A stretch of 64,000 bases of DNA, from NCBI GenBank assembly GCA_963855995.1, contig OY979723.1:9801013-9865012 (forward strand), read 5' to 3'. A program made the position numbers and the translations under genes. Positions 1 to 64,000 of the stretch are shown in pieces; positions within the stretch are counted from its first letter, which is position 1; each line of letters begins with the position of its first letter. This stretch comes from Muricea muricata. Its lineage: Eukaryota > Cnidaria > Anthozoa > Malacalcyonacea > Plexauridae. The notes below the pieces were generated by a model. It was not told the origin of the DNA. It saw nothing but the letters and a program-made list of their open reading frames with translations, and ran no database searches.

Positions 1-40
1 CCTAGGATATTTGGCCCCCGGGCCATATTTCCTAGGGTTA
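1..40. repeat. imperfect palindrome at window edge
   Basis: The first 17 bases (CCTAGGATATTTGGCCC) are nearly the reverse complement of the block ending near 38 (GGGCCATATTTCCTAGG). This looks like the end or collapsed core of a foldback element, cut by the window edge, so its size cannot be judged. Confidence 0.35.
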
Positions 41-82
41 GCGTTAGGGGTTTTTTTTGGGGGAGGCATATTTCCTGTTACA

Positions 83-888
83 CCGGTGTCAAGCGAAATT
101 TATGATCCTTGCGAAATACGTGACCATGCGTGACGGGTCATTAATTTCGCGCACGTGGGCGCGAAATTCATGACGCTTGCGAAATTCATGACTTAAGCGG
201 AACATACAAATGTCAAGAAATGTGTATGTCGCATAGAAATATAACCTGAAAACCTGCATTAATCGAGATATGAAGAATTTACAAGTCTGCTGCCGTTAAT
301 AGACTAAAGTTGATAAAAATATAACTCAACATTGCATCAGAAACTTCGTGAAATTGTCGATTAATAAACTTGAGCGTTTGTCGAAGTGTAAACATAATTG
401 AACTGGGTTATCGCAACTATGACTTCTAAACATATTTTCAAAACATTGTAGCTTTCAGGCATGAAACAGCGCATTTTGAAAAGGGGCATTTTAATAGGAC
501 ATATTGTTACACTCAGTCTAGATGCGTGACATTGATACATAACCCAAAATTTACACCAGTTAATTTGCCTTCGAATTAAGAGAATTTTGCGTATAAACTA
601 AGCTATACAAGCTATACACACCATACACGCTATACAGACCTCACTATACACACTATACAAGCTATATACACATGATAATCCCATCTATTAATTGATAATT
701 CAAAATTAAAACCACATGACTTCAAAAACGAGCAAAGATTTCCACCAAAACAAGAAACACACGTGCTGTTGTTGTCGACTTGCGAAATTTCTGAGCCGAT
801 GTCAATCATGCGCATCGTGTGCGCATGTGCAGATCTGTCATAGTCATGAATTTCGCAGGTCATAAATTTCGCGCGACACCGGCCCCTG
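83..888. mobile_element. non-autonomous DNA transposon with terminal inverted repeats
   Basis: CCGGTGTC followed by GCGAAATTTATGA at the left end recurs inverted at the right end (about 850-888), and GCGAAATT-type subrepeats recur near both ends. Read inward, the right end begins CAGGGGCCGGTGTC, which resembles hAT termini; the left end seems to have lost four G residues. I could not identify a convincing target-site duplication. No transposase reading frame is visible. The right end lies about 140 bp before the first caspase exon. Confidence 0.5.
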
Positions 889-1026
889 TTCTTACCCAGC
901 AAGAAAGGAACAACCGGTTCTGGACTCATGAAAATAGCCGATTGAACAATGTTTTGCGGCCCAAATTTCTCAATGTTGCCAACATTATTATGCAGAATTC
1001 TTTTGCAACAAAGTGTTTTCGTACAG

Positions 1027-2022
1027 GGCAAGCCAGAAACAGAGCGCAAAACGGTCTGGCACCGAAATCTTCATGCAGTCGTGTATATCAAATCAAACGT
1101 GGCTATGCTCTCGTGATACACAACAAAAACTTCAATTACAACCTTCGACCAAGAGAAGGGTCTGAAAAAGATCTTGAAGTGATAAAAGACTTCTGTGAGG
1201 AAGCAGATCTAAATCTTGATATTATACAAGATGTCACAATCGACGAGATCCGTGCCCATTGTTTGAAACTGGTAACAAAAGAGAGAAGTGTATTTCAAAA
1301 CTACGATGGTTTTGTTTGTTTTATACTTAGCCATGGAAATGGGTAAATATATATAATTCTTTCAATTCATGATTATATTTTCCTATTAAAAACCATTCGC
1401 GCAATCCATCAGTTAAAACGTGATCGTAACTAGGGGCGCCATTTTCGCAACAAAAATGTTTACACATGTTAGAAACACATTTTTGCTTCGCAGGAGGAAA
1501 AATTTTGTTTCTCTGACAATGTGCCTCGAGGTGGACAAACTGGGAAAATCATAGGAAGCATAGCGTTTCTGCAGCAGTTTGCCCAGGGCTTTAGGATTCC
1601 TCGCACAGAGGATCGCAGGCTCCAGCTACGAGACTGCCTCATGCGTCGCTGTCCAATGCATCGTTCTTTGATCCCAGGCGAAAATACCTGAATCTATTTT
1701 CTTTTACAAAATTCTAAATGGCCACACTGCTCCAAACCTAAAAGACGTTTTTTACCATAATAATGAAAGAGAGATATTTACCATAAAAATAAAGTATGTA
1801 TGTGTGTTTGTGTGTGTACTTTGTTTTAGGTCCGGCATCTCTGGAAAAAACGACAATATAATAAGCGTCAAAGAAATTATAAAGTATTTCAAAGGAAGCG
1901 ATGACCTCGTGGGAAAGCTTAAACTAGAAATACATGCATGCAGAAACCCCTCGCCACTAACTAAGAGCATGCAACTAAATTTTCGGAATTACATGAAGTA
2001 CGTGCATAGGTTGTTGTCATAG
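1027..2022 (+). pseudogene. C1: decayed caspase, exons 3 and 4 only
   Basis: Exon 3 (1027-1342, acceptor cag, donor gtaaat) encodes the first half of a caspase p20: GYALVIHN beta-strand, an R-x-GS substrate-pocket motif, and the catalytic His in ILSHGN. A degenerate exon 4 (1830-2022) joins in the same phase 2 as its paralogues. It carries the catalytic Cys as HACRN instead of QACRG/A, then loses similarity and stops before any p10 subunit. Exons 1 and 2 are not visible; a transposon occupies the upstream space. Family knowledge: p20 plus p10 are needed for cysteine protease activity, so this copy should be inactive on its own. Alternatively exon 3 could splice to the intact exon at 4697, which has compatible phase. 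Confidence 0.7.
1491..1691 (+). other. unassigned open stretch between C1 exons
   Basis: After a good splice acceptor (ttttgcttcgcag) there is an open frame of about 65 codons, beginning EEKFCFSDNVPRGG, ending at a TGA. It has no counterpart in the same intron of the other caspases and is less AT-rich than its surroundings. I do not recognise the family. It could be a captured exon or part of a decayed element. Confidence 0.3.
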
Positions 2023-2446
2023 CAACACGGCAATTGTTATTCTTTCCGTATATTTTTCAAAATGACAAAATATTGAGTTTTTAATCCTTGTTTTGTTGCC
2101 AATTTTTAAATGGCACAACATTTTTCATGGATGTGTTATTACGCCTAATGTAAGCTTAAATTTGGTATAAAATACGACCTATTAATTACATTAATAATAA
2201 GAAGACAGTCTTGCATTTACAAAACATAAACTTACTCTGAAATTTAAACAGTGAATAGACTGGATGAGTACGGCTACGCCGGCCTTTATAAAGCATTAAA
2301 ACACAAGTATAAATTCGCATTTTCAACAAACTTGCCTTGTATTTCACGCCATAGTCAATTGTTGGCGCTTCTCTGTATTTTCCCCGAATTAATCTCTCTT
2401 CAATCTTCTTCGGCAGTCTCGTCACAGATCAGGTATAGAACCAGAT

Positions 2447-2713
2447 CAAAGAGTAGAGACTACAAAGAGGGACCACTTCAGTCAAAAAAGCGTAAGGTGC
2501 TGTCGTGATGATTCGTGATGGGCGCCATGTTCCTAGCCAGTGCCCTAAACAGAAGCATTTCCCCCCGGTATTACTAACCATTTTTAATATTTCAGGGGGA
2601 GAATGCTTCTGTTTAGGGCACTGGCTAGGAACATGGCGCCCATGACGATCATCACGACATCACCTTACGCTTTTTTCAATGAAGTGGTCCCTCTTTGTAG
2701 TTTCTACTCTTTG
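2447..2713. mobile_element. 267-bp foldback MITE nested in the 2423-4033 element
   Basis: The two arms are inverted copies of each other for about 120 bp (CAAAGAGTAGAGACTAC at one end, GTAGTTTCTACTCTTTG at the other), meeting around a C-rich/G-rich loop. The 7-bp repeat ACCAGAT flanks it (2440-2446, 2714-2720). Removing it restores the outer element's terminal repeat, which proves the order of insertion. Its arms resemble those of the element at 54021-54303. Confidence 0.8.
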
Positions 2714-2849
2714 ACCAGATGTCTCACTTCCTATCTATTCCTAATGTTTTCGTGTCCGCGATTTTTCGGCTGATCACGAATTGCACACGCGAGATGACGC
2801 AACCAGAGAGCACGAATTGCTCACGCAATGGCACTTGCCCACTTGCCAC

Positions 2850-3671
2850 CATAGAGATTATAAAAGAATAGAGGCGGCATCTGGGGACGAATCGCGGGAC
2901 AAATTGAACAAATCTAATGGGGGGCAAATTTAGGTCCCGGATGTATAGCGATGAAAGCATACTGTTTTTGTCAATTTTTGCTTGTTTTATGACCAGTATG
3001 CACACAGATACTGACTATACTAGGAAAACATGTTTTTAGCTTTCTAGTTTTTGTAATTTTAGGTGCAGATAGCCAGATTTTTGTGTAAATATCAGAGTTT
3101 TTCAACCTTAGGTTCTCCCTAGCAACGCATAGCAACCAGTTTTTGACCGGCTTTTCGCAGCGAGGTTTTGCAAAATATCTGCTAAATTATCCCACATCTG
3201 GACACAAATTGAACTTATTTGCCTTCAAACAGTTATCAACATTGTTCTAGAGGTGCAACAAGGTGTACAACCACAATACGGCGATTTATTTAAACTTTAA
3301 GGACTTTTCTAGTGTGTTCATCTGATTTTTCGAATACAAAAATTGCATTTTCGCTCACAAATACTCAATATTAAACATACCCAACTTTATCCTGTATTCA
3401 AAACACAAAATTCAAACCTTTCAAGGCAATCCCGCACTAATCTTTAACATTTTCGCCTTAGTTTTTATTAAAAAAACTCTTAGTGCGAAAAAATCGGAAA
3501 AAGTTTTTTCTCAGCTTTCTCAATCTGTTGAACAGTCGATCAACAGCCAATAGGTGTAAGATGTTACATCCGGGTCTTAAATTTGCCCCCCATTAGCGAG
3601 CTTCAATTTGTCCCGCGAGCTTGACTGAATTTTAATCAGGATGCCGCCTCTATTCTTTTATAATCTCTATG
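2850..3671. mobile_element. 822-bp MITE with 8-bp TSD, nested
   Basis: Terminal inverted repeats of about 31 bp start CATAGAGATTATAAAAG and continue with further matching blocks inside (2885-2940 against 3562-3620). The 8-bp repeat CTTGCCAC flanks it (2842-2849, 3672-3679), a length typical of hAT insertions. The interior is AT-rich and non-coding. Confidence 0.8.
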
Positions 3672-4696
3672 CTTGCCACGCTGACGTGTACTGCTTACGT
3701 GAGAGCACTAATTGGACACGCAATACCTCTGGCAAGTGTAAGTCACATTTTTTATCAGAAAAAAGATAGGGAAGTGCAGAATTTTGGCAGTTAAACCGCG
3801 ATTTTAGGCGCAACTACCTATTGGTCTTTATTTTCTTGACGAATTTTACTGATAAATGATACGCTGCTTCTTTTTAGCAAGAAAGATTCACGCCACGCGA
3901 GCAAATCTGACGCGAGCGATCTGACGCGAGCAAATCTGACGCGAGCAAATCTGACGAAGGCTGACGCGAGCTCTTCAAAATCGCGGACATAAATTTTGCT
4001 TAGTGAGACATCTGGTTCTATACCTGATCTGTGGTCTCGTCGAGCCTTTGTCGTCGTCTACGCTCGTTTCGCCCTAGGTAGCCCAAAATTGTTCAGTGTT
4101 TTGATAAATTCAAACATCCATTCAGTTTTATATTGAGGTCTGTGACGTAGCGGTAGTTGCGTAAAGGCTAGTGTACATGCAAACGTTTCACACAGAAATT
4201 CATTCTCTTCCTCCTATTACATGGAAATGATCCTCTTTGGGTGTCTGCCTGCCGTCAGCATCAATGAACGCCAGCAACCTCTTTGGTATTGACTACAACA
4301 ATCGCTTGCTCAACTTCTTGGTCGACCTCTCTCTACCTCTTATTGACCATCAATCTGTTGATTCTTCACACAGTCCTGCCCGTAGTTTCGTTGATTCCAC
4401 GTGATCCATTCTTTCTGCCCGAACATAATGATCCCCTTGGTCTGGGTGAGGTCAAACTATGCTTGCTTGTGTTTGATCCACTTGACCATCTCTGCATTAC
4501 AAATATTTAACTCCTTTCACAATCTCAGACGCAAATGACGTTTTAAAATCCCCGAAAGTCAGAGTTCTTTTACTTGACCTCAACACCTTTTTGTGCACAT
4601 TATAACTTTAAGGATTGCATGTAAATAGCAAAAGTTACTAAACATCGTGAAAGATGCACTAAGGACAATTTACATTTTCGCTTGTACATTCTTTAG

Positions 4697-7344
4697 TTCT
4701 GGTATCTGTGGAGTGTCCGACGAAACGATAAGCGTCAAAGAAATTGTATCCTATTTCAAAGAAAACAACGAACTCCTCGGAAAACCCAAATTGTTCTTCA
4801 TCCAAGCTTGTCGAGCTTACGTCGAAGACGATAACACCAGGATTGATTACAAAAAAACCTTATGCCCACCAGATTCATCCGACATCCTGGTCGCATATTC
4901 AACAATCGATGGCGAGTTATTCTACAGGGATATTTCCAGTCGCTCATCGTTCATCCAAACTTTGCTGAAGCAGATTAGCACGCATGCGTATAGCGAACAC
5001 TTGATGGACATAATGATTACGGTGAATAAAAAGATAGCTGAGAACAAACTGGACGGTAACAGACAAATGTTGCCACAAGTTTCGACTGTGAAAAAATGCG
5101 TGTATTTCAAGATGGCAAAGGTTGGTAGTTGTACTAAAAGTCGTGATGAAGAAGGGGAAATAGTGTCAAAGGTGAGATTGCTAATTGTTATAGGAAAAGC
5201 TGCAATAATGCTATGTCTCAGCTTTTACTTGTTAAAAATAACTAAGTGTATCATTCAAGATCAGTGATCTCAATGTTTTTAACATTTTCAACCTTTATAG
5301 TGCTAAAAATATCGAGTTCACTAATTCCGAATATACAGAACATCTCTAGAATCAATATTTCTATCATTCAAACAAGGCTTTACAATGAAGCAGTAAAGTC
5401 ATCTTCAGACAGAATGAAATACAATATTTTACAACACACATACGAACACTATGAAACTCCAGTTATCCTGCTTGTTGAGTCATTCTTCTATAGGACATAG
5501 TATCATAATTGTAAACATATTCATATCAATTTTATACGTCTTGTTTGAGCGCTATATATTGATTCTCCATGTGTCCTCTATATTTGAAATTTGTTTTGTA
5601 CTTTACTTTTTTAAATTTTCGGCTAGTTAGGTTTCTCAATTGAAGGAGTTGTACTATACCTTAAAGCCCATCGTTCAAAAGGCTATAATTGTGCGCTTAA
5701 ATCTTTCTAAATTCACCCTAAATTAATTAACTGGAGGGTCAATAAAACTTAACCAATCCATCAAGTATGATTTCTGTTTTCTTAATTTTTCAGACAAATG
5801 AGATTGCACATGAAAGTAATAGTTGCAATCCTCACGAAGAGCCGATTTCAGTTTCAATCAACACATGCAGTACTAGTGTAAAAAGCAACCTTGAAGGTAA
5901 AGATTTGAAAAGAAAAGTTTCCTGTATAATAATAAGGAGTCGGATACCTTCTTTGAGCCTGGCTTTAGCCAGAGGTATCCAATCAATCGAGCCAGGGCAC
6001 TTGAGAAACGATAGGGTGTCATAAGTCAGTGACATCTCGCGCAGAGGTCCTTAGGCCAGGGACACCTTATCTTATTATGACGCCACTGCCTCCGGAAATT
6101 TCTAAAGGTTTAATTACAGCAAATATGACATCGTTAAAGGTCGTCTTTAAGACCTTAAACATTTGTTCGAGTGTGCACAATATTTTTTTGTTGTAGGGCA
6201 GATAGGAAACGAATGCGAAAAGGCTTTACAGGAGTCATTGCATCAAATCAACAATGGCTACGCTCTGGTCATACACAATAGATTTTTCGACAAACTTCCA
6301 TCAAGAAGAGGATCTGAAAAAGATTTTGATGCGATAAAGATATTCTGTGAAAAGGCAGGTCTCTACCTGGATATTATAGAAAATGCCAAAGTCAACGATA
6401 TCCGCCGCCATTGTCGCAAACTCAGACGAGATAAAAGTGAATTTCAGAAATATGATGGTTTCGTTTGTTTTATACTTAGCCACGGAAGTCGGTAATTATC
6501 TAGTACGGTGCTTTATATGGATGATACACGGGTTATTGTTTATTTAGCCCCTGATTCTTGGGGAATTAGTACTAAAAACGAGGATTTTAAAAACATTTCT
6601 TTGTTAAAAAATAAAAGCTACTGTACATGCAAACGTTTCACAAAGAAATTCATCCTCTTCTTCCTATTACATGGAAATGATCCTCTAATACAAATATTTA
6701 ACTCCTTCTCTAATTTCAGACCCAAATGACGTTTTAAAATTTCTAAAAGTTAGAGTTCTACTTGACAACAAAAAAATGGTAGAAATTAAAACTTTAAGGA
6801 CTTCATGTAAATAGCAAAAGTTATACTAAACATCAAAAAAGATGCAGTAAGAACCATTTACATTTTCGCTTGTACATTCTTTAGTTCTGGTATCTGTGGA
6901 GTGTCCGGAGATACGATAAGCGTCGAAGAAATTGTATCCTATTTCAAAGAAAACAACGACCTTTTCGGAAAACCCAAATTGTTCTTCATCCAAGCTTGTC
7001 GAGCTGGCGTCGAAGACGATACCACCAGGATTGATCACGAAAAAACCTTATGCCCACCAGATTCATCCGACATCCTGGTCGCATATTCAACAATCTACGG
7101 CGAATTAGCCTACAGGGATATTGACAATGGATCATGGTTTATCCAAACTCTGCTCAAGCAGATTAGCACGCATGCGTATAACGAACACTTGATGGACATA
7201 ATGATCATGGTGAATAAAAAGATAGCTACAAGTGACCTAGAAGGTAAAAGACAAATGCCGCAGCAGGTTTCGACATTGACAAAATTTGTGTATTTCAAGA
7301 TGGCAGAGGTTGGGAAGGTGCTGAAGCGAAAAACTCTATATTAA
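4697..7344 (+). CDS. C2/C3: in-frame fusion of two caspase genes
   Basis: The first exon (4697-5171) begins like exon 4 of a caspase: SGICGV, catalytic Cys as QACRA, p10 with DILVAYST and FYRD. After KMAKVG, at about 5125, it changes without a stop into the exon-1 sequence of the next gene (KSRDEEGEIVSK) and ends at that exon's gtgag donor. Exon 2 (5794-5896), exon 3 (6197-6491, catalytic His in LSHGS) and exon 4 (6885-7344, QACRAG, p10) follow in matching phases. A transcript could therefore encode two caspase units in tandem, or initiate at ATG 5112 to give one unit. In the first unit p10 GSW is SSF. In exon 4 one G is missing relative to paralogues near 7325 (GGTGCTGAAG against GGTGCTGGAAG). 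This shifts frame and removes the C-terminal tail. The true 5' end is unknown. Confidence 0.7.
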
Positions 7345-7439
7345 GCAGAGAAGCACATCTACAAGGATGAGACCAAATTCCTTAGCGGTTTACAATAACG
7401 AGCTAGACTTGCACCAAGTCTGCCTCTTGAATGGAATTT

Positions 7440-7476
7440 TGAATTAAGGAGGGCGGGCGGGAGGGCGGGCGGGCGA
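7440..7476. repeat. GC-rich GGGCGGGC simple repeat
   Basis: A short run built on GGGCGGGCGGGAG follows the C3 stop codon. The sequence after it (about 7490-7550) resembles 19272-19325 downstream of C5, so it marks shared duplicated flank. Confidence 0.6.
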
Positions 7477-7578
7477 AAAAGCAGGAAGCGGAGAGACAGA
7501 CTTATTTCCTTGCAGCGCGACAATTTTACCGGTTGAATTTTCACGTTTTATTACTGTAAAGAATAATTAGCAGACATA

Positions 7579-8103
7579 CAGTACTGTGCAGAAGTTTTAG
7601 GTCACCTATAAATTTTCATTTATTTGTAAAACTTAGCATATTATAACACAAAACTACAAAACAACGACATAGTTCATTGTTTTACAGTAGTAGAAAATTG
7701 TTCTACATTGGTAGAACCACTCAACAATTTCGTACAGAGAGATCTGGCAGTCTAGTACTTGGTGCTACCACCATGAGCAGCAGTTACAGATGCACAACGC
7801 CAAGGCATCGAGAAAACAAGCTTCTTTGCTGCATCTTCATCGATATTTTCCAATAACTCAAAGATAGCCGCCTTTAGTTCTTCAAGGTCTTTGCATGGTT
7901 TTGCATCCAACCTTTTCTTTATTTGTTTCCAAAGATGTTCGATGGGGTTTAGGTCAGGACTCTGTGATGGCCATGGGCTGACTGATATTCCTTTTCTCGC
8001 AAACCAAGACATGGTGCTGTTTGCTCGGTGATATGGTGCCCCATCTTGTTGAAAGACAAAGTCTCTACCGCAAAGCTTGCTACCATCTTTTAGAAGAGTT
8101 CGA
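7579..8103 (-). mobile_element. Tc1/mariner fragment: transposase C-terminal half and one end
   Basis: Read on the minus strand, QQDGAPYH carries the second catalytic Asp and SPDLNPIEHLW the catalytic Glu, with 34 residues between them, the DD34E spacing of Tc1 elements. The coding part ends near 7752. The transposon end CAGTACTGTGCAGAAG begins at 7579 directly after a TA dinucleotide, the expected Tc1 target. The N-terminal DNA-binding half and the other end are missing, replaced at about 8104 by a LINE fragment. It is dead as a source of transposase. Confidence 0.85.
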
Positions 8104-10028
8104 CAATGATGAGCCTAGCATAGCGTATTGCATCTAGACCTGCCGTTTCAGTGCACGGAAACATATATACAAGGAGAGACTCATCTCTCTGGACTTATTA
8201 CCAATCTCTTACTGGCATGAGTTTCTGGACTTGATGTTCTTTTATAAAGCTATATCTGGATTAGTGCTTGTATCAAGTGATGTCCTACCCGAGCAAATCA
8301 ACCTATCTAGAGTTACCCGATCAAGTGCAGACTCGAGTGTTCTGGCATTCCGTCCTCGACAATGTAAGACTTCAACTTTCCAAAGATCATTCTTTATACG
8401 GACACCCCGAACATATAACACCCTGCCAGATGAATTGAGAAGAAAAGATCTATGCTTGACTCTCTTTAAGGTGGCTCCCTACAGTTATAATGTTTCAGTT
8501 CACGTATTGTTTGAAGGTCTACTATATTCTTTTTCGTGAAAGTTGTGGTGTTGAAACTTAGCCACCACATTACCATGATGTTAAACATTTTTAATGATGA
8601 AAACTTTCGTTGGTTCATTTCGTCGCCATGGCAATATGGCGTTATGAACATGTCATATTTTTTATGATCTTTACATAATTTATTACTTTTAATAACATGA
8701 TAAATTTTGAGACGAATTGTAAAAGCAGGTTCTGAGATATTCACGAATGACTACTACAACAATTCCACGTTATACAATTTTTTGAAATTTTGATATGTTT
8801 TACTGCTTGTTATACCGAGAAAATGTGCAAGATTAAAAAAAAATTCACCGAAGGAAAAGCGAGAAAAACAGTCCTAAACTCTGGTTGACTTTATTGTCGT
8901 GACAAAATATCGATTCGGCATGATCGCTATTTGCGCATGCGTGTAAATTATAATGCGTGGAAAACGCGTGTTTTTAGTTGGCTTTTTTAGTAATTTTATT
9001 TTCGAGTTGTTTGGCACATATGTTATGAAACAGATATTTTTTACTTGTTTGAGACGAAAACACAAGATAATGTTCAAAATACGAAAAAAACAAAACACTA
9101 TAATCCATTGAATTGATCAATGGTTCATCATATTCTTTTTTGTTGAAAAAATATGTGTAAATATGCGTAAAAAAGCACCAAAAGATTCAACTACGACTTG
9201 AACAACTCATCCAAAACAACTTCTATCTCTTCTACTGAATTAAACAGGTAAAGTAGTATTAAACAGGGTTGAATGGCAGGAACTATATATGTTTCGCCGA
9301 TAATTTGAGAGTGCTTTTGAAAACAGAATAAAATAGCATTTTGAATTTTGATTGGCGACAATTTTTTAGTAATATTATAAACAACATTGCTTCAAAATAA
9401 TACTCAGAAACATATTTAAATATATATTTAAAAAACTGGTTAAAAACATACGTACTGTTTAACTTTTCAAAAAGTCAGGAAAATAATGAAGAATGATCAT
9501 GTTTTGGTACATAAAAGCACTCAAAAACAAGTTCTGTGGCTCTTGTTTTAAAAATTTTGCCGAACTACGAAAATTCCACGCGAAAGTCGCGAGGACGACG
9601 TCTAATCTCACTGATCTATATAAATCATTCGTAAACTGTATCAAAATGTAGGGAGCCACCTTAAATCGAAGCTGCTCCAATATTATCACGACGCAGTTAA
9701 AAATGTTTATGACATAAATGATGCGAGGACATGGAAATCCGTGTGCTTAAAATGCAACGCACCACGTAAACTTGTTCAACCACTTATGTGTTGTTTTTAG
9801 AACGTATAACATGCAGTTCTAGTTTATATTTTTGTAAGTCCTTGTTCGTATGCATGCACCAAGGGCCCACAGTAATTGGTTCTACTAGCTGTTGTGGTGC
9901 CCCTGCCTTCTGTATCTGTGTTTGTTTGTGAATGATCTTGTTTGCGTCTGTTGTCATTGTGTTTGTTCTTGTACTTAAATAATTTATGTTCATGTAGACG
10001 AAGCATAATAAATAAATAAATAAATAAA
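8104..10028 (+). mobile_element. 5'-truncated LINE end, split by a TTAA element
   Basis: The sequence encodes the extreme C terminus of a CR1/L2-like reverse transcriptase ORF (RVTRSS, FIRTPRTYNTLPDELR), stops being LINE at 8466, and resumes at 9661. Joining the two halves across one TTAA restores an unbroken frame, LTLF-KSKLLQYYHDAVKNVY, which ends at the TAG near 9800. A 3' UTR follows and ends in an (AATA)n tail at about 10005-10028. Family assignment is by eye and could be another non-LTR clade. Truncation at the 5' end is the usual outcome of target-primed reverse transcription. Confidence 0.7.
8470..9660. mobile_element. 1.2-kb MITE with TTAA target duplication
   Basis: Ends are inverted repeats GGTGGCTCCCTACA and TGTAGGGAGCCACC, flanked by TTAA (8466-8469, 9661-9664), the signature of piggyBac-like (or Kolobok) insertion. 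The empty site reads through the LINE frame perfectly. The interior is AT-rich with no transposase. A second copy of the left end starts at 19483. Confidence 0.85.
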
Positions 10029-12947
10029 AGACTAATGTAAATTATACCGCTGAATTAAAGTTAGATCAAGCATCTCGAAACTGAAAAACTTTATATAAAT
10101 AAATACTTGAAACTTCACAGGTCTTCACATAGCGAATTATGTGTAATGACTTTTAGTCTTCTTGTTGATAGAATACCCACGTAGTTCAGAGTTAACTGAT
10201 ACATTATATACCAATTAGATTGGCTTACTTGTGGCAATTTTGTCCTGTTATGGTAATAAAACCGGAACATTTTCATTTTCGTATTAATCAAACACCGCAA
10301 ATAACAACGGAAAATTCGTTGTCTCAAACGGGATTAGAACTTGCATTTTCAGGTTTCTAGACCGCAACTCTACGTACCAAGTGAGCTCATTATCGAGACA
10401 ACTTGGATTGCGGGAAGCGAGTATTATCCAATTTAATGGCGACGGTTTTGAAATACAATTGTAACACTGCATGCGCCGAAAGTCGTCACGAAAATATTAC
10501 CTGGGCTTAATCTACTACCAATGCTAGTTGGCTAGATAGCTCAATTCGTAGAGCTGCAGCAGTCTAGAAACCCAAGCATGCGAGTTCAAATCCTGCTCGA
10601 AACAACGAATTTATCGATTTTCTCTGCAGTGTCAGGTTAATATGAATCTAGCTTTTCATACGTCTGAGCCGAGATGGTTTTGAAATAGATATAAAGTTTT
10701 TGCTTTCTTTAATTTTATTTAAATTCAATTTGCCAACATTCTTTTGAATAGATGCCATTACTTTCATGTTCAATATATTACGAAAACAGGATTTTTTTAT
10801 ACAGAAAATGAAGATCTGGAAGAATGTAACAACATCCGCATACCTTGTCTTCACAACAAGAACCCTTTGTGATTTTCCTGGAAAAGCTCTCAAGCATCGC
10901 CCGCCAATTAAGCAAGCAGAATTTCATTTCGCCCACGCTATTATAAACCCTATATCTAATTTCAGTTTCACTAAGCTATAAAGTTCAGATTGGACTTTCT
11001 ATCACTTCATTTTACACAGCACAATGTACCACAGACATGATACAACTGCAGTGCACATGCAAACCAATACACACAGATAAAAATGGACAGAAACAGGAAC
11101 CAGAAAAAGCCAGCGGAAAGAACACAGGTAAAGTTGTTAATTTTTAATGGTATTACAGTGCGACTCGTCGAGGTTACTCATTTGACGAGTTAAATGAGTC
11201 AATGAAAATGTCAATAAGTTAGAGTCAATGAGTCAGTGTAGCGAAAATCTATAGTGTGGCGAAAATTACTGCTATAAAACTAGATCTATTAAATGGTCAA
11301 TAATAGTAGTTATGTAGATATGAAACCACTAAAAGTATTTTAAATCCGATTGGAATTAGAAATTTACATTTGTATTCTGTGTATTGGCTCGTTCGTAAAT
11401 TAGTCCTAGAGTTTCGAATTGTTTCGAATCGAAGACAATGCGTAATTCAGAATCGGCTTTTGAAGAAAAAGTAACAAAAATAGAGCAAGTTTGGATATCT
11501 CCGAATGTGGCTTGCAAGTCTAATAATAGTACTGATAAATAACACTATTCATTCCGAGATTAATTCATCATGTAAGTTATGTAAGTAAGATCGGTCGCTA
11601 CAGCAACTTGTGCCAGCTTTCACAAGTAAAACAAAGTCTAGTGATATATATTGACTCTGCTATCGGTTTCAACTTTCAATTGGTTTTAGTTAGTAATATC
11701 TATCGCAGCGAGAACACGATGTTTCACGTTGCATGGTTGAAAATAGATTCGTATACATCGACAGCGCGCATGATTTCATTTTTACTCCAAGAACTATGTC
11801 AATAAATAACGTTGTGTTACGAACGTTAGCAAACAGACGTTGATAGAAAGCGTCCATTCATGGTTGATCATATGACGAGGATATTTCACTTCTAATATCA
11901 ATTCTAATAAAAATATATGTTTACTTACCATAGTGAGGGACAATTTCATTTTACGTTTATATTGTACCTTTAGGTCTAATAAATATATTTCTGCATGTTG
12001 AACGCGATAAAATTTCTTGTGGGCTCTAGCCAACACGTTTTTCCCGAAATTTTCTATAAAACTATATTATTGTCAAGAAAGGCGAAATTTCAGATTTATT
12101 TCTAGGAAAAACCACTTACGCTATCAAAAAGGTAATAAAAAATTACATATAACACATTATTATGGTTACCTTTATTTTTCACATTTTTGTTGAGTTATGA
12201 GCGTTTGAAAACTTATTTTCCAACTAGTGCCCAGGAAATTAGCACCATTTTAGGACACCTTCCCATTTTGAAGCAGCAATAACTCAAGAACGGCTTGAAA
12301 AACAAGGGTGCCCGTAATAATGTCTTATATGTTGTTTTTTATAAGCTTTCTTATGATACAAGTAATTTTTCAAATGAGCGAATTTGAAAGTTTAACATTT
12401 TTGACCACATAATAGTTTTACAATAAAACTGAAGAAAATTAGATAAATCGGGCAAAACAACATTCACAATTGTGATATTAGGCATCCAATGGACAATGTA
12501 AGAGCAAAATTGATTTGTCCCTCGAGAAGGTAGGTAAAATTACCTCTGCCTCATTGACTATTTCCATTTTGTCGCAACTGTCGTAATAATAGTCCTTCTC
12601 CTGGTATTAAACTACTTTGAGCTATATGCTATGCATTACTGTATTAAACTACTTTGAGCTATATACATAACTGTTTTAAACTTAAAAGTACTATAAAATA
12701 AAAAGCGACTGGGGATGAGGCAGGTCTTTCTCGACGATGTGATGACGTGGATAAATCGCTTCTATTAATATCAACGTTACCTCGACGTCGTCAATTGAAC
12801 GTTTAAATATTGTTGAGATTGACAACATAACCTCAACATTGACATTGTTTCAAGGTCAAGAATGTAGCAGTTGACCAAGTAAATAACGTATTTGCCCGCT
12901 CAGTACGATCCTGCTTTGTAACTTTCATACAAGCGCGACCATTCTCT
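10029..12947. other. intergenic, no gene recognised
   Basis: About 2.9 kb of AT-rich sequence without a convincing coding region. Only a tRNA-like promoter (10528-10605) and a two-copy tandem of about 45 bp (about 12600-12670, sharing TTAAACTACTTTGAGCTATA) stand out. Confidence 0.5.
10528..10605 (+). repeat. tRNA-like sequence, probably a SINE head
   Basis: TAGCTCAATTCGTAGAGC fits a tRNA D-arm and A box, and GAGTTCAAATCC fits a B box at normal spacing. However, the acceptor stem does not pair and the T stem has mismatches, so a functional tRNA is unlikely. A tRNA-derived SINE or decayed tRNA fits better. Confidence 0.45.
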
Positions 12948-13367
12948 ATGGACCATTCCCTAATTAGACAAACTTAAATTCGAAAACAATTTTAGCCCAG
13001 TTGGAAAGAGCTTCCTAAATTTAGTGAAATTTTGAAGTTTGGTTGCACAATATTGTAAAATATCGAAAATAAAGTAATGTAAAATTTGCGAATTTTGTAT
13101 ATATAATTTTCACTTTGTATTACGCGGGAAAAAGCGTTACCACACTTCCACATAGTGGTAACGCCTTTCCGTTCGTAATACAAAAGTGTACAAACTTCCA
13201 CATTTTACAATATTTCAAATTTCCACGCTTCACATTTTACAATATGTCCGCATTTTACAATATTTTGCAACCAAACTTGACAATTGTTTGAAATTTAGGA
13301 TGCTCTTTCCAGCTGTCCTAACTGATTTTCCGAATTCAAAAGTTTGTTGAATGGGGGAATGGTCCAT
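12948..13367. mobile_element. 420-bp foldback MITE (ATGGACCATTCCC family), copy 1
   Basis: The left half, starting ATGGACCATTCCCTAATTAG, is repeated inverted in the right half ending GGGGAATGGTCCAT. Inner arms pair around GTGGTAACGC. Related copies occur at 32546-32932 (full) and 22130-22345 (half). Target duplication is unclear here. Confidence 0.75.
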
Positions 13368-13409
13368 TAGTCATATTAAGTGTAGATCGACGTACATGCT
13401 CTGTCACAT

Positions 13410-13577
13410 CATAGGCGGCCCAATTCAGCGTGTAGTTTCATATAGAGATCAGTAGCGAGCGGTAGCGTATTGTTTACATATATAATATACATACATGTAT
13501 ATTATATATGTAAACAATACGCTACCGCTCGCTACTGATCTCTATATGAAACTACACGCTGAATTGGGCCGCCTATG
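13410..13577. mobile_element. 168-bp almost perfect palindrome with 7-bp TSD
   Basis: Two 83-bp arms, CATAGGCGGCCC to its reverse complement, are separated by only two bases (AC at about 13493). I see no mismatch between the arms. GTCACAT flanks it (13403-13409 and 13578-13584). The 3' end of the C4 reading frame stops at its edge. It is a recent insertion by appearance and would extrude as a cruciform. Confidence 0.85.
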
Positions 13578-13578
13578 G

Positions 13579-14830
13579 TCACATATAGAAAATGCAATAT
13601 TGTTGATCAAGCATAGAAGTTCTATTCATCCTTCGCCCGTGTTGATCAGATGCACTAGTTGTACTCATCCTTCGCTCTCGATGATCTGGTGTAGTAGTGC
13701 CATTCATTCCTCTCTCTCGTTGATCAGAACTGGAAATTCTATTTATGCTTCGCCCGTGTTGATCAGATGCAGTTGTTGTACTCACGATTTGCTCTCGTTC
13801 ATTAGGTGTAGTAGTTCTATGCATCCCTCGCTGTCGCTCATCAAGTGTAATACTTCTAGTTAATGTTCTTCGCTCTCGATGATCTGGTGTGGTAGTTATT
13901 CTACTCATCCCCAGCTCTCGTTCGCGAAAATACACTGGCTTTCTCAATGTGCTCTCAAAACACGACATTTGCTTTCTGTCACTATTATCCAACCTGGCAA
14001 CCCGTTTGTTAACAATACTAAGTAAATCCGTCAAATTCATGCCATGGTTACGTTCATTTAAGACTTCCATCAAAACAGTAATAAACCACGAGCCCTGTGT
14101 CACATCTCTGTACGATTCATATCCATCGACTGTAGAGTAAGCAACTAGTATATCTGCCTCAAAAGGAATTCGAGCAGGAGTGATTGGAGGACTATCAGCT
14201 TGCACCGTATAGACTCCTCTATCAGCATTTCTTCCTCTGCAATTTTGCATGAAGAAAAGTTTTGGCTTATTTGCTAAAGAAACTATGCCCCTAAACTTGC
14301 TGATGACATTATTGACGGTAATACTGTTACCATCAGTTCCATATATAACATCACCCTCGTCTCCGCGGCTAGATATGAAAACTAGTAGAGCATCGTAGAC
14401 TCTGAATGGTGTTTTGGAAAAGCTCTCGCAAACTTGTATCATTTCCTCCGCTGTCAGCAGTGGCGTAGCCAGCTTCGATAATTGGAGGGGCGAATATTCA
14501 TATATTTGTGTTCACGGACCTTAAAAACAATCGATTTCAAAAGAAATTAATGATGCAAAACATGATACATGAATATTCGCCCCGCCAATTATCGACGCTG
14601 GCTACGCCACTGGCTGTCAGATCATCATGATAAAAGTAAGTGAAACCAAAGCTTCTACAAAACGCAAGAATTTTCGTTTTGTCATACTGCGCTCCTGGTC
14701 GGTTTGGAAGCCACAAATTTCTCACTCTGCTTCGAAATATGGTATTGGTTATGACCAACGCAATACCTTTACCAATTACAAATTGATCATTGTCGAATTC
14801 ATCTCTCAATGACAACGACCGCGATGCCAT
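13579..14830 (-). pseudogene. C4: intronless caspase, interrupted and His-substituted
   Basis: The ATG is at 14830-14828 and reading runs leftward without introns: GIALVITN, DKTKILAFC, then catalytic region, QNCRGR with the active Cys, p10 DILVAYST and ESYRDVTQGSWF. Two lesions are visible. A 155-bp MITE (14458-14612) lies inside the coding sequence, and the catalytic His codon is CGC (Arg, FISSRGDEG, 14365-14367) where the sister copy at 24 kb has CAC. The tail from about 13915 down to 13600 is a run of about eight 13-residue repeats (RTTTP-type) ending at the palindrome edge. Family knowledge: both His and Cys are needed for proteolysis. It is divergently oriented to C5. Confidence 0.85.
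14458..14612. mobile_element. 155-bp hAT-type MITE inserted in caspase C4
   Basis: Ends CAGTGGCGTAGCCAGC and GCTGGCTACGCCACTG are inverted repeats. The 8-bp duplication GCTGTCAG (14450-14457, 14613-14620) appears once at the homologous uninterrupted site near 24481 in C4b. That gives a direct empty-site comparison. Confidence 0.9.
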
Positions 14831-15335
14831 GATTTAAAATGAAACGTAGGAATTAAATGTTTATTTTTGAAAGAATTTCCCCCCAACTGGGAACATCGTC
14901 GCTGCTAGTGCATTCTATGTTCATAGTTATGTGTGGAATTTGTTGCGAAATATTTTTTTGAAAAAAAGGTGCTTCCCAACAGTCTTGTGACTAAAGATTC
15001 GCTAATATGACGACACTGTCACGCTAATCATTCAAAAGCACCACTCAAAAAGTCCGACTTAAAATGCTACTTTAATTGTCATTGTTGATAAATATGATTG
15101 TTCCCATGAATGCACAAAGAATGTTATGCATTTAATTTTTTATGTAAAAATGAAAAAAAATTCATGAGTATTACATAAACGACAGCATGATAGGATGTTC
15201 ATGCAATGATAACTAGTTTAAATAATATAATTGTATGTGCTTGTTAAATTAGCTTTGGCAACGCTTAGCAGGTTTGTATTCGGGTCTATTGGTTTTGTAT
15301 TGAAAAAATTCGACTTATGCTGCATTATATTAAAA

Positions 15336-15990
15336 CAAAGAGAATTCTTTGTTCTTTAGAAAACTTTGCGAGAGACAGAGTGTTCGAGAAGGTACTAAAG
15401 CCACCAGCTAGGGACATCTGCGCGAAAACGAAACAGTGATTTTCATTGGCTTATTTGAATTACGTTTGACCAATCAACAATGAAAATACTTTGTTACTCC
15501 GCCTGCGTAAGCGTAGCCGTACAGCGGAGTCTGTTGTCGACGATGTCACAAACAGGCTCTGTGATAAATCTATACATTTAATGATACCTAGACACTTTCT
15601 ATTGACATTTGTGGATAATAGGGACATTAATTGCCTCGTTAAAACTTGATTTTTTCCTGAGCAGTACGAGACAATCATGCATAGACCGGGGCAGCTAGGA
15701 GTGAACGCCTTGGCTAGGCGTCTTGTTCTATGTAGAAAACCTTTGCCTCCCAACTGCGAAAGAGCTCCCGAGGAGTTGATACATAGCAAGACCCATATTA
15801 AAAAGCTAACGTCTTAGCCTGTCTATATTCACCAAATGCTTGTTCTTTCCGACCGTGAAGGATATATTTCTGTGCCGTGTCGAACTGATGTTGGACACTC
15901 CATTGTTCTATTACTGTTTTTGACACATCCTGAATGTACAACAGAGCAAACTACAGACTCTCCAGTTTGCCGGTTACCCTAATATTCTGT
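15336..15990 (+). repeat. upstream block shared by C5 and C6
   Basis: This stretch, starting AGAGAATTCTTTGTTCTTTAG, recurs at about 26812-28020 upstream of C6, where an hAT element interrupts it at 27279. Part of it (CGAAAGAGCTTCCGAGGAG) also forms the replaced tail of C5 at about 18750-18790. It appears to belong to the duplicated segment and has no conserved long reading frame. Confidence 0.7.
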
Positions 15991-16079
15991 CTTCTCTACC
16001 CTGAGGTAGAGAAGAAAAAACGGGTCGGATACGAGTATTTATATAGTAAGTCTCTTAAGGCTTCTTAGAAACGATGAAT

Positions 16080-16279
16080 TTCAATATTGTTGCTATTCTT
16101 GTATTTTCACCTTCTATATGTTTCGAAAGTCAAACACTTCCAATTCAGAACCGCCAATCCCTTTTTCAATTCATCACTTGATAAAGTTCACTTGATAAAG
16201 TTCACTTGAAACCGCACAGTCCGTACCGCAGTTTTGAGAATTTTTCGACGATCAACAGTACATAATTTACTAACTATAG
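16080..16279 (+). promoter_or_regulatory. C5 proximal upstream region conserved in four copies
   Basis: About 200 bp before the C5 start is recognisably repeated before C6 (28139-28354), C7 (36950-37120) and C8 (41150-41334). Shared blocks include TATTTTCACCTTC, TTTCGAAAGTCAAACACTTC, CGCCAATC (an inverted CCAAT box) and CACTTGATAAAGTTCA. Conservation next to each exon 1 suggests promoter or 5' UTR function; the start of transcription is not defined. Confidence 0.5.
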
Positions 16280-18779
16280 ATGAACAGCGACAGTGCTGAC
16301 AGTTCTAATATAAGTCATAATGAAGAAGGGGAAATAGTGTCAAAGGTGAGATTGCTAATTGTTATAGGAAAAGCTGCAATAGTGCTATGCCTTTTTACTT
16401 GTAAAAAATAACCAAGTGTAAAATTTAAGATCAGTGATCTCCATGTTTTTAACTTTTTTAACCTTTGCAGTGCTAAAAATATCGAGTTAACTAATTCCAA
16501 ATATACAGAACATCTTTAGAATCAATATTTCGATCATTCAAACAAGACTTATTAAAATTGAAACTGTAAATTTTCGACTTCATTTCGAAGTCATCTTCAG
16601 ACAGAATGAAGTACGATATTTTACAACACACATACGAACACTGCTTGTGGAGTCATTCTTCTCTAGGATATAGCATTATAATTATAAACATATTCATATC
16701 AATTTTACTTCTTGTTTGAGCGTTATATGTTAATTCCCAATGTGTCCTCTATATCTGAAATTTTTTGTACTTTACTTTTTTAAATTTTTGGCTAGTTAGG
16801 TTTCTCAATTGAAGGAGTTGTACTGTATACCTTAAAGCTCATCGTTCAAAAGACTATAACTGTGCGCTTAAATCTTTCTAAATTCCCAATAACTTAATTA
16901 ATTGAGAGTCAACAAAACTTAATCAATTCATTTAGTATGATTTGATTTTTTCAGGCAAATGAGATTGCACATGAAAGCGATAGTTGCATTTCTGACAAGG
17001 AGCCGATTTCAGTTTCAATCAACACATTCAGTGTAGAAAGCCAACTTGAAGGTAAAGATTTGAAGAGAAAATTTTCCTGAATAACAATATAGGCACTGGG
17101 TAACTCCTCTGCGCCTGGCTTTAACCAGGGACATCCAACCAATCGAACACGGGCACCTGGAAAACCATCGAAAAAGGCCCATAAGTCAGTGACATCTCGC
17201 GACATACCTCGTCGCAACGGTTTAATGTAGCTTTTAAACAGTGTTATTTTCTATGTAAATCCTGTATTCGACAGTTCCAAGACATAATAGTGTCCGGAAG
17301 TGTTTTACTACCAGGCCAAAATATTTTGACGACGAAGGGAGAAAACGTGGGGAGTTCTTGGGCTAGGAGCACTTTATCTTATAACTACGCCACTGGCTCT
17401 AGAAATAGAAATTAAGTCAGGCTTATTACAGCAAATATGACATTGTTAAAGGTCGTTTTTGAGTGAGTACAACATTTTTTTGCTGTAGGGCAAGCATTGC
17501 ATCAAATCAACAATGGCTACGCTCTGGTCATACACAATAGATATTTCAACGAACTTCGATCTAGAAGAGGATCTGAAAAAGATCTTGATGCGATAAAAAT
17601 ATTCTGTAAGGAAGCAGGTCTCTATCTTGATATAATAGAAAACGTCAGAGTCAACGAGATCCGCCGCCATTGTCGCCAACTCACACGAGATGAAAGTGAA
17701 TTTCAAAAATATGATGGTTTCGTTTGTTTCATACTTAGCCACGGAAACAGGTAATTATCTAGTTTCATTACATACAGTGCAGTGCTTTATATGGATGATG
17801 GATTATAGATTATTTAGCCTCTGATACTAAACTGAAATCATGATTTAAAAATCATTTCATTGTTATAGGGTATTCTACACGCAATCATAAATGAGTTGAG
17901 CTGATGTGATAAGTTGATTACATAGAATTTCACACAGAAATTCATCCTCTTCCTCCTATTACATAGAAATGATCCTCTTTGGGTGTCTGCCTGTCGTCAA
18001 CATCAATGAACGCCAGCAACCTCTTTAGTATTGACTACAACAATCGCCTGCTCAACTTCTTGTCCTGGTCGATCTTTCTCTATCTCTTTTTGACCATCGA
18101 CCATTTGACCATCTCTACATTACAAATACTTAACTCCTTCCCTTCTTTAAAATCCCCGAAGGTCCAAGCTCTTTTACTTGACTACAACACCTTTTTGTGC
18201 CCTTTATAACTTTAAGGATTGCACGTAATTAGCAAAAGTTACTCAACATCCTGATCCGTGAAAGTTGCACTTAGGACTATTTACATTTTCGCTTGTACAT
18301 TCTTTAGTTCTGGTATCTGTGGAGTGTACGGCGAAACAATAAGCGTCGAAGAAATTGTATCCTATTTCAAAGAAAACAACGACCTTCGCGGAAAACCTAA
18401 ATTGTTCTTAATCCACGTTTGTCGAGCTGGCATCGAAGACGACAACCCCTGGATTGATTACAAAAAAACCTTATGCCCACTAGATTCACCCGACATCCTG
18501 GTCGCATATTCAACAATCGGCGAATTATCCTACAGGGATATTGACAATGGATCATGGTTTATCCAAACTCTGCTCAAGCAGATTAGCACGCATGCGTACA
18601 ACAAACACTTGATGGACATAATGATTTTGGTGAATAAAAAGATAGCTGAGAGCGAACTGAGTGGTTACAGACAAATGCCACAGCAGGTTTCGACATTGAC
18701 AAAATTTGTGTACTTCAAGATGGCAGAGGTTGGGAAGGCCTCCCAAATGCGAAAGAGCTTCCGAGGAGTTGATACATAG
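16280..18779 (+). CDS. C5: four-exon caspase with altered active site and replaced tail
   Basis: Exons: 16280-16345 (ATG, ends EEGEIVSK, phase 0), 16955-17051 (acidic, EPISVSINT, phase 1), 17489-17750 (p20 first half, His in ILSHGN, phase 2), 18308-18779. Predicted 298 residues. Exon 3 lacks the 11 residues (IGNECEKALQES region) found at its start in C3 and C7. The catalytic Cys pentapeptide reads HVCRA rather than QACRG, so Gln and Ala of the motif are both changed. The p10 part (DILVAYST, LSYRDIDNGSWF) is intact. After EVGK the family tail is replaced by ASQMRKSFRGVDT, copied from the C5/C6 upstream block, and stops. Short acidic N terminus and no CARD/DED resemble executioner caspases. Activity is doubtful. 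Confidence 0.8.
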
Positions 18780-18792
18780 CGAGACCCATATT

Positions 18793-19272
18793 CAGTGTTC
18801 AGCAAAGTACTCAAAATTTTTACTTAAGTAAAAGTGAAAAGTAACACCTGAATTTTTATTTAAATAAAAGTAAAAATATTGCCTGAAAATTTTACCTGAG
18901 TAAAAGTAAAAGTATTTCCTGAAAATTTTACTTAAGTAAAAGTAAAAATATTGCCTGAAAATTTTACTTAAGCGAAAGAAAAGTATTAGAAAAATATACT
19001 TAAGTAAAAGTACTACTGAAATAGAATATAAATTCGCAAACCATTTCATTTGGCAAATAAAAATTGCTAATAGAAAGGTTAAAGCAGTAATAGAACACTC
19101 AGATATGAGCCAAGCACATTCAAACCAGACCGCTCACTGCTAACTCCGCTAAATACTTTTTTACTTTGCCAAAATATAACAAAAGTAACGAAGTGAAAAA
19201 GTAAATATTTACCAAAAATCGTTCTTCGTTACAAGTAAAAAGTACTTCATAAAAAGAATACTTCGTTTCAAG
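18793..19272. mobile_element. truncated hAT MITE (CAGTGTT family)
   Basis: It begins CAGTGTTCAGCAAAGTACTC directly after CCCATATT, the same flank as the complete copy at 27279-27825. It contains the typical TACTTAAGTAAAAGTA internal repeats and breaks off near 19272, before the right terminus. It sits at the junction created when the C5 tail was replaced. Confidence 0.75.
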
Positions 19273-19482
19273 AGACAGACGTGTTTCCCTTGCAGCGCGC
19301 CAATTTTACGGGTTGAAAATTCAATCGGAGGCGGAGCTAAATATTGCCGCTAATTATTGTTCATCACAGAGTAGTTTATAATAATTAATTTAATTATGTA
19401 TATGTATGCAATATTTATTTACGATTTACAAAGTATAAACAGAATTATAAACAAGATTAACAACGCCGAATATTAAAATTAA

Positions 19483-20318
19483 GGTGGCTCCCTACTATTT
19501 TAGTTCAAAAGTGCATTGTAGCCGTTAAGACCCTCGCATTTCCACATCTTTCATGATAAAAATATGAAATTCAGTACAAGTGTTATTGAAGTCTTACTGA
19601 AGATTTTATGGTTGTGATTGTGTGCTAGAAGGTTGTTGCCATGGCAACAAATGGATTAGAACATGGCTTACTTTTCGTCTTCTTCCCACAATTTTCGGGA
19701 TTTCCTTCGGTGAATTATTTTTTAATTGAACAAGTTGCATGATATTGGCGTAATCGTTTCACTTACACATTTAAAAAAAATTTAATCGATACATTTTTTT
19801 TATTATTCTCCAAAATGTTAAAAATCGATATTAAAAAAAATTCCTTAGATTAAAATTTACAAAAATGTGACATTACAAGCGTCTGAGCGAGGTTAATTGA
19901 TGAGCAAAATTTAAAAAAAATTCACCGAAGAAAACGGGCGAAATTTGTAGTCAAATTTCATTAAATTTCATTATATTTTTTTGCTCTAACGTCATAAAAT
20001 TTTTGAAATCACGCGTGGAATCCGGTACAAGTCACCTATACGACCCTCATGTAATATGACACGCCACGTGTTAAAAATAGCATTTACTCGGACAAACATT
20101 GCGCGATTTATGCATAGATACTATTACACGAAGGCATAACTAGCGAGCAAAGTTTGTTTTTTCCCGTTTTTACGATAGAAACTGGAGAAATTGTTGAAAT
20201 TTATTACTCTGTTTATTATTTAACGTATTCAAACGAGCAAAAAAGGTTTAAAAATTTAGTTTAACGGTGGATTATTGTGCTTGATTATTGTTGTCGTGTC
20301 CGACTACCGAGTATACTA
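19483..20318 (+). mobile_element. left end of a second TTAA (GGTGGCTCCC) element
   Basis: TTAA (19479-19482) precedes GGTGGCTCCCTACTA, matching the 8470-9660 element. Internal blocks such as AAAAATTCACCGAAG also match. No right terminus is found before the Tc1 fragment at 20.8 kb. The right limit is therefore arbitrary; the THAP sequence that follows may be part of it. Confidence 0.5.
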
Positions 20319-20585
20319 TGGTTAAGAGATGTGCTTGGGGTACATGTAAAACTGACTCGCGCTATCCTGAAAGGTTGATAAAGGGTGGAAAAGTTATAAA
20401 TTTTCATCTTTTCCTTCCGAGAAAAAATTAAAAGAACGTAGGGAATTGTGGATTCGTTCTTGTAGCCGGGCAGATGACTTTAAATGTACGAAGGATTGCT
20501 ACATATGCAGCTTGCATTTTGTGGGAGAGAACGGGCCGACCGACAAAGATCCATATCCTGTTCCAGCTACAGCTAGTAGAGAAAA
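20319..20585 (+). pseudogene. THAP zinc-finger domain with a 1-bp frameshift
   Basis: From ATG 20319 the protein starts MVKRCAWGTC (Cys-x4-Cys) and runs to INFHLF. A one-base deletion near 20410 then shifts the frame, and the remainder (ELWIRSC, ICSLHF, GPT, DPYPVP) continues in another frame. CSLH supplies the Cys-x2-His pair, so the C2CH zinc set, the FHLFP-like and DPYP motifs of THAP domains are all present. THAP domains bind DNA and often come from transposases. No catalytic domain follows, since a Tc1 fragment starts near 20.8 kb. It is probably element-derived and non-functional. Confidence 0.7.
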
Positions 20586-20794
20586 AGTTTGTTTTTTTGT
20601 ATGTATACTGTATGTCTACATATTACTTTTTATTCAGTAATTTAAACTTCATTTAAAAACCTGCGCCATGGTAGGCTGTTTACATGTGTACATGACCTTA
20701 AGATGACCTAACGAGTACGACACATAATTTGCATTCCCACAATGTATAATATTTGGTGTTTTTTAATAGATCAAGCGGCTTTATAGAAGGTTGA

Positions 20795-21443
20795 AAAAGG
20801 GTGGAACATAGCGCTTTTGCATCTAGTCGGCCATTTACAATCTTGAGCGTTCCAACCCCACTGGCTCCCATGCATCCCCATACGTAGATTTTCCATCTCC
20901 ATGTTTAACCGTGGATACGAGGCATTCTGGGTGGTACTCCTCTCCTACTCGTCGTCTAACAAATGCTCTTCTTCCCGGAATCATGTCAAAAATCGATTCG
21001 TCAGAAAACAACATCCTTCCCCACTGCTCGTCTGTTCAATTTTTCCGCTCTTTACACCACTGCAATCTCTCCTTTTTGTGTGCATTTGTGCGAAGTGGCT
21101 TCTTCCTGGCAACACAGCCCTTCAACCCACTCTCTAGTAGTCTTCTTCTAATTGTGCTGGAACACACAACTGTCCCTGTGCAGCCCGCAAATTCCCTCTT
21201 TAGTCCTTTAGATATTGCTTTTCTGTTAGATAGAGACAGACGCTTTAGAAGACGGTCTTGGCGCTTTGATGTTACGCGAGGTGGACCAGTCCTAACTCTG
21301 TCCTTCACTGTGCCAGTTTCTTCCTTTTTCTTCAGTATTTCTTGAACAGCACACAGGCTAATCTTCTGCTTCCTGGCAATAGCACGTTGACGGTATCCTT
21401 CCTTTTCCAAAGTGACCACTTCAGCTCTTTCTTCCACTGTCAA
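20795..21443 (-). mobile_element. Tc1 transposase N-terminal fragment
   Basis: From 21443 leftward: helix-turn-helix region (RAEVVTLEKEGYRQRAIARK), GPPRVTSKRQD linker, second HTH with STIRRRLLESGL, then the first catalytic Asp in LFSDES. A frameshift near 20870 separates this from the WGCMGASGVG block, and the sequence ends near 20800. It complements the 7579-8103 fragment, which holds the other catalytic residues, but the two are separate insertions. No terminal repeat was recognised. Confidence 0.85.
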
Positions 21444-21785
21444 GTTCCTTTTCTTTGCAATCTTAAGCCACTTTCACTTTGAGCAATTTAACTTACCCAA
21501 TTTATATCTAACAAATACTTATTGTAGTTGTGGGACACGTATACAATATGTATTTGAAGTGAAGTGTGCGTATACGCTTTCTGGAGTAAGCAACAGCACA
21601 TGGAGCAAAATAAATTGCAACAAATATGAAATTGAAGTTTCATTTACTTGTGTTTCAGAGGCTGACCTATGATAATGATAATATCAGGGAAAAAACATAC
21701 TCCAGATAATAATGCCACAAGGGGATATAGCTGGGAGTTTCTTATTTTTGCTCTGAAAATTGGATTCCGTGCACTGGGACTCATA

Positions 21786-21805
21786 GGGGGGGGGGGGGGG
21801 GGGTA
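21786..21805 (+). repeat. poly(G) tract, 20 G
   Basis: An uninterrupted run of G follows TCATA. Similar homopolymers lie at 23429-23450 (C) and about 45899-45914 (G). Length is likely variable and may be a sequencing weak point. Confidence 0.9.
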
Positions 21806-23225
21806 GAAAATGGGAACTAAATGGTTTAAGATTTGATTAAGAAAGCGACTAGGACTATGGAATTTAGTAAAATTTCGGTGGGAAAGAGGAAATAAAAGAT
21901 GGTTAGACTAACAACAGCCCAGCGAGTGTCTGCAGTAACATCTTGTACATAAACACAAAGCGTAGCGCAAGTGCAAATCGTTTTTACATTAAGGGCAGTT
22001 TTACATACTTCAGCCAATCATCGATGTACATAAAGTGAATTAAATTTCCACAGCAATAAAGGCATGATAACGTGCAAGAGTGACTTCTAAAGGGGAAACC
22101 CTCCGATGATGGCAAGAATTGGACATAATGGACACCATTCCCTTTTTAGACAAACTTTTGAATTAGGCATGTTCATTAGCACAGCTGAAAAGAGCATCCT
22201 AAATTTAGTAAAGTTGTAAAGTTTTGTTGCAAAACATTGTAAAATGTTGGAAATATAGTCCTGTGAATTTTTCAAATTTTGTATACTTTTGTATTACGCA
22301 TGGAAAAGTGTAATCAGATTTCGAAATGTGAATGGCCATTAGATATACATTAAAATTTGCATCTCAGTAATTTGCATCTCAGTAATTTGCATGCACGATT
22401 AGCTTATCGTTTACAAACGTCTAGAGATGAACAAAAATAGACTATGTTGAAGGTCGAAAACCGCAAGATAAAAGAATAATGTACAATACGAAGCAACACT
22501 AGCATTCCCACTCTCATGAAATTGGATTGAAACCGAACTGTTTTTGCTTTATGAACCCTGAGCTGTTTAAAGATATAAAAGGTCAGCAAATTTTTAATTG
22601 GCCATTATGTGGGCGTTTCTATATTAAATGACCTTGCACTTCATGTCGAAAACCGCAAGGATCATAACATTTATCAACATTGTTTCTAAGTTATGTATAT
22701 CATTTTGTTTACATCCGCCATGAAACGGCCAGATAACTTAATAACCGAATGTGCTATAACTATGTTTTTCATTTTTTTTATTGCTCGACTCTATAAAACC
22801 TTGTTCACACTTGTCGCTGAGGTATAAGACAAATATTAGGTTGCTTCTGCAATGGAATAGAATTCACTCAATCACATGGGCATTTCCTTTATAGAACTTA
22901 TTGAAACTTTGTAATAATGTTCAATAAAGAAAATTGTAAGTCCACCAGAAGTTTGGAACCGAAGTAAAGTATACTTAATGATTTGGATTATAGTCATTGT
23001 CAAACCAATGACTTTGAAATAGAGTCGAAGTATATCACCGCAAAACTGTTGTCTTGTTGTTAACAGCTCATATCTTGAGTTTACAAGACGTTGTTCTTCG
23101 GAGAATGTTTTTTCTTATATTTTATTAAATTATCTGCTGGTAAAGGTCATAGGAGTAGACTGCTGGATAATTGCGGCGGCGGCGGGGGGTGGGGGTAGTA
23201 TTTATACTGTTATTCATACCATTAA
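21806..23225. other. intergenic region with repeats
   Basis: No coding gene is supported. It contains half of the ATGGACCATTCCC foldback family (about 22130-22345) and three spaced ATTTGCAT octamers (22355-22392). A short GGC-rich run lies near 23175-23200. Confidence 0.5.
22355..22392 (+). promoter_or_regulatory. three ATTTGCAT octamers at 15-bp spacing
   Basis: ATTTGCAT occurs at 22355-22362, 22370-22377 and 22385-22392, separated each time by CTCAGTA. ATTTGCAT is the POU/Oct octamer. It is equally a three-unit 15-bp tandem repeat that may be fortuitous. Confidence 0.4.
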
Positions 23226-23450
23226 AGGGGCCGTTATATGAAGGCAATTTACCGACCTAACCGAGTTGAATTTTATCAATAAAATTTCCTGGACAGCAAA
23301 ATGACATTGCCTCCAAACTAAACCAACTATTCATTGCAACTTCGTCTAATGCAAGTTTTAAAGACAAATGAAGATTCTAAACAAACGAATCAACTCGGTT
23401 AGCCAGTAAACTCGACTCCATGTAACAGCCCCCCCCCCCCCCCCCCCCCA
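23226..23450. mobile_element. MITE ending in a poly(C) tract
   Basis: GGGGCCGTTATATG at the left and CATGTAACAGCCCC at the right form terminal inverted repeats; ACCGAGTTGAATT and CAACTCGGTT pair inside. The right terminus runs into a 22-C homopolymer (23429-23450). Confidence 0.6.
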
Positions 23451-23729
23451 AGTATAAATTGCCAGTTTAGTCGCTCGAAGATTTTCTAAGAACTGTTTAC
23501 ACTACAGGGTAAGTAGCTTCCTATTCTTATTCTGGCGTATGTAATTGAGTAAATGTGTGTAGATGTTACATTTCAAAATTTGCCTGATAACAATTGCATG
23601 TAATTTGTCGTATGTTCTTTTAAACCACCTTCAAAAGCTCATCTTCAAAATTTTGAATCAGTGTTACTGTGTATCAATGTTATTTGGTATCGGTTATCAT
23701 ATAAATTGTTGTAGTATATATTCAAGATC

Positions 23730-24697
23730 TTATAATGGCGGAGGTGTATCAGTTCTTCGCTCTTGTGGGTCAGATGCACTAGTTGTACTCATCCTTCGCC
23801 CTTGTTCATTAGGTGTAGTTGTTCTATACATTCCTCGCTGTCGTTCATTAAAACTGAAAGTTCTATTCGTCCTCCGCCTTTGTGGCTCAGATGCACTCAT
23901 TGCTCGATGTCGTTCATTAGGTGTAGTAGTTCTATACATCCCTGGCCCTCGTTCGCGAAAATACACTGGCTTTCTCAATGTGCTCTCAAAACACGACATT
24001 TGCTTTGTGCCACGGTAATCCAACATGGCAACCCGTTTGTTAACAATACTAAGTAAATCCGTCAAATTCATGCCATGGTCACGTTCATTTAAAACTTCCA
24101 TCAAAACAGTAATAAACCAAGAGCCCTCTGTCACATCTCTGTACGATTCATATCCATCTACTGTCGAGTAAGCAACTAGCATATCTGCTTCAATAGGAAT
24201 TCGAGCAGGAATGATTGGAGGATTATCAGCTTGCACCGTATCGACTCCTCCGTCAGAATTTCGGCCTCTGCAATTTTGCATGAAGAAAAGTTTTGGCTTA
24301 TTTGCTAAAGAAACTATGCCCCTAAACTTGCTGATGACATTATTGACGGTAATGCTGTTACCATCAGTTCCATATATAACATTTCCCTCGTCTCCGTGGC
24401 TAGATATGAAAACAAGTAGAGCATCGTAAATTCCGAATGGTGTTTTGGAAAAGCTCTCGCAAACTTGTATCATTTCTTCCGCTGTCAGATCATCACGATT
24501 ATAGTAAGTGAAGCCAAAGCTTCTACAAAACGCCAGAATTTTCGTTTTGTCATACTGCGCTCTGGTCGGTTTGGAAGCCACAAATTTCTCATTCTGCTTC
24601 GAAATATGGTATTGGTTATGACCAACGCAATACCTTTACCAATTACAAATTGATCATTGTCGAATTCATCTCTCAATGACAACGACCGCGATGCCAT
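23730..24697 (-). pseudogene. C4b: intronless caspase with one frameshift
   Basis: Sister of C4. The ATG is at 24697-24695. The catalytic His is intact (FISSHGDEG, codon 24396-24398), the active Cys lies in QNCRGR, and p10 has MLVAYST and ESYRDVTEGSWF. A single base is missing after WLPNRP at about 24562 (CCAGAGCG where C4 has CCAGGAGCG), so the first 48 or so codons are out of frame with the rest; everything from about 24560 leftward is open to 23730. The tail has about five 13-residue repeats against eight in C4. A start at a later in-frame codon would drop beta-strand 1 and the R-x-G pocket region. It is divergent to C6. A sequencing error could explain the indel. Confidence 0.85.
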
Positions 24698-24933
24698 GAT
24701 TTAAGATGAAACGTAGGATTTAAATGTTTATTTTTGAAAGAATTTCTCCCCAACCGGGAACATTGTCGCTGCTCATGCACTCTATGCTCATAGTATGTGT
24801 GGTATTTGTTGCGAAAAATATTTTTTGAAAAAAAGGTGCTTCCTAACAGTCTTTTGGCTCAAGATTCGCTAATATGACGACACTGTCACGCTAATCATTC
24901 AAGAACACCACTCAAAAAGTCCGATTTAAAATG

Positions 24934-25347
24934 CTACTTTGTCACTGTTGATAAATATGGTTGTTCCCATGAATGCACAAAGAATGTTATGCATTTAATT
25001 TTTTATGTAAAAATGAAAAAAAAATGGCCACAGAGCAAAGTGGCGTAGTAGTTTTTATTCGTTCCTGTACGTTCCAATTCATGAGTATTATATAAACGAC
25101 TGGGGTCGGTTATATAAAAGGCTTTTAGCTTAAACGGTGGATAAGCAAAAATTTAAAAGCGTTTCTACTCATCTTGTAAATAATTGAAGTTAAATTTCAT
25201 CGACTAAATATGTAGTTCTATGCGTAGTTGTTATGGTCCGACCGAAAAGTTTGCTTTCAGTCAATAGTTCATAGGCTTGCTTGATATTTTCGACTTATTC
25301 AGCGTTTAAGCTAATCGCCTTTTATACAACGTTTGCATGGTGAATAC
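24934..25347. mobile_element. MITE and a small repeat beside C4b
   Basis: At about 25024-25079 a block beginning TGGCCACAGAGCAAAGTGGC is inserted relative to the C4 flank; the same block recurs at 26640-26690. At about 25085-25330, TATATAAAAGGC and GCTTAAACGGTGGATAAG pair with inverted copies near 25300-25325, matching the MITE in C7 intron 1. Confidence 0.5.
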
Positions 25348-26495
25348 CAGGCGCGGCGTGGCTATCAAATTGGGACCGGGAGATAACGTTCTAGGGGCCC
25401 ATTTTTAAGCGAGGGGGGAGGTGCTGGTGAAGAACAATTGTATCTTTTTATAATAACTTTTGCAAACACGTTGTATTCGAAATTGTGTGAATGGTGCTAC
25501 CAACTTTTATTACATGAATTTTAAACTTAATTATCATAAAATATTTTTATGAAAAGGATTGCCACAAATAGTCAATGTTACTAGCTGTCAGTGGTCTCCA
25601 AATAATGAAATTTTTCTTCCACGTAGTTGCACTATTTTACAGTGTCCGTCTGCGTGTTTTTTTTCAACATGTGACTCGTAAGATGATCTTTGTTAGATGG
25701 CCAAAAACCTTTTTAATTCTTTTGACGTTGATGCTAGCTTATCAACAACTTTTGCAAGCGACACTCTATTTAGAATGTCACTCTCCACGCTAATTAGCAT
25801 TAGGCTGTCCAAATTCTTTTGGCTCAGAGTGGATCGCAGCTTTGTCTTGATTAGCTTCAACTTTGAAAACGATCTTTCGCATTCCACTCGATTAATGGCC
25901 AAAGTCAGCAGGAAATGATACACTGTGTATAACTCTGAGTATTATGTGCTGTTCAGGCTGTATTGATGAAGAACTTTGTATGCACAAGTAAAACACGCTT
26001 TGCACGTTTTGCTGTTTTCTTTGCACGTCGAGACATCGTTTTTTTCTTCATCGCCATCGTCTTCTCACTCTTCCCCACTGGCAAGGATCTCGAATTCCTC
26101 TGGAAGAGACATAGCGAGCCTCTGGTATGAACCCACAAAACTTTCCAGCTTCGTCCGCAGAAGCTCTCTGTTAACTCTGTCTTAAAGAAGTTCGCAAACT
26201 TTGCTTGTGGCAGACGAAGGAATTCCTGCCTGTTTCAGCTCATTGAACCTTCTTGGATCAAAGCAAGCGAAATCTTTGTAGATTTTTTCATGATTTAGGA
26301 ATCTCTCCTTTGCTTTTATTGCTCCATAAGTGAAAATTAGAATCAGACTAGCAGGCGCAGATATTACAAATAATTTATTGATTTTGACTAAAGAAATTGG
26401 GGAAAATATTGCTTGTCTTGGGAGCCCACAAGCTACAAATTTTTGGTGGCCCACCGGAAAATCTCCCGGTGTCCCGGTGGGCCACGCCGCGCCTG
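25348..26495 (-). mobile_element. internally deleted hAT transposon with transposase remnant
   Basis: Ends CAGGCGCGGCGTGGC and its inverse are flanked by a perfect 8-bp duplication, GTGAATAC (25340-25347, 26496-26503). On the minus strand, about 26290-25693, the frame contains FDPRRFNELKQ and then the hAT C-terminal dimerisation region ECERSFSKLKLIKTKLRSTL, with at least one stop between. It resembles hAT transposases of the zf-TTF/ZMYM type. The N-terminal zinc finger and catalytic core are gone. Confidence 0.85.
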
Positions 26496-26505
26496 GTGAA
26501 TACAA

Positions 26506-26804
26506 TATACTTGTTAAGCTTTGTGGAAACACCACGTAAATTTATTATTGCAGAGCTTTCGATCCGTAAGCTCGGATCTTCGTCAGTGCTATAATAATAT
26601 TATTATAATAATATTATAATAATGATAATGAAAAAAAAAATGGCCACAGAGCAAAGTGGCGTAGTTTTTATTCGTTCCTGTTTTTGATTTTTCATTTATT
26701 ATTATAATGATATTATTATAGCACTGACGAAGATCCGAGCTTACGGATCGAAAGCTCTGCAATAATAAATTTATGTGGTGTTTCCACAAAGCTTAACAAG
26801 TATA
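26506..26804. repeat. inverted pair of hammerhead-ribozyme-like motifs
   Basis: Arms of about 95 bp are inverted copies. On the plus strand, CTGACGA (26724-26730) is followed by a hairpin GATCC/GGATC (26732-26736, 26745-26749), GAAA (26750-26753) and GCTC. The sequence before CTGACGA (TTATTATAGCA) pairs, with one mismatch, with the sequence after GCTC (TGCAATAATAA), forming stem I and placing cleavage after C 26757. The minus strand has the same motif at 26600-26541. Such motifs mark Penelope-like elements and retrozymes. Weak points: one unpaired A after CTGACGA and a minimal stem III (AGCT), which may need dimers. The centre holds a TGGCCACAGAGC block. Confidence 0.55.
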
Positions 26805-27278
26805 AAGAGAATTCTATGTTCTTTAGAAAACTTTGCGAGAGACAGAGTGTTTGAGAAGGTACTAAAGCCACCAGCTAGGGGCATCTGCGCGAAAATGAAA
26901 CAGTGATTTTCATTGACTTATTTGAATTACGTTTGACCAATCAACAATAAGAATACTTTGCTACTCCGCCTGCGTAAGCGTGGCCGTATAGGGAAGTCTT
27001 AAAATGCCCGAGTCTGTTGTCGACGATGCCACAAACAGGCTCTGTGATAAATTTATACATTTAATGATATCTAGACACTTTCTATTGACATTTGTGGATA
27101 ATAGGGACATTAATTGCCTCGTTATAACTTGTTTTTTTCCTGAGCAGTACGAGACAATCATGTGTTGGCCGCGGCAGGAGTGAACGCCTTAGCTAGGCGT
27201 CTTGTTCTATGCAGAAAACCTTTGCCACCCAATTGCGAAAGAGCTTCCGAGGAGTTGATACATAGCAAGACCCATATT

Positions 27279-27825
27279 CAGTGTTCAGCAAAATACTCAA
27301 AATTTTTACTTAATGTAAAAGTGAAAAGTAACACCTCAATTTTTACTTAAGTAGAAGTAAAAGTACTGTCTGAAAATTTTACTTAAATAAAAGTAAAAAT
27401 ATTGCCTGAAAATTTTACTTAAGTAAAAGTAAAAGTATTGCCTGAAAATTTTACTTAAGCGAAAGAAAAGTATCAGAAAAATATACTTAAGTAAAAGTAC
27501 TACAGAAATAGAATATGAATTCGCAAACCATTTCATTTGACAAATAAAAATTGCTAATAGAAAGGTTAAAGCAGTAATAGAACACTCAGATATAAGCCAA
27601 GCACATTAAAACCAGACCGCACACTTCTTACTCCGCTAAATACTTTTTTACTTTGCCAAAATATAGCAAAAGTAACGAAGTGAAAAAGTAAATATTCACC
27701 AAAAATCGTTCTTCGTTACAAGTAAAAAGTACTTCATAAAAAGAATACTTCGTTTCAAGTCAATACTGATTTTTTTACTTAAGTAAAGTAACGAAGTAAA
27801 TTTACTTGGTTACAGGCTAACACTG
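27279..27825. mobile_element. 547-bp hAT MITE (CAGTGTT family), complete
   Basis: CAGTGTTCAGC at the left and AACACTG at the right, many TACTTAAGTAAAAGTA internal units, and 8-bp flanks CCCATATT (27271-27278) and CCCATGTT (27826-27833), differing by one base. The homologous site upstream of C5, near 15796, is empty. Confidence 0.85.
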
Positions 27826-28354
27826 CCCATGTTCAAAAGCTAACGTCTTGGCCTATCTATATTCACCAAATGCCTGGTCTTTCCGACCGTGAAAGATATA
27901 TTTCTGTGCCGTGTCGAACTAATGTTGCACACTCCATAATTCTTTTACTGTTTTTGACACATCCTGACAGAGCAAACTATGCTCCAGACTCTCCAGTTGC
28001 CGCTTACCCGAATATTCTGTGTGTTCTATTTTGCCTCTGTTTATATTGCACCCTGAGGTAGAGAAGGAAAAACGGGTCGGATATGAGTATTTATAAGTCT
28101 CTTATAAGTATTCTTAAGTCTCTTAAGGCTTCTTAGAAACGATGAATTTCAATATTGTTGTTATTCTTGTATTTTCACCTTCAATATGTTTCGAAAGTCA
28201 AACACTTCCAATTCAGAACAGCCAATCCCTTTTTCAATTCGTCACTTGATAAAGTTCACTTGAAACCGCTCGCTAATTCATTCACGCAGTACACGCCGCA
28301 GTATTGAGAAATTATCGACGATCAACAGGCCAGTACGCAACTCACAAATTACAG

Positions 28355-31300
28355 ATGAACCCGTTGGACAGTGCTGACAGTTCTAATAAAAGTCGTTATG
28401 AAGAAGGGGAAATAGTATCAAAGGTGAGATTGCCAATTGTTATAGGAAAAGCTGCTATGTCTTTTTACTTCTAAAAGATAACCAAGTGTATCATTCAAGA
28501 TCAATGATCTCGATGTTTTTAACATTTTTAACCTGAAAAAATTGAGGAAACGCGGCCAGGATTATACATGATGAGTAAATACAAACGTTCTCTGACCAAA
28601 TAATTGATAATTCGAGCTTTCGGCTGCCAGTGTGAAATATAAAACTATATACAAGCAAATATGGAACACAAAGTAATATGATACATATGTACAGGTTAAG
28701 CCTTATTCAGTAATATGCGATACTGTTCTGGCAGTGGTTTCGAATTGTTGTCCGATTCAGCTGTAATTGCTGTGTGCCATGCACGACTCTTATGTTTTTC
28801 TTGTTCGATAGTTACCCTTGTCAATAACTTTCTCATCTTCAAAATTAATTATGTGGTCATTAATCCAAGAATGACTCCGCTATATTTAGGCCAGCAATGT
28901 TTTTATTTGACATTCCTAATTAAATATGTTCTTTCTTTCGTGTTTCAAAACACCTTCCCGTTTCGCCAATATAGCTCCAAAAGCAGTCTTTGCAGCGGAT
29001 TTTTTGGATTACGTTGGTCTGCTTTTCGGTTTCAGGTCTTGTTGTAGTGTTCTTGTAGGTTTATTAGAAACTTTTATATCATCTTTCCGCAGAACTCGGG
29101 TGAGATTAAGCCCTTGTATAAGGCAGAACCGCGTAGCCAGTCGGTGTTGTAAGTCGATCGACCAAGGCTCAGAATTCACGTACTGACTGTTCACGTTGAG
29201 GAGTCACTTTTGTTTTCTTTTGTCTTCTCTGTACATCTGCGATAAATTTCGTGGGGTGGCCGTTTGACTTTAAAGCCTCGACAACGTTCTTTGTTTCAAT
29301 GGCTTTGCCTTCTACAGTGTAAGGTAGTCGGGTTGCCCTATGTAAAAGTGTTGCAGCTGTACCAATTTTATGTTTTTTGTCATGGTGCGATTTGAAATGT
29401 AAATATCTGTCAGGGTGTGTGGGTTTGCGGTAGACGTTAGTTGTAATAGTACCAGAATTCCATGAAATCAATGTGTCTAAAAATGCAATTTGTCCGTTCG
29501 CCGAGATGTGTGGGTCAATAGAATTTAACTCTTTGTGAAAGGAAGAAACTGCATCTTTCTTCATAATACAGAAGACATCTTCAGCATAACGATCCCATTC
29601 TTTCGGTGGATAGGTTGTGTTAGTAATAGCACGTTCTTCGATCTCCTCCATGTAAAGGTTTGCTATAACCGGACTAACTGGGCTTCCCATAGCACAGCCA
29701 TGGAATTGTCTATAAGTGGTGCTGTTATACGTGAAAAAGCTATTGGAATGCGTGAAACGTAACAGAGATATTATATCGTCAATCGTGAGTGTGGTTCTAG
29801 ATGGTAAAGTAACGTCTGATTCATTATTGTTCATCTATCCGAGGACTCAAAACACCTTGTACGAACAACGGCAGCAGCAATCCTAAACCGAGCCTGCCTG
29901 CCACAGCACAAGAACACCACCGCCGAAGAATTGAAAGCTCTCAACAATCTGAAGCAAGATAAAACTCGTGTTGTTATGAGAGCTGATAAAGGAGACTGTT
30001 TTGTTGTGATGGACCGCACATCATATGTGATGAAAAGATGGAATCGATTCTAAGCGACCGAGGAACATACGAAGTTGTTAATAAGGCACCCTTCAAGAAA
30101 GTTGAAAGAGAACTTAATCCCCACTTACTTCGACTCAAGAAAGAGCAAAAACTTGACAATAACACCAACCGGAAACTCAGATCTACTGATGCCATTCCAC
30201 CAGCCATCAGAGGCTCAGTGAGACATCACGCTGGGCACAAAAGACACGAAAAACGCACTTGTTGTTGTAACTTTGTCAATAATTTTTCTATTGAGCCAAA
30301 TTTTTTCCGAGACGTAGAAGATATTATTCTCACAAACTTGTTCTTTTTTGTTTTTGGAATTGTTACATTTTGGCGGGAAAAATATGTTGCTAATTTCGCA
30401 ACTTTCTTCAAATTTCACAAAAATGATGACAATCGAAAGCTGAAAGCTTGGTCTTTCCGCCTGCGAAAGAATGATTTTTGTAGACTGTATAATGAACGCG
30501 CTAGAGCACTGCAAAGTTCGATTACCTTTTTTTTTATACACCCTAGAAAAGGCTTAACAGAGCCTCTCACCCGAGTTCTGCAGAAACATGATATAAAAGT
30601 TTCTAATAAACCTACAAGAACACTACAACAAGACCTGAAACCGAAAAGCAGACCAACGTAATCCACAAAATCCCCTGCAAAGACTGCTTTTGGAGCTATA
30701 TTGGCGAAACGGGAAGGTGTTTCGAAACACGAATGAAAGAACATATTTAATTAGGAATGTCAAACAAAACATTGCTGGCCCAAATATAGCGAGTCATTCT
30801 TGGATTAATGACCACATAATTAATTTTGAAGATGGGAAAGTTATTGACAAGGGTAACTATCGAACAAGAAAAACATAAGAGTCGTGCATGGCAACACAGC
30901 AATTACAGCTGAATCGGACAACAATTCGAAACCACTACCAGAACAGTATCGCATATTACTGAATAAGGCTTAACCAGTACATATGTATCATATTACTTTG
31001 TGTTCCATATTTGCTTGTATATAGTTTTATATTTCACACTTTTGTTTCCCGTTGAAGGCTGTAGTCTGGCAGCCGAAAGCTCGAATTATCAATTATTTGG
31101 TCAGAGAACGTTTGTATTTACTCATTTTTTAACCTGCTTAATTGCTAAAAATATCGAGTTCACTAATCCCGAATATACAGAACGTCTTGAGAATCAATAT
31201 TTCGATCATTAATCAAACAAGACTTATTAAAATTGAAACGGTAAATTTTCGACTTCATCTTTAGACAGAATGAAGTACAATATTTTACATTACACATATG

Positions 31301-34124
31301 TACAGTGCTTGTTGAGTCATTCTTCTCCAGGACATAGTATCATAATTATAAACATATCCATATCAATTTTGCGTCTTGTTTGAGCGCTATATATTTATTC
31401 CCAATGTGTCCTTTATATCTGAAATTTGTTTTGTACCTAATTTACTTTTTTAAACTTTCGGCTAGTTAGGTTTCTCAATTGAAGGAGTTGTACTATACTG
31501 TGCGTTTAAACCTTTCTAAATTCCCAATAACTTAATTAATTGGAGAGTCAACAAAACTTAATCAATTCATTTAGTATGATTAATTTTTTAGACAAACGAG
31601 ATTGCACATGAAAGCGATAGTTGCATTTCTGACAGGGAGCCGATTTCAGTTTCAATCAACACATTCAGTGTAGAAAGCCAACTTGAAGGTAAAGATTTGA
31701 AGAGAAAATTTTCCTGAATAACAATATAGGCACTGGATAACTCTTCTGCGCCTGGCTTTAGCCGGGGGCATCCAATCAATCGAATACGGCCACCTGAAAA
31801 ACGATCGAAAGAGGACCATAAGTCAGTGACATCTCAAGACATATCTCGTCGCAACGGTTTAATGTAGCTTTTAAACTGTTATCTTCCATGTAAATCCTGT
31901 ATTCGACAATTCCAAAACATAATAGTGTCCGAAAGTGTTTTACTAGCAGGCTAAAATATTTTGACGACGAAGGGAGAAAACGTGGGGAGTTCTTGGGCTA
32001 GGAGCACCTTATCTTAGAACTGCGTCACTGCCTCCAGAAACAGAAATTAAGTCAGGCTTATTACAGCAAATATGACGTCGTTAAAGGTCGTCTTTGAGTG
32101 TGTACATTTTTTTGCTGTAGGGCAAGCATTGCATCAAATCAACAATGGCTACGCTCTGGTCATACACAATAGATTTTTCAACGAACTTCGACCTAGAAGA
32201 GGATCTGAAAAAGATCTTGAGGCGATAAAAATATTCTGTAAGGAAGCAGGTCTCTATCTTGATATAATAGAAAACGTCAAAGTCAACGAGATCCGCCGCC
32301 ATTGTCGCCAACTCACACGAGATGAAAGTGAATTTCAAAAATATGATGGTTTTGTTTGTTTTATACTTAGCCACGGAAATAGGTAATTATCTAGTTTTAT
32401 TATATAAAGTGCAGTGCTTTATATGGATGATGGATTATAGATTATTTAGGCTCTGATACTGAGAGACATAGCATTAAAAATCATGATTTAACAAACATTT
32501 CATTGTTATAAATAAAGGGTATTGTACACGCAAAAATGTAAATGAATGGACCATTTCTCAATTAGACAAACTTTCAAATTGGAAAACGATTTTAGCACAG
32601 TTGGAAACAGCCTCCTAAATTTAGTAAAATTGTAAAGTTTCGCTGTAAAATATTGTAAAATGTCGAAAATATAGTAATGTAAAGATTGCGATTTTTCTAT
32701 ACTTTTGTATTACGCGGGAAAAAGCGTTACCACATTTCCACATAGTGGTAACGCTTTTCCGTGCGTAATACAAAAGTATGCAAAATTCGCAAACTTTACA
32801 GGACAATATTTTCCACATTTTACAATATTTTGCAACCAAACTTCACAAATTCACTAAATTTAGGAAGCTCTTTCCAACTGTGCTACAATTCTTTTCCAAT
32901 TTAAAACTTTGTCTAATTGGGGAATGGTCCATTGAGTTGTGATGAGTTGATTACATAAAATTTCACACAAAATGTATACTCTTCCTCCTATTACATAGAA
33001 ATGATCCTCTTTTGGCGCCTGCCTGTCGTCAACATCAATCGCTTGCTCCACTTTTTGTCCTGGTTGATTTCTCTCTACCTCTTACTGACCATCAGCCTCC
33101 TTATTCCTCAAACAATCCTGCCGGTAGTTTTATTGATTCCACCTGATCCACTCTTTCCGTCCGAAATTCCCCGCTCCTTGAACACCTTCATATTGCGGTC
33201 TGCGAACTGGAAAAAGATGATCCTCTTGGTCTCGGTGAGGTCAAACTATGCTTGCTTGTGTTTGATCCACTTGACCATCTCTGCATTACAAATATTTCAC
33301 TCCTCCTCCAGACGCAATAATAATGACGTTTTAAAATCCCCGAAAGTTCAAGCTCTTTTACTTGACTACAACATCTTTGGGTAGACATTATAAACAGAAA
33401 AGGTTACTAAACATCGTGAAAAGATGCACATATTTACATTTACATTTTGGCTTGTACATTTTTTAGCTCTGGTATCTGTGGAGTGTACGACGAAACGATA
33501 AGCGTCGAAGAAATTGTATCATATTTCAAAGAAAACAACGACCTTCTCGGAAAACCCAAATTGTTCTTCATCCAAGCTTGTCGAGCTGACGTCGAAGACG
33601 ATAACACCGGGATTGATTACAAAAAAACCTTATGCCCACCAGATTCATCCGACATCCTGGTCGCATATTCAACAATCGACGGCGAATTATCCTACAGGAA
33701 CATTCGCAATGGATCATGGTTTATCCAAACTCTGCTCAAGCAAATTAGCACGCATGCGTATAACGAACACTTGATGGACATAATGACTTTGGTAAACAAA
33801 GAGATAGCTGAGAGCGAACTGAGTGGTTACAAACAAATGCCACAGCAGCTTTCGACATTGACAAAATTTGTGTACTTCAAGATGGCAGAGGTTGGGAAGA
33901 TGCTGGAAGCGAAAAACTCTATATTTCGCAGGGACGGCACACCTACAAGGATTGGACCAAATTCATTGGCGGATTACAATAACGAGCATGGTGAATCTGA
34001 TCCCCCTGCGGTTACCAGACCCAGGTCTTTATACCAGACCCAGGTCAGGAGAAGTAACAGACTAAGGCTGCTCAAGTTGATGGATGTCTTTGGTTTGCGC
34101 TTATGTTGTAATAACGGTTGGTAA
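28355..34124 (+). CDS. C6: four-exon caspase with Penelope insertion in intron 1
   Basis: Exons: 28355-28423 (ATG, DSADSSN, EEGEIVSK), 31592-31688, 32121-32382 (His in ILSHGN), 33467-34124. Predicted 361 residues with no frameshift. The catalytic Cys lies in QACRAD; p10 has DILVAYST and LSYRNIRNGSWF, so the substrate-pocket Arg is kept. A basic tail of about 80 residues (TRPRSLYQTQVRRSNR) follows. Intron 1 is swollen by a 2.6-kb Penelope-like insertion (28536-31125) and intron 3 by a foldback MITE (32546-32932). All splice sites match paralogues. Short acidic prodomain and no CARD/DED suggest an executioner-type protease. An AATAAA lies at about 34196. Replacement of the motif Gly by Ala (QACRA) is the only active-site oddity. 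Confidence 0.82.
28536..31125. mobile_element. Penelope-like element, two head-to-head partial copies
   Basis: An 11-bp repeat TTTTTAACCTG flanks the block (28525-28535, 31126-31136) and the caspase intron resumes beyond it. On the minus strand 29834-29169 encodes a Penelope-type reverse transcriptase (FHGCAMGSPVSPVIANLYME; RYAEDVF where YVDD-like is usual), followed leftward by GIY-YIG endonuclease remnants to about 28730. On the plus strand 29838-30235 encodes the element's N-terminal region (ADKGDCFVV, frameshifted near 30040). After about 310 bp of unrelated sequence a GIY-YIG piece follows (IPCKDCFWSYIGETGR, 30664-30710). The outer 540 bp are inverted copies, as often seen for Penelope termini. 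Both ends contain GGCAGCCGAAAGCTCG, a likely ribozyme remnant. Neither copy is intact. Confidence 0.8.
32546..32932. mobile_element. foldback MITE (ATGGACCATTCCC family) in C6 intron 3
   Basis: ATGGACCATT at the left and AATGGTCCAT at the right frame an imperfect palindrome. Flanks read TGA on both sides and the C5 intron has the empty site (AAATGAGTT near 17891), giving a 3-bp duplication. Confidence 0.75.
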
Positions 34125-35098
34125 TAGTAATGTGACTTAGTGTTATTGTACACCTATCTATGTACATATATAACAATAGTGTACCGTAATAAGGTAATAA
34201 ATACACATACAGTGTGTCCCAGAAAAAAGGCTACCCTGTGATGTCAAGCGTTAGAGCCGTACGTTTGAATTTGAATGTTTTAATCCCCTAAGGAGGCCTA
34301 AAGAGCCCATTCTGTGTTATTTTGGCAGAACAATTTCAATTAACTTGCAACGTAAGCATAAAAAATCTCTATGTAGCAGAGAATTACGCTTTTTTGGACT
34401 CATTAGGGATTAAAGCATTCACAATTTCGAACGCTCGACACTGTTGCTTGATTTCAAAAGGTAGCCTTTTTTACGCCTAATAGCGTAATGTATACAAGCA
34501 TATATATCTATCATATACATAACACTATAGTAATAGTGTAATATATATACATCTATATATCTATCATATAGCGACACAGCAAGAGTGTAACAGTAATCGC
34601 GTAATACGCACACATCTATGCACACATCTATGCAACCATGATATACATGCATACGTCAAAAGTGTTGTGCTGTGATACAATATCAATGTTGCGAACAATG
34701 TTGTATTAGGACTTTGTCGCGGTAGGTAACACCACAGAAGAATAAATACTGTGGCGTTTTCTAATAAATAAATAATGTGGTAACACAGAAGAGTCAATAC
34801 TTAATACCGAAAGGTCATCTGCAGTGATTTCCAGACCAGCTATTCGCCATGCTTCCGCTTCTCTTTAGGACACTTGTTGAAAAAATATTAAACCTTCTGT
34901 CATTTCAACCTTTGGGCAGGCTACTCTTGTGCGAACCCAGCTACATAGTATATATTACAACATTAAATTTCTTACCAGGAAATACGAAATAGCAATAGAT
35001 TTCTCACCACAAATTTATAGTGGTTGTATTTTCCGAATTCCTGGAGAGAAATTTAATGTATTTCGTACTTATTTCGTATTTCCTAGTAAGAAATTTAA

Positions 35099-35618
35099 AG
35101 GGAAATGGCAACAAAAATTTCCATTGTCACATTTGAAAGAGACTCTAAAAGTAATATATAGAAGTCTTTTACAAAATTTTTATATCTGTTTTACTTTGGG
35201 CGATATTGTCACCTGAATAATCGAGCTGTCCGCCATCTTGGATTAATTTTTAACCTCATTAACAATATTTTGGTGACGTCACAACAGGGATAAGCCATTC
35301 AAAGCATCTCCTAAATACCTACCAACAATCAAATATTGTTTAAAACCTTTTCAGTCCGTGCTGAAATCCGAAGCACTTACCATGTGTGTGGTTAATGGAG
35401 AAGATTAATCATTGTGTCGTAAGAAAAAAATTGCGTGACCCCAGTTGTGACGTATCATGCATATCTACAAATATCCAAGATGGCGGACAGCTAAAGATTG
35501 TTCAAGTCAAAATATCTCACCAAATAAGGCAAATATAAAAATTCTGTAATAGACTTCTATACAATGTTTTGGAGTCTCTTTCAAATAAGACGATGATAAT
35601 TTTTGTTGCCATTTCCCT
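35099..35618. mobile_element. 520-bp MITE with TTAA duplication and 145-bp inverted arms
   Basis: The left arm starts AGGGAAATGGCAACAAAAAT and its inverse closes the right arm. TTAA flanks it (35095-35098, 35619-35622). Both arms end internally in GCTGTCCGCCATCTTGGAT. Its termini differ from the GGTGGCTCCC family, so it is a separate TTAA family. Confidence 0.75.
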
Positions 35619-36350
35619 TTAATGTTATTATAATTATTAGGTGGGCAATAAAGTTGCCTGCGGAGGAGGCTATGCCAAAAGTGGCAAATACCGAATTTAA
35701 TTTGCACATTTTTGCCACACAATTTCTCGTTTTTCCAATTTCCACTCGTGTTGATATAACTGTACATCAACACTGAAAATGTTTTATATTTCTTAAATAA
35801 AACATTTTGTTGCATTTGAGGACCGTCTGTCTCGTTACAACGGTTACTTAATGGACGTTGAACGAAATGATGCAGTTAAAATCTAAGTATAAAAAGTAAT
35901 GCTCACATTATTTAGTTCGTATAAAATAGAATAACAACGAAAATATTTTCAAAATACTTTTGATATTGTTTATGTAAATGCAAAATAAAATGACGTAGCA
36001 CGTGGGCTTCATCAACCTGAAACAAACATGACTAAACATCAAAATTTCCTCGGTTAATTTTAGTTACTTTTATCAGTTGTTGCCAGTGCTCAATTTTGGC
36101 TCCTTAATTGCTGCCTTGAATAAAGCTGAATTTACGAAATCATTTGTTTTCACTCAATTCCGGTAGTTGTTACACAAAACGCTAGATAAACGTAAGACCA
36201 TACTAAAAATCATATTTTAACTGTGTTCGCTTGAATTTGGTTAACTGTTTAAGGGAGTGTTTCGTAACGTGTGACGCGATGACCAATGCAAAAAAAATCA
36301 GGCTGCGATAAACCGAACATTTTCGAGTCGCGGCGCGGCACTCAAACAGT

Positions 36351-36733
36351 AGGGAGCTTAATTAATATCGACAACGCGGCAAGTTCGAAGACACAGTGTC
36401 AATATATTAGTACAGGAAGAGGCTTGTTAAAATTTGATTATTTTAGTAACCGTTTAAAGCTTGTTTTAGTAATTTCCAAAAATTTTTGGCGGCCAAAACG
36501 ATATGCTTTCTGCAATAAGTTGGACTTCCAAAACACTTCTTACGTTGTAGCATGCTTTCGCGTTGCTCATGGGACGTGATAATTCTAAGTTTGATGTTGT
36601 ATTAGGCATGGCTTCGCACTTGAGAATATCCCTGGGACCACAAATTATTCATGGCTGTTGTCTTCTATAAAAATATCCTTTGTTATGAAGCCGCGTCGTC
36701 GAGCTACCGCGTTGTCGATCTAAAGCTCCCTAG
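36351..36733. mobile_element. MITE with TAGGGAGCTT ends
   Basis: TAGGGAGCTTAATTAATATC and, at the other end, GATCTAAAGCTCCCTA are inverted, each followed inward by CGACAACGCGG. TA at both edges would fit a Tc1/mariner-type target. The open frame at 36286-36579 lies mostly inside it and is not a gene. Confidence 0.6.
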
Positions 36734-37120
36734 TGATGAGAGGCCGTGTTACATCGAATGTACAAACTCGAGCCGAAGGCAAGATTTGTAAATCAGACTT
36801 ATTGTAAAATTGTGAATCTGACGGCCACAAATGGCATCAATGGCCCTATCTTCGCAATTGTTTCACAACAGGGTTGAAACCTAGTTAGCACGTATTTTAT
36901 CACTCTTTTATTTAAAAATAGAGGAATCTTTGTTATTTTAATTTTGCTATTTATGCATTTTCACCTTCAACATGATTCGAAAGTAAAACACTTCCAACAG
37001 GGAAGAAGCAAACGCCAATCTATTTTTCATTTCGTCAATTGATAAAGTGCCGCCACTTTATTTACAGTGCATACAGTATGTTGATGTATTATCGACGAGT
37101 AAACAACTAACAAATCATAG

Positions 37121-40100
37121 ATGAACCCTACTGATAGTTACGTTAAAAGTTTGGAGGAAGAAGGAGGAATCTTAAAGGTGAGATTGTTAATGGTTATAGA
37201 ATGAAACATCATCTGAAAATTAGCATCTTGATACTCAATTATAAGAGAACAGGATAAGTTCTTTGTATCTCAAAGCCAGCAATGGTCCTAATCCTGTTCT
37301 CCAAATTCCTTTGTTCTGTGGTCATGTGATTAATGCTGTGTATAAGTATATATACCTTTTAACTTTGGTCTGTCCGTTGATGATTTTGAAATAAAATCGA
37401 AATATCACAAACTCATTCTCGTCTTGTTTTAATCCGTATCCCGTTTCAAGATGCTAATCAGTCTTTGGATTATGTTTTAGTCTGCATTTTTTGGAATTGT
37501 CTGCTAGTAATAGGTTGTGTAATTGTTATATCGTTAAAAGCTTCAATCAGGAAAATGAAATAGACATCATTGAAATCAGTGGTCTCTATAACACTTTTGA
37601 ACCTTTATGATCGTAAAAGACCACCTAGTTAGCTTCTCAATTAAAAGAGTTGTAATAGACCTGAAAACTCATCATTTAAAAGGCTATGACAGTTCCACTC
37701 AAGTCCCAATTAACGCAAATAACTGGGGCCGCTTGTATCAAAGGCGTTTAGCTTAAACAGTGGATAAGACTAATCACTTTTACATCCAGCACGGAACCAA
37801 AATTATGAGTTTAATATAATAGACATTTAGTTACATATACAGTATAATTATTCTTTTCAGGTCAAATAACTTTAGCTGGTTTGTCTGTACAACATGCAAA
37901 CTTCTTTTATATCTTTGACTTATCCACCGTTTAAGCTAGACGCCCCTGATACAACAGGCCCCTGGAGCGTCAACAAAACTTAATCAATGCATCTAGTATG
38001 ATTTCTGTTTTCTTAATTTTTCAGACAAATGAGATTCCACATGAAAGTAATAGTTGCAGTCCTGACGAAGAGCAAATTTCGGTTTCAATCAACACATCCA
38101 GTGTAGAAAGCGAACTTAAAGGTAAAGATTTAAAAAGAAATGTTTCCTCGATAATAAGGACTGGGGTACTTCCTTTGGGCCTGGCTCTAGCCAGGGGCAT
38201 CCAATCAATCGAGCCAGGGCACCTGAGAAACGATAGGGCGCCAACAGTCAGTGACATCTCGCGAGATAGTTCGTTGCAAAGGTCTAATGTAGCTTTTAAA
38301 CTATTATTTTCTGTGTAAACCCAGTACTCGACCGTTCCAAGACATAATAGCGTCCGAAAGTGTTTTACCACAAAGCCCATTTTTGACTACGAACGGAGAA
38401 AGCACGCAGAGGCCCTTAGGCAAGGGACACCTTACCTTATTATGCCACTGCCTCTGGAAATTTCTAGGGTTTATTACACCAAATATGACATAGTTAAAGG
38501 TCGTCTTTAAGACCTTAAACATTTGTTTGAGTGTGTATAAAATTTTTTTGTCGTAGGGCAGATAGGAAACGAATACGAAAAGGCTTTACAGGAATCATTG
38601 CATCAAATCAACAATGGCTACGCTCTGGTCATACACAATAGATTTTTCAACGAACTTCCATCAAGAAGAGGATCTGAAAAAGATCTTGACGCGATAAAAA
38701 TCTTCTGTAAGGAAGCAGGTCTCCATCCAGATATTATAGAAAATGTCAAAGTCAACGAGATCCGCCGCCATTGTCGCCTACTCACACCAGAGAAAAGTGA
38801 ATTTCAAAAATATGATGGTTTTGTTTGTTTCATACTCAGCCACGGAAACAGGTAATTATCTAGTACGGTGCTTTATAGGCATGGTGCACGGGTTGTTTAT
38901 TTAACCCCTGATTCTTAGGGAATTAGTATTGAAAACCATGATTTTAAAAATATTTCTTTGTTAAAAAATAAAGGCTACTGTACATGCAAACGTTTCACAC
39001 AGAAATTCATCCTCTTCCTCCTATTACATGGAAATGATCCTCTTTGGATGTCTGTCGTCAGCATCAATGAACGCCAGCAACCTCTTTGATATTGACTGCA
39101 ACAATTGCTTGCTTAACTAGCTTCTTGTCCTGGTCGATCTCTCTCTACCTCTTATTAACCATCAACTTCCTGCACCTTCACAAACTATGCTTGCTTGTGT
39201 TTGATCCACCTGAAAATCTCTGTATTACAAATATTTAACTCCTTCTCTAATTTCAGACCCAAATGACGTTTTAAAATTCCTGAAAGTTCGAGTTCTTTTA
39301 CTTAACCACAAAACCACTTGGTAGAAATCATAACTTTAAGAACTACATGTAAATAGCAAAAGTTACTAGATATCGTGAAAGATGCACTTAGGACTATTTA
39401 CATTTTCGCTTGTACATTCTTTAGTTCTGGTATCTGTGGAGTGTCCGGCGATACGATAAGCGTCGAAGAAATTGTATCCTATTTCAAAGAAAACAAAGAC
39501 CTTCGCGGAAAACCCAAATTGTTCTTCATCCAAGCTTGTCGAGCTGGCGTCGAAGACGACAAAGCCGGGATTGATCACGAAAAAACCTTATGCCCACCAA
39601 AATCATCCGACATCCTGGTCGCATATTCAACAATCTACGGCGAATTATCCTACAGGGATATTGACAATGGATCATGGTTTATCCAAACTCTGCTCAAGCA
39701 GATTAGCATGCATGCGTATAACGAACACTTGATGGACATAATGATTATGGTGAATAAAAAGATAGCTACAAGTGGCCTAGAGGATAAAAAACAAATGCCA
39801 CAGCAGGTTTCGACATTGACAAAATTTGTGTACTTCAAGATGGCAGAGGTTGGGAAGGTGCTGGAAGCGAAAAACTCTATATTAAGCAGAGAAGGCACAT
39901 CTGCAAGGATGAGATCAAATTCCTTGGCGGTTTACAATAACGAGCATGGTGAATTTGATTGCGTTGCAGCTATAAGAACCAGACCGAGGTCCCTATCTGA
40001 CTATAGATCTGACCACACAGACACATGGACCAGACCTAGATCCCAATCTGATAACAACGATGATAGCGAGTCTGGCCGCGGAGATATACCAACTACATTC

Positions 40101-40217
40101 GCATCCATGTTTAGTCCCAATCATAACCACGATTCTGAGCACATAGTAGTACAACCACAAGATTTATTGCGAGTATTCGCGGATCTAATTTCATCTTTCA
40201 ATGGAGGAAGAAAGTAA
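37121..40217 (+). CDS. C7: best-preserved four-exon caspase
   Basis: Exons: 37121-37177 (19 codons, phase 0), 38025-38121 (phase 1), 38557-38851 (phase 2), 39425-40217. The 413-residue product has an acidic N terminus of about 65 residues without CARD or DED, NNGYALVIHN (about 71-80), the pocket motif RRGSEKD, catalytic His147 in ILSHGN, catalytic Cys188 in QACRAG, p10 from DILVAYST (about 212) with the pocket Arg in SYRDIDNGSWF, and a tail of about 120 residues rich in Arg, Ser, Asp and Asn (TRPRSLSDYRSD, TRPRSQSDN). Typical executioner caspases lack such a tail. Family role: cleavage after Asp in apoptosis or inflammation-like signalling. Intron 1 contains a MITE (37726-37967). No lesion is visible. 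Ala replaces Gly in QACRG. Confidence 0.87.
37726..37967. mobile_element. hAT-like MITE in C7 intron 1
   Basis: CTGGGGCCGCTTGTATCAAA and TGATACAACAGGCCCCTGG are inverted, with GCTTAAACAGTGGATAAG pairing to CTTATCCACCGTTTAAGC inside. The other caspase introns lack it at this point. Related to 25085-25330 and 43172-43416. Confidence 0.7.
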
Positions 40218-41150
40218 AAATAGGATTGAAATTGAAGTAAAGCTTGAATGTGCAGCTCAACAAGGACATAATAATGAGTCAGTTGAATGTCTAGATACAG
40301 TGGCAGACAAACTGAAGGGATAATTTTGTGGGAACACCACGTAAATTTACGATCGCAAATAATTTATGAAATAAAATTTATGATAATAAATTTACGTGGT
40401 ATTTCTACGAAAGTTTATATGAATAATAATAATGTCGGTTGTACCAATTTATATTTATTGTTATACCAGTTGTTTCCGTGAAATCACGAAATTATGAAAT
40501 ATTTAAGACTGTAATATGTGTAACATGAACGCTTTTATGCAGTATATTGCCATTAATCAACCCTATCCAGTCTGCGTTTTACTGTTCAAACTTAGGTACG
40601 CCTCGATCTTTTTTTCGGTTTTGTTGATCGAGTCCGCGTTTTACGGGTCCAGACCAGTTCGTATTTTACCACATCTCGAATATAAACTGCAATGTAGGCG
40701 GAAACAAATTCACCGCGTTGCAAAAAAGATGGCGGCATGTCGATTTTACCAGAATGCATTGCGGGTTTCAAGTAAGAATAGGTGGGAAAAGATGAGAAGC
40801 AAAGCTAATGGATTAAAATTTTAACATGTAGAGAATAATACATGCATGGGTGCGCGGAAATACCAGATATATTTCGAGTGTTGAACATGTTATCTCGAGT
40901 GAGGGCAGAGAACTAATAAGAAATATCATGTTCAGCACGAGATAATCTCATATGTGAAATAATATCAGTTTTAATAGTGTCCAAAATCCCTATAAAGCAC
41001 TGTAATTTATATAATAAAAGACGTTAATTCTTCAAAAGAGTTATTTACGTTATACCCAGGCTAATAGACTTAGACTAGAGATTTATACTCAGGCTAATAA
41101 CATGCATGGTGCTTTAAAAATTTCGTATTTAAGGCTCCTTTGAATTGTTA
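40218..41150. other. C7 3' flank
   Basis: No gene is supported. At 40327-40412, GGAACACCACGTAAATTTA pairs with TAAATTTACGTGGTATTTC; the same outer sequence occurs in the ribozyme-like element at 26520-26545, so this is a degenerate relative. It could supply the AATAAA signal for C7. Confidence 0.45.
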
Positions 41151-41603
41151 TTTATGCATTTTCACATTCAACACGTTTCGAAACGCTTCCAATACAGAAG
41201 AAGGAACCGCCAATCCCTTTTTAAATTCGTCACTTGATAAAGTTCAGTTGAACCGCTCACTACTTTATTCACAGTCCGCGCCGCAGTATTGAAGCATTCT
41301 CGACGAGCAACAGTACACAACTAACAAATTAAAGATGAACCTGTACTCAGAATGAGGAATGCCAAAGGTGAGATAGCTCAATTTTTCTTGCGAATTCCGA
41401 CAATTCATTATAAAACTATTGTATTGTAAAAAAATAGCAAAAAACTTTCAAGTTAGTTCATTTGAAAACTAACTTGTATCATGCATCAGATTTATAAGAC
41501 TTTTTATGTGGTATTTGAGTCATGTCTGCTTCAAAAATTATTTTATATGGAAATTTAAGAACGTTTCGGCTGGAGCTCACGAAAATCGCGTCCAACCATA
41601 TAG

Positions 41604-41699
41604 GTAGCCCAGGCTAGGTCACATTCAATATAATGAATACATAATTATATATATGTAATTATATATTCATTATATTGAATGTGACCTAGCCTGGGCTAC
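41604..41699. repeat. 96-bp palindrome in C8 intron 1
   Basis: GTAGCCCAGGCTAGGTCACA and its exact inverse frame an AT-rich palindromic core. TCCAACCATA and TCCAACATA lie outside the arms and may be a target duplication of 9-10 bp. It would form a long hairpin in the transcript. Confidence 0.75.
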
Positions 41700-42659
41700 T
41701 ATGGTCCAACATACAGAAACATATACGTATTAGGCGAAAAGGTACAATGTAAAATTAACTTGGCCCTTGATACGGTAAGTAAGCATGTACTTTTGTACCT
41801 CCAGCTCCCAAACTATAGGGACATTTCAGACTTATGCACGTTTACATTTTGGTAATTTCAACTCAAAGTGACACTTTTACGATTTGCTAAATGTACTAAA
41901 TAATTCAGAAACATTTCATTTCATAAACATATATTAATGAATACCATAGCAACCTTAACCAAGTACATGTTAATTCAACATCGTATACTGGGCGCAAAAG
42001 TTCTAAATATATCTGCTTTTAAGCCAATAAATCTATTTTCATTATCATTCAGAAAATGGGAAGTAAAAGTGACAGTTATAATTCTGACGAAGAGCCGATT
42101 TCAGTTACAATCAACACATTCGGTTTGGAAAGCGGACTTGAAGGTAAAGATTTGAACACAAAAATGTCTTGAATTGATTTTAGCGTGAGTACAGATGATT
42201 ACGTTGTTTAAAGGTGCAGTGCTAGACCCCACTCAAAGCCTTCAAGATGTGGACTGGAAACGCGAGCTGTATAAAGGCAAAGTCGCTTTCCATTGAAACG
42301 TACCTTGTAACTTTATTGTAAATTTACTTCAAAAACCCACTAATAACTAATAGGCAAGACACAAAAGGAAATCATAGCGTGTGACAAAACACACGTAGAT
42401 TTTCACAAAACTTTTGCCTCTATTTTCTCGGCTTATCCACCATCTATATTGCGAATTCTTTCGTATAAACAAACTTGCGGGCAAAATGGGTATAAAGTGG
42501 GTCGTTTTTTAAGCTATGTAAAATAATCAAAGTTCGTGCTTGATCAGATATAAAACACTCGGTCGCGTCTCTCGTTTTATAATCTGAAAGAGCACTTTTG
42601 CTCGTGTTAGCACTTTGAATGTGCATATTTTATACAAGAACAGCAATGTCTACAGAACT

Positions 42660-43069
42660 ATAGATTAAGGATACATAGATGTGCAACTGGGGATATTTTG
42701 CCTGTGATTTCGCTGTCTCACGGATTACGTCATATCCGCACACACTTCTGGCAAGTACATTTGTTAGAATTTCAATATAAATGTATTATACAGAAAAATG
42801 GTTTCTGCTGTTTTATAAGCGACCAGGACAAAAACATAACTTCATTTGTCGCTTGAAATATACAGGGCAACTTCTTTTTATGTATTTCTGTGAACCAAGG
42901 CAATCTAGCGAAAAGTTTTCTTATTGAAAAGATTGCCGTTTATTTGACATTTTCCTACAAAATCTCACATTTGTACTTGCCAGAAATGGGCATGCGTATG
43001 ACGCACAAAAGCCATCCACACAAGACAAGAAAACCCCGAGTTGCACATCCATGTATCCTTAATCTATGC
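42660..43069. mobile_element. TIR element in C8 intron 2, 7-bp TSD
   Basis: ATAGATTAAGGATACATAGA and its inverse (CATGTATCCTTAATCTATG) are terminal, with GTGCAACT/AGTTGCAC next. CAGAACT flanks it (42653-42659, 43070-43076). Confidence 0.75.
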
Positions 43070-43171
43070 CAGAACTGTCGACTTTTAAACCTTTTTGGGG
43101 GAAAAAAGTCTGAAAATCACAATTCAATGTTTTCGTAAAACTTTTTAAACAATATCAGAGGCAATATCTCT

Positions 43172-43416
43172 CTGGGGCCGGTTGTTCGAAGCCCGTTTAG
43201 CTTAAACGGTGGTTAAGCTCAAAATAGAAACCAAGTTTAGAGATTCATTCAACAACCAAACTAAACGTTTTGAACCTTAATAGAATGATTATGCTTACAA
43301 CTACATATTTACTGCAAAATATTTAAGTTAACTGTTTAACGAGTGATGTAAGAGTGTTATTTAATTTTGATTTATCCACCGTTTACGTTAAACGGGCTTC
43401 GAACAACCGGCCCCTG
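43172..43416. mobile_element. hAT-like MITE in C8 intron 2
   Basis: CTGGGGCCGGTTGTTCGAAG and CTTCGAACAACCGGCCCCTG are inverted, with GCTTAAACGGTGG pairing to CCACCGTTTACG. No clear TSD. Confidence 0.7.
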
Positions 43417-45218
43417 CACTCAAAAATAAGGCAGCTAAACATTCAGCATTCTTGGTTTTTTGGCTTATTACACCCAAAAAAGTTTTGAAAGTCGATTGTG
43501 GCATAGACATTCCTGTTCTTGGTTAAAATATGTAAATACAAAGTCCTGGAATATATTTGAAGTGAAGTTACAGGGTTGCAAAGTAAAGCGTACCACGGAT
43601 GTCATTTTCATGCTTTAGCTCGAAGTCTCTTATTCATTTCTTTTGTCTATGGTCACTGACTATTTTGGCATTCAAAATTGGCTGAACTGAAAGTTTTCAA
43701 AATATGTATTGCACAATTATTATGTCACACTTAAAGCCTTGATATTAGACAGAATTTCGTCCCAATTTACTACAACGTACATTTTTTGTTTGCCAACGAA
43801 AAAAAATGCAAAATGCCAATACAATCTAATTCAATTTCCAATTTGTCAAGACTATATCCTTACTTTCGCACAAAGTTTTTGTATTTGTTATTGATTTTTT
43901 ACGTGCTTGAAACCTTTCTTTGTCAGCTTTGCCCAAAATTTGTAAGTGCAGCTAGGAACTGCTCAAAATGGCCTAGCACTTCCCCTAATATAACAAATTG
44001 CTTTTTTGTAGAGAACGGCAGAAACACAGATAAAAAGATGGCTCTGCCGGAACCACCGCACCAAATCAACAATGGCTACGCTCTGGCCATACACAATAAG
44101 TACTTCAACAATCTGCCTTCAAGAGAAGGATCTGAGAAAGATCTTTATGCCATAACAATCTTCTATAAGGAAGCAGGTCTCGATCTTGATATTATAGAGA
44201 ATGTCGATGTCAAGGAGATCCGTGCCCATTGTCGGAAAGTTAGCCAAGATGCAACTTCGTTTCAAAAATATGATGGATCCGTTTGTTTTGTACTTAGGTA
44301 AATATTTGCTCACCAATTTTTTTTTTATTGATGTGATTTTTTATTGCGAGATTAAATAAAATGCGATTAAATTTATGTTTCCTCCAGCAACGACCTGGAG
44401 GAAAACCAAGGGCTGTTGCCCTAAACGTCGAAGTTAATTCTGCTTACAATATTTATGCAGTGAAAGATTCCAGGGTCAGTTTAGTGTGCTTACATCTGTC
44501 CTAGCTGTAACCATACGTTGAAATGAAAAAAAAAGCTTTCATTAAATAGTTCTGGTATCTATGGAGTGAACAATGAAACGATAAGTGTAGAAGAAATTGT
44601 ATCATATTTTGAAGAATGCAATGGCCTCCTCGGAAAACCCAAATTGTTTTTCATCCAAGCTTGTCGGGGTGACGGCGGGATCGAATATGATGGCACCAAC
44701 GATGGTTACAAAAAAGTTTATGCCCACCAAAATCATCCGATATCCTGGTCGCATATTCAACAATGGAAGGTAAACCTTCATTCAGACATACAGGCAATGG
44801 ATCATGGTTCATTCAAACATTAATTGAGCACTTTAACACGTACGCACACAGTGCACATTTGATGGATATGATGACCGTGGTAAACAAAGAAATAGCTGAG
44901 AGCGAACTGGATGGTTACAGAGCAATGCCGCAGCAAGTTTCGACTTTAACAAAATTCGTCTATTTCAAGATGGCAAAGGTTGGAAAGCTGCTGGAAGGGA
45001 ACAACGAAGATGGCCAGCCCGATCGCACATACACAAGGCCCAAGTACAGATCAATATTTAATCTCGGATCTGACGGAACAGTTGAACGAACCAAACCCAG
45101 GTGGATATTTAGTAGCGAGAGTAATGGCGAGGCTAACCACACGGATACAACAAGCAGACGCGCGGGACTATTTAGTAACAACGTTGACAATGATCAGTCT
45201 AGCTGCACAGTTACGTGA

Positions 45219-47880
45219 AAGAACGGAGCAGTGAAGGCACATAAAGACCCTGTTTACGCTAGAACAAAAGTTTCTGGATTCGTAAAAACATCCGGATTCC
45301 TTGTCTTTCAGCTCTACGGCGTTTACATTGCACAGCCTCACACAGTGATTGTCAATACATGAAGCACAACCGTGATACTACCAATCTTTTTTTGTGAATT
45401 TTTTGCGCGATTTCGACAGTTGAAATTAATGGCAATACATTTGAAAACTCAAATTCTTTACGGAAAGAGTTTACACGAAAAATCTGAATGGTAAAAACGT
45501 GGTGATCGGAAAGAAAAAGAAAACGCAGCCACTTTCGAATCATTGTGCTACTGTAGCTACTTAAAACCAGTTTTCTGAAACGCTTTTAGCATTTGGACAT
45601 TATGAGGACCAAGAAAGTTTAACGCTAGGGGCTAGGGCGAATATCAATAACCGCTGTTCAAAATAAATAGACTTGTAAAGCGTTATAGTATACATGAGAT
45701 TTCTAAACCTGATTCCATTGTGATCGAATTTACAATCGCGTTTCGTACCAAGGGTTTATTAATTTCTGAAACACTACAACCATTTTGCAAAAAAATTACG
45801 AAAAAAATCACTGACTTCACTCTATTCCGGCGTATAAACGCCGGTAATAAACGCTTTCTTGTTTATTATATGTTACATATGAAGACAGAGGGAGAAAGGG
45901 GGGGGGGGGGGGGGCAAAGGAAATGAAATAGTGAAAATGAAAAATCTAAAACTAGCTTGGGGCATCCTCGATGAATCGTGCTTCCGAACAGCCCAATCTA
46001 CACCACTAGGAGATGAATAAAATATTTTTTTTAAAATTAGAGATAGGGTGGAAAGGCCATTTATTTATGCTATTTTCTTATCATTTGTAAAAGTCAAAGC
46101 AAATAACTTGGGTGCGTATATGTTATCGTTTGCAACATTTCAATTCATAACTGAAACATCTTTTTGGATTAAAAATCATTAGAAACAATTTATCGCGTAG
46201 TAAACTCAATATTAAGACGATTTGATTTATTCTTTCCTGACAGGGTATTCCCGACCAACCCACGCTGAAATTTCCAGCCTATTCAAGTTTACTCTAGCAT
46301 TTGATAAAAAACATTTTTGAAACATTACCATATTTTCAATTTCTCATCAGACAAAAGCCAGGTGATTTTACAGCAAGCTTTCTCTGCTAATCACATTGCC
46401 GCTGCGGGTTATTATGTCTTGATCATTTTTGATCCCCTGCACGCCGGCCATTCGAGAGGGTAAATTAAAGTCTTAATGTTTATATCAGCAATATAAATGA
46501 AGGGAGATTGCCTTAATTTGCATACGCGAACACGATGTACACCAAATGGTTATTACTAGTGTAACTGCAATGCATTGAAGACAAAATGCTGAGGAACTCA
46601 ACAGTTAGGGTAGTTCGTATATGTAGTTTTAGACCTGGCAAAAGCTAAAATTCGATGTCTTTTACTATTGACTTAAGGCCCTGTCACACGATGCCGGCAA
46701 ATTTTCTTGCAACTTGCAATGCAAATCTACTCTTGGGAGATGTAAAATTGGCAAATACAAGTTTCCATCACAGTTTGTTGATATATTTTCAACATACCAA
46801 ACATTTGTCACAAGTTTACATCTCTTAAGAGTAGAATTGCGTTGCAAGTTGCAAGAAAAACGTCAGATTTTCAAACGTCAGATTTTGTTTTTATAGTTCC
46901 AGCCAATGAAAGACCCATATCTTTGCTAATTTTAATGTATATCAGCTTTTACAGGCTTAATCACAAATACAACGCGTTTTATGTTTGATAACCAAAAAGT
47001 TATAGATCAAAATTGTTCTGCGACGTAACTTTCTTGCATGCTTTTTCCACTGAAAACATATTTTCCTGTCAAAATGGTTTCCGACCGATGTTTTTACGTT
47101 GATTTACAGTTCCACGCAAGATTACACCCACCGTCTAGATGCTTTGTAACCGTACCGAGATTTTGTCAAAACTTTGTCATTTTGAAAAATTAAGGCCGTT
47201 TTAGACGTCGTATATTTCCGTCGAATTTAATATGTCGTATTGGTTGGGAATTCGAAGCAAAAAAAAAACGAGGCTTAAAATTATAATTCTGGTTCAAAAT
47301 ATTATCTCGAATCCATTTAGATGTCAAATTCACGCCGAGAAGAGTCAAATAGAATTTTTATACAAAATGCGAGGAATTAAATTCGACTGAAATACGACTT
47401 AAGGATAGTTTAGGCGAACGCCTTTTTCAAGTCGATATGTACCTTCATAGAATGCTTAAATTGTGCAACTTTTAACTCTATATGCATATTAGGGTTACGT
47501 AACGTTCCGAGACATCATCTTTGTTTTTTGAGCAAAAGCACGTTAGTCTAATAATTTAACTCATGTATTTGAAAATATTCAACTATTGTATACAATCGCC
47601 GACTGCTTTAAGGATGGCAAAGATGTGCTGACGCCTATATAGTTGAAGCGGTGTTGACCTAACACCTGACGACCGAATTAGTACGACAACACATGGCAAT
47701 CAGTGCGCATCAAATTTGCATTAAGTCTCTTAACAAAATTTAAAATTTAATGACTCGATACTTATCTATTTGTCGCACGCAGCATGTCCTGTTTTGGCAT
47801 AATCAAGAAAAAACATCTTCAATAACACAAACTGTACGTGTGGGTCAGCAACACTTTAAAACTTCATTTCCATCGAGAGA
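45219..47880. other. intergenic between caspase cluster and GPCR
   Basis: No coding gene is supported. It holds a poly(G) run near 45899-45914 and a Harbinger-like MITE copy at about 46676-46860 whose right end has decayed; the intact copy is at 56663-56860. Confidence 0.5.
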
Positions 47881-48813
47881 ATGACGCTTTTGGACACGGA
47901 CTCGAACTCAGTCGAAGTTGCTTGGTGTGGAATTGCTTCGTACTTGAAATCCTTGCCGACGGCCCGCATCGTGACGGCAAATACGATCATAATTGTTTTC
48001 GACACGTTTCTGGCAATTTTCACGGTGATCACAAACGCCCTGTTCATTTCAACCTATCACAGCAATCGCATATTACAAAACACATCCAATATGCTGCTGG
48101 TAGTACTGGCAGTCAGTGATATTCTCGTAGGATTGCTAGCCGAACCAATGACGGTTATTCGAGCAATAATGGAAATCAACGGCTCGCATAATTGTACGTT
48201 ATTTAATATCAGCCGCCTGGTCATCATATTCTCCAGTGGTCTCTCCTTCTTGACCATCATCGTGATTACACACGATCGCTACATAGCGATTTATTACCCG
48301 TTACGGTATCCGTTATTGTTCAGCAAAAGGAACGTCAAAATTGTTCTAACGGGGTGCGGAATACTACTGATTGGATTGCTGGTTTGCCGCGCGGTCCTTC
48401 CTTTAGAAATGTTCTTTTTGATCATTTGCAGCCTGACCTTCTACACGACACTCTCGGCCGTCGTGGTGTATTCGAAAATCCTGTTCGCAGCGAGACGGCA
48501 AAAGTTACAGATACAAAACATGGTGCAATCCTCGCAATACTACAGACCGGCGATTTCGCTACACGAGATTAAAACTACTAAAGTGATGGTGTGCGTTCTC
48601 GGCGCTATGATCTTGTGCTACTATCCAGGCACGTGTTTCTGGATTTACAGTGCCTACCACGGCTACACTCTGGAGAGGTTGTACACCGTTGTGCCGTATC
48701 TCGAACTGGCCGTGTTCCTCAACTCCGCCATCAATCCCGTCACGTATTTGTTGAGAAGTCGTTCGATTCGCGGCGCTTTTCTGAGACATGTGAATGAACT
48801 GCTTAATTTGTAA
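47881..48813 (+). CDS. single-exon rhodopsin-family (class A) GPCR
   Basis: A 310-residue intronless receptor. TM1 lies at about 31-57, TM2 holds LAVSD (76-80), extracellular Cys105 precedes TM3, and the DRY motif is HDRY (131-134) followed by IAIYYPLRY. TM4 (about 153-173) runs almost directly into TM5 (about 175-198), so extracellular loop 2 is nearly absent. TM6 has CYYPG where CWxP is usual, and TM7 ends NPVTY (285-289). N-glycosylation sites (NGS, NCT, NIS) lie near 100-111. Short intronless receptors of this kind, resembling melanocortin/adenosine-group class A receptors, are abundant in cnidarians. The ligand is unknown. The ATG chosen is the first in frame. The 3' end is duplicated downstream. 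Confidence 0.9.
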   Translation: MTLLDTDSNSVEVAWCGIASYLKSLPTARIVTANTIIIVFDTFLAIFTVITNALFISTYHSNRILQNTSNMLLVVLAVSDILVGLLAEPMTVIRAIMEINGSHNCTLFNISRLVIIFSSGLSFLTIIVITHDRYIAIYYPLRYPLLFSKRNVKIVLTGCGILLIGLLVCRAVLPLEMFFLIICSLTFYTTLSAVVVYSKILFAARRQKLQIQNMVQSSQYYRPAISLHEIKTTKVMVCVLGAMILCYYPGTCFWIYSAYHGYTLERLYTVVPYLELAVFLNSAINPVTYLLRSRSIRGAFLRHVNELLNL

Positions 48814-48837
48814 CATAAATGTTGCAGCATGTAACAT

Positions 48838-49015
48838 ATACTAGGAGATTGTGCACAATTGTACCGTAATCTAACTGGCCGTGTTTCCTAACTCTGCCAT
48901 CAATCCCGTCACGTATCTGTTGAGAATTAAGTCGTTCGATTCGCGGCGCTTTTCTGAGACATGTGATTGAACTGTTTAATTTGTAACACGAATGTTGCAG
49001 ACGTAACATATTATG
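48838..49015 (+). pseudogene. duplicated 3' end of the GPCR
   Basis: About 48849-49012 repeats the receptor's final 150 bp and 3' UTR (TGCCATCAATCCCGTCACGT, TTCGATTCGCGGCG) with a few substitutions and a 3-bp insertion near TGAGAATTAAGTCG. It lacks the rest of the gene and begins near the TM7 coding sequence. Confidence 0.85.
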
Positions 49016-51124
49016 ATGCATGTATTATGAGTGCATATGTCATATATGTGTAATTGAGTTTCGTAGTACGCATTCTATGTCAATTATTTCAACCTCTTCT
49101 CGGTAAAAATTCTGTCGCCACAAAATGGCGGATTTCGAAGGACGTTTTGACCCGATCTCAATCTCCTGTGACAATAAATTTCCGCCAGTCAAGAGCTTGT
49201 TGCATCATCTATCGCATATCTATTAATCGGATATCATTTCCTCGTTCCTTGATAAAGGCTTGATTAAAGACTTGGCCATCAGACGCCTTCGGACATTACT
49301 TACAGCCCAGCAAACAAAGCAACGCGCAATACACTAGTTATAGCATAAGACAGGGTCCTTTTGCCCAGATTTAGTGTTTTTATTTTTTGACTAATCTTAA
49401 CGGGTTGAAATTATTTCTGTTTATTGTAAAAATATCGACTGGTTTAAGGCTACAAACTGGCAGCCGAATGTAGCTCTAACCAGAGAATATTTCAACCTCG
49501 CTTATAAAAAGAATTAAAAAAAATTCGCAGCTTTCACAGCTGGGCCGGTTGTACAGAAATCTTAATCACTGTTTTGTAGTTCAATAGTGATTAGCGACAA
49601 AATACGTGGTTCTGATTGGTTGACATTTCCACCAATCATAGCTCACTTTAAGTCACAGCTTTAACCATAGCTTTTTTACAAGCAGCCTCAGATTTCTTTG
49701 CCAAAATGCACAGATTGTTTATTTTAATACTGTAATTATCTTACGCCACATTGTACGTCGGCCGCGTTCAAGCATTATTAAAAGCAAATTATATTTTCTC
49801 TGTTTTTACTGTCCCACGCACATTTATAACTTGACAGGTGCAATGGAAATGACGCTTGCAATACAAAACAAATATATATTTATCTGATAGGTTGAGATGC
49901 AGCGGATTTGGAAGTTCCCAATCCGGCCGGAACCAGATTTACTAGATTCTATCAAAAATTCCGGTCGGATTTGAAGCGAACCAATTTGGAAACAATTGTG
50001 ATAATTTTTATAAGGAAAATTAATCAGTTAATCATCGTACTTGTAATGTTTGTTTGAATATTGGATTAACTTCATTGTCATTGTTAACGATTAATAGAAA
50101 AATTTATTATGCTGTTAGTTATCAAATTATTGCTGTTAGTTATCAAATTATTGCTGTTAGTTTTAAAATGAAGTCAGCTTGTATATTGGGCAGTAGCGAA
50201 GCCAGGCCGACAATTGGTCATGCAAATGCAAATTTTTTGGTGTTTTTGACCATATCAGGAATAAAATTCTAAAGAAATGAATAATGATAATGATTTAAAT
50301 TTGCATAGCATGACCTTTTTATGAAGGCAAATCAGTCAATATTGAATTTTTTAATGTTCAAACATAACATAAATATTAAAGAAAAAATATGAAAAGCCAA
50401 AATTAAAAACTAATATCATATATTGAAGCTAAGATATCGCCCATGCATGCAGTTTTTTAAGAGCCTTCACGATCTTCCCTCGATACCTTCGGTATAAACG
50501 ACACAGTCCTTGGAAGTTACAATGCACTCCGTTCAAAGACAGCAAATTCACATCGCTACCAAACCCGCTTCGTTCATACGCGCCACGCACAAATACTACA
50601 GCAAAATAAAAGCCTGGGCATTAAATACTTAATCCCGACGGAATACGCAATACACTGCCATCAATAACCTAAGAAACCATTACAACCTTCACTCGAAGCT
50701 CGTCGCAAAAAAGCGTGCAAGCCCATCACACTGTCACCTATCAAATTTAATTAGCCAGAGTAAGCTGGACCAAGGCAAGGTCTTAAAGCCGCGTTTGCCA
50801 GTTTTTCACGGTCAAAACATATCGGTCAAAACACGGCAAAATATATCGATCACAGAACATAAATGTTTCTCAAAAATATGTTCTCAGAATGTTGGAAATG
50901 CCATTTTAGAAACTCAAATTTCAAAAATTTTCTGCCCCAACCTATTCCCCTCTTCCACCAAAGCCTACAGCAGGCTCGCGCCGTTGGCACTCATAGTGCG
51001 CACACCCAATTTTTTTAAAACACGTTCAAAATCAGAAATCCCCGCTAAGACCCAAGATCTACGTGGCGCAAAATATTCAAAATACATGCAATACCTTTAA
51101 AAATTGAAACTAACCTGGCTTGCG
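49016..51124. other. intergenic
   Basis: No gene is supported. At about 49440-49510, GGCTACAAACTGGCAGCCGAA followed by AGCTC resembles the Penelope-element ends in C6, so it is probably a terminal remnant. At 50104-50162 a 21-bp unit (GCTGTTAGTTATCAAATTAT) is tandem three times. Open frames here are short and unrecognised. Confidence 0.5.
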
Positions 51125-54100
51125 CTAATCCAGAACCTCCTTCCTCTTTTGGTAACTCATGTTCGCCGTTCCAAGCAAAATTACTGGGAGTAGCGTTAGG
51201 ACGGTGCACGTGATGAAAAATTTCTTATAACCGACCGCATCAACTATTGTTCCAGAAATTGACATCATACACAGCTTTCCAAAAACTTCGAATGTTGCCA
51301 AGGTGGAGTAATGCGTCGCAGAAAGAACTCTCGGACATTTCTGCGAGCAGACAACCATCAGGGTGAACGTGAGAGTCGTTATCATGCCTGAGATGACGTG
51401 AAGAACGCTGTCAGATATGACAAACCAAATCCAGTTCGCATTGAAAGAACTACAAGATCCGAGCCAAGTCAGCACACAGGTTGTCAGGAAACGTACGCTT
51501 GATAAGACGACCAACGTTCGACGCAAACCGTCCCTAAAATAGATTTAAAATGACTCTCATTCCACATTAAGATGAGCATTACATGCACGAGATGTGTCCA
51601 TTAAGAGAGATCTCTGTTTCTCAAAGACAGATGTATATGCATGTGTATTATGGGGTGATAACTATGCTGGGAACTCAGATGTCTGGATTAGAGGGATGTC
51701 TGTGTTAGAGAGATGCCTGCATCAGAGAGATAAAAAGATGCTTGTATTAGAGAAATGTTTGTATTAGAGAGATGTCTATATTAGAGAGATGTCTATATTA
51801 GAGAGGTGTTTGTATTGGAGAGATGTTTGTATTGGACAGATGTCTGTATGAGAGAGATGTCAGTATTAAAGAGATGTTTGTATTAGAGAGATGCTTGTAT
51901 TAGAGAGGTGTCTGTATTAGAGAAATGTCTGTACTGGGAGATGTTTGTGTTACAGGGATGTTTGTATTAGAGAGACGTTTGTATTAGAGAGATGTCTCTG
52001 TTAGAGAGATGTCAGTATTAAAGAGATGTTTGTATTAGAGAGATGCTTGTATTAGAGAGGTGTCTGTATTAGAGAAATGTCTGTATTGGGAGATGTTTGT
52101 GTTACAGGGATGTTTGTATTAGAGAGACGTTTGTATTAGAGAGATGTCTCTGTTAGAGAGATGTCAGTATTAAAGAGATGTTTGTATTAGAGAGATGCTT
52201 GTATTAGAGAGATGTCTGTATTAGAGAGATGCTTGTATTAGAGAGATGTTTGTATTAGAGAGATGTTTGTATTAGAGATGTCTGTATTAGAGAGATGTCT
52301 GTATTAAAGAGATGTCTGTACTGGGAGATGTTTGTATTACAGGGATGTTTGTATTAAAGAGATGTCTGTATTAGAGAGATGTCTGTATTAGATTTAGAGA
52401 GATGTCTGTACTGGGAGATGTTTGTATTACAGGGATGTTTGTATTAGAGAGATGTCTGTATTAGAGAGATGTCTGTATTACAGAGACGTCTGGATTAGAG
52501 AGATGTCTGTACTGGGAGATGTTTGTATTACAGGGATGTCTTATTACAGAGATGTCTGTATAAGAAAGATGTCTGTATTAGAGAGATGTTTGTATTAGAT
52601 AGATGTCTGTATTAGAGAGATGCCTGCATTAGAGATGTTTGTATTAGAGAAATGCCTGTATTAGAGAGACGTCTGTATTAGAAAGATGTCTGTATTAGAG
52701 AGATGCCTGCATTAAAGAGATGTTTTGCATTAGAGAGATGTCTGTATTACAGGGATGTCCGTATTAGAGACATTTTAGTACTATAGAGATCACCTGCATT
52801 TTGTATTAGAGATGTGTCAGTGTTAAAGAGGTTTAAGCATTATATGGTGACATCTACATTAACAAAGTTTCAGTATTAGAGAATATCAGAAAGATGTCTG
52901 TGTTAGACATGTGTCTGTATTCAATTTGGCTTCCATATTAGTAAGAGAATATTAGAAAGATGTCTGTGTGAGAGAGAGAGGTCTGTGATGGTGTTTACAC
53001 AGAAGTCTGTATAGATATAGAAATATCTTCATTAGGGAGGTGGCTTTATAAATTCAAACATAGTCAGGGATGATTGTGCAGCAAATCCTAAACAGACCAA
53101 CCCACCAATGAGACGACATCAGTCCACCCAGCAGAGATCCAAGAATTGAACAACACTGACATACAACTCCAGATAACATAGCTGTATCAGAAGAGGACAC
53201 TCCTTGATCAAGCAGCAACATGGGTAAGATTGCAATCATGCCTTGTTCACCCAGCTTGTAGATTAAAACATAAACTATCATCCATATTGTGCCTTCTGAC
53301 TTCAACACATTTTTGTAAATGTCAAGGTAAGCTAAGAGTTCAAATTTTTGGCCACGAAGTTCAAGGTCTTTATTTGGAGCAGATTCGTTCTGTGCATCAT
53401 CTTTCAATTTTTTCCTCTTTGTCAAAATAGTACCGTCAGAAGTTGATTCATTGCTTTTGATCACAGTCATGTTTTTACCAGTTTCACTGTTCTTGATACA
53501 AGTGGGTTCAGATTGGACATGTTTTGAATTTTGCACGCTGTCTATATTAACTGTATTTGCACTGCCGATAATCCTTGCGTTATTTGGTTGTATTAGTTGT
53601 GGAAACATTGTGTTCAGAAAAAAGGGCGAACATAGCAGAGCTGAAAATATGTACATTGCAAAGAGAAGTAGAAATAGTCGTTGCCATGGATACCATGAAG
53701 ACAACCAGCCGAGGACACCACCACCGAACAAGGCCCCAGTTTTGTAACCAACAACTTGAGCAATGTTTCCTAACCCTGTTGTAATTAATACAAATTAAAT
53801 GAGGGTTTTTTACATTCTCTATTTTTGGCAGGTGTAGCATTGCATTGTAGAATTCAATCATAGGAAATCAAAGGAATGGACTAAAGTGCCAAATGTAGCT
53901 TAATATGGTAAATCCAGCTTGATACACTTTACTCTGAAACTATGTAACTTCAATTCAAATATATTTCAGCTTCAAACAAGAATGGTTATCTCTTGGCAAC
54001 CATCAAACACATAGCCTAACCACAGAGTACTACACAGAGGGCTCACTTCATTTATTTTCCTATGATTTTTGCGTAACGGCCTTTTGCTCAAACGTGTGCT

Positions 54101-55228
54101 AAAGAGTGGTGGTCACCCCCCTGAAAAATTCAAAATGGCGGCAAAGTTTAGAGCCATTTTGAGGTTATCAGGGGGGTGAATGCCTCTATGCACTTGCTGG
54201 GATAAAATTCTTAGCAAGTGCATTGAGGCATTCACCCCCCTGACAACTACCAATCCGCGTTACGCTTTTTTCGTCGAGTGAGCCCTCTGTGTAGTACTCT
54301 GTGGCCTAACCAAATGTGGATAGGTGTAACTAGAGCATTCACTTGGGGGGGGGGGGTGTGTTTATGTATCCACACTCTGTCTGTCAAATTTGTTTTGAAA
54401 TTGATTGGATTAAATCCCCCACCCCCAATTAATGCTTTATTATTATTATTATTAAAACTTTATTTATACAGGATAAAACCTTATTCAGTATAACTAAATA
54501 CTGTTATCCCTAACAGTGTATAAAAAACTGAACTTTAAAGGCCTATCTATATGATAGGATTTGTCGCATACAATTCTACTCTGGCATGTGGAAACGAGCG
54601 TTTATGTCAGATTTTTACTCGTTCGCTGATGGCGAAATTTGAAATCTGTCGTTTTTTACGCATACATGTTTACTCGATAGTAAGAATCGTATGCAACAAA
54701 TTGTACCCTGTAGATAGCCCTTAGGTAAACTAAAATAAACTATATGCATATTGCAGCATATTGATGAAATCTGACCAGGCCCCAAGTATTCTACAATTGT
54801 TTAGTACCCTCAGTGGGTTAGTCAATTTAAAGTAGGCAAACATAAAACTCACCAATGTCTTCAGGAGCCAAGTTATCGACAAACAACGAATCCACAGCTA
54901 TATCCTGTGTAGCAACCATAATATTCAGGCATGCCACAACAAGTACAGTAAAAGAAACGTTATTTAATGACATGCATGAAGCAACCAAGTAACAAAACGC
55001 CATTCCAAGTAAGTTGTACTTCACCCACGAGATTTTTGCACCAAATTTGTCGACAAGCGGCGCCCATAGTGGTTTTAACAGCCAGGGTAAACTCAGAAGA
55101 CGCGTGAAACTGATTAGTGTCAAAGAAAGCGAATAACTGCGCAAAAATACAGGTAGGAATTTCGTTTGAAAACCATACGGAACTCCTTGGAGAAAATATA
55201 AAAGCAACAAGAGTATAGCCAGTTTCAT
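51125..55228 (-). CDS. MFSD3-like major facilitator transporter
   Basis: Three exons on the minus strand: 55228-54853 (phase 1), 53775-53106 (phase 2), 51533-51125, with gt/ag sites and matching phases, giving 484 residues. The N terminus LYFLQGVPYGFQ and PWLLKPLWAPLVDKFG, with TQDIAVDSL, resembles MFSD3/acetyl-CoA transporter relatives (SLC33 group). Exon 2 adds TM segments (GALFGGGVLGWL), a hydrophilic loop of about 85 residues between the two halves (QNSKHVQSEPTC to KDLELRG) that is longer than usual for the family, and IYKLGEQGM. Exon 3 completes the C-terminal helices and stops after QKRKEVLD. It should be an integral membrane protein; substrate is not evident. Intron 2 contains a large minisatellite and intron 1 a foldback MITE. 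Confidence 0.85.
51640..52990. repeat. 17-bp minisatellite, about 1.3 kb
   Basis: The unit is roughly ATTAGAGAGATGTCTGT, repeated about 70-80 times with variants (TTTGTA, GCTTGTA, ACAGGGATG). A higher-order duplication of roughly 150 bp is visible between about 51850-52000 and 52005-52160. It lies wholly in intron 2 of the transporter. Confidence 0.9.
54021..54303. mobile_element. 283-bp foldback MITE with 7-bp TSD in transporter intron 1
   Basis: CACAGAGTACTACACAGAGG and its inverse are terminal. GCCTAAC flanks it (54014-54020, 54304-54310). Inner arms share AAAAAAGCGTAA with the foldback at 2447-2713, so the two are related. Confidence 0.8.
54420..54725. repeat. MITE-like inverted repeat in transporter intron 1
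   Basis: AAGGCCTATCTATA near 54538 and TGTAGATAGCCCTTAG near 54710 pair, as do GCATACAATTCTAC and its approximate inverse. A short ATT microsatellite (about 54440-54455) precedes it. Confidence 0.5.
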
Positions 55229-56586
55229 ATTTGCAAAAATATGCTATCATTTTAGTTTGCAAGGAAGTAAAAGGAAGTATTTAATATCAATTAATCCGCT
55301 TACCAAAGTAATCAGACCAGTGAGGCCATGGCTATTGGGCTATGTTTCATTGTTTCATGATCCGCGATGCAAATAGTAAGGCGAAAGCGAAAGAACCAAA
55401 AAGTCTAGCCACAATTTTCCCAACATGAATTACATGATTTATTTCTATTAAAACATGAGGGCTTTTCTGTAAAAACAAATTTATAAAACATCTTTTCCTA
55501 TTGTGCTAAACCGTAACAAGATTAAAATACAATACCACTGTCTGAACTTGTTGAGCCTGCATTTTCCACTGACTGGTTTATTTCAAATTAGTCATCCGGA
55601 GTAATAAGATTTACCTTATTTTATCTTCTCCAGGTGAAACAATATTTTTAATACTCATTCGCTGCGCTTGTATAATATTGTTTTCACCACTCGAAAATTA
55701 AATTCATATCTTAGCACAGCCGTGCAATGTCTCCTACATAACATTTACTTGTGTTTTTACTTAACACATCCAAAACTGCGAAATTTGCAAAGCTATATCA
55801 GTTTTATCATTTTAGAGATGGTATCATAAATGTTTCGAACTAACCTTGCAAGGGTAGGTAGTGCAGTTAATAGAACACGAAATGTATCCGTGTAGTTTCT
55901 TTTACTACCTTAAAACATGATTCCAACCAAAAAGATCATTTTACAGCTAGTTTATTTAAGATTTTTAATTTTACATTTATTGAATAAGTTAATAACTAAA
56001 AACTACGGATTAAAAATACTAATACAGACACTAAGGCTCAAATTTTACAGACATTCAACGCCAGAACGAAAAGATAAAGTGACGTCTGATATGGGATTCA
56101 AAACCTAGCCGTTTTCCTTACGTTTTACATTAGTGTTCTTCCAATTGAGAAGCGCAAAGCAGGTTTAATGGAGGGACAGCCTGAAGTGGAAGGAGACTAA
56201 CAGTTAAAATTGGAGCAGGAAAATACAAAAGATGCTCCATTAGGCATTACTTCAAAAGCGTCTAAGGTTGTTTGCACCATGACTGGTGGCGCTCCATCGC
56301 ACCGTCTCTCCCTCAATACTGGCTATGAATTGCTTTGCAGTCTCAATTAGGAAATGGCTAATTTTATTGTAGTTACTACTAAAAATCTACTTGATGTACA
56401 AGTCATCGTTCATTCATATATTAACTTTAGATCTTTGAGTTGTCACCCTAATATATTACAAAACCATATATTATATCTTCTCCGAACACGAGTAAAGGTG
56501 CAGCTCGCAAGACTTTGAGCCCGTGGTAACAATGGCATGCAGAAGAGGAGTCCACCTTCACCTTTGTTTATTTCCATTCATTCCGT
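55229..56586. other. intergenic between two convergently spaced minus-strand genes
   Basis: AT-rich with no recognised gene. It should contain the transporter promoter (right of 55228) and the 3' UTR end of the adhesion-type GPCR (left of 56587); no distinctive motif was found. Confidence 0.4.
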
Positions 56587-59500
56587 TTATACATGCTGTT
56601 CTGTTAGGCTGAAAACAAGAAAAAAGAAATGTGTACATATAGATGCAGTGTAAATAAAGTTAAGGCCCTGACATACGATGCAATTTTTCTTGCAACTTGC
56701 AATGCAATTCTACCTTGGGAGATGCAAAATTGGCAAATACAAGTTTCCATCACAGTTTGCTAATATTTTAACATACCAAACATTTGTTACAAATTTACAT
56801 CTCTTAAGAGTGGAATTGCGTTGCAAGTTGCAAGAAAAATTGCAGCGTGTGACAGGGCCTTTAGTTTATTGCAGTTCGTGTAGTAGCACTGCTCAACAAA
56901 AAATATATTGGACTTCTCGAAAGCATTGTTTAGAATTGATATAGGCTCATAAAGCTATCTAATATGAATAAACTTAGTTTAGTTTTGGATTCTTCAAGTA
57001 GTACACTGGATCAATAAAAGACGATTCTTACTGGACGTCTTGAGAGAAAAGTCTACAAATGATAGAGCTATCCAGTATGATAAAGTCTACAATGAGTCCG
57101 CGGTATTGCAGAATATAAACAATATACTCCACTAGTATATATACAGTGTATATTTTGCAATACCTCTACATATGAAGAACAGTTTAGAAGTGATAGAGCT
57201 ATCTAGCATAAATAAAGTTAGTTTAGGTCAGGTTCAGATTTTGCTTAAATTTACTGGATTTTTAGGAAGAACAGTTTACAACTGATATAGTCATGGAAAA
57301 TAAGTAATGCTACATGTAGTTTACTTTCATCTGATTCTACTTACGGCTTCCCTTCTTGTCCCTCCACGGTCCTCACACGTAATTTCTGGGCATCGTCTTG
57401 GTTCTTTCGGTGAAAATGCACGCGATGGTGTCGGCTCGTCTTGCCGTGTTTCATGTCCCGAGTTTTCCTTGATCGTCGTTTTTTGGCTTGACTTGACGTT
57501 ATGGACATTCCACCTTCCGTCGACTGTGAAAGTAACTTTGCCTGCATCACCCTGGAATGTAGATTGGACCTTTAGAGAGAGCGGTTTAGAAATGATAGGA
57601 TAAAGAAAATAGTTCGTACTGTATTTGTTGTTTCATACTTACAAGTCATTTGGGTCATCGCTCAATGAACTTAACGAGCTACCAGAGCTTGCCGCAGATC
57701 CCGCTTTCTTCATTTCGGGCACAGGCTTTGTCGCAGTTTGAGGTGATGGCTGAGCTGGCGGAGTGGCCTCGTTTCCACGCCCTGTACTGTTCTTTAATAT
57801 CGAGGGTCTCTTTGGCCGGGGCTGTGGCTCAACTGAGGCAACAGGTGTCTCGGTCTGCGGTTTCTTCTTCAGCAACCGCGCCTTCTCTTGCTCGAGTTCT
57901 GAAACAAACAAAAAAATGTTCAGCTGATGGCAGGAATTTGTTTTAAATAAAATCCTATATTTCTTCAAGAAATAGTTCAGCAAATGAGAATGAATTCAAA
58001 CAGTTCTCCCCAACAAACGAAACATCCAATAACGAAACATACACAGACAAAATCCTACTGTTTGTCTATTTCGTTGTGCTACAACTACGAACTATAGGTA
58101 ACCAAGACAAGTGACCTCTGTTTCACCTTACACAGCCAGATGCGCCACAGACTTGATGCAAGTTTGGATTTTACCGGCTTGATACAAGTTTGTCATCAGA
58201 TTGCACCAAGCCTGTCGGTCTAGATCAGGTCTTCTGTAAATCAGACTTGATGCAGCTTGAAACAACTTGCATGAAGGCTTCTCAATCAACGTGCATAAAT
58301 TTTATCAACCTTGTGGATAAAACGTCTCGACAATCAACTTGGATCAAGCCTGTTGACAAACTGCAGCTGACTTGCTATTATCAAGACGGAGGAAGTGATG
58401 CGACTGCAAGGCGATAGAATTTCTAGCTGTGAACGAAAGAGCACAACTCTAGCTTTGGTTGTACTAGAAAGCTGCAAAGCTATAGCCGCTGGCCTTGACA
58501 ATGAGGTTAATAATAATGAGTTTCAAATTTGACCTTCAATACCATTGCTTTTCACTAGTTCACTGACAACTAAATGTGCATCTACAGCTTCACGATTTTA
58601 AACAACTTACCCAAAGGTGTGCTGTGCATTGGGCCATCCGAAGCATAAAGTGGAGCTAGACAAACACAAGGAAGTGTTAGTGAATAAGTAGAAAGAAAAA
58701 TAAAATATTTTTTCCTATTGGAATATTCCACCTCAATGAGTTTATCTCCGTTGAAGTTACGCCGAACAAGACATCAAAAGAAGAAGTGCGAATCAGCTTT
58801 CTTTTGTTGCATTACAACAAAATTCTCCCCTCGAAGTGATGTCTGGTAACTTTAACAGCTAACAAATCCAGGAAAATAACATTATCCAATAAAATATCTT
58901 GAATATTTTCATAAAATACCCTAAACTTTCGAGACACCGTAAACCTCCGACCATAGACGCTGGGCTTATACAAATTCGCAAGTGTTGATGAGCTTATACA
59001 CGGGCGTGTTTATACATGGGTGGGGAGGGGGTTATACAAGGAATAGTGGTAAGGTTAGTAATTTGATGGGCTTATACACGGGGGGGATACACAAAGGGGG
59101 GCTTATGCACGGGGGGGAGCATACTCGGAGGTTTACGGTACGCAGCCTAAAAACCATGATGTAGGTACTGGTAATAATTGCATGTTCTCAGTACGCGATA
59201 TCAAATCTTAATCCAAGCTTTAATTCTAATCAAATCTTTAAATCTTTAACCCATCAAAGTTGAAACATAACAAATAAAACGCTGGTTAGGGTTAGGGTAG
59301 GGGTTAGGGCTTGGATTAAGATTTATATTCACCATACTGAGAACATGGAATTATTACCTACGCACTTCAAAAAGCTCACAATGGGCAACAAGAGTGACCT
59401 TAGAAAGTTTTGCATTTCTCTGTAAATACCTGTCACTTTTGGTTTATGAACTCCGTTCTCTGATTTCTGCTCCCAAGACCCTGATTCTAAAAATACAATA

Positions 59501-62500
59501 TTATATTTTTGTGTTAGACTCGGTGTTTCCTTTCGATGAAGAAATCAATAGACGAACTTTGCCAACCACTTACCATCGCCGGAGCTTCCAGAATCGGACG
59601 AGATCACCATCGTCTCACGTCGTCGGCCTCCGTCGGAAGAGTCCGAAGATTCAGGTTGCGTAGTGCTCACCTCTGAAAATGTATCGTAAAGGACGATTAA
59701 TGATGCTTTACTATAACTAGACCTGTTATAGTCCTGCAGATAGCAGCGCAGCGAGCCGGGAGAATAAGTCAAGCTGTTCAAGTATTTTTGTGTTCACTGA
59801 TCGTGATCTATAGCTGATATTTGGGGGGAGTGGATTGCTCTAAAAGCACATAAACATTAGGTAAAACTTCAACAAGAAGGGGATGAACAGGACAAACCTG
59901 ACTTCTCAGGCGCATTCCACATCTTCGCTGCAGATTCTACAAAAGGAAGAGAATGTATTAATATCTTGACTTCGTTTGTTTGTCTTTCAACTCCACACAA
60001 ATAATGCCACTGTCTTACCCATGTCAACTGGATCATCTTTTCGAGGTTTTCGTTTGCGTATTTCTTTGTAGTCTGTTTGAGAAAGAAAATATAGCCGTCA
60101 AACATTGATTTTTCATCCCCCTATCATGCATGGATTTGCAGGGAAGGTATTGGGAGGTCCGGCACTTCACCTGAAAATTTATGCACGCTCCCATAAGGGT
60201 GGTCACACGATAGAGGAATTCAAAATTCTACTCCCGAATTCTACTCCTTTCGTACTTCCGGACGCATGTCAAACGCTTTCTGTCTACGTTGTATACATCC
60301 AAGTTGTAAAGAATTTAATTTCATTCAGTCTGATGATGACTTTGAAATAAAGTTGAAAGTATACAGTTTTAACCTGCCTCTTGTTTTCAAGCATATCTTG
60401 CATCTTCAAGATGTCTTTTCACGAAATTTGCTTTTTTTACTTTACTTTCGCAATTAACTCATGCATTTTTACTGTGCAATAATTATATTTTATTTTCTTT
60501 TTTGGCGTCCTAAGCTAATTCATATCTGTATCTATCACTCTTTTAGTACAAGCTTTATACTCAGGATACAGTCCCCAATTCATCAATATATTCTTACGCA
60601 TGCGCATCACTTACACATGCAATACAAATACTAACACACCTCCCTGTAAATGCCGGGTATGTGATTTTTCCAAACTGAGTCTAAACCCTTAATTCGATAT
60701 TAACGTAATCGTAAATCTTATCATGATTTCCATTGTGTCTTGGGCTAGCATGCGAAAGGTCGTAAGTTCTAGTTAGCTTGGCCCGTGTAAATATAGACAC
60801 AGAGTAACACGTTTGAGAACATGATGATACTACAACTTACCAGACTCACTGTCATCCTCGGGAAACGTGCTGAACGGATCTGTCTTACTAGTTCTTGTCA
60901 TGCTGGTACTGTGCAGCGTACTCGTAGAGCGATCTGTTGATGTCGTTTCCGGATTCATTCCTTTCAAGCCATAACCATCTTCACCAGCCAAATTACTGCC
61001 AGGATGATATGACATTTCCTGCACAGAGAAATATTTATGGTACAGCTGCTAGTACATGTGCCATAGTTTTAGCACTATACAGAGAAATACTTATGGTACA
61101 GCTGCTAGTACATGTGCCACAGTTTTAGCACTATCTGTGGCAAAACTGGATAAATAAAACATGTAATACCCTGGATAAATGAAACACTCAACCTCTTGGG
61201 AGAAACGTTCGGAACCGATAGAGATGTCCCATATAGTTGCAGTGAGTCTTGTTTTCTCGTGTAGTAACACTGAATCAGCAAGAGATGGTCCTTACTGGAC
61301 CTCTGGGACTGGCAGAATAGGTTAGAACTGATACAGCTATATCCAGCATAAATAAAGTTAGTTTATTTTAGGTTTTCTCCAGCAGTAATACTGGATCAGA
61401 ATCTACAAGAAATTATCCTTACTGGACCTCCAGGAAGAACATTTTAGAACTTATAGAGCTACCCAGAATAAATAAAATTAGTTTAGTTCAGGTTTCCTTC
61501 TGTAGTAACACTGGATCAATAAGAGATGACCCTTGCTGGATCTCCGGGAAGAACTGTTTAGAACTGATAGAGCTATCAGGTATAAATACCTGCAAATTTA
61601 GTTAAGCTTAGCTTTCTAGAAGTAACACAGAATCAATAAGAGATGACCCTCACTGTACCTCTAAGGAGAATAGATTAGAACTGTCAAAGCTATCCAGTAT
61701 AAATGAAGCTAGTTTAGTTCAGATTTTCTCCTGTAGTGACACTTTATACATAAGAGGTACATGATCTAAAAGTTACTGCACCTCCAGAAGGAGCTACTTT
61801 AAACTGGTACAGACAACCAGTATAAACTATAAGTTATTATATTTCCGGTTTTCTCAAATTGCTGGAGAAAAGTTTACAACCGAGTAACTTACATATAGTC
61901 TTCTTTGTCTTGGCCTGCCGTACGTTTTGTCTCCAGTCTTCCATCGAATGAACGCGTTCTTGTATTCCTCCCGAACCTAAAAAAAGAAATTGCGTTTTTT
62001 TTATTTGCATCAGTTACATTCACACATGTGAGGAAGCTACGTAACGTGCAAAATATCTAATATGTAAACAAAGGGGACAAGTTTATCAGTTCCCAAGTGT
62101 CACCCTCTATACGTCCTCCAAAGAACGTTAGTCATAAACCTTACCTTTGGATCGAAAGCAACGTAGAACAGCAGCACAAACAAGCTCTGACAACAGCAAA
62201 GTATGGCATAAAGGTAATGGAAGACCAACAGATCCTCGTTGACGGCGAGTAGACCGAACGATAGGGTTATACCAACAACAGGAAGAAATGTGGCACCAAC
62301 TTTGAGAGCATATCTATGGATAAGAAAAAGTAATAAAAATGTAGGAATTTCTGAAGGTATTTAGTCTTAAACTCGAGAGGAAATTATACCCACGTTGAAA
62401 TTCAAGCCAGGAACATTTGAGGGAAACTAAACTTATCATCGACTCTAGGTCCTTCGGTAGAAATCAAAGCCACGCTTTTGCGATGCCGATGCAATACTAA

Positions 62501-63913
62501 GCTAAGAAGGTATCCACTATGATTTTGTGGTACTTCACTCAAAGTTGGAAAATTGTAATTAGTGAATATGTCTTAATCTCAAGTGGAAAAGTTGAAAAAA
62601 TTTATCATCTCCTATAGCTCCTTCGAAGCAAATCAAACATCAAGTGCAAAAAGAATCATAATAGATTCACATGCGACCTCGTCAAAAACAGTCCAAAAAA
62701 CTCACTTGATTTTCAACGCGTTCTTATGAACACTGGTCACAGGGGCATTCTTTGGATGGTAGGCCTGCTGCTTTCGTTTCCTTCGCGCTTTTTGAACTGA
62801 CAACCGTAGAGCCATGAGGAATACGATTAAGTTAGCCTAAAATAGAATGGTATGAACGGTGAAGCATTCGCAATGAAAATAGGTTTGAAAACAAGAGTGA
62901 TGTATTTGTGATGAGCAGTGTTGAAGAACTCACAAATATAACGGCAGCTATCGGAAGCGTGAACGTCCAGATTAGGGTACCATTTGTGGTCATCCAACAG
63001 CTGAAAAGATAATGATGATATTTAAAGGCAATTCTACACGATAAGATTGTCAGATACGATTGTCATTTTGGACTATGCAAATGAGTGGTCACGTCACAAC
63101 CCTTGCTCGTTGTTTCAACGAGAAACACCGAGATAGGGTATTTCTATGCGTGTTTACTCGATCACATACACCAGGGTAAGACAGAATTCGACTTATCATT
63201 AGGTCTTAAGATAAAGTTTGATACCCTGAATGTACTCAGGTTAAGCTAATGTTGAAAGTACTGGCTTAGTAATCCAGACATAGCAGCTTCGAATCCACTG
63301 ATCTGAAAACTAGAACTGGAAAGAGGAGCCATACATACATGAAGACTACGTACACTAAGCCAATGTTGCAAAGACCACCTCACTTGCATCGACGTATTTA
63401 AAAGAAATAACATCACTATATTCAGGTTAACCAGGTACTTACAATCTTTCATTTCCATAACCTTCTACAGCCATTCCGGTTGATAAACCGACTACAATTG
63501 CTGGACAACCTAAAATGACATAACATGATATATACTAATTAGTTCTTTTCCTCCCTGGGGCAAACTATGAGGGCAGCAAAATTATACTTTCCTCACCCTA
63601 GAAAATAATAAAATGATATCTGCACTACGTTCTTTTCTAGCTGAGAGAAAGTATAAGAACAGGAAAATCATACCTACCCACCCTAGAAAATAATAAAATG
63701 ACATCTGCACTACGTTCTTTTCTACCCAGAAAGTATAAGAACAGGAAAAACATACTTACCCCACCCTAGGAAGTAATAAAAGGACATTTGACCCGAATCA
63801 ATGTCTCTTTTTTCCGTGAGCCTGCGATACATGTGGACGACTTCGACAAACATCCACGCAAAGACAGCGTCAAAGAAATAGTGTAGAACTATCGCAATGA
63901 ATCTGCAAACCAG
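56587..63913 (-). CDS. adhesion-type (family B2) GPCR, TM3 to C terminus; 5' part outside window
   Basis: Exons, right to left: 63913-63760 (TM3, CRFIAIVLHYFFDAVFAWMF), 63509-63443 (TM4, GWGCPAIVVGL), 63000-62934 (CWMTTNGTLIW, TM5), 62836-62706, 62313-62145 (TM6-TM7, HYLYAILCCCQSLF), 61976-61893, then cytoplasmic tail exons 61018-60841, 60072-60019, 59936-59898, 59672-59574, 59486-59430, 58655-58611, 57898-57643, 57551-57345 and a last exon from 56608 with stop 56589-56587. Phases match at every join. The Cys-Trp after TM4 and WMFVEVVHMY are typical of adhesion/secretin receptors. The tail of about 330 residues is Ser, Pro and Lys-rich and ends EQHV. TM1-2 and any GAIN/GPS domain lie beyond the edge, so subfamily cannot be assigned. 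The last exon is the least certain. Confidence 0.85.
56663..56860. mobile_element. Harbinger-like MITE, 198 bp
   Basis: AGGCCCTGACATACGATGC at the left and CGTGTGACAGGGCCT at the right, with TTGCAACTTGCAATGC pairing inside. TTA duplicates at both sides (56660-56662, 56861-56863), a 3-bp TWA target. A second copy is at 46676. It lies in the last intron of the receptor. Confidence 0.8.
56920..57310. repeat. diverged tandem repeat, about 120-bp unit (array 1)
   Basis: Units share GATAGAGCTATC, ATAAATAAAGTTAGTTTAG and TAGTACACTGGATCAATAA. The same unit forms the array at 61200-61870 in another intron of the same gene. Confidence 0.65.
58937..59139. mobile_element. MITE with CCGTAAACCTCCGA ends
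   Basis: ACCGTAAACCTCCGA and TCGGAGGTTTACGGT are terminal inverted repeats. The interior is G-rich (GGCTTATACACGGG repeated several times). It lies in a receptor tail intron. Confidence 0.75.
59161..59363. mobile_element. inverted-repeat element containing TTAGGG-like sequence
   Basis: GTAGGTACTGGTAATAATTG with ATGTTCTCAGTA at the left pairs with TACTGAGAACATGGAATTAT at the right. At 59284-59312 the interior has GGTTAGGGTTAGGGTAGGGG, resembling the animal telomere repeat but only three to four units. Confidence 0.6.
61018..61135. repeat. two-copy tandem duplication, about 57 bp, at an exon border
   Basis: CAGAGAAATATTTATGGTAC and TGCTAGTACATGTGCCA recur about 57 bp apart, immediately upstream (in gene sense) of the exon ending at 61018. 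The duplication brings a second copy of the pre-acceptor sequence. Confidence 0.8.
61200..61870. repeat. diverged tandem repeat, about 120-bp unit (array 2)
   Basis: Five or so units containing GATAGAGCTATCCAG-like, ATAAATAAAGTTAGTTTA and AACACTGGATCAATAAGAG. Non-coding, within an intron of the receptor. Confidence 0.7.
63546..63770. repeat. three-fold repeat copying the TM3 exon end
   Basis: The exon's 3' coding end and its donor (reading MSFYYFLGWG on the minus strand at 63790-63760) are followed in the intron by two diverged copies (near 63699-63677 and 63619-63596), each with CACCCTAGAAAATAATAAAATGA. Unit about 85-95 bp. Confidence 0.75.
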
Positions 63914-64000
63914 CTAAAAATGGAGAAAAACCATTCAGGTATTGTGAAGAGCTAATTGAGCTAAGATAATATCGTTGCCGCCATCTTCAAAGTGATATTG

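Follow-up and report, generated by a model that had tools for sequence, protein, structure and literature searches.

We analysed a stretch of 64,000 nt from the anthozoan Muricea muricata, hereafter the window, whose plus strand carries a tandem array of similar caspase genes with short prodomains. Three of these genes (units A, B, and C, at 16280-18779, 28355-34124, and 37121-40217) have open four-exon models with AG/GT boundaries and share one exon plan. A first exon of 57-69 nt is followed by a linker exon of 97 nt, by a third exon encoding the first half of the large subunit (p20a) that ends just past the catalytic His, and by a fourth exon that contains the catalytic Cys and encodes p20b, p10, and a variable tail. 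Unit D, also on the plus strand at about 41335-45215, resembles a pseudogene. It is broken in three separate places (a stop in the first exon, a p20a end lacking SHG, and a shifted frame in p20b), which indicates decay within the array. The minus strand holds a further pair of caspases (13582-14776 and 23733-24643), which belong to a different branch, contain a QNCRG motif, and have repeated C-terminal tails with TTTPNER-like units. A pattern search of genome contigs (114 matches) and viral contigs (81 matches), collections that are poor for an animal gene, confirmed no relative outside the window.

Near the start of the window, on the plus strand, the terminal exon of one caspase gene (X1) runs directly into the first exon of another (Y). 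The fused exon (4697-5171) has 475 nt and lies in a reading frame that is open from 4629 to 5264. When bases 1-8000 were compared with the window, the terminal exons of Y, A, B, C, and D aligned to the X1 portion (4697-5125) and all five ended at 5125. The alignments of the first exons of A and B began at 5127 and that of C at 5135, and the first exon of D gave no match in the junction region. The single base in between, at 5126, is of neither terminal-exon nor first-exon type. The GT at 5172 is the conserved donor of the first exon, in the context AAG/GTGAGA common to A, B, C, and the fusion. The in-frame join of the X1 terminal exon to the Y first exon is thus confirmed as real in the DNA sequence. 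This switch of homology lies where the initial annotation had put the join (about 5125), and its limits of 4697 and 7344 were also right, as was its description of a terminal exon running without a stop to a first-exon donor.

Downstream of the junction, Y retains a first-exon remnant (5127-5171), from which the start codon and the following codons up to the break are gone, a linker exon (5794-5896), a p20a exon with the catalytic His in LSHGSR (6197-6491), and a p20b/p10 exon with the Cys in QACRA and an intact GSWF (6885-7344, including the stop codon). Relative to unit C, a 1-base deletion 3' of p10 shortens the C-terminal tail. Taken separately, Y matches positions 2-233 of the 233 of the caspase profile (Peptidase C14A, PF00656) with 150.5 bits; the full p20/p10 extent is covered, with both LSHG and QAC. 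Units A, B, and C share their 5' flanks with one another and with D, over about 190 bases against D and about 105 bases between C and either A or B. This block has no match in the window before 15800, so that Y lacks the promoter side of its sisters along with the start codon, both of which are kept by A, B, C, and D. The loss of the first gene's tail, of the spacer, of the promoter side, and of the second start codon, which had been expected from the fusion, is therefore borne out.

The cause of the join had been put down to deletion or unequal crossing-over. We compared the ends of five terminal exons with three first exons, over 300 bases each, and in all 15 pairs the longest shared words were of 7-9 bases, none of them sitting at the break on both sides. 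Two shared words do start at the break in unit D; their first-exon copy lies 69-71 bases off. Since the joined ends have no useful homology, the join is better explained by a deletion closed through end joining than by homologous unequal crossing-over at 5125, which we rejected for want of usable shared sequence. Deletion remains the simplest cause of the join suggested by these comparisons, and a short microhomology at the break is possible, the sequences that preceded the deletion being gone. The same comparisons bear on the proposal that separate genes were misjoined, or an array copy collapsed, during assembly. The array is repetitive, and one run of 62 bases (5146-5207) recurs unchanged in unit A. 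However, misjoins driven by repeats need shared sequence, and its absence at the break argues against them. No exact match of more than 26 bases to the 200 bases before the junction occurs anywhere else in the window, and 5100-5160 is matched over no more than 23 bases, which start at 5103 and end at 5125. An assembly artefact thus seems very improbable.

The sequence upstream of X1 is a patchwork. The p20a exon that should precede X1 is absent, and because this half is missing, the region 4697-7344 comprises one and a half catalytic units, which refines the initial annotation. The only candidate partner upstream of the X1 exon in the window is the p20a exon of another unit, X0 (1027-1342, plus strand), 3.35 kb away; no second p20a was found in 1345-4300. 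The X0 exon has an open frame with AG/GGC and TGG/GTAAAT boundaries, a phase 2 donor, the catalytic His in LSHGNG, and a match to Pfam Peptidase_C14 on 795-1343. It is followed by its own p20b exon (1830-2022, plus strand), truncated, where homology to other p20b exons ends just past a HACR motif (QACR-like) and is followed by a stop, without p10. The first exon and promoter of X0 were not found in the window.

X0 belongs to a different and more diverged unit than X1. Its p20a exon shares 69-77% identity with the other units over the first two 100-bp windows and 81-89% in the last 31-54 bases, whereas X1 is 90-98% identical to A, B, and C over 4700-4899. We rejected the X0 p20a exon as the original partner of X1, because the two are unequally diverged and X0 retains a p20b of its own. 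Within the X1 exon the divergence is mosaic, with 95-98% identity to B over 4700-4899 and 78-85% to A, B, C, and Y over 4900-5099, a pattern that gene conversion might have produced. The homology of X1 to the shared intron starts at 4162. Between X0 and X1 lies an insertion of 1611 bp (2423-4033) with 24-bp terminal inverted repeats, flanked by a 7-bp repeat, GTCTCGT (2416-2422 and 4034-4040), which we read as a target-site duplication. If so, the X0 fragment and the X1 intron adjoined each other before the insertion. Inside the insertion are an imperfect palindrome (2446-2714) and another pair of inverted repeats (2850-2945/3565-3671), possibly nested elements.

A spliced model can nonetheless be drawn through this patchwork. 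The phase 2 donor of X0 p20a at 1342 matches the X1 acceptor at 4697, and X0 p20a, X1, and Y together give an open composite of 548 residues with AG/GT boundaries and matching phases throughout, as the initial annotation had held for the fused exon and its neighbours; its start is not in the window. The composite has two Peptidase_C14 stretches, covering positions 1-225 and 2-233 of the 233 of the profile (274 bits in all) and separated by about 80 residues from the first-exon and linker segment. The X0/X1 portion separately scores 128.5 bits over 1-225, as a spliced model only, from halves 3.35 kb apart, and it has both the catalytic His (LSHGNG, from X0) and the catalytic Cys (QACRA, from X1). 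The phases equally allow X0 p20a to be spliced to its own p20b (168 residues), where the match is limited to positions 1-128 of the profile (57.8 bits), or directly to the p20b of Y (257 residues).

One reading of this model is a functional newborn double caspase, in which X0 p20a with X1 p20b/p10 would form one fold and Y another, the two pairing within the molecule. The fitting phases and the frame open throughout, the retention of both His and both Cys in nearly complete profile matches, and the precedent of the Acropora caspase-X in animals are all consistent with it. But the splice from 1342 to 4697 must skip the p20b acceptor of X0 itself at 1830, the two halves of the N-terminal unit are unequally diverged, X1 has RSSF in place of GSWF, and the missing first exon and promoter of X0 leave the transcript without a start in the window. 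The initial annotation had one mRNA encoding two catalytic units, whose dimerisation the shared chain could force, and two units would require this same splice. We therefore regard this reading as unlikely, and its stricter form, in which one deletion has been caught at the birth of a double caspase with both catalytic His/Cys pairs still present, as quite unlikely. Alternatively, Y might have been rescued as a single-domain caspase by a promoter within the X1 exon or close to it. An in-frame ATG at 5112-5114 (tttcaagATGg), which has A at -3 and G at +4, might replace the lost start codon and would give an open product of 305 residues with the full match of Y to the profile, close in length to unit A (298 residues). 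The five sister units have this ATG too, at an internal position of their terminal exons, and no promoter block like that of the sisters precedes Y. A rescue of Y is likewise unlikely, although the codon substitutions in Y, described below, would fit it.

The substitutions in X1 speak to its history. X1 has 28 private codons among 142 when set against Y, A, B, and C (20 amino-acid changes and 8 silent ones), with 33 base changes that introduced neither a stop nor a frameshift. The chance of no stop after 33 random changes is 0.28-0.30, and the 16 frame-breaking gaps per 157 changes in six pairs of introns lead one to expect about 3.4 frameshifts in X1. By our arithmetic an open frame would thus have a probability of about 1% under neutral drift, over a history much of which may precede the fusion. 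The open frame points to past constraint, which it does not date to after the fusion. Of the 20 private residues of X1, three lie among the 44 positions invariant in the seven other caspases of the window, against 6.2 expected at random (P 0.075); the same test gave 1/5 for Y, 3/9 for A, 0/9 for B, and 0/7 for C. Two of the three changes are in GSWF (G to R, W to S), and the third, L to V, is close to the last strand. As a result, the p10 of X1 has RSSF where all seven of the other window caspases compared have GSWF. In addition, the Ser two residues before the conserved Arg is replaced by Phe in X1 and by Ala in Y. We take the Trp of GSWF to be that of the S4 pocket and to correspond to Trp321 of a coral caspase. 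In the coral enzyme, Trp321 makes a water-bridged contact with the Asp at P4 (PMC7586219).

Codon models were fitted for X1 on five of the six units, D being omitted as frame-shifted, and gene conversion may disturb such fits, in which omega was 0.53 for X1 (LRT 2.74), 0.44 for its p10 part (LRT 3.71), 1.32 for its first 67 codons, and 0.92 for the sister branches, the last two values counting against a signal special to X1. Values for Y (0.47, LRT 3.46) and for the p20a of X0 (0.51-0.52, LRT 2.4-2.5) were similar, and no single-branch LRT against an omega of 1 reached 3.84. When the linker, p20a, and p20b exons were pooled across Y, A, B, and C, a single omega of 0.67 was only just better than 1 (lnL -1661.55 vs -1663.50). 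We lean towards constraint from these estimates below 1, which in X1, Y, and X0 p20a would also suit a double caspase.

The reading that we favour, with a probability of about one half, is that the locus is a relic still largely open. In a caspase array subject to birth and death, a deletion would have fused the X1 terminal exon to the Y first exon, after which expression of Y would depend on a promoter further upstream or on a new one. With the p20a half of X1 and the p10 of X0 both lost, what remains of the N-terminal unit is a patchwork that would need exon skipping to be made and whose substrate pocket is probably damaged. If the locus were expressed throughout, a double caspase would result, with the N-terminal unit as a tethered partner of Y, poorly active or regulatory, and Y as the more intact C-terminal half, in a partnership such as has been proposed for the Acropora caspase-X. 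The truncated p20b of X0, the lack of a p20a in X1, its RSSF, and the decay of unit D all favour a relic; the open X1 frame, the small share of its private changes at invariant positions, the omega estimates below 1, and the extent to which the X0/X1 model still matches the profile speak against it.

Tandem-domain caspases had been called unusual in the initial annotation, which is less so than claimed, since several have been published (PMC4715348, PMC12198278, PMC10967218). Acropora has caspase-X, with four members in A. millepora (AmCaspase Xa-Xd) and seven predictions in A. digitifera, one of them with four domains; a cDNA exists, and the N-terminal domain lacks the catalytic His and Cys (PMC4715348). 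The C-terminal domain alone killed more HeLa cells than the full protein, a pairing of the two domains like that of c-FLIP and caspase-8 was proposed, and the discussion refers to proteins predicted in databases to have more than a single caspase domain (PMC4715348). The words 'exon', 'intron', and 'duplicat' are absent from the main text of that article (PMC4715348). Compared by its described features and not by sequence, caspase-X resembles the Muricea locus in having two caspase domains on one chain (here predicted), of which the C-terminal one is more intact. Unlike caspase-X, the Muricea locus, known from DNA alone, keeps the His and Cys of its N-terminal unit, and the damage is seen in p10.

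In mammals, CASP16 has a caspase-fold N-terminal region as well, attributed to a duplication of caspase exons, and its catalytic residues are only in the C-terminal part (PMC12198278). Here the origin would instead be a join of neighbouring genes, with a first-exon and linker segment between the units. The caspase family of the mussel Mytilus coruscus has grown by tandem duplication, and 4 of its 47 members carry two CASc domains (PMC10967218). This family offers a parallel, in domain content, in a bivalve. Given these published cases, the Muricea fusion is possibly a further and independently formed case of a known kind; among the literature matches listed, none describes this fusion. If expressed, the locus would work like caspase-X, CASP16, and the double caspases of the mussel.

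Were the fusion indeed caught at birth, it would illustrate the origin of inactive-active pairs such as caspase-X, with the N-terminal substrate pocket lost first and the catalytic residues later. A clean in-frame join between neighbours, with the sister genes adjoining, would be a second and simple route beside the exon duplication proposed for CASP16 (PMC12198278). If the locus is only a relic, it would be an ordinary case of birth-and-death turnover among arrayed caspase genes.

Scans for Rfam families (at the gathering threshold) and for tRNAs gave no matches in the window. Other elements include transposase remnants (DDE_3; HTH_Tnp_Tc3_2) on the minus strand at 7755-8114 and 21039-21473, and a reverse-transcriptase match below the Pfam cut-off on the same strand at 29172-29834. 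A rhodopsin-type receptor is encoded by a single ORF on the plus strand (47860-48810), and the minus strand at 51128-55243 has several ORF pieces with matches to MFS and acetyl-CoA transporter families.
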